A stretch of DNA of 64,000 nt, taken from NCBI RefSeq assembly GCF_000721075.1, contig NZ_JOEQ01000002.1, positions 124,001 to 188,000 of the forward strand, read 5' to 3'. Origin of the DNA: Streptosporangium amethystogenes (lineage in GTDB: Bacteria; Actinomycetota; Actinomycetes; Streptosporangiales; Streptosporangiaceae). The position numbers were made by a program, and so were the translations under genes. Shown piece after piece: positions 1-64,000 of the stretch (positions are counted from its first letter, which is position 1; each line of letters opens with the position of its first letter). The notes beneath the pieces are model-generated. The model searched no databases. It saw nothing but the letters and a program-made list of their open reading frames with translations, and was not told where the DNA came from.

Positions 1-209
1 CAGAGCGGGCGCTCCCCCCGTACCGGCTTGTACACACAGGCCGCCGCGAGCCCGCCGAGCCGGACCGAGCAGTAAAGCGTCATGTTGGTCGCCTCGACCA
101 GGCGACCCGCCACATCCAGCCGTCCGTCACGGAGCAGACGTATCGCGGTCTCGTCATCCAGCCCCGCGGCCGGCACCGTGCTCAGCGTCGGCTCGCTCTC
201 AGCGCTCAT
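1..209 (-). CDS. SCO1664-family protein, 3' part outside window
   Basis: Only the first 69 codons are present; the gene continues past the left edge. The visible part is an acidic N-terminus followed by a block ending CVYKPVRGERPL, the conserved lysine-containing segment of the SCO1664 family, which is distantly related to phosphatidylinositol 3/4-kinase folds. Its ATG overlaps the TGA of the upstream DUF3090 gene (ATGA), implying coupled translation. In actinobacteria this gene, DUF3090 and an MSMEG_4193-type phosphatase form a conserved trio, often beside mshC. The substrate is unknown. Confidence 0.8.
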   Translation of the reverse strand, partial: MSAESEPTLSTVPAAGLDDETAIRLLRDGRLDVAGRLVEATNMTLYCSVRLGGLAAACVYKPVRGERPL

Positions 210-778
210 TCGCCTCCTCCACCAGATGAAGCGCTACTACCCCGGTAACCGTTGAGCCGCACACAAATATGCCCTTCGGCATCGAGAGGCTGGGCGCAGA
301 GCGGGCAGGGCGGACGCCCGGCGGCGACGAGTGCCATGGCCCGCTTGGTGAAGGCCCTGGCGGCGCTTGGGCTGATGTGCACGCGCAGCACCGTGAGATC
401 GGCGGACGAGGACGGCTCGAACTCCTCCTCGACCTCGGCCTCCTGGGCCTCGATGACCACCTGGTCGGCCTCGGGGTCCCAGGCCAGGGCCATGGTGCCG
501 ACACGGAAGTCCTCACTGATCGGCATGTCGAGAGGGGCGTTGTCGGCCAGCGCGGCCGGAGCGACGGCGGGCACCGGGACACCGGCCTCGCCGCGCCGCA
601 ACACCTCGTCGAGCAGTTGGTCGAGGCGGTCGGCCAGCGCGGCCACCTGGAACTTCTCCAGCGCCACGGTGGTCAGCCTGCCCTGTCCCCGCGCCTGCAG
701 GAAGAAGGTTCGTGATCCCGGTTGCCCCACGGCACCGGCCACGAATCTCTCGGGTGGATCGTAGTCGAAGACCGGCAT
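206..778 (-). CDS. DUF3090 family protein
   Basis: The 190-residue product starts MPVFDYDPPERFVAGAVG and has the block GSRTFFLQARGQGRL, both typical of DUF3090. The C-terminus has a CPLC..C..PLD pattern (near residues 158-167) suggestive of a small metal-binding knuckle. The middle is strongly acidic (EAQEAEVEEEFE). It lies 9 bp downstream of the phosphatase gene and overlaps the SCO1664-family gene by 4 bp, so the three form one operon. The family is almost universal in actinobacteria but has no established function. Confidence 0.9.
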   Translation of the reverse strand: MPVFDYDPPERFVAGAVGQPGSRTFFLQARGQGRLTTVALEKFQVAALADRLDQLLDEVLRRGEAGVPVPAVAPAALADNAPLDMPISEDFRVGTMALAWDPEADQVVIEAQEAEVEEEFEPSSSADLTVLRVHISPSAARAFTKRAMALVAAGRPPCPLCAQPLDAEGHICVRLNGYRGSSASSGGGGE

Positions 779-787
779 AGCCCGACC

Positions 788-1516
788 TTACGTGGTCCCG
801 GATCCGCCGCCGACTGCGGCATCACTCCCGGTGGGATTTTCTCCCCCGTCCTCGCCTTCCGAACCCTCCGCGGCACGCAATCCGGCCGTATCTCCACCCG
901 TGTCGTTGAGCCTGAGCACGAAGGGGCGCAAGGGGGTGTAGCGAATGACGGTGAGCGAGGCCGGATCAGCGGTTATCCGTTGGAACTGGTCCAGATGCAG
1001 ACCCATGGCGTCGGCCACGATGGCCTTGATCACGTCTCCGTGGCTGCAGACGAGGTAGACCGCCTTCGGGCCCAGACGCTCGTTCCATTCCCTGACCGCC
1101 GCCACGGCGCGGTACTGGACCGCTGACAGGGACTCTCCCCCGCCGGGGAACGTCACCGCGCTCGGATGGGCCTGCACCACCGGCCAGAGGGGGTCCTTGA
1201 CGAGTTCGGCGATCGGGCGGCCCGTCCAGTCACCGTAACGGCACTCGCCGAAGCGCTCGTCTGTCAGTACCTCCGCCCCCTGCCGCCCCTCGGCGACCGC
1301 CTGCGCGGTCTCCTGACAGCGTTCCAGCGGGCTGGAGACGATCGCGTCGAGCTCCAGCGAGGTCAGCCGGGTGGCGAGGGCCTTCGCCTGGGCCTGTCCC
1401 GCGTCGCTGAGGTGAACATCCGGGGTCCATCCCGCGAGGACCGGACCGGTGAGGTGGGTAAGGCCGTGTCTGGCCAGCAACAAGGTCGTCACGCGGGCAA
1501 GTCTTGCAGCCCTCAC
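788..1516 (-). CDS. MSMEG_4193-family histidine phosphatase (putative phosphomutase)
   Basis: A 242-residue histidine phosphatase superfamily protein. The catalytic phospho-histidine motif LLARHG is near residues 13-18 and the second catalytic His is in VCSHGDVIKA. The acid/arginine pocket is visible at SPLERCQETA and ERFGECRYGDWTGR. Two GTG starts are possible, at 1516 and eight codons later at 1492; the latter begins VTTLLLARHG, which matches the usual start of the family, so the true start may be 1492. The C-terminus has a low-complexity Gly/Glu tail. It is the first gene of the operon with DUF3090 and SCO1664 and is divergent from the aldo/keto reductase. The substrate is not known. Confidence 0.85.
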   Translation of the reverse strand: MRAARLARVTTLLLARHGLTHLTGPVLAGWTPDVHLSDAGQAQAKALATRLTSLELDAIVSSPLERCQETAQAVAEGRQGAEVLTDERFGECRYGDWTGRPIAELVKDPLWPVVQAHPSAVTFPGGGESLSAVQYRAVAAVREWNERLGPKAVYLVCSHGDVIKAIVADAMGLHLDQFQRITADPASLTVIRYTPLRPFVLRLNDTGGDTAGLRAAEGSEGEDGGENPTGSDAAVGGGSGTT

Positions 1517-1557
1517 TCCACTACTTTTAAGTGGCCGAGCGGTAATCTGGCCGGATC

Positions 1558-2502
1558 ATGGAGCAGCGCTATGTGGGCCGGAGCGGCTTGTCGGTGTCCC
1601 GCCTGGGACTGGGGACGATGACGTGGGGGCGTGACACCGGCGCCGAGGAGGCCGCGGCGCAGCTCCGCATGTTCGCCGAAGCCGGCGGCACGCTCATCGA
1701 CACCGCCGACGTCTACACGGGCGGCGACGCCGAACGGCTGCTCGGGCGGCTGCTGCGCGACTCGGTACCGCGTTCGGAGCTGGTGCTGTCCACCAAGGCC
1801 GTGCTCACCCCCGCCGGACGCAGACCCCGCGACGCCTCAAGGAAGCACCTGGTCGCCGCGATCGACGCCTCCCTGACCCGCCTGGGCGTCAACGAGGTCG
1901 ACCTGTGGCAGCTGCACGCCTTTGATCCCGACGTCCCGCTGGAGGAGACCCTGGCCGCCGTGGACGCGATCGTGTCCTCCGGGCGGGCCGCGTACGCCGG
2001 GGTGTGCGACTACTCGGGCTGGCAGCTGGCGACCGCCGCAGTCGGGCAACGGGCGGTTCCAGGGCGGGTGCCGATCGTCGCGGCCCAGGTCGAGTACTCG
2101 CTCCTGGCCAGAGAGGCCGAGCGCGAGCTGATCCCCGCCGCCGAGCATGTCGGCGCCGGGGTGCTCGCCTGGTCGCCGCTCGGGCGCGGGGTCCTCACCG
2201 GCAAGTACCGCACGGGCATCCCCGCCGACTCTCGGGCCGCGACCCCGCACTTCGCCGATTTCGTCACGCCCTACCTCGACGAGCGGTGCCGCCGGGTCGT
2301 GGAGTCGGTGACGACCGCCGCCGAGGGGCTTGGCGTCTCGCCGCTGTCGGTGGCCCTGTCGTGGGTACGCGACCAGCCGGGGGTGGCCTCCGCCATCGTC
2401 GGCGCCCGCACCCACGCGCAGCTGTCCGGGGTGCTCCAGGCCGAGGATCTGTCGTTGCCCGTGGAGATAAGGGAAGCACTCGACGACGTGTCGGCCGACT
2501 GA
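1558..2502 (+). CDS. aldo/keto reductase
   Basis: A 314-residue NADPH-dependent oxidoreductase with a TIM-barrel fold. The catalytic tetrad is visible: Asp48 and Tyr53 in LIDTADVY, Lys80 in LVLSTK and His120 in LWQLH. The C-terminal cofactor block reads ALSWVRDQPGVASAIVGARTH-like. TAATCT, a TANNNT -10 candidate, lies 9 bp before the ATG, so the transcript probably has only a couple of leader bases. It is divergent from the phosphatase operon. The substrate cannot be told from sequence. Confidence 0.92.
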   Translation: MEQRYVGRSGLSVSRLGLGTMTWGRDTGAEEAAAQLRMFAEAGGTLIDTADVYTGGDAERLLGRLLRDSVPRSELVLSTKAVLTPAGRRPRDASRKHLVAAIDASLTRLGVNEVDLWQLHAFDPDVPLEETLAAVDAIVSSGRAAYAGVCDYSGWQLATAAVGQRAVPGRVPIVAAQVEYSLLAREAERELIPAAEHVGAGVLAWSPLGRGVLTGKYRTGIPADSRAATPHFADFVTPYLDERCRRVVESVTTAAEGLGVSPLSVALSWVRDQPGVASAIVGARTHAQLSGVLQAEDLSLPVEIREALDDVSAD

Positions 2503-2678
2503 GACGCTCAGAACGGAAACCGAACGAGAATTCGCCTCGCGTATCACTAGTCGATACCGAATAGCAACTTTCCGTGAAAAAACCGGGCCTCCCCACAAGA
2601 CTGTCAAAGCAGGTGGCGGGGGCACCCGGATGTCGGCAGCACATCACGGCCGATATCCGACCGGGGGAAGGGAGACGA

Positions 2679-3572
2679 GTGCGAACCGCGATGTCGGCAG
2701 GCGCAATGGCGCTGGTGCTGGGCAGCGGGATCCCGGCGGTTTCGCCGGTGGACACCGCCTGGGGGGACACCGTCACACGGGTGGACGACTGCGATCACGG
2801 AGGACTGCTGGGTACCGTGACGGGCGGGATCTGCCGGACCGTGGACAACGTGGTGAGCGGCATCACGGGCAGCGCCTCCCCGCTCTCCCCCCTGCTGTCC
2901 CCGCTCTCATCCTCGGCCGCCGGCGACGACACCGCCGGCACCACGGCTCAGACGCCCGCCGCCGAGAAGACGCCCGCCGCCGAGGAGGAGACACCGGCCC
3001 CGGCCACCTCGGCCGCCAAAACCCGCCCCGCAGAAGGCAAGGAGACCTCCTCGGGCAACGAGTCGCGCCCCGAGAATCCCGCCGGCACCTGCCGGCCCAC
3101 GGCGGCCTCCCCCAAGTGCCCAGACCCGTCGGAGAGTTCCCCCTCTCAGGAGGCGGCCCGGTCCAAGCCGTCGCCGAGCCCTTCGCGCGACCACGGTCAC
3201 CAGCCCGCGCGGAAGGAACCGGTGCCGACCGGCCGGGCGCGACAGCCCTCACTGCCGCTGTATCCGGAGGCCGACACGCCCACGACCAGCGTGGACGCAC
3301 CGGTGACCTCCGAGCCGTCACCCGTGGTCGACGCCGAGGCCCCCCGGGTGGAACTGCTCTGGCCGGCCCCGCTGATGCAGGAGTTACAGCGGCAGATGTC
3401 GAACGAACGGCCGGTGACACCCAGCCGGCCATCCAACACGGCGGGCACCGTGCTCACCACCGCGCTGCTCACTCTGGCCATCCTCGCGGTCCGCCTGCTG
3501 TACAGCAGGCGGAGGGTCAAGGAGTCGATCCCCTTCGAGCCGGTGCCGCCGGGCCATCACCGGGTGGCCTAG
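2679..3572 (+). CDS. secreted, membrane-anchored Pro/Ser/Thr-rich protein
   Basis: I do not recognise a named family. The reading frame is open from 2574, but the GTG at 2679 is preceded by GGGGAAGGGAGAC and starts a signal-peptide-like segment (VRTAMSAGAMALVLGSG, then a small-residue cleavage region), so this start is preferred (297 residues). The mature part begins with a short Cys/Asp/Gly region, followed by about 150 residues rich in Pro, Ala, Thr, Ser and Glu. One hydrophobic helix lies near the C-terminus (TVLTTALLTLAILAVRLLY), with an SRRRVK stop-transfer and a short cytoplasmic tail. The topology is type I: a surface stalk. There is no LPXTG motif. Confidence 0.7.
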   Translation: MRTAMSAGAMALVLGSGIPAVSPVDTAWGDTVTRVDDCDHGGLLGTVTGGICRTVDNVVSGITGSASPLSPLLSPLSSSAAGDDTAGTTAQTPAAEKTPAAEEETPAPATSAAKTRPAEGKETSSGNESRPENPAGTCRPTAASPKCPDPSESSPSQEAARSKPSPSPSRDHGHQPARKEPVPTGRARQPSLPLYPEADTPTTSVDAPVTSEPSPVVDAEAPRVELLWPAPLMQELQRQMSNERPVTPSRPSNTAGTVLTTALLTLAILAVRLLYSRRRVKESIPFEPVPPGHHRVA

Positions 3573-3638
3573 ACCCCTGCTCCCTGGATCTTTTTGCCCA
3601 CCTCGGTCACCGGCGCCACCTGACCCGCGGGACAGGAC

Positions 3639-4403
3639 CTAGGCTCCGATGGCGTGCACGCCGCCGTCGACATGGACGATCTCACCGGTCGTGGCGGGGA
3701 ACCAGTCCGACAGCAGGGCGACACACGCCTTGGCCGTCGGAATCGGGTCGTTGATGTCCCAGCCGATCGGGGCCTTGGCGGGCCAGCTGTCCTCGAACTC
3801 ACCGAAGCCGGGGATGCTCTTGGCGGCCATGGTCCGGAGCGGACCCGCCGCGACAAGGTTGACCCGGATGCCGTGCTTGCCCAGATCGCGGGCCAGGTAG
3901 CGGGAGCAGGACTCCAGGCCGGCCTTGGCCACCCCCATCCAGTCGTACACCGGCCAGGCCTTGGTGGCGTCGAAGTCGAGGCCGACGATCGCACCGCCCT
4001 CCTTCATGAGCGGGAGCGCGGCCACCGCGAGCGACTTGAACGAGTAGGTGGAGACCTGGACGGCGGTCGCCACGTCCTCCCAGGAGGTGTTCAGGAAGTT
4101 GCCGCCCAGGGCGGTCTGCGGGGCGAAACCGATGGCGTGCACCACCCCGTCCAGGCCGCCGAGGTGTTCGCCGACCCGGTCGGCCAGGGAGTCGAGGTGC
4201 TCGGCGCTGGTGACGTCGAGCTCCAGCACCGGCGGCGGCTCCGGCAGGCGCTTGGCGATGCGCTCGACCAGGCTGAGCCGGCCGAAACCGGTGAGCACGA
4301 TCTGGGCGCCCTCCTGCTGGGCCAGTTTGGCCACCGAGAAGGCGATGGAGGAGTCGGTGAGCACCCCGGTGACCAGAAGCCGCTTACCTTCGAGAATTCC
4401 CAC
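3639..4403 (-). CDS. fabI: enoyl-[acyl-carrier-protein] reductase (NADH)
   Basis: Catalyses the last reduction of the type II fatty-acid elongation cycle. The N-terminus has the FabI/InhA dinucleotide loop LLVTGVLTDSSIAF. The catalytic Tyr and Lys are spaced Y-x6-K in VYDWMGVAKAG, as in FabI/InhA rather than the Y-x3-K of ordinary SDRs. The GTG at 4403 is chosen because VGILEGKRLLVTG is the usual family start and the codon sits 1 bp after the fabG stop, with GGGG 9 bp upstream; a longer frame from 4433 would overlap fabG. The gene is second in a fabG-fabI operon. Confidence 0.95.
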   Translation of the reverse strand: MGILEGKRLLVTGVLTDSSIAFSVAKLAQQEGAQIVLTGFGRLSLVERIAKRLPEPPPVLELDVTSAEHLDSLADRVGEHLGGLDGVVHAIGFAPQTALGGNFLNTSWEDVATAVQVSTYSFKSLAVAALPLMKEGGAIVGLDFDATKAWPVYDWMGVAKAGLESCSRYLARDLGKHGIRVNLVAAGPLRTMAAKSIPGFGEFEDSWPAKAPIGWDINDPIPTAKACVALLSDWFPATTGEIVHVDGGVHAIGA

Positions 4404-4404
4404 G

Positions 4405-5163
<759 letters not shown>

Positions 5164-5172
5164 TCACAGGGT

Positions 5173-5178
5173 TAGGAT
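5173..5178 (+). promoter_or_regulatory. candidate -10 element of a leaderless tldD transcript
   Basis: TAGGAT (TANNNT) sits exactly 7 bp before the tldD ATG, which would place transcription initiation on or next to the start codon. No clear -35 is visible. Confidence 0.4.
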
Positions 5179-5185
5179 CGTTGAC

Positions 5186-6685
5186 ATGCGCCAGATCGAC
5201 TCCGACTTTCTCGCCCTGCCGCTGCGGCGGCTGGCGGACGCGGCCCTGCGGCGCGCCCGGGACCTGGGCGCCGAGCACGCCGACTTCCGGCTGGAACGCA
5301 TCCGCGGAGAGACCGTACGCCTGTCCGACGCCGCGCTTGAGGGCTCCATCGACGCCGACACCCTCGGCTATGCCGTACGGGTCGTCAAGAACGGCACCTG
5401 GGGCTTCGCCGGAGGCATCGAGCTGACCCCCGAGGCGGCCGTCCGCGTCGCCGAGCAGGCGGTGGAGGTGGCGCTCGTCTCGGCGGCGATCAACCGCGAG
5501 CCCGTCGAGCTGGCGCCGGAACCGGTGCACTCCGACGTCACCTGGGTCTCCTCCTACGAACTCGACCCGTTCGAGGTGCCGATGCGCGACAAGACGGAGC
5601 TGCTCGCCGACTGGTCCCGCGGCCTGCTGGCAGATCCCAGGGTGGACCACGTCCAGGCGTCGCTGATGCAGGTCAAGGAGCAGAAGTTCTACGCCGACAC
5701 GGCCGGGACCTCCACCACGCAGCAGCGGGTGCGCGTCCACCCCCAGTTGGAGGCGACGCGGGTGCTGGACGGCCGCTTCGACTCGATGCGGACGCTCGCC
5801 CCGCCCGCGGGCCGGGGGTACGAGTACCTCACCGGCACCGGCTGGGACTTCCCCGGCGAGCTGGCGCGCGTTCCCGAACTCCTTGAGGAGAAGCTCAGGG
5901 CTCCCTCCGTCGAGGCCGGCCCCTACGACCTGGTGATCGACCCGTCGAACCTGTGGCTGACGATCCACGAGTCGGTCGGGCACGCCACCGAACTCGACCG
6001 CGCCCTCGGCTACGAGGCGGCGTACGCCGGGACGAGCTTCGCCACCTTCGACCAGCTCGGCAAGCTGGTGTACGGCTCGCAGGTGATGAACGTGGTCGGT
6101 GACCGCACCGCCGAGCACGGCCTGGCCACGATCGGCTACGACGACGAGGGGGTGGCGACCAGGGAGTTCGACATCGTCTCCGGCGGCGTACTGGTCGGCT
6201 ACCAGCTCGACCGGCGGATGGCGCTGCTGAAGGGCCTGGGCGCCTCCAACGGCTGTGCCTTCGCCGACTCCCCCGGCAACCCCCCGATCCAGCGCATGGC
6301 GAACGTGTCGCTGCGACCGGCACCCGACGGCCCCACCACCGAGGAGCTGATCTCCGGTGTCGACCGGGGCATCTACGTGGTGGGCGACAAGAGCTGGTCC
6401 ATCGACATGCAGCGTTACAATTTCCAGTTCACCGGTCAGCGGTTTTATCTGATCAAGAACGGCAGGCTCGCCGGACAGTTGCGCGACGTCGCATACCAGG
6501 CCACGACCACCGACTTCTGGCGGTCGATGGCGGCGGTCGGCGGGCCGCAGACGTACGTGCTCGGCGGGGCGTTCAACTGCGGCAAGGGGCAACCGGGCCA
6601 GGTCGCCCCGGTCAGCCACGGCTGCCCGTCGGCGCTCTTCCGTGGCGTGCGCGTCCTCAACACCGCCCAGGAGAGTGGCAGTTGA
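5186..6685 (+). CDS. tldD: TldD-type metalloprotease subunit
   Basis: A 499-residue protein of the TldD/PmbA (U62) family. TldD carries the HExxxH zinc motif, seen here as HESVGHATELDRA. The C-terminal block CGKGQPGQVAPVSHGCPSA is also diagnostic. In characterised systems TldD and TldE form a heterodimeric protease that degrades unfolded peptides and can trim RiPP precursors. The ATG at 5186 is preferred over the upstream in-frame start at 5069, which would overlap fabG, because MRQIDSDFLALPLRRLADAAL is the usual start. The partner gene follows after 59 bp. Confidence 0.94.
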   Translation: MRQIDSDFLALPLRRLADAALRRARDLGAEHADFRLERIRGETVRLSDAALEGSIDADTLGYAVRVVKNGTWGFAGGIELTPEAAVRVAEQAVEVALVSAAINREPVELAPEPVHSDVTWVSSYELDPFEVPMRDKTELLADWSRGLLADPRVDHVQASLMQVKEQKFYADTAGTSTTQQRVRVHPQLEATRVLDGRFDSMRTLAPPAGRGYEYLTGTGWDFPGELARVPELLEEKLRAPSVEAGPYDLVIDPSNLWLTIHESVGHATELDRALGYEAAYAGTSFATFDQLGKLVYGSQVMNVVGDRTAEHGLATIGYDDEGVATREFDIVSGGVLVGYQLDRRMALLKGLGASNGCAFADSPGNPPIQRMANVSLRPAPDGPTTEELISGVDRGIYVVGDKSWSIDMQRYNFQFTGQRFYLIKNGRLAGQLRDVAYQATTTDFWRSMAAVGGPQTYVLGGAFNCGKGQPGQVAPVSHGCPSALFRGVRVLNTAQESGS

Positions 6686-6744
6686 GCGCGTACGGTGAGG
6701 CGGACGAAGGCGGCGGCCGGACGAGCCGGCAGGAGAGGAGCGGC

Positions 6745-8112
6745 ATGAGCCCCCAGGAGATGATCGAGAAGGTTCTTGAGCTCTCCACGGCCGACGAGGT
6801 CGTTGTGATCGTGGACGAGGGGTCGAGCGCCAACCTGCGCTTCGCGGGCAACACCCTCACCACCAACGGCGTGTCCCGCTCCGCGCAGCTCACCGTGATC
6901 TCGATCGTGGGCCGGGGGGTGGGCGTGGTGTCACGGGCGGCGGTCCGCCCCGAGCAACTCGACGACGTCGTGGCGGCCGCCGACCACGCCGCTGAGGACG
7001 CCCAGCCCTCCGAGGACGCCCGGCCGCTGCTGGAGGGCACCCGATCCGACGGCTGGGACGACCCGGCCGAACCGACCTCGATAGGGGTGTTCGGCGCCTT
7101 CGCCCCCGCCCTGGGCGAGGCCTTCACCGTGGCCGAGGCGAGCGGGCGCAGGCTGTACGGATTCGCCGAGCACACGGTCACGACGACCTTCGTGGGCACC
7201 TCCACGGGCACCAGGCTGCGGCACACCCAGCCCACCGGGCGCCTGGAGCTCAACGCCAAGTCCTTGGACATGAAGCGCTCGGCGTGGACGGGCGTGTCCA
7301 CCCGCGACTTCTCCGACGTCGACGTGGCGGCCCTGGACGCCACGCTGGCCCGGCGGCTTGAGTGGGCTGAGAACCGTGTCGACCTGCCCGCGGGCCGGTA
7401 CGAGACGCTGCTGCCGCCGACGGCCGTGGCCGATCTGATGATCTACCTGTACTGGACGGCCGGAGCCCGCGACGCCCTGGAGGGACGCACCGTCTTCTCC
7501 AGGCCCGGCGGCGGCACCCGCGTCGGCGAGGTCCTCTCCGAGTCGCCGATCCGCCTGTACGCCGACCCCGCCGCGCCGGGTATCGAGTGCCCGCCGTTCG
7601 TGGTGGCGCACGCCTCCAGCCGGGAGAGCTCGGTGTTCGACAACGGGCTGCCACTGGCGGCCACCGACTGGATCTCCGACGGCAGACTGGCCAACCTGCT
7701 GCAGACCCGGCACTCCGCCGAGCTGACCGGCCTGCCGGTGACCCCGGCCATCGACAACCTGATCATGCGAGGCCCCGAAGGCGGCCGGTCGCTGGAGGAG
7801 ATGATCGCCTCCACCGAGCGCGGCCTGCTGCTCACCTGTCTGTGGTACATCCGCGAGGTCGACCCGCAGACGCTGCTACTGACCGGCCTGACCCGCGACG
7901 GCGTCTACCTGGTGGAGAACGGCGAGGTCGTGGGCGAGGTGAACAACTTCCGCTTCAACGAGAGCCCGGTGGACCTGCTCCGCCGCCTCACCGAGGTCGG
8001 CGCCTCCGAGCAGACCCTGCCGCGCGAGTGGAGCGACTACTTCAATCGCGCGATCATGCCGGCGATCCGGGTGCCCGATTTCAACATGTCGACGGTCAGC
8101 CAGGCCAGCTAG
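6745..8112 (+). CDS. TldE/PmbA-type protease partner subunit
   Basis: A 455-residue TldD/PmbA family protein lacking HExxxH, as expected for the non-catalytic TldE (PmbA) half of the heterodimer. The family's glycine-rich segment with VEVRVSxxG-like strands is present early (LRFAGNTLTTNGVSRS). A conserved C-terminal block reads GLTRDGVYLVENGEVVGEVNN. The ATG at 6745 has a strong GGAGAGGAG ribosome site; the frame is open back to 6682, but the extra residues are low-complexity. It is co-transcribed with tldD. Confidence 0.92.
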   Translation: MSPQEMIEKVLELSTADEVVVIVDEGSSANLRFAGNTLTTNGVSRSAQLTVISIVGRGVGVVSRAAVRPEQLDDVVAAADHAAEDAQPSEDARPLLEGTRSDGWDDPAEPTSIGVFGAFAPALGEAFTVAEASGRRLYGFAEHTVTTTFVGTSTGTRLRHTQPTGRLELNAKSLDMKRSAWTGVSTRDFSDVDVAALDATLARRLEWAENRVDLPAGRYETLLPPTAVADLMIYLYWTAGARDALEGRTVFSRPGGGTRVGEVLSESPIRLYADPAAPGIECPPFVVAHASSRESSVFDNGLPLAATDWISDGRLANLLQTRHSAELTGLPVTPAIDNLIMRGPEGGRSLEEMIASTERGLLLTCLWYIREVDPQTLLLTGLTRDGVYLVENGEVVGEVNNFRFNESPVDLLRRLTEVGASEQTLPREWSDYFNRAIMPAIRVPDFNMSTVSQAS

Positions 8113-8176
8113 GCCCTGCCGGGCGGATCGTGCCGTGCCGAAGGGGTCCTCCATCGGGGGGCCGCCGCGGGCGGGC

Positions 8177-8389
8177 TCAGTCGTCCTCCAGCCGGAATCC
8201 GACCTTCATCCCGACCTGGAAATGGCCGACCTCCCCCTCCTCGATGTGCCCTCTGATCTCGGTCACCTCGAACCAGTCGAGGTGACGCAGGGTCCGGGAG
8301 GCACGGCGGACTCCGTTGCGCACGGCTGCCTCGATGCTCTCCCCCGAAGTGCCGACTATCTCGGTCACCCGGTACGTTCGATCTGTCAT
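8177..8389 (-). CDS. dodecin family flavin-binding protein
   Basis: A 70-residue protein with the full dodecin pattern: YRVTEIVGTSGESIEAAV, then RTLRHLDWFEVTEIRGHI (the Trp stacks on flavin) and the closing strand FQVGMKVGFRLED. Dodecins assemble as hollow dodecamers that sequester riboflavin/FMN or CoA. It has its own GGGAAG ribosome site and is convergent with tldE. Confidence 0.93.
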   Translation of the reverse strand: MTDRTYRVTEIVGTSGESIEAAVRNGVRRASRTLRHLDWFEVTEIRGHIEEGEVGHFQVGMKVGFRLEDD

Positions 8390-8464
8390 CTCATGCTTCT
8401 TCCCGGAAAGCGATGATTACATGACCGTTCGCCACCAGCCGATATGAGGCCTAGATTGGGAATC

Positions 8465-8776
8465 GTGAAGGGATGGCACAAGCGCCCGGTGGTTCATCAG
8501 GTGACGGATGCCCAGCCCTCCCTGAGTGCCGACATCGGCAAGCGCGAGAAGAGCTACTTCATCAAGATGGGGATCCGGCTGATCTGCCTGATCCTCGCCT
8601 TCACCGTGCCCGCTCCGCTACCCGTACGGCTGCTGCTCTTCGCCGGGGCGATCTTTTTACCATATATTGCCGTGATCGGGGCCAATGCGCCGCCACGCGG
8701 GGTGCCGGGAGCCCCTGACGTGGAAGATTCCGGACAGAGTGAGATTCCACGCCACCGACGCGAGATCGGGTCGTGA
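8465..8776 (+). CDS. DUF3099 family membrane protein
   Basis: A 103-residue protein. The first 30 residues (HQVTDAQPSLSADIGKREKSYF) match the conserved DUF3099 head, followed by two close hydrophobic helices (about residues 38-55 and 58-75) and a hydrophilic tail. The GTG at 8465 with GGGA upstream is preferred; the frame is open to 8444. It is a small integral membrane protein conserved in actinobacteria with no assigned function. Confidence 0.8.
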   Translation: MKGWHKRPVVHQVTDAQPSLSADIGKREKSYFIKMGIRLICLILAFTVPAPLPVRLLLFAGAIFLPYIAVIGANAPPRGVPGAPDVEDSGQSEIPRHRREIGS

Positions 8777-8783
8777 CTAAGTC

Positions 8784-8815
8784 TTGACGCACTCTAAGGG
8801 TTGTAGGTGTACGCT
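8784..8815 (+). promoter_or_regulatory. candidate promoter of the small RNA
   Basis: TTGACG at 8784-8789 and TACGCT at 8810-8815 resemble -35 and -10 elements, although the 20-bp spacer is long (TGTACG at 8808 would give 18 bp). Initiation 6-8 bp downstream would start the RNA just before the first hairpin at 8824. Confidence 0.45.
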
Positions 8816-8821
8816 TTAGCC

Positions 8822-8938
8822 AAGTGCCCTGGTCCCCCGTCGGGGCACTGGTGCCGGCGTTCCGGGCCCCCGTCGGAACGCCGATGAAGCGACGCCGGGT
8901 GGTTTGCCCCCGTAACCACCCGGCGTCGCCCTTTTCTT
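8822..8938 (+). ncRNA. 6C-type small RNA with three C-loop hairpins
   Basis: Three consecutive hairpins each expose a CCCCCGT loop: stem 8824-8829/8843-8848, stem 8856-8863/8875-8882 (perfect 8 bp) and stem 8891-8904/8914-8927 (perfect 14 bp). The last is followed by CCCTTTTCTT, so it also acts as a Rho-independent terminator. The actinobacterial 6C RNA family is defined by stem-loops with cytosine-rich loops next to a terminator; it pairs with G-rich mRNA starts in mycobacteria. The family description usually has two such loops; here there are three. The gap between two convergent genes contains nothing else. Confidence 0.68.
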
Positions 8939-8972
8939 ATGACTTTTAGTTGTCCTCACCTTTTCCTTGACA

Positions 8973-9227
8973 TTATTTCTCACCCTGAGTATCGGTTGTC
9001 TGCTCCCAGTTACGCGCCAGCGCGGTCAGCCTTTCCACGGCATCCGGCGGCGCCGTGCCCGCCCCCAGCGCCACACCGAGCAGATAGGCCGTCAGCGGCG
9101 CGGCGGGCCGAGCCACTCCGTGCGCGACCTCCTTCGTCAGGTCGAGCACCTCGTCACGGTCGACCGTCGCGGGATCGATGCCCAACTCCCGGCAGACCAG
9201 CGCGGTCCACTCCGTCAGCACGTTCAA
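8973..9227 (-). CDS. DUF6457 family protein
   Basis: An 84-residue protein with the typical pattern LGIDPATVDRDEVLDLTKEVAHGVARPAAP (quoted in parts), a short all-helical domain often encoded next to mobA/moaA in actinobacteria. It overlaps mobA by 4 bp (ATGA), so it belongs to the molybdenum-cofactor operon. The function is unassigned; context suggests a role in cofactor synthesis or insertion. Confidence 0.8.
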   Translation of the reverse strand: MNVLTEWTALVCRELGIDPATVDRDEVLDLTKEVAHGVARPAAPLTAYLLGVALGAGTAPPDAVERLTALARNWEQTTDTQGEK

Positions 9228-9847
9228 CTCTCACTCCCTCTCAGCGGTGGTGCCACCTGGGCCTTCGAAGCCCGTGCCCGCTGTAGATCGTCCATCGTGT
9301 CGCAATCGAACCACGGCTGCCCGGCGAGACGAAGCGTGACCGGGTCGAGCGGGGCCAGCAGCCCGTGCAGCGACCGCCCCTCGTAGCGGGCGAGCGCCCG
9401 CACCAGGCTCGCCGTATGCCAGACCCCGGCGAGCCACTGCTCGCGGCCACCGTCGTCGACGAGCACCGCTCCCGCCCGCGCCCCCTCCGTGTACGCCATC
9501 GTCCCCGTTCCCGCGCCTGCCGCGTCCAGCAGCGCGGACACGTGCTCGGCGGTCAGGAACGGAAGGTCGGCGGCGAGCAGCGCCACCCACGGCGCGGTCA
9601 CCTCGGCCAGCCCCGCCCGCAGCGCCGGAACGGGGCCGCCTCCGGGTGGATCCTCACGGCGGAAGATCGCGTGTGGCAGCCCGGGGCGGGGCGGCCCGAC
9701 GACGACCAGCCTGCCGGCGCCGGGTACGGCAGCGGCCACCGACTCGACCAGCGGGCGGCCCGAGACGTGCAGGGCGGGCTTGTCCCGGCCGCCGAGCCGT
9801 CTCGCGAGACCGCCCGCCAGGACGCAGGCGTCGTGGCGGGCGATCAT
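9224..9847 (-). CDS. mobA: molybdenum cofactor guanylyltransferase (MobA-like)
   Basis: A 207-residue nucleotidyltransferase. The N-terminal signature VLAGGLARRLGGRDKPAL contains the GTP-binding loop and the conserved Lys; the metal-binding Asp is in LLAADLPFL. It attaches GMP to molybdopterin to give the bis-MGD-type cofactor. Other MobA-like NTP transferases are possible, but the overlap with moaA (4 bp) and DUF6457 (4 bp) supports the assignment. Confidence 0.85.
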   Translation of the reverse strand: MIARHDACVLAGGLARRLGGRDKPALHVSGRPLVESVAAAVPGAGRLVVVGPPRPGLPHAIFRREDPPGGGPVPALRAGLAEVTAPWVALLAADLPFLTAEHVSALLDAAGAGTGTMAYTEGARAGAVLVDDGGREQWLAGVWHTASLVRALARYEGRSLHGLLAPLDPVTLRLAGQPWFDCDTMDDLQRARASKAQVAPPLRGSES

Positions 9848-10833
9848 CCGCCGATGGCGGACATCGGGCGGGACGGCTGCAGGAAGGTCGGGTCATCGAT
9901 GCCGTGACCTGCCTTCTTGATCCGGACCGCGGACCGCCAACGCTCGACGATCTCGTCGTCGCTCGCCCCCGAGCGCATCGCGCTCCTCAGGTCGGACTCG
10001 TCGGTGGCGAACAGGCAGTTGCGGATCTGGCCGTCGGCGGTGAGCCGCACCCGGTCGCACGCACCGCAGAACGGGCGGGTGACCGAGCCGATGACGCCGA
10101 CCCTGGCCGGGCCCCCCTCGACGAGGAACAGTTCCGCAGGAGCGCTACCGCGTTCCACCGGATCGGCGTCGGTCAGGTCGAAGGCGGCCTGGAGCCGGGC
10201 GAGGATCTCGTCAGCTGTGATCATGTTCTCCCGGCGCCAGCCGTGCTGGGCGTCCAGCGGCATCTGCTCGATGAACCGCAGCTCGTACTCCCGTTCCAGG
10301 CAGTAGCGCAGCAACGGCACGGCCTCGTGGTCGTTGATCCCGCGCATCAGCACGGTGTTGACCTTGACGGGGCGCAGGCCGGAGGCGTGCGCCGCCTCCA
10401 GGCCCGCAAGAACGTCGGCCAGCCGGTCACGGTGGGCGAGTTTCTTGAAGGTCTCGCGGTCGAGGGTGTCGAGGGAGACGTTGACCCGGTGCAGGCCGGC
10501 GACGGCCAGGGAGCCGGCCATCCGGCTCAGCCCGATCCCGTTGGTGGTCAGCGAGACCTGCGGGGTGGGGACGAGCGCGGTGGTGCGGGTCACGATGTCG
10601 ACCAGTTCGCGGCGGAGCAGGGGCTCGCCCCCGGTGTAGCGGACCTCGGTGATGCCCAGCCGCTCCACCCCGATGGTGACCAACCGGACGATCTCGTCGG
10701 CGGTCAGCAGTTCGGGGTTGGGTAACCATTCCAGGCCCTCGGGCGGCATGCAGTAAGAACAGCGCAGGTTACAGCGGTCCGTGAGGGACACCCGCAGATC
10801 GGTCGCCACACGGCCGAATGAATCCTGCAACAC
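9844..10833 (-). CDS. moaA: GTP 3',8-cyclase MoaA
   Basis: A 329-residue radical SAM enzyme that performs the first step of molybdopterin synthesis. The SAM cluster motif CNLRCSYC lies near residues 22-29 and the second 4Fe-4S cluster is formed by CGACDRVRLTADGQIRNC. The C-terminus ends in Gly-Gly, as needed for catalysis in MoaA. It is the first gene of the moaA-mobA-DUF6457 operon; the genes overlap by 4 bp each. Confidence 0.97.
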   Translation of the reverse strand: MLQDSFGRVATDLRVSLTDRCNLRCSYCMPPEGLEWLPNPELLTADEIVRLVTIGVERLGITEVRYTGGEPLLRRELVDIVTRTTALVPTPQVSLTTNGIGLSRMAGSLAVAGLHRVNVSLDTLDRETFKKLAHRDRLADVLAGLEAAHASGLRPVKVNTVLMRGINDHEAVPLLRYCLEREYELRFIEQMPLDAQHGWRRENMITADEILARLQAAFDLTDADPVERGSAPAELFLVEGGPARVGVIGSVTRPFCGACDRVRLTADGQIRNCLFATDESDLRSAMRSGASDDEIVERWRSAVRIKKAGHGIDDPTFLQPSRPMSAIGG

Positions 10834-11050
10834 GGGGCGCCACCTCCCAGTCGGTCACCTATCGAGCAGGGGGCCAGCCTATGGCCAGCCCCCTACCCAG
10901 CCCCAAACGGGCCTCGACCACTCCAACATCACCACGAGATGGTTGATTCCTTGAGGTATTGCTTGGTCTGTCCGGACGATCCGGTCCCTGAGGTCCCCGC
11001 GTCCTCACGTCCCTCGAAAACGGCGCACGCCCTGGTCGCGGACCGATCGC

Positions 11051-12244
11051 TCAGCCCTTGATGCAGACCAGCTGCCGCAGGTGCGCGACCACCTCGACCA
11101 GGTCGGTCTGCGCGGCCATGACCGACTGGATGTCCTTGTACGCGCCGGGGATCTCGTCGATCACCCCGGTGTCCTTGCGGCACTCGACGCCGGCGGTCTG
11201 CGCCTTGAAGTCCGCCAGGGTGAAGGTCTTCTTCGCCTTGTTCCGGCTCATCCGGCGACCCGCGCCGTGCGAGGCCGAGTTGAACGCGGCGGGGTTCCCC
11301 AGGCCCTTCACGATGTAGGTGCCGGTCGCCATCGAGCCGGGAATGATGCCGAACTCACCGGATCCAGCGCGGATCGCACCCTTTCGGGTGACGAGCACGT
11401 CCACACCGTCGTAGCGCTCCTCCGCCACGTAGTTGTGGTGGCAGGAGATCGGCTGCTCGAAGGTGATGCCCGCCAGGTGGCGCCGGAGCACGTCGCAGAC
11501 CAGGGCCATCATGACCGTCCGGTTGCGCCGCGCGTAGTCCTGCGCCCAGAACAGATCGCGCCGGTAGGCGTCCATCTGCGGGGTGCCCCCGACGAACACC
11601 GCCAGGTTGCGGTCCGGCAGGTCCTGGTTGTGCGGCAGGTCCTGGGCCTGTCCGATGTGGTGCTCGGCCAGCTCCTTGCCGATGTTGCGCGACCCGGAGT
11701 GCAGCACCACCCAGACCACGCCCTCGTCGTCGGCGCAGACCTCCAGGAAGTGGTTCCCCCCACCCAGGGTGCCCATCTGCACCTCGGCCCGCTCCCTCCT
11801 CTGGTGTACCGCCGGGGCCAGCGTGTCGAAGTCCTTCCAGAAGCCCGCCCAGTCGGCGGCCTTGAACCCCTGCAGCCTGGTCGGGTCGACCGGCCGCTTG
11901 TGGTGCCCGAAGCCGACCGGCACCGCCTGCTCCAGCTTCGAACGCAGGTAGGCCAGATTGTCGGGAAGGCTCTCCACCCGGTAGGAGGTCCGCACCGCGG
12001 TCATCCCGCAGCCGATGTCGACCCCGACCGCCGCGGGCGAGACCGCGTCACGCATCGCGATAACCGACCCCACCGTCGCGCCCATCCCGTGATGCACGTC
12101 CGGCATCACCGCGACCCCCTGCACCCACGGCAGGTTCGCCACATTACGAAGCTGCTGCATCACGTTCGGCTCGACCTCGGCCGGGTCGGCCCACATGCGG
12201 ATCGGCGCACGCCCACCCATCACCTCGTTGTACGACATCTCCAC
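11051..12244 (-). CDS. rtcB: RNA-splicing ligase RtcB
   Basis: A 397-residue GTP/Mn-dependent RNA ligase that joins 2',3'-cyclic phosphate (or 3'-phosphate) ends to 5'-OH ends in RNA repair. Diagnostic blocks are GVDIGCGMTAVRT (metal-binding Cys), HSGSRNIGKELAEHH, ISCHHNYV, and the guanylylated-His region GSASHGAGRRMSR-like near the C-terminus. The start is GTG 12244 or ATG 12238; GGGAGGAGG lies upstream of both. The gene appears monocistronic, and no archease gene is adjacent. Confidence 0.96.
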   Translation of the reverse strand: MEMSYNEVMGGRAPIRMWADPAEVEPNVMQQLRNVANLPWVQGVAVMPDVHHGMGATVGSVIAMRDAVSPAAVGVDIGCGMTAVRTSYRVESLPDNLAYLRSKLEQAVPVGFGHHKRPVDPTRLQGFKAADWAGFWKDFDTLAPAVHQRRERAEVQMGTLGGGNHFLEVCADDEGVVWVVLHSGSRNIGKELAEHHIGQAQDLPHNQDLPDRNLAVFVGGTPQMDAYRRDLFWAQDYARRNRTVMMALVCDVLRRHLAGITFEQPISCHHNYVAEERYDGVDVLVTRKGAIRAGSGEFGIIPGSMATGTYIVKGLGNPAAFNSASHGAGRRMSRNKAKKTFTLADFKAQTAGVECRKDTGVIDEIPGAYKDIQSVMAAQTDLVEVVAHLRQLVCIKG

Positions 12245-12340
12245 ATCGCCTCCTCCCGGTCACATCCCGAACGAGATCAATAACGCCAGAACCCCCACCT
12301 CCCCGCAACTCAATAACCATACGAACAGGACCCCCGGAAG

Positions 12341-12356
12341 GGCTCCCCGGGGAGCC
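12341..12356. repeat. 16-bp perfect palindrome GGCTCCCC/GGGGAGCC
   Basis: Lies in the 215-bp gap between the end of the encapsulin operon (12460) and rtcB. It could act as a weak Rho-independent stem for the operon, but no T-run follows on the minus strand. The rest of the gap holds the rtcB promoter/ribosome site and no other recognisable feature. Confidence 0.35.
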
Positions 12357-12459
12357 GGGCGACACCCACCTCTCAGCCGGCGAGCCGGCCCGCCCCTGAG
12401 CCCTGATCCTCGAAAACGGCCGGGCGACGCCAAGGCGATCAGCCTCTGTGCCGGTGCGG

Positions 12460-13251
12460 TCAGGGGCCTCCCGGGGAACCCGGATTCAGAACCGCGTGTT
12501 CACCACCGTCGACGGGGCACTGGCCCGTGCCGGAGGCGCCGAAGGGTCGGCGGGTCAGGCTCCGGTGGACCATTTCGGTGAGGGTCACGATGTCGAAGAC
12601 CGGTATGCCGAGGTGTGCCTGGATCTGGTGGGCATAGGGCACCACGTCGGTGCATTCGATGACGAGCGCCCCCATGTCGGGGTTCTCCTTCGCCAGCTGT
12701 TCGACCTGGCCCAGCACTTCGCGGCCCAGGCGGTCGGCGTCGAGGTCCGGGCGCCGGGCTTCGAGCATGACCTCGCGGAACTCCGGCTGGTCCTCCAGGC
12801 CGACGACGCAGACCGGGACGTGCTCGGCGCCGACGGCCGCCAGGTGACGCCGGGTGAGGGAGGGCTTCTTGGCGACCAGCAGCCCGACCTTCTGATCCGA
12901 GCGGATCATGCGGTGCACCATGGGCAGTTGGATCAGGCTTGAGGCGTGCAGCGGGACGTTGACCGCGTCGGCCAGCTGCCTCTGGAAGATGACGAGAAAG
13001 CCGCAGGCACCGGTGATGGCGGCCGCGCCCCGCGCTTCGAGTTCCTGAGCGGCCTGGATGAACGGGTCGAGCAGGCGCGGGTCGGCCTGGGTCACCACGC
13101 GTTCGGCGGTCGCGCCGTCCACGACCCGGTAGATGACGGGGAAGTCGAAGGTGGCCCGGTTGCGGATGTGCCCCGGGACCTTGGTGAAGTTGGTGTCGCA
13201 GCACAGGACGCCGATCGCGACGTCGTGCTCCGTTTCCGCTCCGGTGGCCAT
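12460..13251 (-). CDS. Asp/Glu/hydantoin racemase-family protein
   Basis: A 263-residue protein with two-domain racemase architecture. One catalytic Cys is in ITGACGFLV (about residue 80-85) and the second in LVIECTDVVPYA (about residue 195-200); this paired-Cys layout is that of aspartate/glutamate and hydantoin racemases. The ATG at 13251 is chosen because GGGAGAGAACC precedes it; the frame is open further upstream, but that part is out of phase with family homology and high in Arg/Pro. It is last in the encapsulin operon. It could epimerise the substrate of the neighbouring FAD oxidase or a cluster intermediate; the substrate is inferred only. Confidence 0.85.
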   Translation of the reverse strand: MATGAETEHDVAIGVLCCDTNFTKVPGHIRNRATFDFPVIYRVVDGATAERVVTQADPRLLDPFIQAAQELEARGAAAITGACGFLVIFQRQLADAVNVPLHASSLIQLPMVHRMIRSDQKVGLLVAKKPSLTRRHLAAVGAEHVPVCVVGLEDQPEFREVMLEARRPDLDADRLGREVLGQVEQLAKENPDMGALVIECTDVVPYAHQIQAHLGIPVFDIVTLTEMVHRSLTRRPFGASGTGQCPVDGGEHAVLNPGSPGGP

Positions 13252-13364
13252 GGCGGTTCTCTCCCGTCGGGTGTTGCGGTCGTGTCGTCTGGCGGCGGGA
13301 TCCGGGCCGGTCACGGCGCGAGGTCCGGTGTCCCATCGCCGCAAGCGGGGGGGTGGGACGCCTC

Positions 13365-14693
13365 TCATCGCCCGGGACGCAGGCGGAGGCGGCGCGGGGG
13401 CCCGCCACCGTAGCGGCCGGGACTCAGCGGGGTGAGGTCCATCTCGGGTCGCTCTCCGGCGACGAGCTGTGCGATCAGCCTGCCGCTGACCGGTGCGAGC
13501 CCCATGCCGATGTGGCCGTGACCGCACGCGACGGAGAGGTTGCGGTAGGGGGCGGCACGCCCCAGGAAGGGGAGGCCGTCCGGGCTGCAGGGACGAAACC
13601 CACTCCAGGTTTCGAGAGTCTCGGTGCTCTCCATCTTCGGGAGGTACACCTGAACGGTTCGCAGGATGCCGTCCACCCGGCTGCGGGAGATCGCGGTGTC
13701 CATGCCTGACAGCTCCAGGGTTCCGCCGAAGCGGAGGCGGTCGCCGAGCGGTACGAGCGCGACCTTCCCCTCGCCCAGCAGGACCGGCAGCCGGGGCGCG
13801 TTGCCCGGTGCCTTGACCGTGACGGAGTAGCCCTTGGCGGGCTGGAGCCTGAGCCCGATGTCCAGCCCGCGAGCGCATTCCGCCGACCAGGTCCCGGCGG
13901 CGATGACCGTCTCGCGAGGGCTGAAGTCCCCGTGAACCGTCCTGACCCGCTTGACCTCGGCTCCCGCGACCTCGAAACCGACGACCCCGGTGTGCTCGTG
14001 GATCTCCACGCCCATGTCGCCGAGCGTCCGGGCGAGTCCGGTGACGAAGTCGGGGACACGCAGGTAGGCACCCTCCTCGTTGTACAGGGCGCCGTGGATG
14101 TCGAACTCGGCGTCCGGTTCGAGCGCGCGCAGCTCCCCCGGGCCGAGGACGCGCAGCGGCACGCCGCTCGCGACCGTTCCCGGCACCGCCCGGCAGGCCT
14201 TCTCGAATCCCTGCCGTGTCCGGTACGCGAGCAGCATCCCCTGGGCTGTGAAGGTGGAGGCCAGGCCATCCGACGCGCAGAGCTCACGGAGGATCCCGAG
14301 GCTCCGCTTCTTCATGTCGACCAGTACCTGGAAACCGGCCTTCGCGTCGCGCTCGTTGCAGGCACGGCGAAAGTGCCAGAGCCACGACAACAGCTCGGGG
14401 TCCGGGCGCGGTCTGATGTAGAAGGGACTTTCCGGGTTCAGCAGCCAGCGCAGTCCCTGGGCCATCACGCCGGGCTCGGCGAGGGGAAGCGCGCCCTGCG
14501 TGCCGACGAAGCCGGTGTTTCCATACGAACAGGACTGGAGGCCGCCGACCGGCCCCCGTTCCACGACGGTCACGCTGTTGCCTGCGCGGCGCAGGTAGTA
14601 GGCGCAGAACAGGCCGACGACGCCGCCGCCGATGACGAGGACGTCAGGGTCGTACCGGAGGGGGGCCGGGTTCGGGGAGGGCATCGTCGGCAT
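13365..14693 (-). CDS. FAD-dependent D-amino-acid dehydrogenase-like oxidoreductase (DadA type)
   Basis: A 442-residue DAO-superfamily flavoenzyme. The ADP-binding motif VLVIGGGVVGLFCAYYLRRAG lies at about residues 18-38, followed by VVERG. A second FAD contact appears in VIAAGTWS, and the C-terminal block SVACGHGHIGMGLAPVSG is typical of DadA/glycine-oxidase proteins. It probably oxidises an amino acid or secondary amine in the cytoplasm. It lies 37 bp downstream of the shell gene and 113 bp upstream of the racemase. Pairing of a racemase-like and a D-amino-acid-oxidase-like enzyme suggests an amino-acid-derived product. Confidence 0.88.
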   Translation of the reverse strand: MPTMPSPNPAPLRYDPDVLVIGGGVVGLFCAYYLRRAGNSVTVVERGPVGGLQSCSYGNTGFVGTQGALPLAEPGVMAQGLRWLLNPESPFYIRPRPDPELLSWLWHFRRACNERDAKAGFQVLVDMKKRSLGILRELCASDGLASTFTAQGMLLAYRTRQGFEKACRAVPGTVASGVPLRVLGPGELRALEPDAEFDIHGALYNEEGAYLRVPDFVTGLARTLGDMGVEIHEHTGVVGFEVAGAEVKRVRTVHGDFSPRETVIAAGTWSAECARGLDIGLRLQPAKGYSVTVKAPGNAPRLPVLLGEGKVALVPLGDRLRFGGTLELSGMDTAISRSRVDGILRTVQVYLPKMESTETLETWSGFRPCSPDGLPFLGRAAPYRNLSVACGHGHIGMGLAPVSGRLIAQLVAGERPEMDLTPLSPGRYGGGPPRRLRLRPGR

Positions 14694-14730
14694 CTGCTGT
14701 CCTTTACGGCGACACGATCACGGGGCGCGA

Positions 14731-15606
14731 CTACAGGGTCACGATGAAGAAGTTGGTCAGCAGGTTGATCACGACCCGCTCGTAGATCTCGGCCATCAGC
14801 GCGATGCCGGGCTCGGCGAAGGTTCCCGGGGGCGGCTCGGCGAAGCGGATCACCGAGCGTCCCGCGTCGAACAGTTGGGCGCCGTGCCCGAAGTCGCCGA
14901 CGATGGCGGTTCCCGGATCGACCAGGCGCGTCCGCACGATGAAGACGCCGTTCTGCTCCAGATCGTCCATCAGGCGGCCCTGCCCCATGAACCTGTAGTA
15001 GTCGACGGGATTGATGATGAGGCCGTCGGCGGTGCCTCCCATCTGCTCCGCCTCGTTGCACGCCGCGAGGATCGTCGAGCCGAACGGTCCCTTCGAGGTC
15101 ATGCGGATGACCCCCGGGATGTTCAGCAACCCGCCCCTGCCTCGGATGATCGTGTGGTTCTCGGCCGTGCCGAGACGGACGATCAGCCGGTAGTTGATGA
15201 ACGACTCGAAGGTCTCGGGGTCCTCCCACAGGTCCGGCGGAACCTGCACCCACGCGGTGGTGGGATAGAGCTCGGGGATCGGCGACCGGTGGAAGCGGTT
15301 GGCCGCCTCGCGTCTCAGGTCGGCCTCGGTGACCTGAGGGTCGCCGGGAAGGGGCGGGCTCTCGTGCCAGTAGAACCGCCGGGGGTCCCTGGAGAGGTCG
15401 ACGACCTTGAGCATGTTGCGCGCCGGGTAGCGCGGTTTGCGCCGCGAACTCGTCAGCGAGTCGGTGATCGTCACGTCGTACTCCACCGAGGCTTCGAGTC
15501 CCTTGGCGGCACAGGCCTCGACGAACAGCCGGCCCGGCGACATCTGCTTCTTCCGCTCGGCGACGACTTCCGCCATCGTCGACTTCATGCCTTCTGTGCG
15601 CTGCAT
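14731..15606 (-). CDS. HK97-fold encapsulin-like shell protein (Family 3 type)
   Basis: A 291-residue protein whose second half reads as an HK97 capsid: GRGGLLNIPGV at 156-166, LIINPVDYYRF at 196-206, and the A-domain strand/turn GTAIVGDFGHGAQLF at 232-246 followed by RSVIRF. A hydrophobic helix/strand pair to the C-terminus (IYERVVINLLTNFFIVTL) forms the typical closing element. The N-terminal 30 residues are basic and helical. The ATG is preceded by GCGAGGAAG. It sits in the middle of an eight-gene biosynthetic operon, with no portal, terminase, protease or tail gene nearby. Known encapsulins of the biosynthetic Family 3 class occur in such clusters. Alternative: a domesticated phage capsid gene of other use. 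The fold is fairly sure; the compartment role is inferred. Confidence 0.78.
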   Translation of the reverse strand: MQRTEGMKSTMAEVVAERKKQMSPGRLFVEACAAKGLEASVEYDVTITDSLTSSRRKPRYPARNMLKVVDLSRDPRRFYWHESPPLPGDPQVTEADLRREAANRFHRSPIPELYPTTAWVQVPPDLWEDPETFESFINYRLIVRLGTAENHTIIRGRGGLLNIPGVIRMTSKGPFGSTILAACNEAEQMGGTADGLIINPVDYYRFMGQGRLMDDLEQNGVFIVRTRLVDPGTAIVGDFGHGAQLFDAGRSVIRFAEPPPGTFAEPGIALMAEIYERVVINLLTNFFIVTL

Positions 15607-15633
15607 GGCTTCCTCGCTACTGGTGGTTCGGCG

Positions 15634-16488
15634 CTAGGGCGTGGCGTTGCCGGGCTTGCGGGTGACGAACATCCCCCAGCCGAACTCGCCGTCGTCGATG
15701 GCGATCTGGATCTCCGCGCAGGACTCGGAGAAGGCCAGCATCCAGTCGCGCGCCGAGGCGTCCGGCGTCGCCTCTGCGCGCTCGCGGGCGATCCTGCCCA
15801 GCACGCGGTAGGTCTGCCGGATGTGGCTCTCCAGGTTGCGGGCGAGGAGGATCTCGAATCCGGCCTCTTCCAGAGCGGCCTGGTAGCCGACGAAGGAGTA
15901 GCCGCCGTTCCATCTCACCCGGTCGTAGACGTGCCTGCGGGCGCGCTCGCCGATCTCCTTCTTGGGCTGGAGGAAGTCGGAGAAGGCGAAGACGCCTCCG
16001 GGCCGCAGGACGCGGTGGATTTCGAGGTGACTGCGCGGCTTATCCGGTACGAGGCAGAGCGCGTCCTGGCTGACGACGTGACTGAAGGTGCCGGTCTCGT
16101 ACGGCATCCGGGTGACCGAGCCCTGGCGGAACTCGATGTCGAGCCCGTTCTCGGCGGTCAGGGCCTCTCGCGCGAACCTGACGCGCTCGGCGCTCAGGTC
16201 GAGTCCCCCGCAGCGGCAGCCGAACCGCCTGGCGAGGTGGATCGGGAAGTTGCCGCAGCCGCAGCCGACGTCGAGCACGAACGACGAACCGTCGATTCCG
16301 GCGTCCGCCGCCAGGATGTCGGACGTCCGCTCGGCGGCGGCACGGTAGTCGTCGTCGGCGTCGTCCGCGAAGTAGCCGGTGTGCAGGACTCCGTCACCGT
16401 CCCAGAAGCTCAGGTAGGTCTGAAGGGTCTGGTCGAAGAAGTCACTGACGTCCCTCTCGGTGTAGGCCTGGCCGGTCGTTGACATCAC
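15634..16488 (-). CDS. class I SAM-dependent methyltransferase
   Basis: A 284-residue methyltransferase. SAM motif I is VLDVGCGCGNFPIHLARRFG (about residues 71-90), the acidic ribose contact is GLDLSAER, and the post-motif block VLRPGGVFAFSDF is clear. The N-terminal YTERDVSDFFD...TYLSFW resembles sarcosine/dimethylglycine and tocopherol-type methyltransferases, so an N- or C-methylation of a small substrate is plausible. It lies between the SDR (34 bp) and the shell gene (27 bp) and is presumably a tailoring enzyme of the cluster. Confidence 0.88.
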   Translation of the reverse strand: MMSTTGQAYTERDVSDFFDQTLQTYLSFWDGDGVLHTGYFADDADDDYRAAAERTSDILAADAGIDGSSFVLDVGCGCGNFPIHLARRFGCRCGGLDLSAERVRFAREALTAENGLDIEFRQGSVTRMPYETGTFSHVVSQDALCLVPDKPRSHLEIHRVLRPGGVFAFSDFLQPKKEIGERARRHVYDRVRWNGGYSFVGYQAALEEAGFEILLARNLESHIRQTYRVLGRIARERAEATPDASARDWMLAFSESCAEIQIAIDDGEFGWGMFVTRKPGNATP

Positions 16489-16522
16489 GGGGTCCTTCCT
16501 TCGGTGGAGATGACCTGGGTCG

Positions 16523-17350
16523 TCATGTGTAGGTGTCCTGGCGCGCGGACGTGAGGTGCGCCGGCTCCGGCCCCACCACGCTGGCGCCGCCGTCGATCAG
16601 GTGGAGCGCGCCGGTGACGAACGAGGCCCGCTCTCCGGCGAGGAAGGCCGCGACGGCGGCGAACTCGGCCGGGTCCCCGACGCGGCCCAGGGCGTTGTGC
16701 CGGCCCATGGCACGCAGCCGGGCTTCGACGTCGCCGTCCTCGGCCAGCTTCGCCGCCGCCCGCTCCACCGGTGGGGTACGGGTCGTACCGGGTGCCAGCA
16801 CGTTGACGGTGATGCCGTCGCGGCCGACTTCGGAGGCGAGGGACTGGGCGAAGCGCACGATGGCGGCGCGGGTCACCCCGGAGAGCGCCAGCTGGGCTAT
16901 GGGGACGCTCGCCGTCTCCGAGGCCACGAAGAGCAACCGGCCCCACTGGGCGGCCTTCAGGTGCGGCAGCGCCGCGAGGGCCAGGGTCAGCGCCGGGGAG
17001 AGCACCTTGTCGATGGCCGCCTGGTAATCGGCCTGCTCGAACTGCGAGGCGGTGCCGATCGGCGGGCTGCCGCCGCCGACGAGCACGATGTGCAGGACGC
17101 CGAAGTCGGCGGCGACCTCGTCGACCCAGCGACGCGCCGCCTCCCCGTCCGTGATGTCGACGCTCGTGGCGTGGATCCGGCCACGTGCCACCTCCTTGAG
17201 GCCGCGTTCGGCCTCCGCGAGCCGGTCGCGGTCGCGTGCGCCGATCGCGACATGCGCGCCCTCCCTGGCCAGCTCCATGGCGGTGGCGAGGCCGAGGCCG
17301 CTGGATCCGCCAGCGACGAGCGCGACCTTGTTCTCAAGCCCCAGTTCCAA
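16523..17350 (-). CDS. atypical short-chain dehydrogenase/reductase-like protein
   Basis: A 275-residue SDR. The Rossmann motif GGSSGLGLATA lies at about residues 14-24 and the C-terminal FVTGALHLIDGGASV is canonical. At the position of Y-x3-K, however, it reads PIAQLALSGVTRAAIV, with no Tyr or Lys; this matches the BKR-like SDR subgroup that lacks the catalytic tetrad. The nucleotide loop after beta-strand 4 (LVGGGSPP) replaces NNAG. The C-terminus has a hydrophilic 20-residue tail after the conserved end. It follows the sulfotransferase by 42 bp. It may be a non-classical reductase, a binding protein or an enzyme with a different acid/base. Confidence 0.85.
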   Translation of the reverse strand: MELGLENKVALVAGGSSGLGLATAMELAREGAHVAIGARDRDRLAEAERGLKEVARGRIHATSVDITDGEAARRWVDEVAADFGVLHIVLVGGGSPPIGTASQFEQADYQAAIDKVLSPALTLALAALPHLKAAQWGRLLFVASETASVPIAQLALSGVTRAAIVRFAQSLASEVGRDGITVNVLAPGTTRTPPVERAAAKLAEDGDVEARLRAMGRHNALGRVGDPAEFAAVAAFLAGERASFVTGALHLIDGGASVVGPEPAHLTSARQDTYT

Positions 17351-17392
17351 ACGTCCTCCTCCTTGCCGTGCGGGCTGTTCGGCATCCGGCCC

Positions 17393-18403
17393 CTAGCGCT
17401 CCCCGGTCGCCCGCGGCGGCGCGGTGCCGGCCCGTCGTGAACCGGTGGGAGGCGTGCCGCCGTAGCGGTAGCCATAGCGCCGGAACAGCGGCCATGACAG
17501 CGTCGCCGCGGCCAGCCTGGCGGGCAGCGGCAGATCGGTCCGCCAGGAGTCGTCCCGGTCCCGGATGATGGTGGTGCCGGTGTGGAAACGATCGGGATTG
17601 CCGGTGACCGTGTGGTTGGTACGGAGCTCGATCGTCCGGCCCCGCATCGGATTGGCGACCGGGTCCTCGCCGCAGAGCCGCAGCAGCGCGTCGACCGTTC
17701 CCACCGGATCGGCGATGAACTCCTCGTAGCGCAGGAACATCGATCGGTCCCGATGGCGGCGGACGATCGCCTGCGAGGCCACGTTGAAACCGTGCCAGTA
17801 GGCGGTGCTCTTCCTGGACGACATGACGTAGCAGTACTGCTTCTCCCGGCTCCACGACTGGGCGACCGCCCTGGGGTCGCGTACGAGATGGACGTAGTAC
17901 GGCGTCACCCCGTCGAGGTGCGGCAGCAGGGCCGCCTCGCCGGGGATCTTGGTGGTGTCCACGAGGACGCGGGCGCCGGTCAGCTCGCCGACGGCGTGGT
18001 AGGTCCGCGTCATCAGGGCGGCGTGCTCGCGGATCTCCTCGGAGTGCAGCCCGCGGTCGAGCACCCGCCAGGTGTGCCTCGTCCGCACACAGGCCAGCTG
18101 GCGGCGGATGACGGTGTCCGCGTGGGCCTGCGCGGAGACCCCGGCCGGCCGCCCGAGCGGGAGGATCCTCGACCAGATGTGGCATTCGGTCAGCGGCCTG
18201 CCGCAGCCGCACGAGCTGTTCGCTCCCCTGCCCGCCGCGTTCTTCCACAGGAAGTGCAGTTCCCCGACGTGGAAGACCTCTGGGACCTCGTTGAGGATGT
18301 TGCCGATGATGGTGCTGCCGTTGCGGCACCATCCGGTGATGCAGAGGATCTTGAGAGATGTCTTCGAGAGGTTCGATCCGTTGATGACGTGCTCCTGACT
18401 CAA
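17393..18403 (-). CDS. sulfotransferase
   Basis: A 336-residue PAPS-dependent sulfotransferase. The 5'-phosphosulfate loop is CITGWCRNGSTIIGNIL near residues 19-35 and the 3'-phosphate loop VHLVRDPRAVAQSW lies further on. A Cys-rich CGCGRPLTECHIW segment follows the first loop, as in bacterial sulfotransferases of this branch. No ATG or GTG precedes the homology; TTG at 18403 overlaps the MFS stop (TTGA). An AGGAG 6 bp before an ATC codon at about 18386 is a second possible initiation site. It is presumably a tailoring enzyme that sulfates a cluster product, which would then be exported by the neighbouring MFS pump. Confidence 0.87.
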   Translation of the reverse strand: MSQEHVINGSNLSKTSLKILCITGWCRNGSTIIGNILNEVPEVFHVGELHFLWKNAAGRGANSSCGCGRPLTECHIWSRILPLGRPAGVSAQAHADTVIRRQLACVRTRHTWRVLDRGLHSEEIREHAALMTRTYHAVGELTGARVLVDTTKIPGEAALLPHLDGVTPYYVHLVRDPRAVAQSWSREKQYCYVMSSRKSTAYWHGFNVASQAIVRRHRDRSMFLRYEEFIADPVGTVDALLRLCGEDPVANPMRGRTIELRTNHTVTGNPDRFHTGTTIIRDRDDSWRTDLPLPARLAAATLSWPLFRRYGYRYGGTPPTGSRRAGTAPPRATGER

Positions 18404-19581
18404 CTCACGGCCGCCGGCTGCGCGTCCTGCCCGCGGACACAGAGCGCCACGGCCACGGCCAACATCGCGCAGACGGCGCCGGCGACGAACACCGCGGGGT
18501 AGCCGAAACCGGCGGCGACCACTCCGATCAGCGGCCCCCAGACGGCCAGGCCCAGATCCCAGAAGGAGGTGTAGGCGCCGATCGCGGCCCCCTGCCTCGA
18601 CGGGTCGGTGCGGTTCATCACCATCAGGGCGAGCGACGGGTGCAGCAGCGAGAACCCGGCTCCCATGACCAGGCTGCCGAACACGGCGACAGGCAGGTTC
18701 GGCGCCAGGGCGATGATCGCGAGGCCGCCGGCCTCGCCGATGCCGGACCAGGTGGCGACCCTGCGTGGCCCGAGCCGGTCCGGTAGGTGGCCGATGAACA
18801 ATCTGGTGCCGGCGTAGACGGCGCTGAAGCCGCTGAGCACCACGACGCCCGACTGGACGCCGCGGGCCTGGAGGTGCAGGACGACGAAGGCGGCGAGGCC
18901 CGCGTACCCCGCGGCGGCGAGCCCGAGGGCCAGCCCCGGCAGCAGTACCGGGCGTGGCAGCAGGGTGTGCCCACCGCTCTGCCGCACCTCGCCCGGCTGC
19001 CCCGCGCGTGCGGGGGCGGGAACCGCGCTGATCAGCAGGAGGGCGACCAGCGCGGTGGCGGCGCTGAAGCCCCACACCGCGCCGTAACCGAAGTTCAGCA
19101 GCAGCGCGCCCAGGAAGGTCCCCACCGAGATCCCGCCCCACATGCTGACGCCGTAGAGCCCGATCAGCTGCCCGCGGCGGTTGTGCGGCGCGAGCGAGAC
19201 GACCCAGACGGCACCCGCGGTGAAGAGCGACGCCTCGCCGACGCCGGCCAGCAGGCGGACGGCGACCAGGCCGCTCAGGCCGAGCGGCAGGAAGTAGAGC
19301 AGGCCGCCGACGGCGATGACCAGCGCGCCTGCCTGCATGACGAGGCGATGGCCGTACCGGTCGGCCAGGTGGCCGGAGACGGGCCTCACCAGCAGGGCCG
19401 TGAGCGCCGTCGCCATGACCACCAGCCCGACGGCGAAATCGCCGGCGCCGAAGCTCTCCCTGACGAAGCCCGGCAGCACCGGGATCGCCGCGGTGAGGCC
19501 CAGGTAACCGCAGAAGAGTCCTCCAAAGACCCCGGCGAGGGCGAGGCGTGGCATCGTGCTCTTCTCCGTGGGGGCTTCCAT
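18400..19581 (-). CDS. MFS transporter (DHA1-like exporter)
   Basis: A 393-residue protein with 12 predicted membrane helices. MFS motif A is present as GHLADRYGHRLV in the 2-3 loop and again as GHLPDRLGPRRV in the second half. The cytoplasmic middle loop (residues about 180-205) is short. The ATG starts 2 bp after the aminotransferase stop and the 3' end overlaps the sulfotransferase start by 4 bp, so it is firmly within the operon. Likely role: export of, or self-protection against, the cluster product. Confidence 0.9.
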   Translation of the reverse strand: MEAPTEKSTMPRLALAGVFGGLFCGYLGLTAAIPVLPGFVRESFGAGDFAVGLVVMATALTALLVRPVSGHLADRYGHRLVMQAGALVIAVGGLLYFLPLGLSGLVAVRLLAGVGEASLFTAGAVWVVSLAPHNRRGQLIGLYGVSMWGGISVGTFLGALLLNFGYGAVWGFSAATALVALLLISAVPAPARAGQPGEVRQSGGHTLLPRPVLLPGLALGLAAAGYAGLAAFVVLHLQARGVQSGVVVLSGFSAVYAGTRLFIGHLPDRLGPRRVATWSGIGEAGGLAIIALAPNLPVAVFGSLVMGAGFSLLHPSLALMVMNRTDPSRQGAAIGAYTSFWDLGLAVWGPLIGVVAAGFGYPAVFVAGAVCAMLAVAVALCVRGQDAQPAAVS

Positions 19582-19583
19582 CG

Positions 19584-20993
19584 CTACTGCCCGACGGGCG
19601 CGGTGTCGGCCAGCCCGGTGACCGGATCCGCCGGCAGGGCGGAGCCCTGGTCGACGGAGGCGTACCCGTCTACCAGAGGGGTTCGCCGGCCGCGGTCCGG
19701 CGCGACGGCCGCCGCCACCTTGCGGACCGCCCTGATCAGGTGATCGCAGTCCTGCGCCGAGAGGTTGGAGGACAGCGGGATGTCCACCGCCTGCTCCAGG
19801 TATCGCGTGGTGTTCGGCAGCAACGCCTTGATCTCCTCGACGCCCCTGGCGCCGAACATGAACCGCCAGTTCCAGAAGACCCGCACGTTGGTGTCCTCGT
19901 CGGAGCCGAGGTTTCGCGCGTCGACGCCCTCGCAGCAGAGCGCGCGGGCGAACCATTTCGCGTCCACGCCGGGAACCCGGAAGATGAACGCCTCGCCCAG
20001 ATAGGCGCCGGGGTCCACGGGCTGGCGGATCGCGATCTGGGGGAGGTCGGAAAGGGCCGCGGTCACGTAGGCGTAGTTGCCGCGGAAGCGTTCCAGGCGC
20101 ATCGGCAGCCGGGTCATCTCGGCGCGCAGCAGGGCCGCGCGGATCTCGTCCATGCGGAAGCTGAACAACGGCAGGTCGAGATCGGTGGCGATCGGTGTCT
20201 CGCCGTCCGGGAAGTGCCGCCGGAAGCGTCCCTCGTACGCGCCCGAGAGCACGACGGCGCGGGCGAAGAGCACGCTGTCGTCGGTGGCCAGGAAACCGCC
20301 CTCGCCGCAGTTGAGCGACTTGTCGGACTGGGTGCTGAAGGCGCCCGCGAGGCCGAAGGTGCCGAGTTTTCTGCCTTTCAGTTCCGCGCCGAGGGCCGGG
20401 ACCGCGTCCTCGAACACCGGCACGCCCATGTCGGCGGCGAAGCGCGTCACCGCCTCCATGTCGGCGGCGAAGCCACGCATGTGGACCACCAGGATTCCCT
20501 TGATCTCGGGTGTCCAGCGGCGACGGAGATCGTCGACATCCATGTGGAGGTTCTCGTCCACCTCCACCAGGATGGGTGTGCATCCGGCGAGCACGATGGC
20601 GCTGGGGGTGGCCACGAAGGTGAAGCCGGGACAGGCGATCAGCGAGCCCGGCGGGATCCCCGCCGCCATGATGGCGAGCGCGAGCGCGGTGGTGCCGCTG
20701 GACACGGCCAGCGCGTGCTTGCTGCCGAAATAGTGGCACAGTTCCTCCTCGAACTTGCCGCACTCGGTGTCCTGCTGGGATCGGTAGTCGTAGCGGAAGT
20801 AGAGATGGCTGCGGATGGCGCGTAACGCCGCTTCCTCGTCCTCGGAATGGACGAAGACGGCCCCCTTGTCGTAGGTCGGCCAGGGCGTGTGCCGGACGGG
20901 GTCACCACCGTTCACGGCGAGCCGCGTGTCCTCGGTCTGTCCGGTCTCCGGCAACGGCCGGACCGGCACCGGACCCTCCTTGTTTCTGTTCAC
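19584..20993 (-). CDS. DegT/DnrJ/EryC1/StrS-family PLP aminotransferase with C-terminal tail
   Basis: A 469-residue fold-type I aminotransferase. The PLP-binding Lys is in STQSDKSLNCGEGG; other family blocks are LAVSSGTTALALAI, PGFTFVATPSAI and EDAVPALGAELKGRK. It has a 35-residue Pro/Gly-rich N-terminal extension and a 37-residue disordered tail after RAVRKVAAAVAP. The GTG start has AAGGAG 7 bp upstream. It is the first gene of the encapsulin operon. Enzymes of this family transaminate keto-sugars or other cyclic ketones. The unusual tail is a candidate for recruiting the enzyme into the shell. Confidence 0.92.
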   Translation of the reverse strand: MNRNKEGPVPVRPLPETGQTEDTRLAVNGGDPVRHTPWPTYDKGAVFVHSEDEEAALRAIRSHLYFRYDYRSQQDTECGKFEEELCHYFGSKHALAVSSGTTALALAIMAAGIPPGSLIACPGFTFVATPSAIVLAGCTPILVEVDENLHMDVDDLRRRWTPEIKGILVVHMRGFAADMEAVTRFAADMGVPVFEDAVPALGAELKGRKLGTFGLAGAFSTQSDKSLNCGEGGFLATDDSVLFARAVVLSGAYEGRFRRHFPDGETPIATDLDLPLFSFRMDEIRAALLRAEMTRLPMRLERFRGNYAYVTAALSDLPQIAIRQPVDPGAYLGEAFIFRVPGVDAKWFARALCCEGVDARNLGSDEDTNVRVFWNWRFMFGARGVEEIKALLPNTTRYLEQAVDIPLSSNLSAQDCDHLIRAVRKVAAAVAPDRGRRTPLVDGYASVDQGSALPADPVTGLADTAPVGQ

Positions 20994-21055
20994 CGTCGAG
21001 CTCCTTGTTGCTGGCTGGCTGGTTTTCTCGTCGATGTTCTCCGGGCAGGTCTAAT

Positions 21056-21080
21056 CACCACCACCGGCGCGGTGGTGGTG
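21056..21080 (-). promoter_or_regulatory. leader hairpin of the encapsulin operon
   Basis: CACCACCACC, GGCGC loop, GGTGGTGGTG: a perfect 10-bp inverted repeat 63 bp before the aminotransferase GTG. No T-run follows on the minus strand, so it is not a simple terminator; it could be an mRNA-stabilising stem or an operator. Confidence 0.45.
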
Positions 21081-21291
21081 CTGTCGAAGGTGGCGGCGGT
21101 GAACTTGTCCGTCGCTCCCCCGCTGTGGCCGCGGGGCTGGAGCGAACCGGAAACGGCGCTGTTGGTCGGCCGGGAAACTACGGGAGGCCGACTCTCCCGA
21201 GGGTCCACCCGACGAGTCCGAGGGGCTTATTGATCACATTGTCGGCCAAGGAAAATCTTTTGAATGTTCCCTAAATGTCCGGAGGGTGTCA

Positions 21292-21438
21292 ATGGGGGAG
21301 AATGTTATGAGACCAATAATGACGCACCGACCCCGGAACAGGAAAACCCACAAAACCTATAATAAAACTCGAAAACCAGGAATGAATGCCGCCGCCAACC
21401 GGCGTCATTTCCTATTCACACTCCCGGAAGACGTTTGA
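21292..21438 (+). CDS. possible 48-residue basic peptide
   Basis: ATG at 21292 follows GGAGGG with a 5-bp spacer, an excellent ribosome site; a second in-frame ATG at 21307 has GGGGGAG 6 bp upstream. The product is strongly basic (MRPIMTHRPRNRKTHKTYNK and onward, ending TLPEDV). It lies alone in the AT-rich region upstream of the encapsulin operon, on the opposite strand. No family is recognised and codon bias cannot be judged at this length; it may be a small regulator, a toxin-like peptide, or chance. Confidence 0.3.
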   Translation: MGENVMRPIMTHRPRNRKTHKTYNKTRKPGMNAAANRRHFLFTLPEDV

Positions 21439-21599
21439 CATCCCGGTTTCGGCCGACACCTTACCGGTGTTTGAGAAAAAACCTTCCGGACGCCGGCAAT
21501 GATGTCGTGGCGTTTTCCGCGCAGCCGGATCAATACCCGCCGCTCATCCGAAAGGCTTTTCGGATGAGCGGTCACCCCTCGGTGTTCACCGAGCCGGCG

Positions 21600-22169
21600 T
21601 CAGAGACGGAAGTCCCAGTCGATCAGGCTCGCGCGTAGGTCGTCGGCGAGGCCCCGGACATAGTCGAGTTCGGCCTTGAGCACGGCCCGCTGGTACTCGG
21701 TCTCCACCAGGAAGAGGCGGGGAAGGAACTTCGCCCCCTCGGTCAGGTCGCGGTCCAACTCCGACAGTCGCGCCTCCAGGGAGATCAGGCGCTCGTCGAG
21801 CGCCGCCCGGACCTCATCGGGCGGCAGCACGGGCATGAAGGCGAGTGCGGCGGGGAACTCCGGGAACTCGCGGGCCCGCACGGAGAGCATCGTCCGCATC
21901 CACTGCCGCAGCGTGTCCCGGCCCGCGTCGGTGGGCTCGTAGACGGTCCGCTCGGGCCGGTTCTCCTCGCGCGAGGTCTCGCGGACCGCGATGAGCCCGT
22001 CGCGGAGCAGCCTGTCGATGGTCTGGTAGACGCTGTTGCGCTGCGCGACGTTGACGACGTCGTCCTTGTGCCGCTCCTTGATCATCCGCTGCATCTGGTA
22101 CGCGTGCATCGGCGCCTCACAGACCAGCGAGAGCAGCGCCATGGCCAGGGGGGATCGCCTCGTAGACAT
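21600..22169 (-). CDS. PadR-family transcriptional regulator
   Basis: About 189 residues. A winged-helix domain occupies the first 95 residues: LAMALLSLVCEAPMHAYQM, QRNSVYQTIDRLLRDGLI, and the wing ERTVYEPTDAGRDTL are the standard PadR pattern. A C-terminal helical dimerisation domain (Vir_act_alpha_C type) follows. The ATG at 22169 is preferred: TACGAT, a -10-like element, lies 7 bp before it and overlaps the alternative ATG at 22178, which suggests a leaderless mRNA. It is divergent from the FAD monooxygenase and likely represses it, and possibly itself, through the repeats at 22199-22230. Confidence 0.9.
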   Translation of the reverse strand: MSTRRSPLAMALLSLVCEAPMHAYQMQRMIKERHKDDVVNVAQRNSVYQTIDRLLRDGLIAVRETSREENRPERTVYEPTDAGRDTLRQWMRTMLSVRAREFPEFPAALAFMPVLPPDEVRAALDERLISLEARLSELDRDLTEGAKFLPRLFLVETEYQRAVLKAELDYVRGLADDLRASLIDWDFRL

Positions 22170-22198
22170 GGTGCACATCGTAACGGCCTATCCAGCAA

Positions 22199-22230
22199 TA
22201 GTTATTTTATGTATAGTCATTTTATGACTA
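22199..22230. promoter_or_regulatory. PadR operator overlapping a leaderless promoter
   Basis: A direct repeat (TAGTTATTTTATG at 22199, TAGTCATTTTATG at 22214, 15-bp period) overlaps a perfect inverted repeat TAGTCAT-TTT-ATGACTA (22214-22230). The repeats cover the -10 candidate TATAGT (22212-22217) and the ATG at 22224 of the monooxygenase. PadR dimers bind such AT-rich inverted repeats, so ligand-relieved repression of the divergent pair is likely. Confidence 0.6.
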
Positions 22231-23405
22231 AAAAAGCCCTGATAGTCGGCGGAGGCATCGCCGGCCCGGTGACGGCGATGGCCCTGCGACGCGCCGGCAT
22301 CGACAGCGAGGTCTTCGAGGCGTACGACCGAGGTTCCGATGGCGTGGGCGCCTTCCTCACCCTCGCGGTCAACGGCCTGGAGGCCCTGCGCCCCCTCGAC
22401 CTGCACGATCTCGTCGGCGAGCTGGGCATGGACTCCTCGCGGATGCTGATGCTCAACGGGCGCGGCAGGCCGCTCGCCTCCACCTGGCAGCCCAGCCGGA
22501 CGCTGAGGCGCGCCGATCTCTATCGGGTGCTGCGCGACGAGGCCGTACGGCGCGGCGTGCGGATCCACTACGGCAGGCGCCTCACCGACGCCTCGATCAC
22601 CGAGACCGGGGTGCGCGCGGTCTTCGCCGACGGCGGCGCGGCGGAAGGCGATCTGCTGATCGGCGCCGACGGGCTCCACTCGCGCACTCGCGCGATCATC
22701 GACGCCGGAGCACCTCGCGCCCGGCACGTCGGCCTGCTGAACACCGGCGGTTTCGCACGCGGCGTCGAGGTGCCCGGCGAGCCGGGAACGAGCTACTTCA
22801 TCTTCGGCAAAAGATGCTTTTTCGGCTACCTGATCCATCCGGACGGCGAGGTGTGGTGGTTCGCCAACCCGCCGAGCCCCGGGGAGCCGACACCGGAGGA
22901 ACTCTCGGCGATCACCCCGGCGCGGTGGCGCACCAGGCTCACAGAACTGTTCGGCGACGACACCGGACCGATGCTCGACATCATCGGCGCGACCGACCAC
23001 ATCATGCCCGGCTGGAACACCTACGACGTCCCGACCGTGCCGAAGTGGTTCAACGAGCGCATGGTGATCGTGGGTGACGCCGCGCACGCGACCTCGCCCT
23101 CCTCCGGCCAGGGGGCGTCCATGGCGATCGAGGACGCCGTGGTGCTGGCCAAATGCCTGCGAGACGTCCCCGGCACCCGCGACGCGTTCGCCGCCTTCGA
23201 GGCAGCACGGCGGAAGCGGGTGGAGCGGATCGTGGAGCAGGGCAGACGTAACGGGAGCGGCAAGGCGCAGGGAGCCGTCGGCGCCCTCTTCCGCGATCTC
23301 GCACTACCGGTGATCATGCGGCAGGTGAACAGGAGGAACGCGCTGGCCTGGATGTACGACTACCGGATCTCCTGGAACGAGCCGGCATCCGCGGCGTCCG
23401 GCTGA
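22224..23405 (+). CDS. FAD-dependent aromatic-type monooxygenase (UbiH/PHBH family)
   Basis: A 393-residue class A flavoprotein monooxygenase. The FAD motif is [21 protein letters not shown] at the N-terminus (residues 5-25); the DG motif region is [15 protein letters not shown] and the GD motif is [16 protein letters not shown]. The ATG at 22224 sits 6 bp after TATAGT with no ribosome site, so the mRNA is probably leaderless; a longer frame is open upstream but overlaps PadR. PadR-controlled flavin monooxygenases often inactivate antibiotics or modify phenolics. It may serve detoxification or act on products of the adjacent clusters. Confidence 0.9.
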
Positions 23406-23436
23406 CCGGCAGGCGACCGGCAGGCGACCGGCAGGG

Positions 23437-24306
23437 TCAGGGCGCTGTGATGGCGGTGCCGCGGGCGAGGAGCAGGACGACGGCGACCGCGGCGACGGCG
23501 ACCGCCACGGCGAAGGGAACGCGCGGCGAGTCTCGGCCCAGCGCCACCCCGCAGGCGGTGAAGGCTCCGGCCACCGCCAGCGCCGCCCAACCTCCCGCGC
23601 CCGGCGACCCCGTGGGGCCGAAGACGAGCAGGGCGGTCGCGGCCAGCAGCGGCAGCGGGATCAGGACGCGGACGCGGGCGACGCCGAGCCGCTGCGGCCA
23701 GCCCCGGACCCCACCGGCGAGGTCCGCGGGGATGTCGGGGAGCACGTTGGCCAGGTGCGCTCCGCAGCCGAGCAGCGCCGCGGCCAGGACCGCCCACCAG
23801 GCGGGCCACGGATGTCCCGGCAGGCCCAGGGTCACGAACCCGGGAAGCGCGCCGAAGCCCACCAGGTACGGCAGCCAGGAGAGCGCGGTCGCCTTCAGGC
23901 CGAGGTCGTAGGCCCAGGCCGCGGCGACGCCGACGAGGTGGACCGCACCTGCCGCCGACCCCGAGGCCAGGGAGAGCGGCACGCAGAACGTCAGGGCCGC
24001 GATCGCGGCGACCCACACCGTGCGGACGTTCACCGCGCCACCGGCGACGGGCTTGCCGGTACGACCCGCGGCGGCGTCCCGCGCCGCGTCCACCGCGTCG
24101 TTGCACCAGCCGATCGAGAGCTGCCCGGTCAGCACCGCCGTCGCCACCAGGACGCACCCGGCCGCGTCACGCCCGCTCAGCGCGGCCAGCGCGGTCACCA
24201 GGACGGTGACCGCCACACTCGGCCCGGGGTGGCAGGCCAGCAGCAGCCCCCGCACGACCCTGAGCGCCGGCCCTGTCCCCGGGCACATCGGCCGGCTCGT
24301 CGTCAC
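23437..24306 (-). CDS. UbiA-family prenyltransferase
   Basis: A 289-residue integral membrane protein with eight or nine helices. The first Asp-rich motif is [19 protein letters not shown] (NDxxDxxxD-like) and the second is [18 protein letters not shown] (DxxxD), both needed to bind prenyl diphosphate through magnesium. It transfers a prenyl chain onto an aromatic or quinone-like acceptor. The start GTG 24306 or ATG 24288 is uncertain; neither has a strong ribosome site. It is divergent from the type III PKS, which may supply the acceptor. Confidence 0.88.
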
Positions 24307-24501
24307 GGATCGATCGTAGGCCGAGGGGTCCGGGCAAGCGGGTACCGAACATCTCAAAAAAGCGGACATCACTCTAAGAAACCGACAAAGTTGCGAGGTG
24401 AGATGCTCCGAGAAACGGACACCGAGGCTGTTGCGACGCATGCCACAGATCCAGCTGGGCAAAAGGCAGGTGTCCGCTGTTCGCAAGCCGGGGGTCTGTT
24501 T

Positions 24502-25740
24502 ATGACGCGAATCGTCGCTGTCCGCGGCGCGCTCCCGCCGAACCGGCACTCCCAGGCAGAGATCACCGAGGCGTTCGCACGGGTGTGCCTGCCCGAGGGT
24601 GCCAACCGCCGGTTGCTCGACCGGCTGCACACCTCCGCGCGGGTGGAGTCACGGCACCTGACGCTACCGCTTGAGCAGTACGCCAAAGTGGACGGCTTCG
24701 GGGCGGCCAACGACATCTTCGTGGAGATGGCCGTGGAACTGGGCACCGAGGCGCTGGGCGGCGCGCTGGAGGAGGCCGGAGCCCTCCCCGAGGACGTGGA
24801 CATGATCCTCTTCACCTCGGTGACCGGCGTCGCGGCCCCCTCGGTGGACTCCAGGGTGGCCGGGCGGCTCGGGCTGCGCCCGGACGTCAAGCGGATCCCC
24901 ATCTTCGGACTGGGCTGCGTCGCGGGGGCGGCCGGCATCGCCCGGCTCCACGACTACCTGCACGGCTGGCCCGAGCAGCTGGCGGTGCTGCTCTCGGTCG
25001 AGCTGTGCTCCCTCACCCTGCAGCGCGGTGACGCCTCCGTCGCCAACATGGTGGCGAGCGCCCTGTTCGGCGACGGGGCGACGGCCGTGGTGGCCTGCGG
25101 TGACGAGTGGCGACCCCGGCGTACCGGCTCGCCCGCGACCTCCAGGGCCGGCGCGGCGAGTGGCGCCTCCGCGACGACGCGGCCCGCGGGCCCCGCGGGG
25201 TCCTCTCCGGCGGCGGGCGCTCCCGCGACCGCCTGGCCCGCGGGCCCCGCGGGCTCCTCGCCCTCCGGCGGCGAGCCGGCCTCCCACCGGTCATCCGGAC
25301 GGGCGGCTCCGGCGGTGGTGGCCTCGCGCAGCCATCTGTATCCCGGCTCCGAGCACGTGATGGGCTGGCACGTCGGCGACACCGGCTTCCGCGTGGTGCT
25401 CGACGCGAGTGTTCCCGATGTGGTGCGCACCTACCTGGCCGACGACGTGCACGACTTCCTCGCCGACCACGATCTGGGCAGCGAGGACGTGACGGCGTGG
25501 GTCTGCCATCCGGGCGGCCCCAAGGTCCTGGAGGCGGTGGCCGAGACGCTGCGGCTTCCCGAGGACGCGCTGGACCTCACCTGGCGCTCGCTCGCCGCGA
25601 TCGGAAACCTCTCCTCCTCCTCGGTCCTGCACGTCCTGCGGGACACGCTCGCCCTGCGGCCACCGCCGCCCGGCACCCCGGGGATGCTCCTGGCGATGGG
25701 GCCGGGATTCTGCTCCGAACTCGTACTGCTGCGCTGGTAG
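24502..25740 (+). CDS. type III polyketide synthase with low-complexity insertion
   Basis: A 412-residue chalcone/stilbene synthase-type enzyme. The catalytic triad is visible: Cys139 in [12 protein letters not shown], His336 in [11 protein letters not shown] and Asn369 in AIGNLSSSS. It condenses malonyl-CoA onto an acyl starter to form a pyrone, resorcinol or quinone precursor. The core lengths match the family except for about 70 extra residues (roughly 200-271), Ala/Pro/Gly/Ser-rich, containing two copies of an 18-residue repeat. ATG 24502 has GGGGG upstream and matches the family N-terminus; an in-frame ATG at 24403 with GAGG would add 33 residues. The methyltransferase gene follows after 7 bp. 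Confidence 0.93.
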
Positions 25741-25747
25741 GAGCCCG

Positions 25748-26326
25748 ATGTCCTGGCATCTGTCGTCCTGGTACCTGCTGCTGGTGTTGCTCGTCGGCCT
25801 TGAGCGGGTCGCCGAACTGATCGTCGCCCGCCGTAACACGCGATGGAGCACGGCGCGCGGCGGGGTGACGTACGGGCGGGGCCACTACCCGTGGATGGTC
25901 GCCCTGCACACCGCTCTGCTGGCCGGATGCCTGCTGGAGGCGGGTCTGGCCGGCCGGCCCTTCGTGCCCGCGCTCGGCTGGCCGATGCTCGCCCTGGTGG
26001 TCGCCGCGCAGGGTCTGCGCTGGTGGTGCGTGGTCTCGCTGGGCCCTCAGTGGAACACCCAGGTGATCACGGTGCCGGGCCTGCCGCTGGTGGAGCGGGG
26101 GCCCTACCGGCTGCGCCTGCTCCGCCACCCCAACTACGTGGCGGTGGCCGTCGAGGGGGCGGCGTTGCCGCTGGTGTACGGCGCGTGGGTCACCGCGCTG
26201 ACGTTCACGGTGCTCAACGCCGCGCTGATGAGGGTGCGGATCCGCTGCGAGGAGGACGCTCTGACCTCACTAGCCCCGGCGCCACCGGCCGGTGCGCCGC
26301 CCACCACCGGGCGAACGCCGTCATGA
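25748..26326 (+). CDS. ICMT-type membrane methyltransferase
   Basis: A 192-residue integral membrane protein with four or five helices. The C-terminal GPYRLRLLRHPNYVAVAVEG block is the SAM-binding signature of the isoprenylcysteine carboxyl methyltransferase/phospholipid methyltransferase fold. Homologues next to type III PKS genes (SrsB/AgqB type) O-methylate phenolic or hydroquinone lipids. It lies 7 bp after the PKS and overlaps the next gene by 4 bp, so it is the second step of the operon. Confidence 0.9.
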   Translation: MSWHLSSWYLLLVLLVGLERVAELIVARRNTRWSTARGGVTYGRGHYPWMVALHTALLAGCLLEAGLAGRPFVPALGWPMLALVVAAQGLRWWCVVSLGPQWNTQVITVPGLPLVERGPYRLRLLRHPNYVAVAVEGAALPLVYGAWVTALTFTVLNAALMRVRIRCEEDALTSLAPAPPAGAPPTTGRTPS

Positions 26327-27336
26327 TCGACGTCCTGATCGCGGGCGGGGGCCCGGCCGGGCTGGCCACCGCCATCCACGCCGCCCTGGCCGGGATGGAG
26401 GCCGTCGTCGTCGAGCCCAGAGCCGTACCGGTGGACAAGGCGTGCGGCGAGGGGCTGATGCCCACCGGGGTCGCGGCCCTGCGGTCGCTGGGGGTACGGG
26501 TCGAGGGCAGGCCGCTGCGCGGCATCCGCTACCTGGACGGCCGGCACGAGGCGGAGGCGGCGTTCCGCGACGGATCGGGCCTGGGCGTACGGCGGACCGC
26601 GCTGCACAGCGCACTGTCCCTGCGGGCGCGGGAACTGGGCGTGCGGGTCGTTCCCGGCAAGGTGGACGGCGTGCGGCAGGACTGCCGTCTCGTCGAGGCG
26701 GCGGGGCTGCGAGCCCGCTGGCTGGTGGCCGCGGACGGCCTGCACTCCCCGCTGCGCGCCCTGCTCGGACTGGAACTGCCCTGCCGCGGGCCGCGCAGGT
26801 ACGGGCTTCGACGGCACTATCCGGTCGCGCCGTGGACGGACTTCGTCGAGGTCCACTGGGCGGCGGACGGCGAGGCGTACGTGACGCCGGTGGGCGAGAA
26901 CCTGGTGGGGGTCGCAGTACTGAGCTCCCGACGGCGCGGCTATCCGGAACACCTGGCGGACTTCCCCTCGCTCCTGGAGCGGCTGGAGGGACCGGCCGCG
27001 ACCCCGGTGCGCGGGGCGGGGCCACTGCGCCAGCGGGTCCGCGCCCGGGTGGCGGGGCGGGTGCTGCTGGTCGGCGACGCGGCCGGCTACGTCGACGCGC
27101 TCACCGGAGAGGGGGTGTCGCTCGCGCTGACGTCCGCGCGGTTGCTGGTCGACTGCCTGAGGGCCGGTGTCCCCGGGGCGTACGAGGCCGCCTGGCTGCG
27201 GCTGTCGCGACGGCACCGGCTGCTCACCGGGGCGCTGGTGGGCAGCCGCCGTTACCGGGCGGCCGGACGGCTGATCGTTCCGGCCGCCCGGCGGCTGCCC
27301 GCCCTGTTCGGCGCGGCGGTGCATGCCCTGGCCTGA
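26323..27336 (+). CDS. FAD-dependent oxidoreductase (SrsC/AgqC-like or geranylgeranyl-reductase-like)
   Basis: A 337-residue flavoprotein with N-terminal VLIAGGGPAGLATAIHAALAG, then DKACGEGLMPTGVAAL, a block shared by PKS-associated hydroxylases and geranylgeranyl reductases. The GD motif is VLLVGDAAGYVDALTGEG. It could hydroxylate the alkylphenol to a hydroquinone, as in Srs/Agq-type pathways, or reduce a prenyl chain; the sequence alone does not decide. ATGA overlap with the methyltransferase ties it to the PKS operon. Confidence 0.88.
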   Translation: MIDVLIAGGGPAGLATAIHAALAGMEAVVVEPRAVPVDKACGEGLMPTGVAALRSLGVRVEGRPLRGIRYLDGRHEAEAAFRDGSGLGVRRTALHSALSLRARELGVRVVPGKVDGVRQDCRLVEAAGLRARWLVAADGLHSPLRALLGLELPCRGPRRYGLRRHYPVAPWTDFVEVHWAADGEAYVTPVGENLVGVAVLSSRRRGYPEHLADFPSLLERLEGPAATPVRGAGPLRQRVRARVAGRVLLVGDAAGYVDALTGEGVSLALTSARLLVDCLRAGVPGAYEAAWLRLSRRHRLLTGALVGSRRYRAAGRLIVPAARRLPALFGAAVHALA

Positions 27337-27418
27337 CCCGACCGGCGGGCTCCACACTGCCCCGTTCCCAGACGGAGGTCCCGGACGCGCGGCCGTCGGG
27401 GCGGCAGGTGAGCTCACC

Positions 27419-28255
27419 TCAGCGTGGCGAGACCCGGTGGATGACCCCCAGCCTGGGGGCGTAGTGCGTGGTGCCCTCGAACCTGAGCCGCCACTCACCG
27501 CCGGTACGCCCTCCCACCACCCTGGTGAAGCGTCCGTGGGAGTCGGTCGTGGCACCGGCCGCCTTCGTCCAGTCGGCGTCCTTACCGGCCCGGTGCATGA
27601 TCTCGACGGGCTGGCCGGGGAAGGGAGCATAGTCCAGGTGCCCCTGAGGGTCGACCCGGTTCAGCGCGCCCGTCACGCGCACCCCCGAGCCCCCTGGGGC
27701 CACCTGGACTCCGCCGAACCTGGTCAGACGCTTCAGCAGGAAGCCCGTATGTCCGGTGACCTCGGCGCCGTCCGTGCCCCTCGCGGTCACCGAGACGGTC
27801 CAGGGTCCGGCCGGATACCAGCGGCTCAGGCTCTTCTCCGGCGCGAACCGCCAGGTCTCCCACCCCTCCCCCGGGCGGAACCCGGTCATCCCCGCCGCGC
27901 CCGGGGCGAGGCGGGCGGACACGGTCGGGCCGGGTACGGGGCCGGGCGCGAGGGCGGGGCCCCTGCCGGGACCGCCGCCCGGGCGGGACGCGGTGACGGG
28001 GAAGGACGTCCCCTTCGAAGCGGGGATCGCGCCCGGCTCGACCTTGATCGTCACCCCCTCGGGGCCGGTGACGCCTCGGGCCACCACCTCTATCACCATG
28101 CGTACCGTGTCCGCGGGCCCGACCACGGGATTCGCGGGACGCAGGGTCACCGAGCGGATCGTCAGGTCCTCGGCGGCGGCCGCCGGAGCTCCTGCCGGTA
28201 CCGGCAGGGCCACGGTCCCCGCCGCCAGGGATGCGAGAAGGACTCTCAACGTCAT
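27419..28255 (-). CDS. secreted protein of unknown function
   Basis: A 278-residue product. The N-terminus MTLRVLLASLAAGTVALPVPAGAPAAAAE is a textbook signal peptide with an Ala-rich cleavage site (quoted in parts below 20: TLRVLLASLAAGTVALP). The mature part looks like two beta-sandwich modules joined by a Gly/Pro linker (near residues 90-115): strands VTLRPANPVVGPADTVRM and a later GTDGAEVTGHTGF. The ending RFEGTTHYAPRLGVIHRV resembles repeats in secreted actinobacterial Ig-like proteins. No enzyme motif is seen. The ATG at 28255 has no ribosome site, and TAGCCT lies 7 bp upstream, suggesting a leaderless mRNA. It is convergent with the PKS operon. Confidence 0.72.
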   Translation of the reverse strand: MTLRVLLASLAAGTVALPVPAGAPAAAAEDLTIRSVTLRPANPVVGPADTVRMVIEVVARGVTGPEGVTIKVEPGAIPASKGTSFPVTASRPGGGPGRGPALAPGPVPGPTVSARLAPGAAGMTGFRPGEGWETWRFAPEKSLSRWYPAGPWTVSVTARGTDGAEVTGHTGFLLKRLTRFGGVQVAPGGSGVRVTGALNRVDPQGHLDYAPFPGQPVEIMHRAGKDADWTKAAGATTDSHGRFTRVVGGRTGGEWRLRFEGTTHYAPRLGVIHRVSPR

Positions 28256-28321
28256 GACCAGGAGGCTAGGAGTCCACCGGTAACAGGCAGGTAGAGGACA
28301 CACGCCCCGTTGGGCAAAGCG

Positions 28322-28378
28322 GCGCCCGCCCGCCGGCACCGGAGACCGCAGTCCGAATCCGGCGCCGGCGGGCGGCGC
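28322..28378 (-). terminator. GC-rich stem after the acyl-CoA ligase gene
   Basis: Two arms of about 15 bases (GCGCCCGCCCGCCGGC near 28322-28337 and GCCGGCGGGCGGCGC at 28364-28378) form a near-perfect stem with one bulge, immediately after the stop codon at 28379. There is no U-tract, as is usual for high-GC actinomycete terminators. Confidence 0.5.
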
Positions 28379-30214
28379 TCAGTCCTCGTACATGCCGTCG
28401 ATGATCTCGGCGTACCTGGCGTGGATGATGCGACGCTTGAGCTTCAGGCTCGGGGTGAGCTCCGCGGTCTCGGCGGTCCACTCCACCGGCAGCAGGCTCC
28501 AGCGCTTGACCTGCTGGACACGGGCCAGTTTCTCGTTGGCGACGGCGATGGCGCCCTCGACGGCCTTGAGGACGTCGGGGTGCTCGGCGAGGTCCGCCAG
28601 GGTGGTGAACGTGATGCCGTTGGCCTGCGCCCAGCCGGGGGCCACCTCGCCGTCGAGGGTGAGGATCGCCACCGGATAGGGCCGGCGGTCGCCGTAGGCG
28701 AGGGCCTGACCGATGAGCGGGTGCTCCTTGAGGTAGTTCTCGATGTTGGCCGGGGAGATGTTCTCGCCTCCCGCGGTGATGATGAGCTCCTTCTTGCGGT
28801 CGAGGATGCTGACGAAGCCGTCGTCGTCGATGGAGCCCACGTCACCGGTGTGCAGCCAGCCGTCGGCGTCGATCAGCTCGGCGGTGGCCTCCGGCTGTCC
28901 CAGGTAGCCGTGGGTGTTGGCCGGGCTACGGGTGATGATCTCGCCGTCCTCGGCGATGCGGACCTCGACGCCGGGACCCGCCTGACCGACGGTGCCGAGC
29001 TTGAAGCTGTCGGGGGCGTTGGCGGTGAAGGCACCGGTCGTCTCGGTCATCCCGTACACGTCCAGGACCCGCAGGCCGAGGCCGGCGAAGAAGCGCTGGA
29101 CCTCCAGCGGCATGGGCGCGGCCGCGGTGGCGAGCCAGCCCGCGTTGTCGAAGCCGATCATCGATCGGATGATCGACAGCAGCGCCGCGTCGGCCTGCTC
29201 GTAGGCCGCCAGCACCTCGGGCGAGGGGGTGCGCCCGTACTGGTTGGCCTCGATGTAGGCGAGCCCGGCGGCCATCGCGTTGCGCACGCCCTCCTGCTGC
29301 TCCTCGGGCTGGGTGGCCAGCAGTGCCTGCAGGCGGGCCATCATCTTCTCCCACACGCGCGGGACGCCGAAGAACAGCACCGGCTTGACCTGGCCGAGGG
29401 TCGCGCCGAGCTGGGCGAGGTCGGTGCAGAAGTGGGTGTGGGAGAGCTTGAAGAGCGGCAGGTAGAGGCTGAGCACCCGCTCGGCGATGTGCGCGTAGGT
29501 GAGGTAGGAGATCTGGGTGCCCCTGCTGGGCAGGTTGGCCATCCTGTTGGTGGCCACGACCTCGAAGAACACGTTGGAATGGGTCAGCGGCACGCCCTTG
29601 GGGTTGCCGGTGGTGCCCGAGGTGTACAGGACCGTGAGAACGTCGTCGGCGGTCACCGCCTGCCAGCGGGCATCGACGGCGGCGGGGTCGGCCGCGAGCC
29701 GGTCGCGGCCGAGGGCCAGGAAGTCGTCCCAGGAGACGAACCGGTCACCGGCCGGGGCACCCTCCAGCACGATCACCTTGCGCAACTCGGGAAGGTCGTC
29801 AAGGACCGGCTCCCACCTGGCCAGCTCCGCCGGTCCGCCGAGCACCGCGATCTTCGCCTTGACGTCGCCGGCGACGAAGGCCACCTGCTCGGGGGCGAAG
29901 GTCGAGTAGACCGAGCACGACACCGCGCCGGCGTGCACCGCGCCCAGGTCCGCCAGCACGTGCTCACTGCGGTTCACCATCATGAGCGCGACCGCCTCGC
30001 CGGGCTCCAGCCCGAGGGCGGCGAACCCTGCGGCGATCTCCAGAACCCGCTGCCGGGCCTCGGAGTAGGTCAGGGTGGACCAGCCCCCCTCGACCGGGTC
30101 GGAGTACGCCGGGGCGTCGGGGTCGCCCTCGGCCGCCTCCTTCAGTTGACCACAGACCGTACGGCCCGCGATCTCCCTCTCGATGGCCGCCCGCTCCTCA
30201 AGGACACCGGTCAT
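28379..30214 (-). CDS. long-chain acyl-CoA synthetase (AMP-dependent ligase)
   Basis: A 611-residue ANL-superfamily enzyme. The P-loop LYTSGTTGNPKGVPLTHSN, the motif VYGMTETTGAF, the hinge GWLHTGDVGSIDDDGFVSILDRKKE (in parts) and the core ENISPANIE are all present. The C-terminal catalytic lysine region is LTPSLKLKRRI. It activates long-chain fatty acids to acyl-AMP and then acyl-CoA. AGGAGG is 6 bp before the ATG. It could feed the nearby type III PKS with acyl-CoA starters, but that is only positional inference. Confidence 0.93.
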   Translation of the reverse strand: MTGVLEERAAIEREIAGRTVCGQLKEAAEGDPDAPAYSDPVEGGWSTLTYSEARQRVLEIAAGFAALGLEPGEAVALMMVNRSEHVLADLGAVHAGAVSCSVYSTFAPEQVAFVAGDVKAKIAVLGGPAELARWEPVLDDLPELRKVIVLEGAPAGDRFVSWDDFLALGRDRLAADPAAVDARWQAVTADDVLTVLYTSGTTGNPKGVPLTHSNVFFEVVATNRMANLPSRGTQISYLTYAHIAERVLSLYLPLFKLSHTHFCTDLAQLGATLGQVKPVLFFGVPRVWEKMMARLQALLATQPEEQQEGVRNAMAAGLAYIEANQYGRTPSPEVLAAYEQADAALLSIIRSMIGFDNAGWLATAAAPMPLEVQRFFAGLGLRVLDVYGMTETTGAFTANAPDSFKLGTVGQAGPGVEVRIAEDGEIITRSPANTHGYLGQPEATAELIDADGWLHTGDVGSIDDDGFVSILDRKKELIITAGGENISPANIENYLKEHPLIGQALAYGDRRPYPVAILTLDGEVAPGWAQANGITFTTLADLAEHPDVLKAVEGAIAVANEKLARVQQVKRWSLLPVEWTAETAELTPSLKLKRRIIHARYAEIIDGMYED

Positions 30215-30394
30215 ACAGAGCCTCCTGAAAGTGCTCACTTGCACGAGTGGCATGCATCGCACCACACGCCGTTCCTCCCGGACAAGACCCTGAAAGGGAG
30301 AAGAAACATCACAATGCACAGTTGCCTTCGGCACCCCGGCAGGGGGTGCACGTAGAGTTGCCAATTGATCACACTGTGACATTCTGGGGGGCGC

Positions 30395-31894
30395 ATGCCA
30401 TCGGGGAGACGTGCCCGCGAGAAGACCTTCTTCGGGCACCCACGCGGCCTGGCGACGCTGTTCGGCACCGAGATATGGGAGCGCTTCAGCTGGTACGGCC
30501 TGCGGGCCATCCTCGCCACCTTCATGGCGGCCTCCCCCGCCATCGGCGGCCTGGGCCTGAGCCAGCAGACCGCCCAGGCGGTCGTCGGCATCTACGGCGC
30601 CCTCATCTATCTCGTCGCCCTGCCCGGCGGCTGGATCGCCGACCGGATGCTCGGTGCCCGCAGGGCGGTGCTGTGGGGCGCCTCCGTCATCATGTGCGGC
30701 CACATCAGCATGGCCATCCCCGTCGAGACCGGCGCCTTCGTCGCGCTCGGACTGCTCCTCATCATCGCCGGGACCGGGCTGATGAAGCCGAACATCTCCA
30801 CGATGGTCGGCAAGCTCTATCCGCAGGACGACGACGCACGCAGGGACGCCGGATTCTCGATCTTCTACATGAGCATCAACATAGGCGCCTTCATCGCCCC
30901 CCTCGTCGTCGGCTGGCTCGCCTCGGGCAACCGCTGGCACCTGGGCTTCGGCGCGGCGGCGGTCGGCATGGCCCTGGGCCTTGCCCAGTACGTGCTGGGC
31001 AGACGGCATCTGAAGGGCGTGGGCGAGCGGCCGGGACACCGGCTGACCCCTCGCGAGCGCAGGCACTTCGGCCTCGCGGCGGCCGTCGCCGCGCTCGTGA
31101 CCTGTGGTGGCCTGGCCGCCTGGACGGCGTCGGGCACCTTCGACCTCGACACCTTCGCGCTGGTGATGACGCTGTTCATCGTGACCGTGCCGGTGTTCTA
31201 CTTCGGCTACATCCTGCTGGGCAGCCACAACCTGACCGATGACGAGCACTCCCGGATGAAGGCCTACATCTGGCTGTTCATCGCCGCCGCCATCTTCTGG
31301 ACGATCTACGACCTGGCGCCGACCGTGCTGCTGTTCTTCGCCCAGAACAAGACGGACCTGTCACTGTTCGGCATCCGGATCACCCCGGCCACCACGCAGT
31401 CGTTCAACCCGCTGTTCATCATGATCTTCGTGCCGCTCTTCGCGGCGCTCTGGGTCAGGCTGGGCAACCGGGTGACCGCTCCGCACAAGTTCTCGGTGGG
31501 ACTGTTCATCAACGGCCTGAGCTTCATGATCATGGCTTTGGCCGCCAAGCTGGCCGAGAGCGGGAGGATCTCGGTCTGGTGGCTGGTGCTGGTCTACCTC
31601 GTCCAGGTCTTCGGCGAGCTGTCGCTGAGCCCGGTCGGCCTCTCGGTCACCACCAAGCTCGCCCCCGAGGCGTTCAAGAGCCAGCTGCTGGGACTGTGGT
31701 TCATCTCCATCTCGGTGGGCGACGCCGTGGGCGGGCAGACGGGGCGGCTGAAGAACCACATGTCGGAGCCCGCGTACTTCCTGACCCTCGCGCTGATCGC
31801 CGTCGTGGCGTCGCTGGTGCTGCTCGCGTTCGCCGGCAGGCTCCACACGATGATGCGCGAGCACCGGCCGCCGAACACCACCCCGCCGCCTTGA
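30395..31894 (+). CDS. POT/PTR-family proton-coupled peptide transporter
   Basis: A 499-residue protein with about 14 helices. The POT signatures are present: GTEIWERFSWYGLRAIL (ExxERFxYYG on helix 1), FSIFYMSINIGAFIAPLVVG (PTR2 motif) and a conserved helix with FGELSLSPVGLSV. It imports di- and tripeptides with protons across the cytoplasmic membrane. GGGGGG is 4 bp before the ATG. The divergent 180-bp region shared with the acyl-CoA ligase holds its promoter. Confidence 0.94.
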   Translation: MPSGRRAREKTFFGHPRGLATLFGTEIWERFSWYGLRAILATFMAASPAIGGLGLSQQTAQAVVGIYGALIYLVALPGGWIADRMLGARRAVLWGASVIMCGHISMAIPVETGAFVALGLLLIIAGTGLMKPNISTMVGKLYPQDDDARRDAGFSIFYMSINIGAFIAPLVVGWLASGNRWHLGFGAAAVGMALGLAQYVLGRRHLKGVGERPGHRLTPRERRHFGLAAAVAALVTCGGLAAWTASGTFDLDTFALVMTLFIVTVPVFYFGYILLGSHNLTDDEHSRMKAYIWLFIAAAIFWTIYDLAPTVLLFFAQNKTDLSLFGIRITPATTQSFNPLFIMIFVPLFAALWVRLGNRVTAPHKFSVGLFINGLSFMIMALAAKLAESGRISVWWLVLVYLVQVFGELSLSPVGLSVTTKLAPEAFKSQLLGLWFISISVGDAVGGQTGRLKNHMSEPAYFLTLALIAVVASLVLLAFAGRLHTMMREHRPPNTTPPP

Positions 31895-31932
31895 CGGAAA
31901 TCTCATATATCCGGTCATGGGATGATTTATCC

Positions 31933-32544
31933 GTGAATAATGTGCTCGATCTCGTCGGGATCTTCGTCTTCGCTCTCTCCGGTGCCCTGGTGGGCGTGCG
32001 CAGGCGGCTCGACGTGGTGGGCATGGCCGTGCTGGCCGAGATAACCGCGCTGGGCGGCGGAATCGCCCGCGACCTGATCCTGAACGTGCGGCCCGCCGCC
32101 TTCTCCAGCATCGGCTACGTGGTCGTGCCGGTGCTGGCCACGGTGATCGTGTTCTTCTGGCACCCACAGGTGGAGCGGGTGATGCCCGCGGTGAACGTGC
32201 TGGACGCCGCGGGCCTCGGCCTGTTCTGCGCGGTCGGCACCGAGAAGGCGATGTACTTCGGCCTCACCCCCCTGCACGCGGCCCTGCTCGGGGTCATCAC
32301 CGCGGTCGGCGGTGGCATCCTGCGTGACGTCCTCGCCGGGCAGATCCCCACCCTGCTGTACGACCGCCAGCTGTACGCGGTGCCCGCCATGCTCGGCTCG
32401 GCGGTCATGGCTCTGCTCTACACCCTGAATCTGCACGGCTGGCCGGCCACGCTGGCCGCCGCCCTGCTGGCCTTCGGGCTGCGCATCGTGGCCATGCGGC
32501 TGAAACTGCGGGCCCCGCTGGCCAGAGGCGTCACCTCCGAGTAG
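31933..32544 (+). CDS. TRIC-type (UPF0126) cation channel family protein
   Basis: A 203-residue membrane protein with two internally repeated three-helix units, each with the conserved glycine-rich turn: TALGGGIARDLIL in the first and TAVGGGILRDVLAG in the second. Prokaryotic TRIC homologues form trimeric monovalent cation channels. GTG at 31933 is the best start, as the protein then begins at the first helix (VNNVLDLVGIFVFALSG). It is 39 bp downstream of the peptide transporter and may be co-transcribed. Confidence 0.9.
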   Translation: MNNVLDLVGIFVFALSGALVGVRRRLDVVGMAVLAEITALGGGIARDLILNVRPAAFSSIGYVVVPVLATVIVFFWHPQVERVMPAVNVLDAAGLGLFCAVGTEKAMYFGLTPLHAALLGVITAVGGGILRDVLAGQIPTLLYDRQLYAVPAMLGSAVMALLYTLNLHGWPATLAAALLAFGLRIVAMRLKLRAPLARGVTSE

Positions 32545-32561
32545 GCCCTCCCGGAGCGGGC

Positions 32562-34010
32562 TCAGAGGACGGGGGTGAGAGGCTCGGCGGGCCGGATGCC
32601 GTACACCCCTCTGAGCCTGGCCTCGGCGATGCGCCGCACCGCCTCGACGAGGACCCGGGGCGGCTGGGTGAAGGGCAGGCGCAGCCGCCCCTCCAGCGTG
32701 CCGTCCACGCCGAACCACTGCCCGGGGGCCAGCCGGACCCCCTGGCAGGCCGCCGCGTCGGCCAGCGAGGTGGCCGACGATTCCGGCAGCCGCACCCAGA
32801 GCGAGCCGCCGCCCCTGGGCGGAACGAAGCTCCAGTCGGGCATCCGCGCCGCCAGCTCGGCCGCCAGGGCGTCCCTGGAGGCGCCGAGGAGGCGGGCGCG
32901 CTCGGCCCTGGCCCCCTCGATGTCCTCGAACAACCTGGCCACCACCAGCTGTTCGAAGAGCGGGCTGGCGATGTCGATGGAGGCACGGAGCACGGCAAGA
33001 CGGCGAACCGTGGCGGCGGTGGTGCGAATCCAGCCGATGCGCAGCCCGCCCCACCACAGCTTGGACGCCGAGCCGATGGTGATCACCCTCCCGTCGGTGT
33101 CGAAGGCGGCCAGCGGCGTGGCCCGGGCCTCCTCGTCGAGCGCCAGCTCACACCAGCTCTCGTCGACCACCAGGACCGTGCCGTAGCGCCGCGCCGCACC
33201 GGCCAGGGCCGCTCGCGCCGTGTCGTCCATCAGGTGTCCCGTCGGGTTCTGGAAGTCGGGGATCACGTACGCGAGGCGGGCGGCCGACTGACGCATCGCG
33301 CAGGTCAGCAGGTCCAGGTGATGCCAGCCCTCGTCGGGGACGCCGACTCCGACGATCCGGGCGCCGCGCATCCTGGCCAGGTCGATGGCGTGCGGGTAGG
33401 TGGGCGACTCCAGCAGCACCGGGTCCCCGCGCGAGAGCAGCATCGTGGTCACCAGGTGGATGGCCTGCTGGGCTCCGGTGGTCACCAGGATCTGCTCCGG
33501 CCGGGTGGCCACCCCCCGCGCGCTGTAGCGGGCGGCGATCGCCTGGCGCAGCGGGGCGACCCCGAGCGGGTCGTAGCCCGTCCCGAGCGTGTAGCGGGGA
33601 TACTGGCCGCCGACGGCGGTGATCGCCTCGGGCAGCGTCGAGATCGCGCTCGGGGCCGCGGTGTGCATCGGCAGCAACCCGTCGTCCTCGGCGGCGATCC
33701 ACGGGTTGTCCGCGCCCAGCGAGCCCGCGTCGGGCAGCGCCGTCCAGCTCCCCGCCCCCTGCCTGCTCTCCAGGTACCCCTGCTCGCGAAGGAGGTCGTA
33801 GGCCGCGGTCACGGTGGTGCGGCTGACGCCCAGCGCCTCGGCGAGGTGGCGCTCGGCGGGCATCCGTACCCGCACCGGCAGCCGCCCGTCGAGGACCAGC
33901 GACCGCACGCTCTGGGCCAGCACCCGGTAGTACGGCCTGGCGCCGGGGTCGATCGCCAGGAGACGGGCGAGCTGGGGGCCACTGAGATATCGATCCACCC
34001 CAACCACCAT
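32562..34010 (-). CDS. MocR/GntR-type transcriptional regulator with aminotransferase domain (YczR-like)
   Basis: A 482-residue protein. The N-terminal GntR winged helix is visible at residues 15-90 (RMPAERHLAEALGVSRTTVT is the recognition region). A fold-type I aminotransferase-like domain follows, with the PLP Lys in IGSASKLWWGGLRIG and the PDFQNPTGH block. MocR proteins sense PLP or PLP adducts and act as activators or repressors. It is divergent from a YczE-type membrane protein gene, the same pairing as the yczR-yczE locus of other bacteria, so it probably controls that gene. Confidence 0.92.
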   Translation of the reverse strand: MVVGVDRYLSGPQLARLLAIDPGARPYYRVLAQSVRSLVLDGRLPVRVRMPAERHLAEALGVSRTTVTAAYDLLREQGYLESRQGAGSWTALPDAGSLGADNPWIAAEDDGLLPMHTAAPSAISTLPEAITAVGGQYPRYTLGTGYDPLGVAPLRQAIAARYSARGVATRPEQILVTTGAQQAIHLVTTMLLSRGDPVLLESPTYPHAIDLARMRGARIVGVGVPDEGWHHLDLLTCAMRQSAARLAYVIPDFQNPTGHLMDDTARAALAGAARRYGTVLVVDESWCELALDEEARATPLAAFDTDGRVITIGSASKLWWGGLRIGWIRTTAATVRRLAVLRASIDIASPLFEQLVVARLFEDIEGARAERARLLGASRDALAAELAARMPDWSFVPPRGGGSLWVRLPESSATSLADAAACQGVRLAPGQWFGVDGTLEGRLRLPFTQPPRVLVEAVRRIAEARLRGVYGIRPAEPLTPVL

Positions 34011-34011
34011 A

Positions 34012-34056
34012 AGGCCACTTTCCGTAATTGGCCCTTTTGTCTGGAAGCAGTGGCCC
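34012..34056. promoter_or_regulatory. repeated TGGCCC boxes between the MocR regulator and yczE
   Basis: TGGCCC occurs at 34029 and again at 34051, exactly 22 bp (two helical turns) apart, with an inverted GGCCA at about 34012-34016. The whole divergent gap is only 63 bp. MocR regulators typically bind paired direct repeats spaced by whole helical turns, so these are likely operators. Confidence 0.4.
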
Positions 34057-34073
34057 GGACGATTGGGACTATC

Positions 34074-34718
34074 ATGAGCGAACTCTCCCTGCCCACCCTC
34101 GGCTCCCTTCCCAACCGGCTCACCCGTCTGTACACGGGCCTGGCGCTCTACGGCATCGGCGTCGGCCTGCAGATCGAGTCCCAGCTGGGCGGTAGTCCCT
34201 GGGACGTGTTCCACCAAGGGCTCTCCATCCACCTGGGCCTGTCGATCGGCACCTGGATCATCATCGTGGGCGCCCTGGTCATGCTGCTGTGGATCCCGCT
34301 GCGGCAGAAGCCGGGGCTGGGCACCCTCAGCAACGTCGTCCTGCTCGGACTGTTCGCCGACGCGGCCATCTGGCTGGCCCCGACCCCGGACGCGCTCGCC
34401 GCGCGCTGGGCGTACCTGCTGCTCGGCGTCGTCACCACCGCCGCGGCCACCGGCCTCTACATCGGTGCCGGTCTCGGCCCCGGACCGCGCGACGGCCTGA
34501 TGACCGGCCTGAACCGGCTGGGCCTGTCCATCCGCTCGGCCCGCACCGTCATCGAGGTCACCGTGCTGGCCGCGGGCTGGCTGCTCGGCGGGACCGTGGG
34601 AGTGGGAACGCTGGTGTTCGCCCTCGGCATCGGTCCGCTGACCCAGTTCTTCATGCCGCGGACCCGTCCGGGAGCGCGGTTGCGCTCCCGGCCCCCGGGG
34701 AGCGCGCCGAAGCGTTAG
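34074..34718 (+). CDS. YczE/YitT-type membrane protein
   Basis: A 214-residue protein with five or six helices. The motif LGGSPWDVFHQGLS near residues 38-51 and a second one, LGPGPRDGLMTGLNR, mark the YczE family (internal duplication of a GxxPxDxxxxG loop). The function is unknown; it is thought to be a transporter of a small molecule, controlled in several genera by a divergent MocR regulator, as here. It ends 9 bp before the glycosidase gene, so the two may be co-transcribed. Confidence 0.88.
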   Translation: MSELSLPTLGSLPNRLTRLYTGLALYGIGVGLQIESQLGGSPWDVFHQGLSIHLGLSIGTWIIIVGALVMLLWIPLRQKPGLGTLSNVVLLGLFADAAIWLAPTPDALAARWAYLLLGVVTTAAATGLYIGAGLGPGPRDGLMTGLNRLGLSIRSARTVIEVTVLAAGWLLGGTVGVGTLVFALGIGPLTQFFMPRTRPGARLRSRPPGSAPKR

Positions 34719-34727
34719 CTTCGAGGC

Positions 34728-36488
34728 ATGTGGATCGAGGACTACGCTCTCATCGGCGACATGCAGTCAGCGGCCCTGATCGGCAGGGACGGCTCCATCG
34801 ACTGGCTCTGCCTGCCGCGCTTCGACTCGCCCTCGTGCTTCGCGGCACTGCTCGGCAACGCCGGGAACGGCCAGTGGTGGATCGGCCCCGCGGACGCCGG
34901 GCGGCCCCACGCCACCCGGCGCCGCTACCGGGGCGAGACCCTCATCCTGGAGAGCGAGTGGGACACCCCCGGCGGCACGGTCCGGGTGACCGACTACATG
35001 CCCACCCGGCACACCAACCCCGACCTGGTGAGGATCGTGGAGGGCGTGTCGGGGACGGTGAAGATGGCCACCGAGATCCGCATCCGCTTCGACTACGGCC
35101 GGATCGTGCCCTGGGTGCGCCGCAGCGACGGCCTCCTGCAGGCCGTCGGCGGACCCGACTCCGTGTGGCTGCACTCCCCCGTCCCGCTCCAGGGCGGCGA
35201 CTACGCCCACAAGGCGACGTTCGAGGTCTCCGGGGGAGACAGCATGGCGTTCATCTTCACCTGGCACCCCTCACACGAGCCCCGGCCCGAGGAGATCGAC
35301 CCGTACGAGCAGCTGACCGCGACCGAGGAGCTGTGGGCCGAGTGGGTCGAGCGGTGCGGCTACCAGGGACCGTGGCGCGAGGCCGTGGTCCGCTCGCTCA
35401 TCACGCTCAAGGCGCTCACCTACGCCCCCACCGGCGGCATCGTCGCCGCACCCACCACCTCACTGCCCGAGGACCTCGGCGGCGTGCGCAACTGGGACTA
35501 CCGCTACTGCTGGCTGCGCGACGCCACCATGACCCTGGACGCCCTCATCGGCTCCGGCTACCTGGACGAGGCCCGCGCGTGGCGGTCCTGGCTGCTACGG
35601 GCCATCGCGGGCCGCGGCCAGGACCTGCAGATCATGTACGGCGTCGCCGGGGAACGCCGGCTCACCGAGCTTGAGCTCGACTGGCTGCCCGGCTACGAGG
35701 GCTCCCGGCCGGTCAGGATCGGCAACGGCGCGGTCGACCAGCTCCAGCTGGACGTCTACGGCGAGGTCCTGAACTCCCTGTACCTGTCTCGCGTCTCGGG
35801 CCTGGAGTCCGACCATCGGGCCTGGACCATCCAGTTCGAGCTGATCTCCTATGTCGAGGAGCACTGGGACGAGCCGGACGAGGGGCTGTGGGAGGTGCGC
35901 GGCCCACGCCGGCACTTCGTGCACTCCAAGGTCATGTGCTGGGTCGCCCTCGACCGGGCCATCAAGCACATGGAGACCTTCGGCAAGCCCGGCCCGCTGA
36001 CGCGCTGGAAGGAACTGCGCGACCGCGTCCACGCCGAGGTCTGCGACAAGGGCTTCGATCCGGTACGCGGCACCTTCACCCAGTCCTACGGCTCGCCCGA
36101 GCTGGACGCGGCCCTGCTGCTGATCCCGATCGTCGGCTTCCTGCCGCCGGAGGACCCGCGCGTGATCGGGACGGTGGAGGCGATCCAGCGCGAACTGATG
36201 GCCGACGGCTTCGTGCTGCGCTACCCGGTCTCGGCCGACAACGAGGTGGACGGCCTGCCCGGCGGCGAGGGGGCGTTCCTGGCGTGCAGCTTCTGGCTGG
36301 CCGAGGTCCTGGCGATGATCGGCCGCAAGGACGAGGCGGTCGAGCTGTTCGAGCACCTGCTGTCGCTCCGCAACGACGTCGGTCTGCTCGCCGAGGAGTA
36401 CGACCCCCGCTACGGCCGGATGGTCGGCAACTTCCCACAGGCCTTCAGCCACGTCCCGCTGATCCACACCGCCCGCGCGCTCAGCTGA
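34728..36488 (+). CDS. glycoside hydrolase family 15 (trehalase/glucoamylase-like)
   Basis: A 586-residue protein. The N-terminal GH15 beta-sandwich (IEDYALIGDMQSAALIGRDG, SIDWLCLPRFDSPS) is followed by an (alpha/alpha)6 barrel with RNWDYRYCWLRDATMTLDAL, the family hallmark that contains one catalytic carboxylate. No signal peptide is seen, so it acts in the cytoplasm, as do the actinobacterial GH15 trehalases. TAGCTT lies 6 bp before the ATG and GAGG just before it. Trehalose is the likeliest substrate; other alpha-glucosides are possible. Confidence 0.92.
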   Translation: MWIEDYALIGDMQSAALIGRDGSIDWLCLPRFDSPSCFAALLGNAGNGQWWIGPADAGRPHATRRRYRGETLILESEWDTPGGTVRVTDYMPTRHTNPDLVRIVEGVSGTVKMATEIRIRFDYGRIVPWVRRSDGLLQAVGGPDSVWLHSPVPLQGGDYAHKATFEVSGGDSMAFIFTWHPSHEPRPEEIDPYEQLTATEELWAEWVERCGYQGPWREAVVRSLITLKALTYAPTGGIVAAPTTSLPEDLGGVRNWDYRYCWLRDATMTLDALIGSGYLDEARAWRSWLLRAIAGRGQDLQIMYGVAGERRLTELELDWLPGYEGSRPVRIGNGAVDQLQLDVYGEVLNSLYLSRVSGLESDHRAWTIQFELISYVEEHWDEPDEGLWEVRGPRRHFVHSKVMCWVALDRAIKHMETFGKPGPLTRWKELRDRVHAEVCDKGFDPVRGTFTQSYGSPELDAALLLIPIVGFLPPEDPRVIGTVEAIQRELMADGFVLRYPVSADNEVDGLPGGEGAFLACSFWLAEVLAMIGRKDEAVELFEHLLSLRNDVGLLAEEYDPRYGRMVGNFPQAFSHVPLIHTARALS

Positions 36489-36548
36489 GAAGGCGACGCC
36501 CAGCCGCCCGTTTTGTGCCCTTAAATCCCTATAGAGCAGCCAAGCCAA

Positions 36549-36578
36549 CAGATTTCTTAAAAATCATCAAGAAATCTG
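36549..36578. promoter_or_regulatory. 10-bp inverted repeat upstream of the dynamin/GrpE-like operon
   Basis: CAGATTTCTT, 10-bp spacer, AAGAAATCTG: a perfect inverted repeat in an AT-rich stretch 73 bp before the DxDGDG-protein ATG. The arm and spacer geometry resembles stress operators such as CIRCE (9-N9-9), but the sequence is different. A -10-like TATAGA lies about 20 bp upstream of the repeat. Probably an operator or an mRNA leader stem. Confidence 0.5.
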
Positions 36579-36650
36579 GGATTCGGCTGCAACAATCCGG
36601 TGCGAGTGTGACTCTCATCCGCTGTAACACCATCGGAAAGGAACGAACCA

Positions 36651-36905
36651 ATGAGCGATTTCGACGTGACCACCACGGACCTGGTCGACTACGACGGCGA
36701 CGGAGGGACCGACGCCCAGCTGATCGACACCGACGGTGACAACATCGCCGACGAGGAGCGCTACGACGTCGACGGCGACGGCGTCACCGATGTCGTCTAC
36801 CTCGACCACGACGGCGACGGCTACATCGACGAGACCCGGGTCGACCTGAACGGCGACGGGGTCGCCGACTACACCGAGTACTCGGGCCCCTTCCCGACCG
36901 TCTGA
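36651..36905 (+). CDS. small acidic DxDGDG-repeat (EF-hand-like) protein
   Basis: An 84-residue very acidic product made almost entirely of five DxDGDGxxD-type loops: DYDGDGGTD, DTDGDNIAD, DVDGDGVTD, DHDGDGYID and DLNGDGVAD, spaced 10-12 residues apart. Such loops bind calcium in dockerin, thrombospondin-3 and EF-hand-like repeats. There is no signal peptide and no Cys. The ATG has AAAGGAAC upstream. It precedes the GrpE-like and dynamin-like genes by 88 bp and may be the first gene of that operon; a calcium-sensing or structural role is inference. Confidence 0.82.
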   Translation: MSDFDVTTTDLVDYDGDGGTDAQLIDTDGDNIADEERYDVDGDGVTDVVYLDHDGDGYIDETRVDLNGDGVADYTEYSGPFPTV

Positions 36906-36993
36906 CGGAAAGAACCGGCGTGAGCCCGCGTGACCTCACCGGGAGGGGGACCCGGATCCGGGTCACAAGGGCCGCCGACGAGAAAGGCGATCG

Positions 36994-37851
36994 ATGAGGG
37001 ACCGACGCGTGTTCCTTCCCCTGCTGTTGCTGGCCTGGCCGGCACTCACCGGCTGCGGCGCGGTGGCGGGACTCCGAAGGGAGACCGTCGGCACGCCCTC
37101 GGCATCCCTGCGAGGCGACGGTGTCGGCTCCCTGCGCCCGGAGGAGACGGGATCCATCACGGTGGGAACACCGATCGGGCTCCTCCCGCTGCCCCTGGTG
37201 CTCGCGGTGGCGGCGGGCACCCTGGCCGCGGCGGCCGCGGGCCTGTACCTGTGGCACCGCAACCGCCGCCCCGCCCAGGCCCCCATGCCGGGCACCTGGC
37301 AGACGGCCTCGTACGAGACACCGTGGCAGGGGACGCAGCCACCGTTCCCCGCGGGCCAGGTGGGCTCGGTGCCGGACCGACCCGCCGCCGGCCATGCCGT
37401 CCCAGCGGCGGATCCACCCGCCGGCCCACCCGCCGGCCCGTCGGACGACCCGCTGTCCGAGGCACTGGCCCAGGTCTCCGGAAGCGGGATCAGCCCGGCG
37501 CTCACCCAGCAGGTGGAAAGGCTCTTCTCCGAAGGCCACCCCGGGCGTGAGGCCCTGGTCGGGGCCTGCGTGGGCTACCGGGACCAGCTCGCGGAACGCC
37601 ACCCCCGGCTGGCCGGGACACTGCTGGAGGCGCTGAACCGGGCCGGCGTCCAGGAGATCGTCGCGGACGGGCAGCGCTTCGACCCGCGTCTGCACGAGGC
37701 GTTCGGCACCGCGCCGGCCGACAGCCCCGAACTGCACGACGTTGTCGCCGAGACCGTCCGGCGAGGGTACGCCGACGGCGGACAGGTGATCCGCGTACCG
37801 CAGGTCGTCGTCTACCGCCACGTCTCACCGAGCTCCGGGGCGGAGCGGTGA
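36994..37851 (+). CDS. membrane-tethered GrpE-like protein
   Basis: A 285-residue protein. A signal with lipobox-like LTGC ends near residue 20. A second hydrophobic helix (about 60-82, PLVLAVAAGTLAAAAAGLYL) is followed by HRNRR, so the rest would be cytoplasmic. After a Pro/Gly-rich linker (about 90-150) comes a helical region, then a C-terminal block RFDPRLHEAFGTAP...VRRGYADGGQVIRVPQVVVYR that matches the beta-wing head of GrpE, the nucleotide exchange factor of DnaK. With an Hsp70 gene at the end of the same locus, it is probably that chaperone's dedicated exchange factor. The fold match is recognised by eye only. Confidence 0.72.
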   Translation: MRDRRVFLPLLLLAWPALTGCGAVAGLRRETVGTPSASLRGDGVGSLRPEETGSITVGTPIGLLPLPLVLAVAAGTLAAAAAGLYLWHRNRRPAQAPMPGTWQTASYETPWQGTQPPFPAGQVGSVPDRPAAGHAVPAADPPAGPPAGPSDDPLSEALAQVSGSGISPALTQQVERLFSEGHPGREALVGACVGYRDQLAERHPRLAGTLLEALNRAGVQEIVADGQRFDPRLHEAFGTAPADSPELHDVVAETVRRGYADGGQVIRVPQVVVYRHVSPSSGAER

Positions 37852-37951
37852 GCGGCTCGGCGCCCCGCGAGAGCAGCCTGCCGGACCTCGCGACGGACAT
37901 CGGGTGCGCGGCAGGTCGCGAGAACGTACCGGACGGCCAGGGCGGTGACGT

Positions 37952-39781
37952 GTGAGCACCGGGCCCGCGGACCTGCTGCGCCGCCTGTGCGACACCACCT
38001 CGGCCAGGCTTTCCAGCGCGGAGCTGCGCGAGCGGGTGGCGCAGGTGCGCGCCGGCCTCGACGCACCGCTGCGGGTCGCCGTGGCGGGCGCGGTCAGCAG
38101 CGGCAAGTCGACGCTGGTGAACGCGCTGCTCGGCCTGCCCGTCGCCCCGGTGGACGCCGGTGAGTGCACCTTTGTCGTCACCCAGTACGAGTACGGCGAG
38201 GACGACGGCCGCATCACGATCGAGCTCCTTGACGGCGGCGTGGCCCACTCCCGGCTGTTGCCCGGCCACCGGCTCCCCTCGGAGCTCGGCGTCGACGTGG
38301 CCCGGATCCGGCGCCTGCGGGTCTCCCTGGACCTGCCGTCGCTGCGCACCATCACCATCATCGACACCCCTGGCATGAACACGGTGACGGCCGCCAACGA
38401 GCGGGCGGCCAGGAGCATGCTGTTCGGCTCCGGCGACGAGGACGACCGCGCACAGGCGATGATCTACGTGCTGCGCTACGTCCAGAAGTTCGACGACACC
38501 ACCCTCGCGGAGTTTCGCGGGCTGACCGATGCCTGCGGGATGAGCTGCGTCAACACCCTCGCCGTGCTCGGCCAGGTCGACCGGCGCGGCGACGAGGGCG
38601 ACCCGTGGCCGACCGCCAGGCGGCTGGCCGCCAAGGGGTACGAAGACCTGCGCACCTCCGTCTTCGACGTGGTCCCGGTGATCGGCCTGCTGGCCGAGAC
38701 CGCGCGCGCCCTCCCACTGGGCGGTGAGGAGGTGGCGGCCCTGGAGACGCTGGCCGGACTCGACGAGGACGACCTGGAGGACTACCTCCTGGACCTGGAC
38801 GACTTCCGCTCCGCGCCCGAGATACCCGTGCCGGCCGAGGTGCGCCACCGGCTGGTGGAGCGGCTGCACCGCTACGGCATCACCAGCGCGGTCGAGGCGG
38901 TGCGCGCGGCAGGCATCCTCTCTCCCGAGGCGCTCACCTCCCACCTGCTGGAACGCTCCGGCTACTCCTCCGCGGGGCGAGCCGCGACCGGCTCCGTGGC
39001 CGCCGGCCTCGCCCACTTCGCCCGCCGCGCCGACCAGCTGAAGGCACTCGACGCGCTGACCCGGCTCCGCGCGCTCGCCAGGACGCCGGCGATGGGGGCC
39101 GACCGCGCCACCCTGGACTCGCTGGCGGCCCAGCTCGACGAGAACCGGCCGATCGCGACCTCCCTGGGCGGCCTGCGGATCTTCACCGCCGCCGAGGCAC
39201 TCGGCCGCGGAACGCTGGTCCTCAACGAGGAGATGACCGCCGAGCTGCTGCGCCTGGCCCGCCACGATGGGCCCGCCGAACAGCTCGGCCTGCCCGCGAC
39301 GGCCTCCCCGGAGCAGATCGCCGCCGCCGCCACCGCGGCGTCGATGCGCTGGCGCACGCTCGCCATGATGAGCGAGGGACGCGCCGGCGGGCACCGGGCC
39401 AGGGACGTGCTGACCGTCCTGGAGGACCTCGTCTCGGCGGCGTTGGAGGAGCAGGCACCCCCCGGCGGCGACGGGGGCGGCGAGAGGCTCCCGCCGGTCC
39501 GCGTGGACCCCGCCGCGATCGAGACGCTGCGGGCCTCCCCCATGGTCCCGGCCGACGACCGGCGGGCGCTGGAGCTGCTGCTCTCCGGGGCCGAGCTGGC
39601 CACCCAGCTCGGGGCGCCCCCCGGGACCCCGCGCGCCGAGATCGCCGGTTATGCCGCGGCCCTGAGCGCCCGGTTCCGCGCCATCACCCACCGGCCACTC
39701 CCCCTGCGGCAGCGACGGGCGGCCGAGACCCTCTGCGAGGCCTACGAGACCATCTGGTCGCACCACGCGGACGGTTCCTGA
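37952..39781 (+). CDS. dynamin-like GTPase (first of pair, IniC/IniA-like)
   Basis: A 609-residue protein. G1 is GAVSSGKST (about residues 47-55), G2 Thr lies in ECTFVVTQY, G3 is IIDTPGMN and G4 is probably LGQVDR. After the GTPase domain (about 300 residues) come long helical segments that fit the middle/GED stalk of bacterial dynamins. No clear membrane helix is seen. The GTG start lies 100 bp after the GrpE-like gene. A pair of dynamin-like GTPases recalls mycobacterial IniA/IniC, which act in cell-envelope stress. Confidence 0.87.
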   Translation: MSTGPADLLRRLCDTTSARLSSAELRERVAQVRAGLDAPLRVAVAGAVSSGKSTLVNALLGLPVAPVDAGECTFVVTQYEYGEDDGRITIELLDGGVAHSRLLPGHRLPSELGVDVARIRRLRVSLDLPSLRTITIIDTPGMNTVTAANERAARSMLFGSGDEDDRAQAMIYVLRYVQKFDDTTLAEFRGLTDACGMSCVNTLAVLGQVDRRGDEGDPWPTARRLAAKGYEDLRTSVFDVVPVIGLLAETARALPLGGEEVAALETLAGLDEDDLEDYLLDLDDFRSAPEIPVPAEVRHRLVERLHRYGITSAVEAVRAAGILSPEALTSHLLERSGYSSAGRAATGSVAAGLAHFARRADQLKALDALTRLRALARTPAMGADRATLDSLAAQLDENRPIATSLGGLRIFTAAEALGRGTLVLNEEMTAELLRLARHDGPAEQLGLPATASPEQIAAAATAASMRWRTLAMMSEGRAGGHRARDVLTVLEDLVSAALEEQAPPGGDGGGERLPPVRVDPAAIETLRASPMVPADDRRALELLLSGAELATQLGAPPGTPRAEIAGYAAALSARFRAITHRPLPLRQRRAAETLCEAYETIWSHHADGS

Positions 39782-39845
39782 GGCGGGACAGCGCCGGAAG
39801 GCGGCACCGGCCCACCCCATCCATCCCCGACAGGAGAAAAGGATC

Positions 39846-41771
39846 ATGACGACCCCCGACCCGACCGGCCCCGTGGCCAGGCTGCTGCGCTACGCCAACG
39901 AGGTCCACACGCTGGCCGGGCAGTGCGGCAGGCAGGACCTCGCGGAGGTGCTGGCCGCGTGCGCGGGCCGCTGGAAGGACGAGTGCACCGACATCGTTGT
40001 CGCCGGGGCGCAGAAACGCGGCAAGAGCCGGCTGCTCAACACGCTGGTGGGCCACCCCGACCTGCTCCCGGTCGACGCCGACGTCGCCACCAACTGCTTT
40101 CTGTCGCTGCGGCGCGGCCCCCGCCTGGCCGCCGTCGTCCACCGCAGCACCGACTCGGGGCCGCTGCAGACACCGATCACCATCGAGTCGATCCCCGACT
40201 ACGCCTCGATGCGCGGTGACGCGGGCAAGCGCCGCGACGTGGTGAGTGTGGACATCACCCTCGACAACCCCCTGCTCGACGGGTTGCGGCTGCTCGACAC
40301 CCCCGGCGTGGACAGCCTGACAGTGGGACACCGGCAGGTGACCGTGGCCATGCTCCAGCGGGCCGACGCGCTGCTGTTCGCGCTCAGCGCGCAGGACCAG
40401 CCGGTGCTCAGGCACGAGCTGGAGTTCCTCGCGGAGGCCGCCGAGCGGGTCCAGGCGATCGTGTTCGTGCTGACCAAGGTGGAGGATTCGACCAACTGGC
40501 GAAACCTTCAGGAGGAGAACAAGACCCGCCTGAGGACGTTCGTCACCGAGGCGATCGCCGCCGATCCCGCCAGGGCCGCGACACTGGCCCCGCTTCTGGA
40601 GGCACCGTGGATCCCGGTGAGCGCCAAGCTCGCCGAGGCCGCCGAGGCCAAACGGCGCGAGGGACGCGAGGAACGGGCGAACACACTGCGGGCACGCAGC
40701 GGCATGGACGCGCTGGAGCGGCACCTGCGCGCCTTCGCCGAGGGCAGGGAGTCGGCGCGGGGCGCCACGGTGGTCGCCGCCGCCCTGTCGGTGCTGGGCT
40801 CGCTGGCGACCAGCGCCAAGGACGACGTCGCCGCGGGCTCCGACGACGACGGCGACGTCACCGCCCGGCTCGCCGAGGTGGACGCCGACCTGGCGAGCCT
40901 GGCCGAGCTGTCCGCGCGGCGCAGGGCGGGCATTGTGGCCAACACCTTCATCGGACGCGAAGTGGGGGGCATCGTGGGCGCGCGGGTGGCCGAGATCCGC
41001 CAGCCGTACGAGAACATGATCGCCACGCTGAAGAAGCAGGCCCAGATCGACCAGTACATGGCGGAGCTGCCGGTGAGCGTCCAGCGTTCCCTGGAGGCCG
41101 CCTGGTCGCAGATCGTCTACGACGTGGAGAGGCTGGCCAGGACCACGCTGGACGCCTTCGCCCGCGACCTCGGCCTCGACCCGGTCGAGCTGACCGCCGA
41201 CAGGCAGGCGATGCCCAGCCTGTCGCAGGTACAGGTCAGGGGCGACATGGCCGCCGAGGCCCCGGAAAGCGTGGACATCATCCGGGACGTGCTGCCCTCG
41301 GCCTCGATCGGGCTGTCCCTGGGCGGCTTCGCCACGGCCCTGCTCGGCCCGGTGGGCTTCATCCTGGTCGCCCCGGCCATCGGCGCGGCCATCTTCATGG
41401 GGCGGCGCTCGATGGAGAAGGTACAGCGCAGCCAGGCCGCGATCAGAGGGGCGCTGCGCGACCAGTTCGCCGTGGTCACCAGGGAGATGACACTCGACCT
41501 GGAGCGGATGGTCGCCACCTGGCGGGTGAGCGTCGAGCAGGCCGCCGACGACACCCTGGCCCGGCGGCGCAGGGAGCTGGAGACCAGACGCGCCGAGCTG
41601 AAGTCCGCTTCCGCCCGCTCGGCCGCCGACCGCCTCAAGGCCCGCAAGTCGGGCCAGGACCGGATCGCCGCGATCGGCACCCTCACCACGCGCGGCCACG
41701 AACTCCGCAAGGAACTGGCCGGTGCGGTGGCCGCCCTGGGCACCGAGCAGCCGGTCCCCGCCGGGACCTGA
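39846..41771 (+). CDS. dynamin-like GTPase with membrane paddle (IniA-like)
   Basis: A 641-residue protein. G1 GAQKRGKSRL is at about 54-63, G3 is LLDTPGVDS and G4 is VLTKVED. A hydrophobic hairpin SIGLSLGGFATALLGPVGF (about 478-510) fits the membrane-inserting paddle of bacterial dynamins, flanked by long basic/acidic helices. AGGAG lies 10 bp before the ATG. It follows its paralogue by 64 bp and ends at a strong hairpin. Partner GTPases of this kind typically form hetero-oligomers that remodel or fuse membranes. Confidence 0.88.
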   Translation: MTTPDPTGPVARLLRYANEVHTLAGQCGRQDLAEVLAACAGRWKDECTDIVVAGAQKRGKSRLLNTLVGHPDLLPVDADVATNCFLSLRRGPRLAAVVHRSTDSGPLQTPITIESIPDYASMRGDAGKRRDVVSVDITLDNPLLDGLRLLDTPGVDSLTVGHRQVTVAMLQRADALLFALSAQDQPVLRHELEFLAEAAERVQAIVFVLTKVEDSTNWRNLQEENKTRLRTFVTEAIAADPARAATLAPLLEAPWIPVSAKLAEAAEAKRREGREERANTLRARSGMDALERHLRAFAEGRESARGATVVAAALSVLGSLATSAKDDVAAGSDDDGDVTARLAEVDADLASLAELSARRRAGIVANTFIGREVGGIVGARVAEIRQPYENMIATLKKQAQIDQYMAELPVSVQRSLEAAWSQIVYDVERLARTTLDAFARDLGLDPVELTADRQAMPSLSQVQVRGDMAAEAPESVDIIRDVLPSASIGLSLGGFATALLGPVGFILVAPAIGAAIFMGRRSMEKVQRSQAAIRGALRDQFAVVTREMTLDLERMVATWRVSVEQAADDTLARRRRELETRRAELKSASARSAADRLKARKSGQDRIAAIGTLTTRGHELRKELAGAVAALGTEQPVPAGT

Positions 41772-41805
41772 TCGGACGGCGGCGCCGGTCACCCGGGTCT
41801 GGAGT

Positions 41806-41857
41806 CTCTGACCTGTTCTCGCCCCTGGCCTCGGCCAGGGGCGAGAACAGGTCAGAG
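41806..41857. terminator. 25-bp perfect inverted repeat, bidirectional terminator
   Basis: Arms 41806-41830 and 41833-41857 are exactly complementary over 25 bases with only TC between them. It lies between the convergent dynamin and Hsp70 genes and includes the Hsp70 stop codon (41852-41854). There is no U-tract; long GC-rich stems serve as terminators in actinomycetes. Confidence 0.75.
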
Positions 41858-44563
41858 TGGCAGGTGCACCAGGGTCGCGGGCCGGTCGCGGGCGGCGCCG
41901 GTGGCGTCGTCGGGGCGGTGCAGGCAGAACAGGCCCGTGGCGACCCGGGCGACCGGCTCGAACATCCCCGGCGTGCGATGCACCTCCCGCGCCCCGCCCG
42001 GGGTGATGTGCAGCAGCCTGCTGCGGCCCGCGTCCTGCATGGTCATCCACATCGAGTCGCCGTCGGCGACCAGCCTCGGCCGCTCCCAGCGGTGGCGGGA
42101 GGTGAGGTGGCCCGCCAGGGTCGCCGACTGCTTGCCCATCAGGAACTCCAGCGTCTGGGAACGCTGGTCGAAGATCCCGACCGACCAGCCCCTGGCGGGG
42201 CTCACCTGGTCGGTGCCGACCGCGTAGATCTCGTTGCCCGCGGAGAACCAGCGCAGCGCGCCGCCCCGGGGACGCGGCATGACCAGCCTGGTCCTGCCGT
42301 CCGCGGTGTCGGCCTCCAGCCCCGCCGAGCCGGAGGTGAACCACCTGCCCCGGTGCAGGACCACCTGGTGCAGCCAGCCGCGCCCCGGCTCGCGTACCGT
42401 CGGGCGCACCACGCCGCCCGGGTCGACCAGGCACAGTACCTGCCACGGCCGAAAGTCCTGGTGGCGGTTCTGGAACATCGGCTTGTTGCTGCTGAACTGC
42501 CCGAGCACCACGGTGCAGCCCGGCGCGCCCACCGAGGAGGACGGCTCGGTGCCGCTGGGCGCCTCCTGGTCGAGCAGCCGGCGCAGCCTGTTGTCCTCGT
42601 TCAGGAACCACTGGGCGTAGGGGCCCAGCTCACGCGGCTGGGGGGCCTGGAAGGCGAAACCGCCGCCCAGGTCGAGCTCGATCATGGCCAGCTGCCCGGT
42701 CTCCCCCCAGGGCAGGCCCATCGAGGTGTCGACACCGACGACCTGGCGGGAGTGGAAGAAGACCCACGCCGTGCGGCCGTGGGCGATCACCGTGGGGTTG
42801 CCCCACATCTGCAGCGGGTGGGTGGCGCGGATGGCGAGGTCGCGGGTGAGGGCGCGGACCAGCACCTGCGCGGGCCCGACCTGCTCCACCGCCACGACGC
42901 CCTCGCTGGAGGCGGCCCACTCCACGAGCCTGCCGAAGCCGAGCTCCCGGTCGTACCGGCCCTCGATCCCGTCGAGCCTGCGCAGCAGGTGGCCGTGCTC
43001 GAAGGCCTGGTGGACGAAGACCTGGCCCGTCTCGACGCGCGCCTCCAGCACGCCGTCCATCACCTTCTCGATCCCCTGGACGCTGGGCCCGTCCCCGCCC
43101 GCCGCGCCCGCACGGCCCGCGGGCCGGCCGCCGGGCCCCCGGTGCCCTCCGGTGGCGCCGCCCTCGGGACCGGTGAGCACCCGGTGCCCTCCGGTGGCGC
43201 CGCCCTCGGGACCGGTGAGCACCCGGTGCCCTCCGGTGGCGCCGCCCTCGGGACCGGTGAAGGCCCGGTGTCCACCGGTCGGAGCGACCGCCGGCGCACC
43301 GGGCACACCGGGCGCGTGGTGGCCCACGGCCGGTCCGGCCGCCACCGGGCCTGTGAAGGCCCGCTGCGCCGTGCCGGCGACGCCTGGGGCACTGGGAGCC
43401 TGTCCCGAGCCGGAGAGGCCCGCCGCACCGGTGGGCGTCCGGTGGCCGCCGGTGGGGGTGCGGCCCGCACCGGGCTCGTGGCGCTCGACCTTGAGCTTCC
43501 AGGCCAGCTGCGCGGCGCCGTAGGCGACCACGATCTTCGGGTCGTCGTAGGTCCGCACCCGGTCGCCGAAGCGCTCGCGTACCGCCTTCTGGACCAGCGG
43601 CATCCGGCTGGGGCCGCCGGTCATGAACACCGCGGCCAGTTCGCCGGCCTCGACCCCCGCGCCACGGATCGTCTCATCCAGGATGTCGACCGTCCTGACG
43701 ATCTCCTCGCCGATGAGACCCTCCAGGTCGGCCCTGGTGATGTGCACGTCCTCGTTGATGCCGACCACGTAGTGCGAGGAGGTGTCGAACTTCGACAGCG
43801 TCTCCTTGGCCTCCCTGGCCATCTTGAGCAGGTCCGCGGCGTAGCTGACGTAGCGGCGCTCGGGGTTGGTGGTCACCTGCTGCCACCAGTCGGCGTCGAG
43901 CCGCTCGATCTGGGCTCCGAGGAACGCGAAGACCTGCTCGTCGAACCCCTCGCCGCCGATCTCGTCGCTGCCGCCCGGCTCGCCGACGACCGCGAAGTCA
44001 CCGCCGTCCACGGTGAGCACCGCGGCGTCGAACGTACCGCCGCCGAGGTCGTAGACGGCCAGCCGCGACCCGCCGTCCGCCCGCCCGGCGGAGGCGAAGT
44101 AGCGGGCCGAGGCGACGGGCTCGTCGATCAGCACGATCCGCACGCCGCTGACGACCTTCCTGGCCGCCGCCAGCAGCACCGCCTTACGGTCGGCGTCCCA
44201 GGCCACCGGGTGGGTCAGCGCGATGCAGTCGGGATCGGCGCCGTCGAAGCGCCGCCGTCCCTCGCTGACGAACAGCTCCAGCAGCGCCGCCATGGTGTCG
44301 GCCACGTCCACCGGGACACCGCCGAGCAGCATCCGGCCCCGGCCGACGTAGCGCTTGGGGTTACGCTCGACCCGCTCGGGGCTGATCGCGATGCCCCGCT
44401 GGGCGATCCTGCCCGCCACGAGCGTCCCACGCTCGTCCAGCATGACGGCGGAGGGGATACGCCGCTCTCCCTCGACCTCCAGGACGTCGAAACGCCCTTC
44501 GGCCGCTATCACCCCGGCGGAGAAACTCGTCCCCAGATCGACACCGAGGCACCACTGCGCCAT
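41852..44563 (-). CDS. Hsp70-family protein with repeat linker and novel C-terminal half
   Basis: A 903-residue protein. Residues 1 to about 385 are an Hsp70/actin-type nucleotide-binding domain: CLGVDLGTSFSAG (phosphate 1), AVYDLGGGTFDAAV (phosphate 2), and AVFMTGGPSRMPLVQ (adenosine). Residues about 390-490 are a Gly/Pro/Thr linker with three 14-residue repeats. The last 400 residues do not look like the normal substrate-binding domain; they have Trp-rich beta-strand repeats (HGRTAWVFFHSRQVVGVD, HRGRWFTSGSAG), reminiscent of a beta-propeller. GAGGAG precedes the ATG. It is convergent with the GrpE-like/dynamin operon, so the chaperone and exchange factor are probably partners. Confidence 0.88.
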   Translation of the reverse strand: MAQWCLGVDLGTSFSAGVIAAEGRFDVLEVEGERRIPSAVMLDERGTLVAGRIAQRGIAISPERVERNPKRYVGRGRMLLGGVPVDVADTMAALLELFVSEGRRRFDGADPDCIALTHPVAWDADRKAVLLAAARKVVSGVRIVLIDEPVASARYFASAGRADGGSRLAVYDLGGGTFDAAVLTVDGGDFAVVGEPGGSDEIGGEGFDEQVFAFLGAQIERLDADWWQQVTTNPERRYVSYAADLLKMAREAKETLSKFDTSSHYVVGINEDVHITRADLEGLIGEEIVRTVDILDETIRGAGVEAGELAAVFMTGGPSRMPLVQKAVRERFGDRVRTYDDPKIVVAYGAAQLAWKLKVERHEPGAGRTPTGGHRTPTGAAGLSGSGQAPSAPGVAGTAQRAFTGPVAAGPAVGHHAPGVPGAPAVAPTGGHRAFTGPEGGATGGHRVLTGPEGGATGGHRVLTGPEGGATGGHRGPGGRPAGRAGAAGGDGPSVQGIEKVMDGVLEARVETGQVFVHQAFEHGHLLRRLDGIEGRYDRELGFGRLVEWAASSEGVVAVEQVGPAQVLVRALTRDLAIRATHPLQMWGNPTVIAHGRTAWVFFHSRQVVGVDTSMGLPWGETGQLAMIELDLGGGFAFQAPQPRELGPYAQWFLNEDNRLRRLLDQEAPSGTEPSSSVGAPGCTVVLGQFSSNKPMFQNRHQDFRPWQVLCLVDPGGVVRPTVREPGRGWLHQVVLHRGRWFTSGSAGLEADTADGRTRLVMPRPRGGALRWFSAGNEIYAVGTDQVSPARGWSVGIFDQRSQTLEFLMGKQSATLAGHLTSRHRWERPRLVADGDSMWMTMQDAGRSRLLHITPGGAREVHRTPGMFEPVARVATGLFCLHRPDDATGAARDRPATLVHLPL
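43141..43266 (-). repeat. three 42-bp tandem repeats in the Hsp70 linker
   Basis: Units start at 43141, 43183 and 43225. The first two are identical over 42 bp, and the third diverges in its last six. They encode GPEGGATGGHRVLT-type 14-residue units of the linker, and degenerate copies flank them. Copy number is probably variable between strains. Confidence 0.9.
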
Positions 44564-44811
44564 GTCCCACTCCTCGTAGATCCAGACCTCATCATGCCCC
44601 ATCTCGCGACCACGGCCAGGGCGCGGGCGGGGGCGTCGGCCGATCCAGGAAGGGAGCGGCGGCCACCGAGGTGGGCGTGGCGGGGCGGGACACATCCTCT
44701 CGCGTCCGTGGTCGCCATGGCGAACGGTCGACATCGTCCCCGCACCGAAAGGTGCGGGACTCTCGGTGCCGAGGCGTGCTCACACCACCTCGGCCTCGGG
44801 TGGCCGGCGGA

Positions 44812-45756
44812 TCAGCCTACGCCGGACCCGCCGTCGGGGTGGCTCTGCGGGCGGGCGGCCATGGCCGCCAGGACGCGCGCGAAGTCCGGCGGGGGCGCGA
44901 CCACCAGCCGGGTCTGTCCGTCCTGGCTGACCAGGTCGGCCCTGATCAGGGAGAGGCGGTCACCGTGCCACCAGTAGACCTGCGGGCTGAGTGCCTCGGC
45001 GCGCAGATCGAACTCCCGCTGGGCGAACAGCCGGAGCCGCTCGATCGCGCGGACCACGCCGATGCTCTCGACCGGATGGACGATCAGCGTCGCCGGGTCG
45101 GGCAGCGCGACAAGGACCCCGTCGGAGGGGACGGGCAGGTAGTCACCCAGCCTGCGCAGGTGGGCGGCGGCACCGGCGGTGGGTCCGGTCAGCCTGCGGA
45201 CCGCCACGCCACCGAGGTCGCCCTCCGTCACCGAGAGCCGTTCGTCCTGGCGGGCGTTCTCCAGGGCCACATCGAGCGCCTGGGCGGCGGTGATCGGCCA
45301 GCAGCCGACCTCCTCGGGGCGGACCGGGCGACCGGCGGGGCCATAGCCGATGGTGAGCACCTCGACCAGGTCGGCGGTGAGGTGACGGCCGACCACGCGG
45401 GCCGAGTCGAGGTCGTCGTCGAGCTGGATGCGGGTCCGCAGCATCGGGCGCACCTGGTCCAGGTCGCAGGCGTCGAGCGGCTCGTCGGCCGTGGCCAGGA
45501 CATGGGCCAGGTGCTCGGAGACGAGCATCGGCCAGTCCTCGCGGGAGCGCCTCAGCGCCTCGGCGCGCAACCCCGCCAGTCGCACCACGACCCGGCGCGG
45601 GCCGGTGAGCGTCAGGACGCCGCCGCCGGGGTCGAAGGCGCAGACATAGCCGAGACTGTCCGCGACCAGGGCGAGCAAGGAGTCGAGATCGACCTCTTCG
45701 ATCGGGCGCGGCAGCGCCTCGGTTCGCCGGTCACGGTGCCGCCGGAACAGTCTCAC
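44812..45756 (-). CDS. hypothetical protein, weakly DUF1444/YtpQ-like
   Basis: A 314-residue soluble protein without signal or membrane segments. The order of blocks HLAHVLATADEPLD, VRPMLRTRIQLD, VGRHLTADLVEVLTIGYG and a helix with ALDVALENARQDERL recalls DUF1444 (YtpQ) proteins, but the match is by eye. No catalytic motif is seen. It lies 248 bp upstream of the Hsp70 start on the same strand and might be co-regulated with it. Function unknown. Confidence 0.65.
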   Translation of the reverse strand: MRLFRRHRDRRTEALPRPIEEVDLDSLLALVADSLGYVCAFDPGGGVLTLTGPRRVVVRLAGLRAEALRRSREDWPMLVSEHLAHVLATADEPLDACDLDQVRPMLRTRIQLDDDLDSARVVGRHLTADLVEVLTIGYGPAGRPVRPEEVGCWPITAAQALDVALENARQDERLSVTEGDLGGVAVRRLTGPTAGAAAHLRRLGDYLPVPSDGVLVALPDPATLIVHPVESIGVVRAIERLRLFAQREFDLRAEALSPQVYWWHGDRLSLIRADLVSQDGQTRLVVAPPPDFARVLAAMAARPQSHPDGGSGVG

Positions 45757-45795
45757 GCGTGCGTCCCCTCTGCCGGTTTCCTCCTAGGTTCGCAC

Positions 45796-46752
45796 CTAGA
45801 GTGCCTTGTCGACGCCCCCTGTTGAGTAGGTCAGAGAGCACGATTTTGCATCAATAGCACCAAGTGCCCCAAGCAATACTGAAAATTGTGGCGTTCCATG
45901 CCCTACCGGTAGCCCCGCGATGACGGGTACCCCGAGCGGCGCGAGCAGCTCCTCCAGCACCGGGTAGGGGTCACCGCAGTCGACCCAGGAGCCCAGCACG
46001 AACCCGGCCGCCCCGTCGAGCGCCCCCGCCTGCAGCAGCTGGGTGAGCATCCTGTCGATCCGGTACGGCGCCTCGTCGACGTCCTCCAGCAGGACGATCC
46101 GCCCCCGGGCCGACAGCGCGTACGGCGTGCCGCAGAGCGCGGCCAGCAGGCTGAGGTTACCGCCGGTGACCGGCGCCGTGGCCTCACCGGGAACGATCAC
46201 CCGGTCACCGGTGACCGGCGGCGGCATCCCGGCGAGGGCGGCCGTGAGGCTCTCGAAGGTGCGCGGCTCAGGCCCTTCCGGGTCGCTGATCGTGGAACAG
46301 GCCGGCATCGGCCCGAACCAGGAGGCGACGCCCAGCTCCGCGGCGAACGCGCTGTGCAGCGCGGTGACGTCGCTGGAGCCGACGAGCGTCTTGGGAGCGG
46401 CGGCCCGCATCGCCTCCCAGTCCAGCAGACCGAGGGTCCGGGTGGCACCGTAGCCGCCGCGGGCGCAGAACACCGCGCTCACCGCGGGGTCGCACCAGGC
46501 GTCCTGCAGGTCGCGGGCGCGATCGGCGTCGGAGCCCGCCAGGTAGCGGTCCCGGTCGAGGACGTGGGCCCCGATGACGACCTTCAGGCCGAGCCCCTCC
46601 AGGACGCGGACGCCGCGCGCCAGCCTCCCGGAATCGGGAGGTCCTGACGGGGCGACCACCGCCACGGTGTCACCCGGGCGCGGCGAGGGTGGGATCGGTA
46701 TGCCGGCAGCCGGTTCGTTCACTCCCCAAACGGTGCCACACTGGGCTTTCAT
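45796..46752 (-). CDS. LD-carboxypeptidase (S66 family)
   Basis: A 318-residue serine carboxypeptidase that removes the terminal D-Ala from murein tetrapeptides during recycling. The nucleophile Ser is in LVGSSDVTALHS; the catalytic Glu lies near IVLLEDVDEAPYRIDRML and the His in AGLPVGHGTPQ. The ATG at 46752 has GGAGG 6 bp upstream; GTG 46722 (VNEPAAGIPIPP) is an alternative. The last 40 codons form a low-GC patch with rare codons (CTA, GTA, AAA). Its start codon abuts the start of the divergent sulfotransferase gene (CATATG). Confidence 0.92.
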   Translation of the reverse strand: MKAQCGTVWGVNEPAAGIPIPPSPRPGDTVAVVAPSGPPDSGRLARGVRVLEGLGLKVVIGAHVLDRDRYLAGSDADRARDLQDAWCDPAVSAVFCARGGYGATRTLGLLDWEAMRAAAPKTLVGSSDVTALHSAFAAELGVASWFGPMPACSTISDPEGPEPRTFESLTAALAGMPPPVTGDRVIVPGEATAPVTGGNLSLLAALCGTPYALSARGRIVLLEDVDEAPYRIDRMLTQLLQAGALDGAAGFVLGSWVDCGDPYPVLEELLAPLGVPVIAGLPVGHGTPQFSVLLGALGAIDAKSCSLTYSTGGVDKAL

Positions 46753-47643
46753 ATGCGACCTCCGCCTCACATCCTGGTGGTCAACGGCATCAAGGTACGC
46801 CACCCGGTGTTCGTGCTCGCCGCCCCGCACTCTGGCGCGGACCTGCTGGCCCGTGCCCTGAAACGCTCCCCCGGGTTCCACGTCACCATGGGACGGGCGG
46901 CGGTGGCGCACGTGGTCTACGCCTTCGCCCGGCGCCCCTCGATCGCGGGGCGGGGCATGGGCGCGACCCGCGTGCTCCGCGACGCCATGGCCGAGTCCTG
47001 GCAGATCGTTCCCGGCGCCTGCGAGGAGTGTCCGCCCCCGTGCCGGGAGGCGGGCGGCGTGACCGGAGCGGGCCCCTGTGTGGCCTCGGATTCGGTGGCC
47101 CGCTTCGGTGATGCCAGCCCCGACCTGCTCTACAGCGCCTCGGTGCTGTTGCAGGCCTTTCCGGACGCCCGTTTCGTCCAGTTGATCAGGGACGGCCGGG
47201 ATGTGGCCGCCGACATGCTGGCCGACCCCACCTCCCTGACGTGGTTCAAACCGGCCATGCTGAGCGACGAGACGGAGTTCCCCAACCCCTTCCTCGGCGT
47301 CAGCTCCGGCGAGCACCGCGAACACTGGAAGGCGATGCCCACGGCGGGAAAGTGCGCGCTGCGCTGGCGCAGCGCGGTCCGGCTCGCGGCCTCGCTCCGT
47401 CAGGAGCTGCCCCGCGAGCAGTTGCTGACCCTGCGCTACGAGGACCTGGCCTCCTCGCCGGCCGAGGCCGCGGGCGAGCTCTCCCGCTTCCTGGAGACGC
47501 GGGTCCCCAAGATCGCCTTGCTGGGCCGGAACATGCCGAAGGTCGGCGTCTGGCGCACCCGCCTGCGCGGCCAGGACGCCGAGCTGGTGGCCAAGGTCGC
47601 CCGCGAGGAGCTCACCCGCCTGGGCTACGTCCCCTCACCCTGA
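46753..47643 (+). CDS. sulfotransferase family protein
   Basis: A 296-residue protein. The 5'-phosphosulfate loop is FVLAAPHSGADLLARALKRS (about residues 21-40) and the 3'-phosphate loop FVQLIRDGRDVAADM. A Cys pair region CEECPPPC lies in a short insertion. The C-terminal block LGRNMPKVGVWRTRL is common in bacterial carbohydrate or lipid sulfotransferases. The ATG at 46753 directly follows the complementary start of the LD-carboxypeptidase and has no convincing ribosome site, so initiation could be leaderless or at a downstream GTG. The acceptor is unknown. Confidence 0.85.
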   Translation: MRPPPHILVVNGIKVRHPVFVLAAPHSGADLLARALKRSPGFHVTMGRAAVAHVVYAFARRPSIAGRGMGATRVLRDAMAESWQIVPGACEECPPPCREAGGVTGAGPCVASDSVARFGDASPDLLYSASVLLQAFPDARFVQLIRDGRDVAADMLADPTSLTWFKPAMLSDETEFPNPFLGVSSGEHREHWKAMPTAGKCALRWRSAVRLAASLRQELPREQLLTLRYEDLASSPAEAAGELSRFLETRVPKIALLGRNMPKVGVWRTRLRGQDAELVAKVAREELTRLGYVPSP

Positions 47644-47673
47644 CGCCGGCCCGCGTTCCCCTCCGTCAACCGG

Positions 47674-48006
47674 TCACCAGTTGGCGACCTCGAACATCGC
47701 ACCCGGACGGATGTCCCCGGGCGGGGCCGGCCGCCGGGCGGGGGCGCCCGGCAGCGCGTCCAGGATCGTCTCCCAGGTGCCGTCCTGGCACCAGCGGCGA
47801 TGCCGGTTGTAGACCGTCTTCCACTTGCCGTAGACCTCGGGCAGCTTCCGCCAGGGGCAGTCGGTCCTGGTCCGGAAGAACACTCCGTCGATGATCGTGC
47901 GGTGATCGGCCCACCGGTTCCCCTGCCTGGCCTGAGCGGGCAGTAACGGCGCCAGCCGTGTCCACTCGTCGTCGGTCAGGTCATCACGTCTAAGCCGGTC
48001 TTCCAC
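47674..48006 (-). pseudogene. IS5-type transposase relic (DUF4096 N-terminal part)
   Basis: About 110 residues of an IS5-group transposase: DLTDDEWTRLAPLLPAQA, WADHRTIIDGVFFRTRTDC, PWRKLPEVYGKWKTVYNRH. These cover only the DUF4096 head; the DDE catalytic part that should follow is absent, replaced by 25 unrelated residues before a stop. The likely start is GTG 48006. No terminal inverted repeats were found around it. A non-functional remnant. Confidence 0.8.
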
Positions 48007-48076
48007 GCCCCCATGATCTACACCATCCGCGCTGGAAGAGCCACTCGAAGGCACGCCGCCGGCGCCGCGGACGCGG

Positions 48077-49954
48077 TCAGGACGCCTGACTGAACTGAGT
48101 CCGGTAGAGCTCGGCGTAGACCGCCCCCCTGCTCAGCAGTTCCTCGTGCCGGCCCCGCTCGACGATGCGGCCGTCCTGGACCACCAGGATCTGGTCGGCC
48201 TCGCGGATCGTGGACAGCCGGTGGGCGATGACCAACGAGGTGCGCCCGGCCAGCGCGACCTTCAGTGCCTGCTGGACGGCGGCCTCGGACTCGGAGTCCA
48301 GATGCGCGGTGGCCTCGTCGAGGACGACCACCCGGGGCGCCTTGAGCAGCAGCCTCGCCAGGGCCAGCCGCTGCTTCTCACCGCCGGACAACCGGTGGCC
48401 CCGGTCGCCCACCACGGTCTCCAGCCCCTCGGGCAGGCCCAGCACCAACTCGGCGATCTGGGCGGCCCTCAGCGCCTCCCAGATCTCCTCCTCACTCGCC
48501 TCGGGCCTGGCGTAGCGGAGGTTGGCCCCGATGGTGTCGTGGAACAGGTGGGCGTCCTGCATGACCACCCCCACGGTGTCGCGCAGCGAGGCCAGGGTGG
48601 CGTCGCGCACGTCCAGGCCGTTGAGCCGTACCGCGCCCTCGCTGACGTCGTAGAGGCGCGAGACCAGGCCCGTGATGGTGGTCTTTCCCGCCCCCGAGGG
48701 GCCGACCAGGGCGACCATCTGGCCGGGGCGGGCGGTGAAGGTGACGCCACGCAGCACCTCGTGGCCCGGCCCGGTGTCGGGGCGGGCCACCGCCTCCAGC
48801 GAGGCCAGCGACACCTCCGAGGCCGTGGGGTACCTGAACCGAACGTCGTCGAACTCCACCGAGACCGGCCCCTCGGGAAGGGGCTCGGCGTCGGGCCGCT
48901 CGGCGATCATGGGCCGCAGGTCGAGCACCTCGAAGACCCTGTCGAAGCTGACCAGCGCGGTCATCACGTCCACGTGCACGTTCGACAGGCTCGTCAGCGG
49001 GCCGTACAGGCGCATCAGGAGGGCGGCGAGGGCCACCAGGGTGCCGAGCTCGAAGACACCGGAGACGGCCAGCAGGCCGCCCAGGCCGTACACCAGGGCG
49101 GTGGCCAGCGCCGCCACCAGGCCGAGCGCGACCCGGAAGACCGTCCCGTACATGCCCACGGTGACGCCGACGTCGCGCACCCGACCCGCCTTGCCACCGA
49201 AGGAGGCGGCCTCATCGGCCGGGCGGCCGTACAGCTTGGCGACCATCGCGCCGGCGACGTTGAACCGCTCGGTCATCATGGAGCTCATCTCGGCGTCGAG
49301 CTGCATCTGCTCACGGGTGAGCCCCGACATCTTCCTGCCGACCCACTTGGCGGGGAAGACGAAGATCGGCAGCAGCACGAGGGCGACGAGGGTGATCTGC
49401 CACGAGAGCACCAGCATGGCGCCGAGAACCAGCACCAGCATGACCACGTTGGCCACGACCGACGACAGCGTGCTGGTCAGGGCACGCTGGGCTCCGATGA
49501 CGTCGGTGTTGAGCCGGGAGACCAGGGCACCGGTCTGGGTGCGGGTGAAGAAGGCCACCGGCATCCGCTGGACGTGGTCGAAGACCTCGGTGCGCAGGTT
49601 GTAGATGAGCCCCTCGCCGATCCGCGCGGAGAACCAGCGCTGGGCCAGGGTGAGCACCGCGTCCGCGACCGCCAGGCCCGCGATGACCAGCGCGAGGGCG
49701 ATCACCACCCCCTGGCGCCTGGTGGCGATGCCGTCGTCGATGATCGCCTTCATCAGCAGCGGGTTGGCGATCACGATGACCGAGCCGACCACGACCAGCG
49801 CGAGGAAGGCGGCGATATGCCGCGAGAAGGGCCTGGCGTAGCGGGCGATGCGCCGGACCGTGCCCGGTGTCAGACGCTCCTTGGTCACCGAGCTGTCCCG
49901 CCGGAGCGAACGCATCATCTGGGGACCGAAGCCCCCACCACCCATCATCGCCAT
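48077..49954 (-). CDS. ABC exporter (half-transporter, multidrug/lipid type)
   Basis: A 625-residue protein with six membrane helices fused to an ATPase. The Walker A motif is LVGPSGAGKTTI, Q-loop MQDAHLFHDTI, signature LSGGEKQRLALARLL and Walker B RVVVLDEATAH. A Met/Gly-rich cytoplasmic N-terminus precedes the first helix. It probably dimerises, with itself or another half-transporter, to export lipids or hydrophobic drugs. GAGGAGG precedes the ATG. Confidence 0.94.
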   Translation of the reverse strand: MAMMGGGGFGPQMMRSLRRDSSVTKERLTPGTVRRIARYARPFSRHIAAFLALVVVGSVIVIANPLLMKAIIDDGIATRRQGVVIALALVIAGLAVADAVLTLAQRWFSARIGEGLIYNLRTEVFDHVQRMPVAFFTRTQTGALVSRLNTDVIGAQRALTSTLSSVVANVVMLVLVLGAMLVLSWQITLVALVLLPIFVFPAKWVGRKMSGLTREQMQLDAEMSSMMTERFNVAGAMVAKLYGRPADEAASFGGKAGRVRDVGVTVGMYGTVFRVALGLVAALATALVYGLGGLLAVSGVFELGTLVALAALLMRLYGPLTSLSNVHVDVMTALVSFDRVFEVLDLRPMIAERPDAEPLPEGPVSVEFDDVRFRYPTASEVSLASLEAVARPDTGPGHEVLRGVTFTARPGQMVALVGPSGAGKTTITGLVSRLYDVSEGAVRLNGLDVRDATLASLRDTVGVVMQDAHLFHDTIGANLRYARPEASEEEIWEALRAAQIAELVLGLPEGLETVVGDRGHRLSGGEKQRLALARLLLKAPRVVVLDEATAHLDSESEAAVQQALKVALAGRTSLVIAHRLSTIREADQILVVQDGRIVERGRHEELLSRGAVYAELYRTQFSQAS

Positions 49955-50186
49955 CTGGCCTCCTCTCCCGATGCGAGCACCGGGAGAGGCGCGCCCATTC
50001 CCTCGTCAGCTTGAAGCGAACACCGGTGGCTCGCCCGAGAGAAGGGCGGTTTCCCGCCTCCCTCCGCCAGGACAGGCGACGGCCAGGCCCCGGCCGTTTC
50101 ACAGCCGGGAGCCGTGGCGGGGAGGCGATTCACCCGCCCGGTGGTCTCCTCGCCGAACACGACGGGCCGCTCGGAGGCTTGATGAC

Positions 50187-50990
50187 CTATCCGAAAAGCG
50201 CCTTGATGCGCGCCTCCTGTTCGCGCGCCTCGGCCGCGGCCTGCTCCTCCAGCGTGCGCCCCGAAGCCCCCTGGAGCAGCCGCTTGGTCGCCGTCGCGGC
50301 GTCGCGGTTGGTCGCCAGCAGCGCGGCGGTCAGGTCGCGCACGGCCTCCGTCAGCTCCCCCGGTGCGACGACCAGTTCGGCCAGGCCGATCCTGGCCGCC
50401 TCCTGCGCCCCCACGACGCGGGCGGTCAGGCAGATCTCAATGGCCCGGGACAGGCCCACCAGCTCGACCAGCGGCTTGGTGCCGGTCAGGTCGGGAACCA
50501 GCCCGAGAGCCGGCTCCTTCATGCACAGTTTGGCGTCGTCCGCCAGGACCCGCAGGTCACAGGCGAGCGCCAGCTGGAACCCCGCACCGACCGCGTGGCC
50601 CTGCACGGCCGCCACGGAGACGATGTCGGGACGTCTCAGCCAGAGAAAACCCCGCTGGGCCGCCGTCACCCGATCGACGAAAGTCGTCTCGTCGAGTGTC
50701 GCCAGGGACGTGAACGCCCCCTGCCCTGGCACCCCCTCCGGGGTGAACATCCTCAGATCGATCCCCGCCGAGAAGGACGGCCCCTCACCTCTGATCACGA
50801 CGACCCTCACCTGCTGCGGCAGGTTGTCACCGATATGAGCCAGAGCCGACCAGGTGGCGAACGTCTGAGCGTTCCGCTTCTCCGGACGGTCCAGCGTGAT
50901 CGTCGCGATCTCGCCGTCCACCTCGTAGCGCAGACCGACCTCCTTCAGAGAGATCTCCTCCGCACTCCCCCCGAACGCCACTTCCGTCAT
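50187..50990 (-). CDS. enoyl-CoA hydratase/isomerase family protein
   Basis: A 267-residue crotonase-fold protein. The oxyanion-hole strands GPSFSAGIDLRMF and AVQGHAVGAGFQLALACDLR are canonical, and a Glu typical of hydratases is present in LCMKEPALGLVPDL. Start ATG 50990 with GGGAG 8 bp upstream; GTG 51005 is possible. It probably acts in fatty-acid or polyketide-like beta-oxidation. The 230-bp gap upstream of it towards the ABC exporter contains no gene. Confidence 0.9.
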   Translation of the reverse strand: MTEVAFGGSAEEISLKEVGLRYEVDGEIATITLDRPEKRNAQTFATWSALAHIGDNLPQQVRVVVIRGEGPSFSAGIDLRMFTPEGVPGQGAFTSLATLDETTFVDRVTAAQRGFLWLRRPDIVSVAAVQGHAVGAGFQLALACDLRVLADDAKLCMKEPALGLVPDLTGTKPLVELVGLSRAIEICLTARVVGAQEAARIGLAELVVAPGELTEAVRDLTAALLATNRDAATATKRLLQGASGRTLEEQAAAEAREQEARIKALFG

Positions 50991-51125
50991 CGCCCGTTCT
51001 CCCACCTTCCGTTTCCGCCTCGCCCGAGCCTATCGACTCTCCAGAATGAGGTTCTACAGGCTCGGGCGGGAACGGCTTCGGCGTATGGGGGACGAGCGGC
51101 TGCGGTCGCGCGTTCCGAGGCGGAG

Positions 51126-51341
51126 TCAGCGCTTGGACTTGCCTCGGGTGGCGCCACCGCGCCCGCGCAGAGTCACACCGGACTCGCTCAGGATCCGGTG
51201 GATGAACCCGTACGACCTGCCGGTCGAAGCGGCCAGAGCACGGATGCTTTCACCCGCGCTGTAGCGCTTCTTGAGATCGGAGGCCAGTTTTTCACGGTCG
51301 GCCCCGGTAACCCGGGTGCCCTTCTTGAGAGTCTCGGCCAC
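51126..51341 (-). CDS. small helix-turn-helix protein
   Basis: A 71-residue basic protein: YSAGESIRALAASTGRSYG is a helix-turn-helix of the Hin/resolvase-like class, followed by FIHRILSESGVTLRGRGG and a Lys/Arg-rich tail (KSKR). Similar one-domain proteins are widespread in actinobacteria and are thought to be nucleoid-associated or regulatory. It stands alone between the hydratase and ABC-F genes. Confidence 0.85.
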   Translation of the reverse strand: MAETLKKGTRVTGADREKLASDLKKRYSAGESIRALAASTGRSYGFIHRILSESGVTLRGRGGATRGKSKR

Positions 51342-51455
51342 GAGTACCTCCTGTAGTGCCAGACTTCCGCAGCGTTACACACGCCATGATCAGTCATTTC
51401 AGCGAGATCGGCTACCTACTCCACGGGAAAAGATCCGTACCCGCTCAAATTAAGA

Positions 51456-53054
51456 TCAGGCAAGTGCCACAAGATCGGAAAATTCGTCGCTCCATGCGTC
51501 TTCAACTCCGTCAGGTAGCAAGATCACCCTATCGGGTCGTAGAGCCTCTACAGCACCCTCATCATGCGTGACGAGCACAATCGCCCCAGAATAGGACTTT
51601 AATGCCGAAAGAACCTGCTCCCGGCTGGCCGGATCGAGGTTGTTCGTGGGCTCGTCGAGGAGGAGGACATTGGCCGCCGACAGCACCAGCGTGGCCAGCG
51701 CCAGCCGCGTCTTCTCCCCGCCCGACAGCACCCCCGCGGGCTTGTCCACGTCGTCGCCGGTGAACAGGAACGAGCCCAGAACCTTGCGCAACTCCACGTC
51801 GGGGAGCTCTCCCCCGGCCGAGCGCATGTTCTCCAGCACGCTGCGGCCGGGGTCGATCGTCTCGTGCTCCTGCGCGTAGTAGCCCAGCTTGAGCCCGTGG
51901 CCGGCCTTGACCGACCCGGTGTCGGGCTCCTCGACGCCCCCCAGGATGCGCAGCAGGGTGGTCTTCCCCGCGCCGTTCAGCCCCAGGATCACGACCCTGC
52001 TTCCCCTGTCCACGGCGGCGTCGACGTCCGTGAAGACCTCCAGGGAGCCGTACGACTTCGACAGCCCCTCCGCCATGATCGGGGTACGCCCGCACGGAGC
52101 CGGCTGGGGGAAGCGCAGCTTGGCGACCTTGTCGCCGCGCCGCTCCACCTCCAGGCCGGAGAGCAGGCGCTCGGCACGGCGCTGCATGTCCTGTGCGGCC
52201 TTGGCCTTGGTGGCCTTGGCACGCATCTTGTCGGCCTGCGACATCAGGGCGGAGGCCTGCTTCTCGGCGTTGGCGCGCTCGCGCCTCCTGCGCTTCTCGT
52301 CGGTCTCCCGCTGGGCCAGATAGGCCTTCCAGCCGACGTTGTAGGTGTCGATCACCGCGCGGTTGGCGTCGAGGTGCAGGACGCGGTTTACCGTCGCTTC
52401 AAGAAGCCCCACGTCGTGGCTAATAATGATCAAGCCGCCCTGGTGAGATCGTAAAAAATCACGAAGCCACCCGATTGAGTCAGCATCTAGGTGGTTTGTC
52501 GGCTCGTCAAGAAGGAGAGTCTCAGCCCCGCTGAAGAGGATTCGAGCCAGCTCCACCCGCCTGCGCTGCCCGCCGGAGAGCGTCTCCAGCGGCTGGCCGA
52601 GCACCCGGTCCGGCAGCCCCAGGCTGGAGGCGATGGAGGCGGCCTCCGACTCGGCGGCGTACCCGCCCAGCACATGCAGCCGGTCCTCCAGGCGCCCGTA
52701 GGCGCGCACGGCGCGGTCTCTGGTGCGATCGTCCGCCGAGGACATGCCCAACTCGGCCTCGCGCAGATCACGCAACACCTCGTCCAGCCCGCGGGCCGAC
52801 AGGATGCGGTCGCGGGCGAGCACGTGCAGGTCACCGGTGCGCGGGTCCTGCGGCAGGTAACCGACCTCCCCGCTGATGGAGACCGTGCCCGAGGCCGCCG
52901 CCCCCTCTCCCGCGAGCACCCGGGTCAGCGTGGTCTTCCCGGCCCCGTTCCGGCCGACGAGCCCGATCTTGTCGCCGGGATTCACCCGGAACGACGCGCC
53001 CTCGATGAGCAGGCGGGCCCCGGCCCGCAGTTCGATGTCAGAAGCTACGATCAT
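51456..53054 (-). CDS. ABC-F family ATPase
   Basis: A 532-residue soluble protein with two ATPase domains and no membrane helices. The first has LVGRNGAGKTTL, LSGGQRRRVELARIL and LLLDEPTNHLD; the second has LGLNGAGKTTLL, LSGGEKTRLALATL and LLLDEPTNNLD. A 60-residue charged linker (KRRRRERANAEKQ and on) joins them. ABC-F proteins act on ribosomes to rescue stalls or protect against antibiotics. Two segments (about 52380-52540 and 51456-51620) are low in GC and contain TTA Leu codons (codon 201 and one about 45 codons from the end), unlike the rest of the gene. Confidence 0.94.
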   Translation of the reverse strand: MIVASDIELRAGARLLIEGASFRVNPGDKIGLVGRNGAGKTTLTRVLAGEGAAASGTVSISGEVGYLPQDPRTGDLHVLARDRILSARGLDEVLRDLREAELGMSSADDRTRDRAVRAYGRLEDRLHVLGGYAAESEAASIASSLGLPDRVLGQPLETLSGGQRRRVELARILFSGAETLLLDEPTNHLDADSIGWLRDFLRSHQGGLIIISHDVGLLEATVNRVLHLDANRAVIDTYNVGWKAYLAQRETDEKRRRRERANAEKQASALMSQADKMRAKATKAKAAQDMQRRAERLLSGLEVERRGDKVAKLRFPQPAPCGRTPIMAEGLSKSYGSLEVFTDVDAAVDRGSRVVILGLNGAGKTTLLRILGGVEEPDTGSVKAGHGLKLGYYAQEHETIDPGRSVLENMRSAGGELPDVELRKVLGSFLFTGDDVDKPAGVLSGGEKTRLALATLVLSAANVLLLDEPTNNLDPASREQVLSALKSYSGAIVLVTHDEGAVEALRPDRVILLPDGVEDAWSDEFSDLVALA

Positions 53055-53230
53055 GGTTGGAGAACACTCCCAGCAGGAAATACACAGGCTCACTTCACTG
53101 TGGCCGAACCCGCCGCGCCCTGTGTCTCCCGGCTCTCGGCTCGGCCGTCTCGCCTTCATCGGGACGACGGTCAATCGGGAGTGCGCATACCGATCAGTGT
53201 ACGGCGCGGCGACGCCCCGGCTCCCCTCGA

Positions 53231-53899
53231 TTAGGTGGGATCGCTCACCCTGATGCGGACCGCACGGAACTGGGCGGGGGTGTCCCGCAGGACCACCAGC
53301 CTCGGATCGGGGACCGTCAGGAAGGGCTCGGCCTCCAGCGCGAAGACCGGGGCGAGCCTGCGGTCCGAGCGCAATGCGTCGACCGCGCGCCGGTCTCCGC
53401 CGAGCACGACCGCCTCCAACTCGTCCACCCGCGGCCCCAGGACGCGCAGCGCCACCTCGGCCGCCGCCTCGTGCGCCTGGTCCACCTGCTTCTCCCTGCG
53501 CCGGGCGAAGCGCCGCTGTGACCAGCCGCCCGCCGCGCTGCGCCCGTGCACCGGCCGCGAGCCGACCTTGGAGGAGAGCAGTTCCGATCCCTGGAAGATC
53601 CCCGCCGCGTGTCCACCCAGCCGCACCAGCAGCACCCCGACCCTGCGCTCGGCGCGCACGTGGGTGACCAGACGCGCCAGCGGGCCGCCCCCGGCCTGGA
53701 CGAGCGGCGGAAACGGCACCTGGCACTCGGCGACCGCGCCGTCCGCGCCCTCAAGGCGTACCGCGGAGGCCGAGGCCGTCACCCGCGGCGGCCCGTGCCT
53801 GTCGACGAAACCGTCGATCCAGCGGTTCAGGCGCTCGGGCGCCACCGAGACCCAGCGGCCTCCCCCCTTGGCCGGTCGCGACATCATGAAACGCGACAC
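53231..53899 (-). CDS. AcVLRF1-type peptidyl-tRNA hydrolase/release factor
   Basis: A 222-residue member of the actinobacterial Vms1-like release-factor-1 family (eRF1 domain-2 fold). The loop SAAGGWSQRRFARRREKQVD contains the GxxQ catalytic element, with Gln as the key residue for peptidyl-tRNA hydrolysis. It probably cleaves nascent chains from stalled 50S ribosomal subunits. It is adjacent to the ABC-F gene (177 bp), which also acts on ribosomes. GTG 53899 is the start; an ATG at 53887 is possible. Confidence 0.88.
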   Translation of the reverse strand: MSRFMMSRPAKGGGRWVSVAPERLNRWIDGFVDRHGPPRVTASASAVRLEGADGAVAECQVPFPPLVQAGGGPLARLVTHVRAERRVGVLLVRLGGHAAGIFQGSELLSSKVGSRPVHGRSAAGGWSQRRFARRREKQVDQAHEAAAEVALRVLGPRVDELEAVVLGGDRRAVDALRSDRRLAPVFALEAEPFLTVPDPRLVVLRDTPAQFRAVRIRVSDPT

Positions 53900-53962
53900 T
53901 ACCGGCTGACCTCGCGGAACACACGATCGCTCTGGACAAGTCCAACGAATGGCGAAATATCA

Positions 53963-55120
53963 GTGAACATCGCTGCACGTTGCTTCTACGGCGCCAAAGG
54001 AACCCCCATCCTTTTGAACGTGACGACCAGAGCGCACGTCGACCCGCAGGACCCCACAGCGGCCCCCGCGAACCTCACGCCTGTCGTCGACCTCGACACC
54101 GGAGGCGTCATCGCGTTCCAGGCGGGAGGCGAGGGTCGGGGGAACATCTCCACCACGATCCAGACCGTGCACGACGCCGCCGCCGGCGAGACCCTGCTCC
54201 CGCTGGTGCTGACCCTGCCGACGGCCGCGGTGATCGGCGGCACGGCCGCGCTCGCGCCGCTCCATGAGGCCCTCCGCGCGTCCGGGCGGCGTCCCCGCGA
54301 GGTGATCCTCACCGTACGGGGTGACTTCGCCCAGTTCGAGCGTCGCGCCCTGATCGTCGGCCTGGACGGCCTGCGCACCATCGGCTACCTCATCGCGGTG
54401 GGCGATCTGGGCACCGGGCACATCCCACTGGACCTTCTCGCCGACGCGGCGCCGTACCTGGCGGTGATCTCCCCGGATCTGATCGCCCAGGTGCCCCGCG
54501 ACCCGCGCCGCACCGCCATCGGCGAGGGTCTGGCCCGGCTCGCCAGGAAGGCGGGCGCGCACGTGCTGGCTCCCGGGGTGCGCGACGAGGCGCAACTCTC
54601 CACACTCCGCGGCTGGGGGGTCCGGCTCGCGCAGGGCCCGCTGCTGGCCCCAGGCCCGTCCGGCCGGGTGCACGTGCCACTCCCGCTCGTCGAACAGGAG
54701 CCCTCCCGCTTCACGCTCGGCCCGCGCGTCCAGGAGTTCCTGCTGCCCGCGGTGACCCTCCCCTACGAGGCCACCGCCGAAGCCGCGATCGACGCCTTCG
54801 GCGGTGAGCCGTCCATCACCAGCGTGGTCCTCGTCGACGAGTACCAGCGCCCCAGGGGCAGCCTCGACCGCAGCCGTTTCCTGCTGTCGATCTCCGGCCG
54901 GTTCGGCCACGCCCTGCACGGCAGAAAGCCCGCCGGACGGCTGGCCGACCCCGCCCGAGCGGTCCCCAGGACGACCACCGCCATCGCGGCCATGCAGGTG
55001 GCGGGCCGCGACGCCGAGCGCGTCTACGACGACCTGGTGGTCACCGACGAGGTCGGCCGCTGCATGGGCATCGTGCGGGTCTCCGACCTGATCCGCCAGG
55101 TCGCGTCCATGCGGCACTGA
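53963..55120 (+). CDS. degenerate EAL-domain protein with C-terminal CBS-like module
   Basis: A 385-residue soluble protein. The first two thirds follow EAL strand order: LTPVVDLDTGGVIAFQAG, LPLVLTLPTAAVIG, IGYLIAVGDLGTG and LAVISPDLIAQV. However, the E-x-L-x-R signature and other metal ligands of c-di-GMP phosphodiesterases are missing, so it is probably a non-catalytic binding domain. The last 110 residues (SITSVVLVDEYQRPRGSLD, then CMGIVRVSDLI) resemble a CBS pair. Starts are uncertain (GTG 53963, or GTG 54019); no ribosome site precedes the first. It may be a nucleotide sensor. Confidence 0.7.
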   Translation: MNIAARCFYGAKGTPILLNVTTRAHVDPQDPTAAPANLTPVVDLDTGGVIAFQAGGEGRGNISTTIQTVHDAAAGETLLPLVLTLPTAAVIGGTAALAPLHEALRASGRRPREVILTVRGDFAQFERRALIVGLDGLRTIGYLIAVGDLGTGHIPLDLLADAAPYLAVISPDLIAQVPRDPRRTAIGEGLARLARKAGAHVLAPGVRDEAQLSTLRGWGVRLAQGPLLAPGPSGRVHVPLPLVEQEPSRFTLGPRVQEFLLPAVTLPYEATAEAAIDAFGGEPSITSVVLVDEYQRPRGSLDRSRFLLSISGRFGHALHGRKPAGRLADPARAVPRTTTAIAAMQVAGRDAERVYDDLVVTDEVGRCMGIVRVSDLIRQVASMRH

Positions 55121-55257
55121 GGCACGGACACCCGGAGGCTCTCCGCGCCGACGCCAGCGCCTTTACAATGTAGATTCACAACAGCGGCCATCGGCCCGGT
55201 GAACCACTCGGAGCCGGCAGGCCGGGGAGCGGAGCCCATCGCTCTTCTTCGGTGACG

Positions 55258-55263
55258 TATGGT
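55258..55263 (+). promoter_or_regulatory. candidate -10 of the siderophore-interacting protein gene
   Basis: TATGGT directly precedes the iron box and would give initiation inside or just after it, a geometry suited to repression by steric block. The -35 is not clear. Confidence 0.35.
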
Positions 55264-55267
55264 ACGA

Positions 55268-55283
55268 GTTAGGTTCGCCTAAC
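55268..55283. promoter_or_regulatory. IdeR/DmdR iron box
   Basis: GTTAGG-TTCG-CCTAAC is a perfect palindrome and matches the actinobacterial iron box core (TTAGGTTAGGCTAACCTAA). It lies 23 bp before the siderophore-interacting protein ATG, so Fe(II)-IdeR/DmdR would shut the gene off in iron-rich conditions. Confidence 0.85.
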
Positions 55284-55305
55284 TTCAACTTCCCCGGAGC
55301 GACAT

Positions 55306-56148
55306 ATGGCAGATGAGAAAGCCGCACGCAAGGTGACGAGCGGCCGGGTCCAGCGGGTCGAGCGGCTCACCCCGCACATGATCCGGGTGGTGCTCGGCGG
55401 CCCCGGGCTCGCCGGTTTCCGCGCGGACGAGTACACGGACCACTACCTGAAGCTGCTGTTCGCCCCGGCGGGAGTGAGCTACCCGCAGCCGTTCGACATG
55501 GAGGCGATCCGCCGCGATCTGCCCCGCGAGCAGTGGCCCACCACCCGCACCTACACCGTCCGCCGCTGGGACGCCGAGGCGGGCGAGCTGACGATCGACT
55601 TCGTCCACCACGGTGACAGCGGCCTCGCCGGACCGTGGGCCGACCGGGTCCAGCCGGGTGAGGAGATCTATTTCTTCGGCCCCGGCGGGGCCTACGCCCC
55701 CGACCCGGAGGCCGACTGGCACCTGTTCGCGGGGGACGAGAGCGCGCTGCCGGCCATCGCCGCCTCCCTGGAACGCCTCCCCGCCGGGGCGCGGGCCTGG
55801 GCCTTCATCGAAATCGAGGACGCCCGGGAGGAGCAGCCCATCGACTCACCGGGCGACGTGAAGATCGTCTGGCTGCACCGCAAGGGGGGCCCGTTCGGTG
55901 AGCTGCTCGTCCGGGCGGTCCGCGAGCTGGACTTCCCCGACGGCACCGTGCACGCCTTCGTCCACGGCGAGGCGGGCTTCGTCCGCGAGCTCAGGCGCCA
56001 CCTGCGCACCGAGCGCGGCATCCCGCTGTCTCAGCTGTCCATCTCGGGCTACTGGCGCCTGGGCCGCGACGACGAGGCCTGGCGCTCCACCAAGCGCGAG
56101 TGGAACGAGCAGATCGAGGCCGAGGAGGCCGCGGCGCTCTCCTCGTGA
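55306..56148 (+). CDS. siderophore-interacting protein (ferric-siderophore reductase)
   Basis: A 280-residue flavoprotein of the SIP/ViuB family. The FAD site is RTYTVRRWD (RxYTxR), followed by IDFVHHGDSGLAGPWA, and the NAD(P)H-binding half has FGPGGAYAPDPEADWHLFAGDESALP. The C-terminal block ISGYWRLGRDDEAWR is diagnostic. It reduces cytoplasmic Fe(III)-siderophores to release iron. The iron box upstream supports this directly. Confidence 0.95.
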   Translation: MADEKAARKVTSGRVQRVERLTPHMIRVVLGGPGLAGFRADEYTDHYLKLLFAPAGVSYPQPFDMEAIRRDLPREQWPTTRTYTVRRWDAEAGELTIDFVHHGDSGLAGPWADRVQPGEEIYFFGPGGAYAPDPEADWHLFAGDESALPAIAASLERLPAGARAWAFIEIEDAREEQPIDSPGDVKIVWLHRKGGPFGELLVRAVRELDFPDGTVHAFVHGEAGFVRELRRHLRTERGIPLSQLSISGYWRLGRDDEAWRSTKREWNEQIEAEEAAALSS

Positions 56149-56155
56149 CCCCGGC

Positions 56156-56761
56156 TCAGAGCCAGCCCTGGGTACGGGCGCGCTCGACGGCCTCGATGCG
56201 GTTGCGGGCGTGCGTCTTGCGGATGGCCGAGGAGAGGTAGTTGCGGACCGTACCCTCCGACAGGTGCAGGCGTGCGGCGATGTCGGCGATGCTGGAACCG
56301 CCCGAGGAGGCGACCAGGACGTCACGCTCACGGGGCGACAGCGGGTTGGGGCCGGCACTGAGCGCGGCGGCGGCCAGACCCGGGTCGATGACGCGCTCGC
56401 CGCCGCGGACCCGCCGGACGGCGGCGGCCAGTTCCCGGGCCGGGCTGTCCTTGACCAGGAAGGCCATCGCGCCCGCCTCCATCGCCCTGCGCAGATAGCC
56501 GGGGCGGCCGAAGGTGGTCAGGATCATGATCCGGCAGCCGGGCAGCGCCTCGCGGATCCGCGAGGCGGCGGTGATGCCGTCGTCGCCGGGCATCTCGACG
56601 TCCAGCAGCGCGACGTCCGGCCGGGTCCGCAGGGCCACCGCGAGCGCCTCCACCGCGTCGGCGGCCTCTCCCACCACCTCGATGTCGGGCTCCAGGCCGA
56701 GGAGCGAGGCCAGGGCGCCCCGCACCATCGCCTGATCCTCCACCAGCAGCACCCGGATCAT
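56156..56761 (-). CDS. NarL/DesR-type response regulator
   Basis: A 201-residue response regulator. The receiver acid pocket is VLLVEDQ, phospho-acceptor Asp is in [10 protein letters not shown] and the switch Lys in FLVKDSP. The C-terminal LuxR helix-turn-helix is [17 protein letters not shown], then [18 protein letters not shown]. Its ATG overlaps the kinase stop by 4 bp. It probably regulates the ABC transporter operon it belongs to. Confidence 0.94.
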
Positions 56762-57918
56762 CGAACCCCTCTCGTCGCCGGCGGGCAAGGGGTCTTCGCA
56801 TGCGGCACCGTGATCCTGAGGGCGAAGCCGGTCGGCTGCGGCCCGGCGGACATCGTGCCACCGGCCGCCCGCACCCGCTCGGTGAGCCCGGTCAGCCCGC
56901 TGCCCGGCCCGTACGAGGTCGCGCCGCGCCCGTCGTCCACGATCCTCAGGGCCGCGACCTCCTCGTCCATGGTCACCTCGATCTCGCACCGGGTCGCCCG
57001 CGCGTGCCGGACGACGTTGGTGACCCCCTCCCGCACCGCCCAGCCCAGCAGTTCGTCCAGCGCGTCCGGCAGCGGGGTGCCCGCGAGCCGGATCGTCAGC
57101 CTCGTCCCGGCGGCCTCCAGAGCGGCGCGGGCACCGTCCAGCTCACCGGAGAGGCCGCGCTGGCGGTATCCGGTGACGGCGTCGCGTACCTCGACCAGCG
57201 CCTGCCTGGCCACCGACTCGATGTCGCGGATCTCCGCCACGGTCCGTTCCGAGCCGCTCTCCGCCAGCCGCCCGGCCAGCTCGCTCTTCAGCACGATCAG
57301 CGACAGGCTGTGGCCGAGCAGGTCGTGCAGGTCCCTGGCGATGCGCAGCCGCTCCTCACTCGCGGCCAGCCGCGCCACCTCCTCCTGCGCCTGGCGGAGC
57401 CTCGCCACCAGCATCCGGGTGTTGCGCACCCCCATGAACAGGACGCCGAGCGTGATGACCTGGAAGACGAGCACCAGGGTGGTGCCGGGGTCGTGCTCCT
57501 TCAGCAGGCCGATCAGCGCGACGGCGAGACCCATCGCGAGAACACCGGCCACCGAGAGCCGGGGACGCAGCGCCATGCCGTAGACCACGGCCAGGTAGAT
57601 CGGCAGGGTCAGCCAGCCCGCGCCGAAGGCCACCGCCAGACCGATCCCCAGGAGCGTGGTCACCCCTAGCAGCCAGTACGTCAGGCGGGTCGGGTCGCCG
57701 AAGTTCCTCGGGCTCAGCACCGTGGCGATGTAGAAGGCGACGAAGACGGCCAGGCCGGTGCCTCCCCAGACGGCCCTGTCCCCGGACACCTCACCGGTGA
57801 CGATCTCCAGGACCGGGAAGCACAGGTAGACCAGGCCGATGGAGATCCCCGACAGCCGCCGCAGGCGGGACGGGCGCTCGTCCGTCCCGCCGAAGGTGAG
57901 CGCGGAGACGCGCATCAT
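56758..57918 (-). CDS. DesK-type sensor histidine kinase
   Basis: A 386-residue protein. Four or five membrane helices lie in residues 20-155, with no large extracellular domain, as in DesK/LiaS-type sensors of membrane state. The HisKA_3 phospho-acceptor is [19 protein letters not shown] and the ATPase lid has RIVDDGRGA and [16 protein letters not shown]. The 5' end overlaps the ABC permease stop (ATGA). It phosphorylates the response regulator encoded next. Confidence 0.93.
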
Positions 57919-58649
57919 GCGCGCGCGAGTGCCCTGCGGTAGGCGAACACCGCGGCGGTGCCGAGCACCGCGGCCCAGGCCACGACGGTCACCACGGCGG
58001 ACGGCGGTGCCGCGTCGCCGGCGACGAGGTGCTGGCCGATGTCGGCGTAGGAGAAGGAGGGCATCGCGTGCACGACGCTCTTCATGGCCTCGGGCATGAT
58101 CTCCACAGGGAACCACAGCCCGCCCAGGATCGCCAACCCGAATGTGCTGATCATCGCGGCCGACTGCGCGGCGTCCGCGGGCAGCAGCGAACCGAGGAGC
58201 AGGCCGAGCGCGGCGAACGGCACGGCGCCGATCCACAGGGCCGGGATCAGCACGAGCCACTCCCCCACCGGCAACCGGACGCCCTGGGTGAGGACCGCGG
58301 CCAGACAGACCAGCACCATGGACGGCAGCACCAGCAGCAGCGAGGCGATCAGCTTGGTGACGATGATCGCCCAGCCGGGCAGCGGGGTGACCCGAAGCTG
58401 GCGGAGCCAGCCGGACTGCCGCTCCTGCGCCCACGGCACGGCGGTGCTCATCAGACAGGCCGCGATCGCCCCGTACGCGGCCATGGAGACCATGAGGACG
58501 ACGGCGGCCCGTACCCCGCCGGAATCCGTCTGGGCGCCCCAGATACCGGAGAAGATCAGGTAGAACACCACGGGAAAGCCCACCACGAAGATGATGTAGC
58601 GCCTGTTGCGCAGCATCCTCAGGACCTCGATCTTGACGTAGTTCGGCAT
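57915..58649 (-). CDS. ABC transporter permease (ABC-2 type)
   Basis: A 244-residue membrane protein with six helices. The N-terminal [18 protein letters not shown] cytoplasmic lead and the later [19 protein letters not shown] block are typical of ABC-2 permeases of antibiotic or lantibiotic export systems controlled by DesKR-like pairs. It works with the ATPase encoded just upstream; the two genes overlap by one base. Confidence 0.92.
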
Positions 58650-59533
58650 CAGGACTCCCGGGTGAGGGCGAGGAAGGCGTCTTCGAGGTCGGCGCCGATG
58701 ATCCTGAGGTCGCGGATCTCCAGCGAGGTGCCCCGGTACAGGGCCGCCACGGTGGCGTCGGGATCGGTGGTGCGCAGCGTGACGACGTCCTGGGAGATCT
58801 CCGCGGCGGAGACGCCCGGCAGGCCGTCCAGCCCCGCGACCGGCTGCCCGCCCAGGGTGAAGCGGACGACCTGGTCACTGATCCCCGACTTGATCTGGGC
58901 GGCGGTGCCGTCGGCCACGACCCGGCCCCGGGTGATCACGATGACCCTGTCGGAGTTCTCGTCGGCCTCCTCCAGGTAGTGGGTGGCGAACAGGACCGTC
59001 CGGCCCTCGGCGGCGTAGTCGCGCATGCTCTTCCAGAACCGCAGCCGCGACTCCACGTCCATGGCCGCGGTGGGCTCGTCCAGCACCAGCAGTTTGGGCG
59101 CGCCCGCGATGGCCAGGGCGAACCTGACCCGCTGCGCCTGCCCACCGGACAGCTTGTCGGCGCGTCGCCGCGCCAGTTCCGTGAGGTCGGCCACCCGCAG
59201 GATCTCGTCGAGACCGAGCGGCTCCGGGTAGAGCCGCCGGACGAAGTCGACCAGTTCCCTGACCGTGAGCTCGCCGATGAGCTCACCACTCTGCAGCATG
59301 GCCCCGATCTCGCCCCGGGCGACGGCCGCGTCGGGGGAGCCTCCCAGGATCTCGACACGGCCCCCACTCGGGCGGATCAGGCCGAGCATCATGTTGATCG
59401 AGGTTGACTTGCCGGCCCCGTTGGGGCCGAGCAGGGCGACGGTCCGGCCCGCCTCGACGGCGAGGTTCAGGCCGTCGACGGCGAGCACGTTGCCGTAGCT
59501 TTTGCTCACGTCTGTGAGGGCGATGGCGTCCAT
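58649..59533 (-). CDS. ABC transporter ATP-binding protein
   Basis: A 294-residue ATPase. Walker [19 protein letters not shown], signature [15 protein letters not shown], Walker [13 protein letters not shown] and an H-loop [13 protein letters not shown] are complete. The C-terminal 80 residues form the DUF4162-like extension common in drug and lantibiotic exporters. It is the first gene of the operon ATPase-permease-kinase-regulator; all four overlap, so they are co-regulated. Confidence 0.95.
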
Positions 59534-59647
59534 GCCCCAACGCTAGGAGCGCCCGGCGGGAATCCTTAGTGCCGCTTCTCCGGGTTTGGAGATGACATTT
59601 GTCAGATACGCGGACACCGCGCGGCACGGAAGGTCACGGACGGCGGG

Positions 59648-60493
59648 TCAGATCCGGCAGGCGAAGATGGCGGTCACCAGGATGGCCTTGGCGCCGATCT
59701 CCCAGAGCTGGTCCATGACCTGCTGGTGCCCCCTGCGCGGGACCATGGCCCGGACCGCGACCCAGCCCTCCCGGTGCAGCGGAGAGACCGTGGGGCCCTC
59801 CATTCCGGGGGTGAGGGCGATGGCCTCCTCGATCCGCTCGGCGCGGATGTCGTAGTCCATCATCACGTAGTCACGTGCCATCAGCACGCCCTGCAGGCGG
59901 CGGACGAGCTGCCGCAGGCCCGGGGCCTCCACGGCGCCGATTCGCTTGATCAGCACGCCCTCGGAGCGGGCGATCGGCTCGCCGAACACCTCCAGGCCGA
60001 TGTTGCGCAGCGTGGTGCCGGTCTCCACCACGTCGGCCACGGCGTCGGCCACGCCCAGCCGGATGGCGGTCTCGACGGCGCCGTCCAGCTTGATCACCCG
60101 GGCGTCGACGCCCTGTTCGGCCAGGTAGGACTCCAGCAGGCCCGCGTAGGAGGTGGCGATGCGCCTGCCCTTGAGGTCGGCGACGGAGGCGAAGTCCCCC
60201 GGGTTCGCGGCGAAGCGGAAGGTGGAGCGGCCGAAGCCGAGCGGGATGATCTCCTCGACCTGTGCCCCGGAGTCGTGGAGCATGTCACGGCCGGTGATCC
60301 CGGCGTCCAGGGTGCCCTCACCGACGTAGACGGCGATGTCCTTGGGCCGCAGGAAGAACAGCTCGCAGGAGTTCTCCGGGTCGACGACCACGAGCTCCTT
60401 GCTGTCCTTGCGGGCGCGGTATCCGGCTTCCTTGAGCATCGTCTGGGCGGCCTCGGTGAGGGCGCCCTTGTTGGGTACGGCGATACGGAGCAT
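59648..60493 (-). CDS. hisG: ATP phosphoribosyltransferase (long form)
   Basis: A 281-residue HisG with the C-terminal ACT-like regulatory domain that mediates histidine feedback. The core block VADVVETGTTLRNIGLEV is the PRPP-binding loop. It performs the first step of histidine biosynthesis. AAGGAA lies before the ATG. It follows hisE by 61 bp in the common actinobacterial order hisE-hisG. Confidence 0.97.
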   Translation of the reverse strand: MLRIAVPNKGALTEAAQTMLKEAGYRARKDSKELVVVDPENSCELFFLRPKDIAVYVGEGTLDAGITGRDMLHDSGAQVEEIIPLGFGRSTFRFAANPGDFASVADLKGRRIATSYAGLLESYLAEQGVDARVIKLDGAVETAIRLGVADAVADVVETGTTLRNIGLEVFGEPIARSEGVLIKRIGAVEAPGLRQLVRRLQGVLMARDYVMMDYDIRAERIEEAIALTPGMEGPTVSPLHREGWVAVRAMVPRRGHQQVMDQLWEIGAKAILVTAIFACRI

Positions 60494-60554
60494 GACTGGG
60501 TTCCTTACATGTGGACGGGATCTGCCTACCGGACCGGGAGCCGGGCGCACCGGC

Positions 60555-60818
60555 TCACAGATGCTTGTAGACCTCGTCCAGTCCGATCCCCCTGGCGATC
60601 ATGAGGACCTGCACGTGGTAGAGCAGCTGGGAGATCTCCTCGGCCGCCCGCTCCTTCGACTCGTGCTCGGCCGCCATCCAGCTCTCGGCGGCCTCCTCCA
60701 CGACCTTCTTGCCGATGGCATGGACTCCGGCGTCCAGCGCGGCCACGGTGCCCGAGCCCGCGGGCCGGGTGCGCGCCTTGTCGGACAGCTCGGCGTACAG
60801 CTCTTCGAAGGTCTTCAT
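60555..60818 (-). CDS. hisE: phosphoribosyl-ATP pyrophosphatase
   Basis: An 87-residue MazG-like all-helical protein: [14 protein letters not shown], then [18 protein letters not shown], whose EExxE-type acids bind magnesium, and [19 protein letters not shown]. It catalyses the second step of histidine biosynthesis and is encoded just upstream of hisG. Confidence 0.96.
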
Positions 60819-61068
60819 GATCTCTCTCGGCGTCGTCGGATGTGCGCGTCAAGCCTAACGGGCTCACCGACCCCGGCGTGTGCAGGTCCCCCTCCGGGAC
60901 CCGCGGCGCCCGGGCCCGCGGACGGTCCGGAGCCGGACATGTGACGCCCTGCGGGGATTCAGCGTGATCTGGCGTGGAACCCCAGGCGTTCACGCCCGAA
61001 AGGAAACGCTAGCGCGGGAGGCCCGCCAAGGCCCGAGCGGTGCGGTGACCGGTAGACCGTCGAGCAGC

Positions 61069-61497
61069 TCAGCCCGGGCGTCTCTGGTCTTCGATGTACT
61101 CGTTGATGATCGATAGGGGTGCGCCGCCGCAGGAGGCGGCGAAGTACGACGGCGACCAGAAATGCCCGCCCCACAGATACTGACCGATATGTGCCGGATA
61201 CTCCTTGCGCAGTAGCCGGGCGGACACGCCCTTGAGGCTGTTCACCAGCGTCGAGAGGGCGACCTTGGGTGGGTAGTGCACGAGCAGGTGCACGTGATCT
61301 TCCTCGCCGTTGAACTCGACCAGTTCGGCCCCGAAACTGTCGCACACCTCGATCATGATGTCCTCGCAGCGACGCAGAATCTCGCCGGTGAACACACCTC
61401 GCCGATACCTCGGGATGAAGACCAAATGCGCGTCAAGCGCGCAAACAACGCTTCGACCCCTTCTTATGTCGGGGTTCGGTTCCCATCTCGGTGACAT
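61069..61497 (-). CDS. tnpA: IS200/IS605 transposase TnpA (Y1)
   Basis: A 142-residue Y1 transposase. The HUH metal motif is DHVHLLVHYPP, and the nucleophile Tyr lies on the last helix in IINEYIEDQ. The usual core HLVFIPRYRRGVFTGEIL is present. It excises and inserts the element as single-stranded DNA. Length and motifs are normal for the family, so it is probably active. Confidence 0.93.
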   Translation of the reverse strand: MSPRWEPNPDIRRGRSVVCALDAHLVFIPRYRRGVFTGEILRRCEDIMIEVCDSFGAELVEFNGEEDHVHLLVHYPPKVALSTLVNSLKGVSARLLRKEYPAHIGQYLWGGHFWSPSYFAASCGGAPLSIINEYIEDQRRPG

Positions 61498-61512
61498 GGA
61501 CCTAAGGCTAAA

Positions 61513-62664
61513 GTGTTCGAGGTGAAGCTGGTGGTGCAGGTGAGACCCCTGCCGGCGCCTGAGCAGGCGGCGGCGCTGGAGGCGACCCTGCGCGCGGTCA
61601 ACGCCGCGGCCACCTGGGTCTCAGCGCTCGCCCATCACCGGCGGGTGTTTCGCAATTACGACCTGCGCAGGCACGTCTACGGGCAGATCAAGGACGACTA
61701 CGGGCTGGCGGCTCAGGCCGCGCAGCATGTCGTCAAGAAGGTCGCCGACGCCTACGCCACGCTGCACGCCAATGTCGGCAACGGCAACGTGGGCAGGCCT
61801 GGCTCCGCGCGGCGCGAGCGGGTCTTGGCCAAGCCGATCCTCTTTCGCCCCGGCGCGGCCCACCCGTTCGACGACCGCTGCCTGTCCTGGCAGATGGACG
61901 CGCGGACGGTGTCGATCTGGACGATCGCCGGGCGGATGAAGAGCGTGGCCTTCACCGCCTCGGCCGATCAGCTCAAGACGCTGGCCGCCTACCGCAAGGG
62001 CGAATCGGACCTGCTGTACCGCGATGGCATGTGGTTCCTCATCGCCACCTGCGACATTGGCGACCGGCCGGTCGCCACCCCGAACGGATTCCTGGGGGTG
62101 GACCTGGGGATCGCCAACATCGCGACCACCAGTGGCGGGGGTCGCCACAGCGGCAAGGGCCTGAACGCGGTCCGCCACCGCCACCGCGAGCTGCGCCGCC
62201 GCCTGCAGGCCAAGCAGACCAAGTCCGCGAAACGGCTGCTGAAGAAACGCCGCCGCAAAGAAGCGCGCTTCGCCGCCGACACCAACCACACCATCGCCAA
62301 ACGCATCGTGACCGAGGCGACACGCACCGGGCAAGGCATCGCCCTAGAAGATCTCCAGGGCATCCGTGACCGGGTACGGCTCCGCAAGCCCCAGCGGGTC
62401 ACGTTGCATTCGTGGAGCTTCCACCAGCTCGGCCAACTCGTCGCCTACAAGGCGGCCCGTGCCGGTGTCGCTCTGGTACACGTGGACCCGGCCTACACCT
62501 CGCAAGCCTGCTCATCCTGCGGGCACATCGACAAGAAGAACCGGCCCGACCAGGCAACCTTCTCCTGTACGTCGTGCGGCTTCGCTGAGCACGCCGACGT
62601 CAACGCGGCTCGTGACATCGCCTCACGCGGTGTCACAAGCTGGGCAGTGAGTCACGCTGCCTGA
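61513..62664 (+). CDS. tnpB: IS605-type RNA-guided nuclease TnpB
   Basis: A 383-residue TnpB, the ancestor-like relative of Cas12. The split RuvC site is intact: Asp in LGVDLGIANIATT, Glu in GIALEDLQGI and Asp in EHADVNAARDIA. The zinc finger has CSSCGHIDKKNRP and CTSCGF. It uses an omega RNA from the right end of the element to cut matching DNA and so helps the element persist. GTG 61513 or 61522 is the start. No frameshift was seen. Confidence 0.94.
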   Translation: MFEVKLVVQVRPLPAPEQAAALEATLRAVNAAATWVSALAHHRRVFRNYDLRRHVYGQIKDDYGLAAQAAQHVVKKVADAYATLHANVGNGNVGRPGSARRERVLAKPILFRPGAAHPFDDRCLSWQMDARTVSIWTIAGRMKSVAFTASADQLKTLAAYRKGESDLLYRDGMWFLIATCDIGDRPVATPNGFLGVDLGIANIATTSGGGRHSGKGLNAVRHRHRELRRRLQAKQTKSAKRLLKKRRRKEARFAADTNHTIAKRIVTEATRTGQGIALEDLQGIRDRVRLRKPQRVTLHSWSFHQLGQLVAYKAARAGVALVHVDPAYTSQACSSCGHIDKKNRPDQATFSCTSCGFAEHADVNAARDIASRGVTSWAVSHAA

Positions 62665-62735
62665 CGCGGACCAGACCGTCGAAGCCACCGACGGCGAGGA
62701 GCTGCAAGCTCAGCCCTTCAGGGCTGAGAAGCTGA
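62600..62735 (+). ncRNA. probable omega RNA of TnpB
   Basis: TnpB guide RNAs come from the 3' end of tnpB through the right end of the element, with the guide read from the flank beyond. The tnpB tail plus the 64-bp right end with its hairpin (62709-62728) fits. The guide would therefore match DNA starting near 62730-62736, the end of the beta-mannosidase gene. Ends are estimated. Confidence 0.45.
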
Positions 62736-64000
62736 CTCGTTGACGCAGCGCAGCACCGGGCGAGTGACGAGGGCGGCCGGATCGGGCGAGCCCGTCACGT
62801 GCAGGGTGACGCTCTCGCCGGGAAGCAGGGTCAGCAGCATGTCGTCCACCGAGGAGGCCGGATCCAGGCGGTCGGGGAACAGGGCCAGCTCACGCAGCAG
62901 GGTGCGGGCGGTGACGGTGACGTCCAGGCCGTCCCCCGCGGGGACGACCTCGGTGTCGTAGGCGGCCACCGGGAAGGCGACCTGAGGGTCCTCGGCGAAG
63001 AAGCGGAGCGCCCGGTGCTCGCCCAGCCGCACCGAGAGCAGCTCGGCGGACGGGTCCCCGGGTACGGCCACCGACTCCGGCAGAGCGACCCTGGCCACCG
63101 AGCGGGGTGCCACCTCGATGGCAGCCGTCTCCTTGGCCAGCGGCTCTCCTGCCAGGCCGAGCCGCAACGCCTCCAGCTCGCCCGCCCACGGCTCCGGGCC
63201 GTCGTTGATCACGGCCACGACGCCGTCGCAGACGGTGAGCAGGCGGTCGGCGTAGACGCGGCGCAGCGCGTACCACAGGGGTTTGCGCCGCCCGGCGCCG
63301 TCGACGGCCGACCAGGAGGTGACCGGCCAGCAGTCGTTGAGCTGCCAGACGATCGTGCCCGCGCAGTACGGCGCCAGGGAGCGGAAACGCTCGATGCCGA
63401 AAGCCACCGCCCTGGCCTGGTTGAGCTGGGTCAGATAGTGCCAGTCGTCGAAGGTCTGCGGCCGGGGCAGGTGGTCACCGAGGCCGCGCAGCAGCTTGGC
63501 GTTGCCCTCGTGCGCCTTCTGGTGGTGCAACACCCCCGGCGAGGTGGGCGTGAGCGGATCGTCGCAGACCGCCCCGCGCAGCGTGGCGTGGGCGGGCGGC
63601 CCCTGGAAGCCGAACTCGGCCACGAAGCGGGGGCGGTAGTCGCCGTAGCGGGTGTAGTCCTCGCGGTTCCACACGTCCCAGATGTGGACGGTGCCGCGCG
63701 CGGGGTCGTTGGGCGGCAGCTCGGGGCCGCCGGAGTACGGACTGCCCGGCCAGTAGGGGCGGGTGGGGTCCAGTTCGGCCAGCACCGAGGGCAGCAGGTC
63801 GTAGTAGAAGCCCGCCCCCCAGCTCCGCTCCCCCAGCTCCTCGCGCCACCCCCAGTCGGCGTGCCCTTCGAGGTTCTCGTTGTTGCCGCACCACAGCACC
63901 AGGCAGGGGCGCCAGGACAGCCGGGTGACGTTCTGGCGTGCCTCGGCCTCCACCTCGCTCGCGAACGGCTCCTCCTCCGGATAGGCGGCGCAGGCGAACG
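62718..64000 (-). CDS. glycoside hydrolase family 2 beta-mannosidase, 5' part outside window
   Basis: The visible 427 codons are the C-terminal half of a GH2 enzyme and continue to the window edge (the last visible codons read FACAAYPEEEPFASE). The acid/base Glu is in LVLWCGNNENLEG and the nucleophile Glu in RFVAEFGFQG; IVWQLNDCWPVTSW is typical of beta-mannosidases. Beta-sandwich domains follow. The last residues (NESASQP) and the stop codon lie inside the right-end hairpin of the IS200/IS605 element, so the natural C-terminus has been replaced by a few element-derived codons; activity is probably kept. Confidence 0.9.
   Translation of the reverse strand, partial: FACAAYPEEEPFASEVEAEARQNVTRLSWRPCLVLWCGNNENLEGHADWGWREELGERSWGAGFYYDLLPSVLAELDPTRPYWPGSPYSGGPELPPNDPARGTVHIWDVWNREDYTRYGDYRPRFVAEFGFQGPPAHATLRGAVCDDPLTPTSPGVLHHQKAHEGNAKLLRGLGDHLPRPQTFDDWHYLTQLNQARAVAFGIERFRSLAPYCAGTIVWQLNDCWPVTSWSAVDGAGRRKPLWYALRRVYADRLLTVCDGVVAVINDGPEPWAGELEALRLGLAGEPLAKETAAIEVAPRSVARVALPESVAVPGDPSAELLSVRLGEHRALRFFAEDPQVAFPVAAYDTEVVPAGDGLDVTVTARTLLRELALFPDRLDPASSVDDMLLTLLPGESVTLHVTGSPDPAALVTRPVLRCVNESASQP

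Follow-up and report, generated by a model that had tools for sequence, protein, structure and literature searches.

A Family 3 encapsulin in an eight-gene biosynthetic operon of Streptosporangium amethystogenes and its atypical SDR partner

What Family 3 encapsulins contain, and why they are encoded in biosynthetic clusters, are questions left by the 2021 literature (PMC8346489 and PMC8229669). Both questions are raised again by a locus in the soil actinobacterium Streptosporangium amethystogenes (GCF_000721075.1, NZ_JOEQ01000002.1, positions 124,001-188,000; this 64,000-nt stretch, analysed as a whole, is the window). The locus adds one member to a Family 3 kind already described in 2021. 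New here are a three-gene core, an SDR with SxxxR at its active site, and a conserved tail on that SDR.

The shell protein and its operon

Eight genes, all on the minus strand, lie within 12460-20993:

12460..13251, minus strand: Asp/Glu/hydantoin racemase-like protein (PF01177, Asp_Glu_race; PRK07475, 281 bits)
13365..14693, minus strand: DadA/glycine-oxidase-like FAD amino-acid oxidase/dehydrogenase (PF01266, DAO, E 1e-66; glycine oxidase 4ysh, E 5.6e-35)
14731..15606, minus strand: Family 3 encapsulin shell protein, 291 aa, HK97 fold (NCBIfam NF041188.2 encap_f3; AlphaFold2 model)
15634..16485, minus strand: SAM methyltransferase (PF08241, E 4.2e-21; Pfam Methyltransf_11/25)
16523..17350, minus strand: atypical SDR, 275 aa, TTG start at 17350, core partner (PF13561/PF00106, adh_short(_C2); Ser157/Arg161 replace Tyr/Lys)
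17393..18403, minus strand: sulfotransferase (Sulfotransfer_3), core partner (PF13469, 44.6 bits, cut-off 27)
18400..19581, minus strand: MFS transporter, probable exporter (PF07690, MFS_1, E 9.1e-45)
19584..20993, minus strand: DegT/DnrJ-type PLP aminotransferase (PF01041, DegT_DnrJ_EryC1, E 3.5e-60; Kdo8N transaminase 5k8b, E 1.5e-41)

These coordinates and family assignments bear out the first-pass annotation, which had described an eight-gene, one-strand operon with gaps of at most 113 bp; the widest gap (13252-13364) separates the racemase and oxidase genes. The sulfotransferase gene starts with TTG and overlaps the MFS stop (17393-18403 versus 18400-19581). Invariant residues are Cys83 and Cys200 of the racemase-like protein (27/27 aligned) and Lys225 of the aminotransferase (the PLP lysine by motif, 26/26 aligned), and the PDB relatives of the methyltransferase include a D-glucose O-methyltransferase and, lower down, MitM. 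No match to an NRPS, PKS or amino-group carrier (AmCP) was found among the eight genes with Pfam and NCBIfam.

The shell protein scores 325.3 bits against encap_f3 (cut-off 180), and an HK97 fold is present in its AlphaFold2 model, predicted from an alignment of 50 sequences (the window protein, 41 of the 120 homologues listed and 8 locus proteins). The window protein is thus a Family 3 (natural product) encapsulin, as the first-pass annotation had suspected; the structural comparison with HK97 that it called for gave a match with the predicted model. Pfam returned no match for the shell protein at E 0.001, and a precomputed PF05065 (Phage_capsid) annotation is present on some close relatives, e.g., P0006 and P0007; according to PMC8346489, only some Family 3 members carry it. 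Among the PDB matches listed, none is named as a solved Family 3 structure, and Family 1 and Family 2 encapsulins gave no sequence match to the window shell among the PDB chains listed, at E up to 10. The known cargo types of those two families are absent from the eight genes. In Family 1 encapsulins, the N-arm faces the lumen; in the window shell, the N-arm (residues 8-23) has a conservation of 0.77 among the 120 homologues listed. We found no shell-enzyme fusion in the longer homologues P0114, P0105 and P0038, in a search whose length limit would hide most fusions; the 126-residue upstream extension of P0114 looks like an out-of-frame methyltransferase translation.

As the sequence profile of its product hits the HK97 capsid at E 7.5e-17, the shell gene could be a stray phage capsid, or a prophage or GTA remnant beside a metabolic operon. 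Microbacterium phage capsids match it at 24.9% identity, and "phage capsid" is the former name of many of its close relatives. However, the gene occupies the same operon place across the loci compared, and its product is the most conserved operon protein within the window cluster type (16-20 loci in the identity comparison). Family 3 matches score at least 295 bits, versus at most 58 bits for matches below the cut-off. Phage genes beside orthologues had been named in the first-pass annotation as evidence against an encapsulin, and in 19 genomes no portal gene was seen close to a Family 3 member: PF04860 gave 12 matches in 9 of these genomes, some of whose contigs are short, and none in G000. 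The terminase model PF03354 (TerL) gave zero matches in the 19 genomes even though nine have portals, and is uninformative. Plasmid records yielded only five matches, to Klebsiella phage capsids at approximately 23% identity. Given the score gap, the conserved operon place and the lack of a nearby portal, we reject a phage remnant as extremely improbable.

A common core across Family 3 loci

Duplicate rows (L020=L042, L038=L041, L017=L030, L007=window) were removed before counting. All eight genes are present in 19/29 loci of the window type (window included), with the same gene order and strand in 18 of those 19, so the association is not due to chance. Locus proteins are 57-99% identical to those of the window. 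This conservation, together with the enzyme and transport families, supports the proposed setting inside a biosynthetic operon. The pairing of a racemase with a D-amino-acid oxidase, previously singled out as unusual, turns out to be the norm for this cluster type, the oxidase being present in 27/29 loci and the racemase-like gene in 28/29. With this pair common, and with a sulfotransferase/SDR association already reported in PMC8346489, the view that the pair makes the gene combination unusual is not supported. The methyltransferase is missing in five Nocardia-type loci. Neighbour clustering, in which some wrong-frame ORFs were picked and genes may be missed, revealed no additional family shared by the majority of loci.

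The shell, sulfotransferase and SDR form a common core in 34/36 Family 3 loci. The sulfotransferase is found in 34/36 loci and in both cluster types; it is missing in L030, at a contig end, and was not seen in L073. Six distant clusters (L039, L040, L044, L051, L069 and L070; AmCP type) resemble the window in having the shell, the sulfotransferase and an SxxxR SDR, with shells 27-33% identical to that of the window; mean identities between the two types are 0.28 for the shell, 0.44 for the sulfotransferase and 0.47 for the SDR. Unlike the window, five of the six (not L039) share kinase/M20 and semialdehyde-dehydrogenase families. Transketolase genes occur in some distant-type loci, and a LysW-like carrier is assigned by Pfam in L070 only, with similar short ORFs seen by eye in L040 and L044.

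The Family 3 encapsulins of Andreas and Giessen (2021; PMC8346489) share with the window an NF041188 shell, a biosynthetic operon, a sulfotransferase and SDR, and an actinobacterial host, whereas the window's eight genes have no NRPS, PKS or amino-group carrier. Clusters for peptide-based products (with NRPS, PKS or AmCP machinery) are described there as common for Family 3, but not as universal, and six operon types are given in PMC8229669, which repeats the survey of PMC8346489. The azinomycin and vazabitide pathways (PMC9570651) involve an AmCP, a transketolase, sulfation, and displacement of the sulfate to form an aziridine. This gene kit, in which sulfate is a leaving group, resembles that of the AmCP-type Family 3 clusters, while the window's eight genes include neither AmCP nor transketolase. 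Other encapsulin clusters appear in PMC8776678 (linocin clusters, of Family 1 type) and PMC12766979 (which mentions encapsulins in geosmin clusters). Among the open-access matches listed, there is no experimental study of a Family 3 product, cargo or structure.

The atypical SDR and its C-terminal tail

Two features of the operon SDR are of note:

16868..16882, minus strand: SxxxR where the SDR YxxxK is expected
16526..16579, minus strand: SDR C-terminal tail, residues 258-275, candidate cargo-loading peptide

The catalytic YxxxK of classical SDR reductases is not found in the operon SDR. Ser-xxx-Arg replaces it in 33/33 aligned locus proteins and in 120/120 homologues listed (the best 120 of 1211, including locus proteins and the window's own SDR). 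L034, with a methyltransferase split in the draft, was omitted from the first SDR and sulfotransferase alignments, and its SDR has SxxxR as well. Judged from sequence, the residue pattern shows a presumed reductase without the usual reductase active site. This weakens the scheme of Andreas and Giessen, proposed in the part of PMC8346489 dealing with Family 3 clusters that have SDR/sulfotransferase pairs, in which the SDR and then the sulfotransferase give a sulfated hydroxyl that is kept in the product while an aldehyde or ketone intermediate stays enclosed in the shell. The SDR and sulfotransferase genes adjoin in the loci compared, and the distant-type locus L070 carries an APS kinase gene, in keeping with their scheme; given the Ser/Arg substitution, we nevertheless consider it unlikely. 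Sulfate might instead act as a leaving group, and the SDR is without the classical Tyr/Lys, so the end product need not be sulfated.

In the window type, the last 18 residues of the SDR form a conserved tail with the consensus VxGPELPHLTAARKDTYT, conservation being 0.76 among the same 120 homologues. A strict motif at the tail end is present in 21/28 loci (a set that includes L034); the exceptions are the five Nocardia-type loci, which lack it, and L024 and L035, whose tails deviate from it. The predicted model has a pLDDT below 50 at residues 255-269 and 273-275, from an alignment of 14 sequences only. Nonsynonymous change per codon is 0.22 in the tail versus 0.12 in the SDR core (approximately 2-fold), the lowest of the four tails compared; those of the aminotransferase, sulfotransferase and oxidase were rejected as targeting peptides for low conservation. 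Several unrelated SDRs in the PDB extend 10-25 residues past the aligned domain, so that a tail by itself is not remarkable, and the SDR tail could be a subunit contact. It is nonetheless the leading candidate for a peptide that loads cargo. The six distant-type SDRs, unlike those of the window type, have no tail, indicating that loading via such a tail is not universal in Family 3.

Possible cargo and role of the compartment

We favour, as reasonably probable, a small icosahedral HK97 shell, captured from a phage-like ancestor, that would serve a short pathway derived from an amino acid or amino-polyol. That the shell assembles is very likely. The SDR may be its cargo, retained through the C-terminal tail; we regard this assignment as tentative and a little short of even. 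For the sulfotransferase as cargo, instead of the SDR or together with it, speak its presence in both cluster types and 34/36 loci, the position of its gene directly after the shell gene in L039, L044, L069 and L070, and the long repetitive C-terminal tail of the L070 protein. However, in the window type the terminal tail has a conservation of 0.42 versus 0.82 for the core (best 120 of 865 homologues, locus proteins included), and we think this arrangement rather unlikely. Less plausible still is a shell that assembles without dedicated cargo, as a surface enzyme scaffold or product store. This would agree with the 2021 literature, which names no Family 3 cargo in PMC8346489 and PMC8229669, and with an SDR tail that is not universal; the strong conservation of the SDR tail and the shell N-arm argues against it.

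For the favoured shell with the SDR as candidate cargo, it is about evenly balanced whether the compartment keeps a reactive intermediate from the cytoplasm. Such an intermediate could be a sulfate ester, carbonyl or imine near the SDR/sulfotransferase step. The aminotransferase, methyltransferase, oxidase and racemase-like enzymes would then act outside the shell, up- or downstream of this step, and the MFS protein would export the product. A bolder and quite improbable proposal is that Family 3 shells are sulfate-activation chambers, in which the common core would sulfate an amino-alcohol and the SDR-fold enzyme, no longer a reductase and anchored inside the shell through its tail in window-type clusters, would expel the sulfate to close an aziridine-like N-heterocycle. 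The shell would protect the cell from this strained or reactive electrophile, and both cluster types would carry out versions of a single chemistry, consistent with azinomycin biosynthesis, where sulfate is displaced.

Should the SDR prove not to be a reductase, the pathways drafted in the literature for Family 3 clusters would need revision. The megasynthase-free eight-gene operon, three-gene core, 18-residue candidate peptide and atypical SDR make the question of what Family 3 shells contain directly testable.

Operon composition

Translation and ORF listing bear out the eight-gene, one-strand operon of the first-pass annotation, and the gene names proposed there match the Pfam and NCBIfam assignments. 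All eight are minus-strand genes. Read in the coding direction, starting at 20993 and ending at 12460, they encode a DegT-type aminotransferase, MFS transporter, sulfotransferase, SDR, methyltransferase, shell, DadA-like oxidase and racemase-like protein, with small or negative intergenic spacing (113 bp at most). Three features are referred to below:

17393-18403, minus strand: sulfotransferase, corrected frame
14731-15606, minus strand: shell, the Family 3 encapsulin protein
16526-16579, minus strand: SDR C-terminal residues 258-275 (the tail)

Adjoining the operon at 21600-27336 lie genes for a PadR regulator, two FAD monooxygenases, a UbiA prenyltransferase and a type III polyketide synthase, which look like a separate prenylated-aromatic cluster. 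What appear to be ordinary housekeeping functions lie downstream, at 5069-12244: a TldD/TldE-like metallopeptidase pair, MobA-like and MoaA-like genes and an RtcB ligase.

Distribution and conservation of the cluster

The 180-bit cut-off of NCBIfam NF041188.2 (encap_f3) is passed in 14 of 100 related genomes and in 9/394 genomes sampled from the class, four of these nine being also among the 14; passing proteins score at least 295 bits and all others at most 58. Several of the best 120 of 541 shell homologues carry the NCBI name family 3 encapsulin, and the closest named ones, among the matches listed, are from Streptosporangium.

Once duplicates had been removed, the comparison took in 29 loci of the window's own type, the window's among them, together with seven Family 3 loci that are more distant. 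Sources named for window-type loci are Streptosporangium, Nonomuraea, Planomonospora, Micromonospora, Nocardia and MAGs, one MAG bearing the label Chloroflexi. The shell is present in all 29, the sulfotransferase, SDR and racemase-like protein in 28 each, the aminotransferase and oxidase in 27 each, the MFS transporter in 25 and the methyltransferase in 24; the complete set occurs in 19, with order and strand kept in 18. The racemase and oxidase pair, earlier thought unusual, is therefore a regular part of the cluster, and the earlier reading was right in kind, as a Family 3 encapsulin operon, and wrong about the oddity of its gene combination.

Absences are scattered. The methyltransferase is missing from the five Nocardia-type loci, the window-type MFS gene from L021, L035 and L050, and the oxidase and racemase from L050; the aminotransferase is inverted and downstream in L024 (60% identical) and L050 (57%). 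One contig (L036) ends inside the MFS gene. Another (L030) stops 0.8 kb ahead of the shell; this accounts for the genes absent on that side of L030, though not for its absent oxidase. In drafts, the L034 methyltransferase and L027 oxidase are split between frames, through assembly errors or real breaks.

Six distant loci, here called AmCP type, have both sulfotransferase and SDR, with shells 27-33% identical to the window's. Five of them (not L039) share amino-acid kinase/M20 and semialdehyde-dehydrogenase families, some have transketolase parts, and L070 has a LysW-like carrier and APS kinase (Pfam). The seventh, L073 (genome G362), shows neither sulfotransferase nor SDR in the 9.6 kb that precede the shell, and 0.8 kb of contig follows the shell. 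Its shell, approximately 39% identical to the window's, adjoins an AMP-ligase and a 1062-residue AMP-binding/carrier/reductase protein; the locus, truncated where the contig stops, may represent another cluster type. Genome G034, of the same family, holds both Family 3 cluster types on separate contigs (L001, L017).

The presence counts thus define a core of shell, sulfotransferase and SDR; given the exceptions L030 and L073, both core partners accompany the shell in 34/36 Family 3 loci. Within the genus, an SDR match (E <= 1e-40) coincides exactly with a shell over the cut-off (8/16 genomes). Distances of the three proteins correlate at 0.93-0.96 over 33 loci (reached by 0/2000 permutations) and at 0.83-0.86 inside the window type, as expected of genes moving together, which does not prove contact.

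SDR active site and tail

Aligned with sorbose reductase (3ai3), the SDR retains Ser144 and has Ser157 and Arg161 at the catalytic Tyr and Lys positions. All 33 aligned locus SDRs, whichever their cluster type, have both replacements, as do all of the best 120 of 1211 homologues; SxxxR is also found in the aligned PDB entry 2z1n, listed merely as 'dehydrogenase'. CDD describes an SDR-like subgroup lacking the tetrad. Judged from its sequence, this is not a textbook SDR, and the replacements argue against classical reduction. The 2021 survey proposes that SDRs make hydroxyls, with sulfation following (PMC8346489).

Window-type SDRs extend 18 residues beyond the end of the six AmCP-type SDRs. 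Among the best 120 of 1211 homologues, which are 73-100% identical, the tail follows the consensus VxGPELPHLTAARKDTYT, with Asp in 113/120, Thr in 113/120 and Tyr/Phe in 117/120 at alignment positions 272-274. A terminal [DN]T[YFN][TA] occurs in 21/28 locus SDRs, the exceptions being L024, L035 and the five Nocardia-type loci, and a comparably conserved terminal tail was not found in the other operon enzymes examined. These features make the tail a candidate cargo peptide. Its pLDDT is below 50 at most residues, in a prediction from a thin alignment. Solved SDRs also vary in C-terminal length, several having 10-25 extra residues, and nonsynonymous changes per codon (0.22 in the tail vs 0.12 in the SDR core) lend lukewarm support.

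Chemistry and place among Family 3 clusters

The closest solved relatives are Kdo8N transaminase for the aminotransferase, glycine oxidase for the oxidase and D-glucose O-methyltransferase for the methyltransferase (mitomycin methyltransferase MitM ranks lower); the racemase-like protein has none at E 0.01. Aminotransferase Lys225 and racemase-like cysteines 83 and 200 are invariant across aligned loci. Since none of the eight genes encodes an NRPS, PKS or ligase, a small amino compound is the probable product.

In azinomycin biosynthesis, according to a review (PMC9570651), the aziridine forms from a sulfated amino-alcohol (DADH) by sulfate displacement, and DADH may be assembled on an AmCP. 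The gene kit of AmCP-type clusters resembles that of azinomycin as described there, so that sulfate as a leaving group, instead of a decoration, would be a serious alternative.

Among the open-access matches listed, Family 3 is treated by the 2021 survey and a review restating it (PMC8229669). The window locus is a Family 3 encapsulin operon of this already known kind, to which the present comparison adds the three-gene core, the SDR without Tyr/Lys and the SDR tail.
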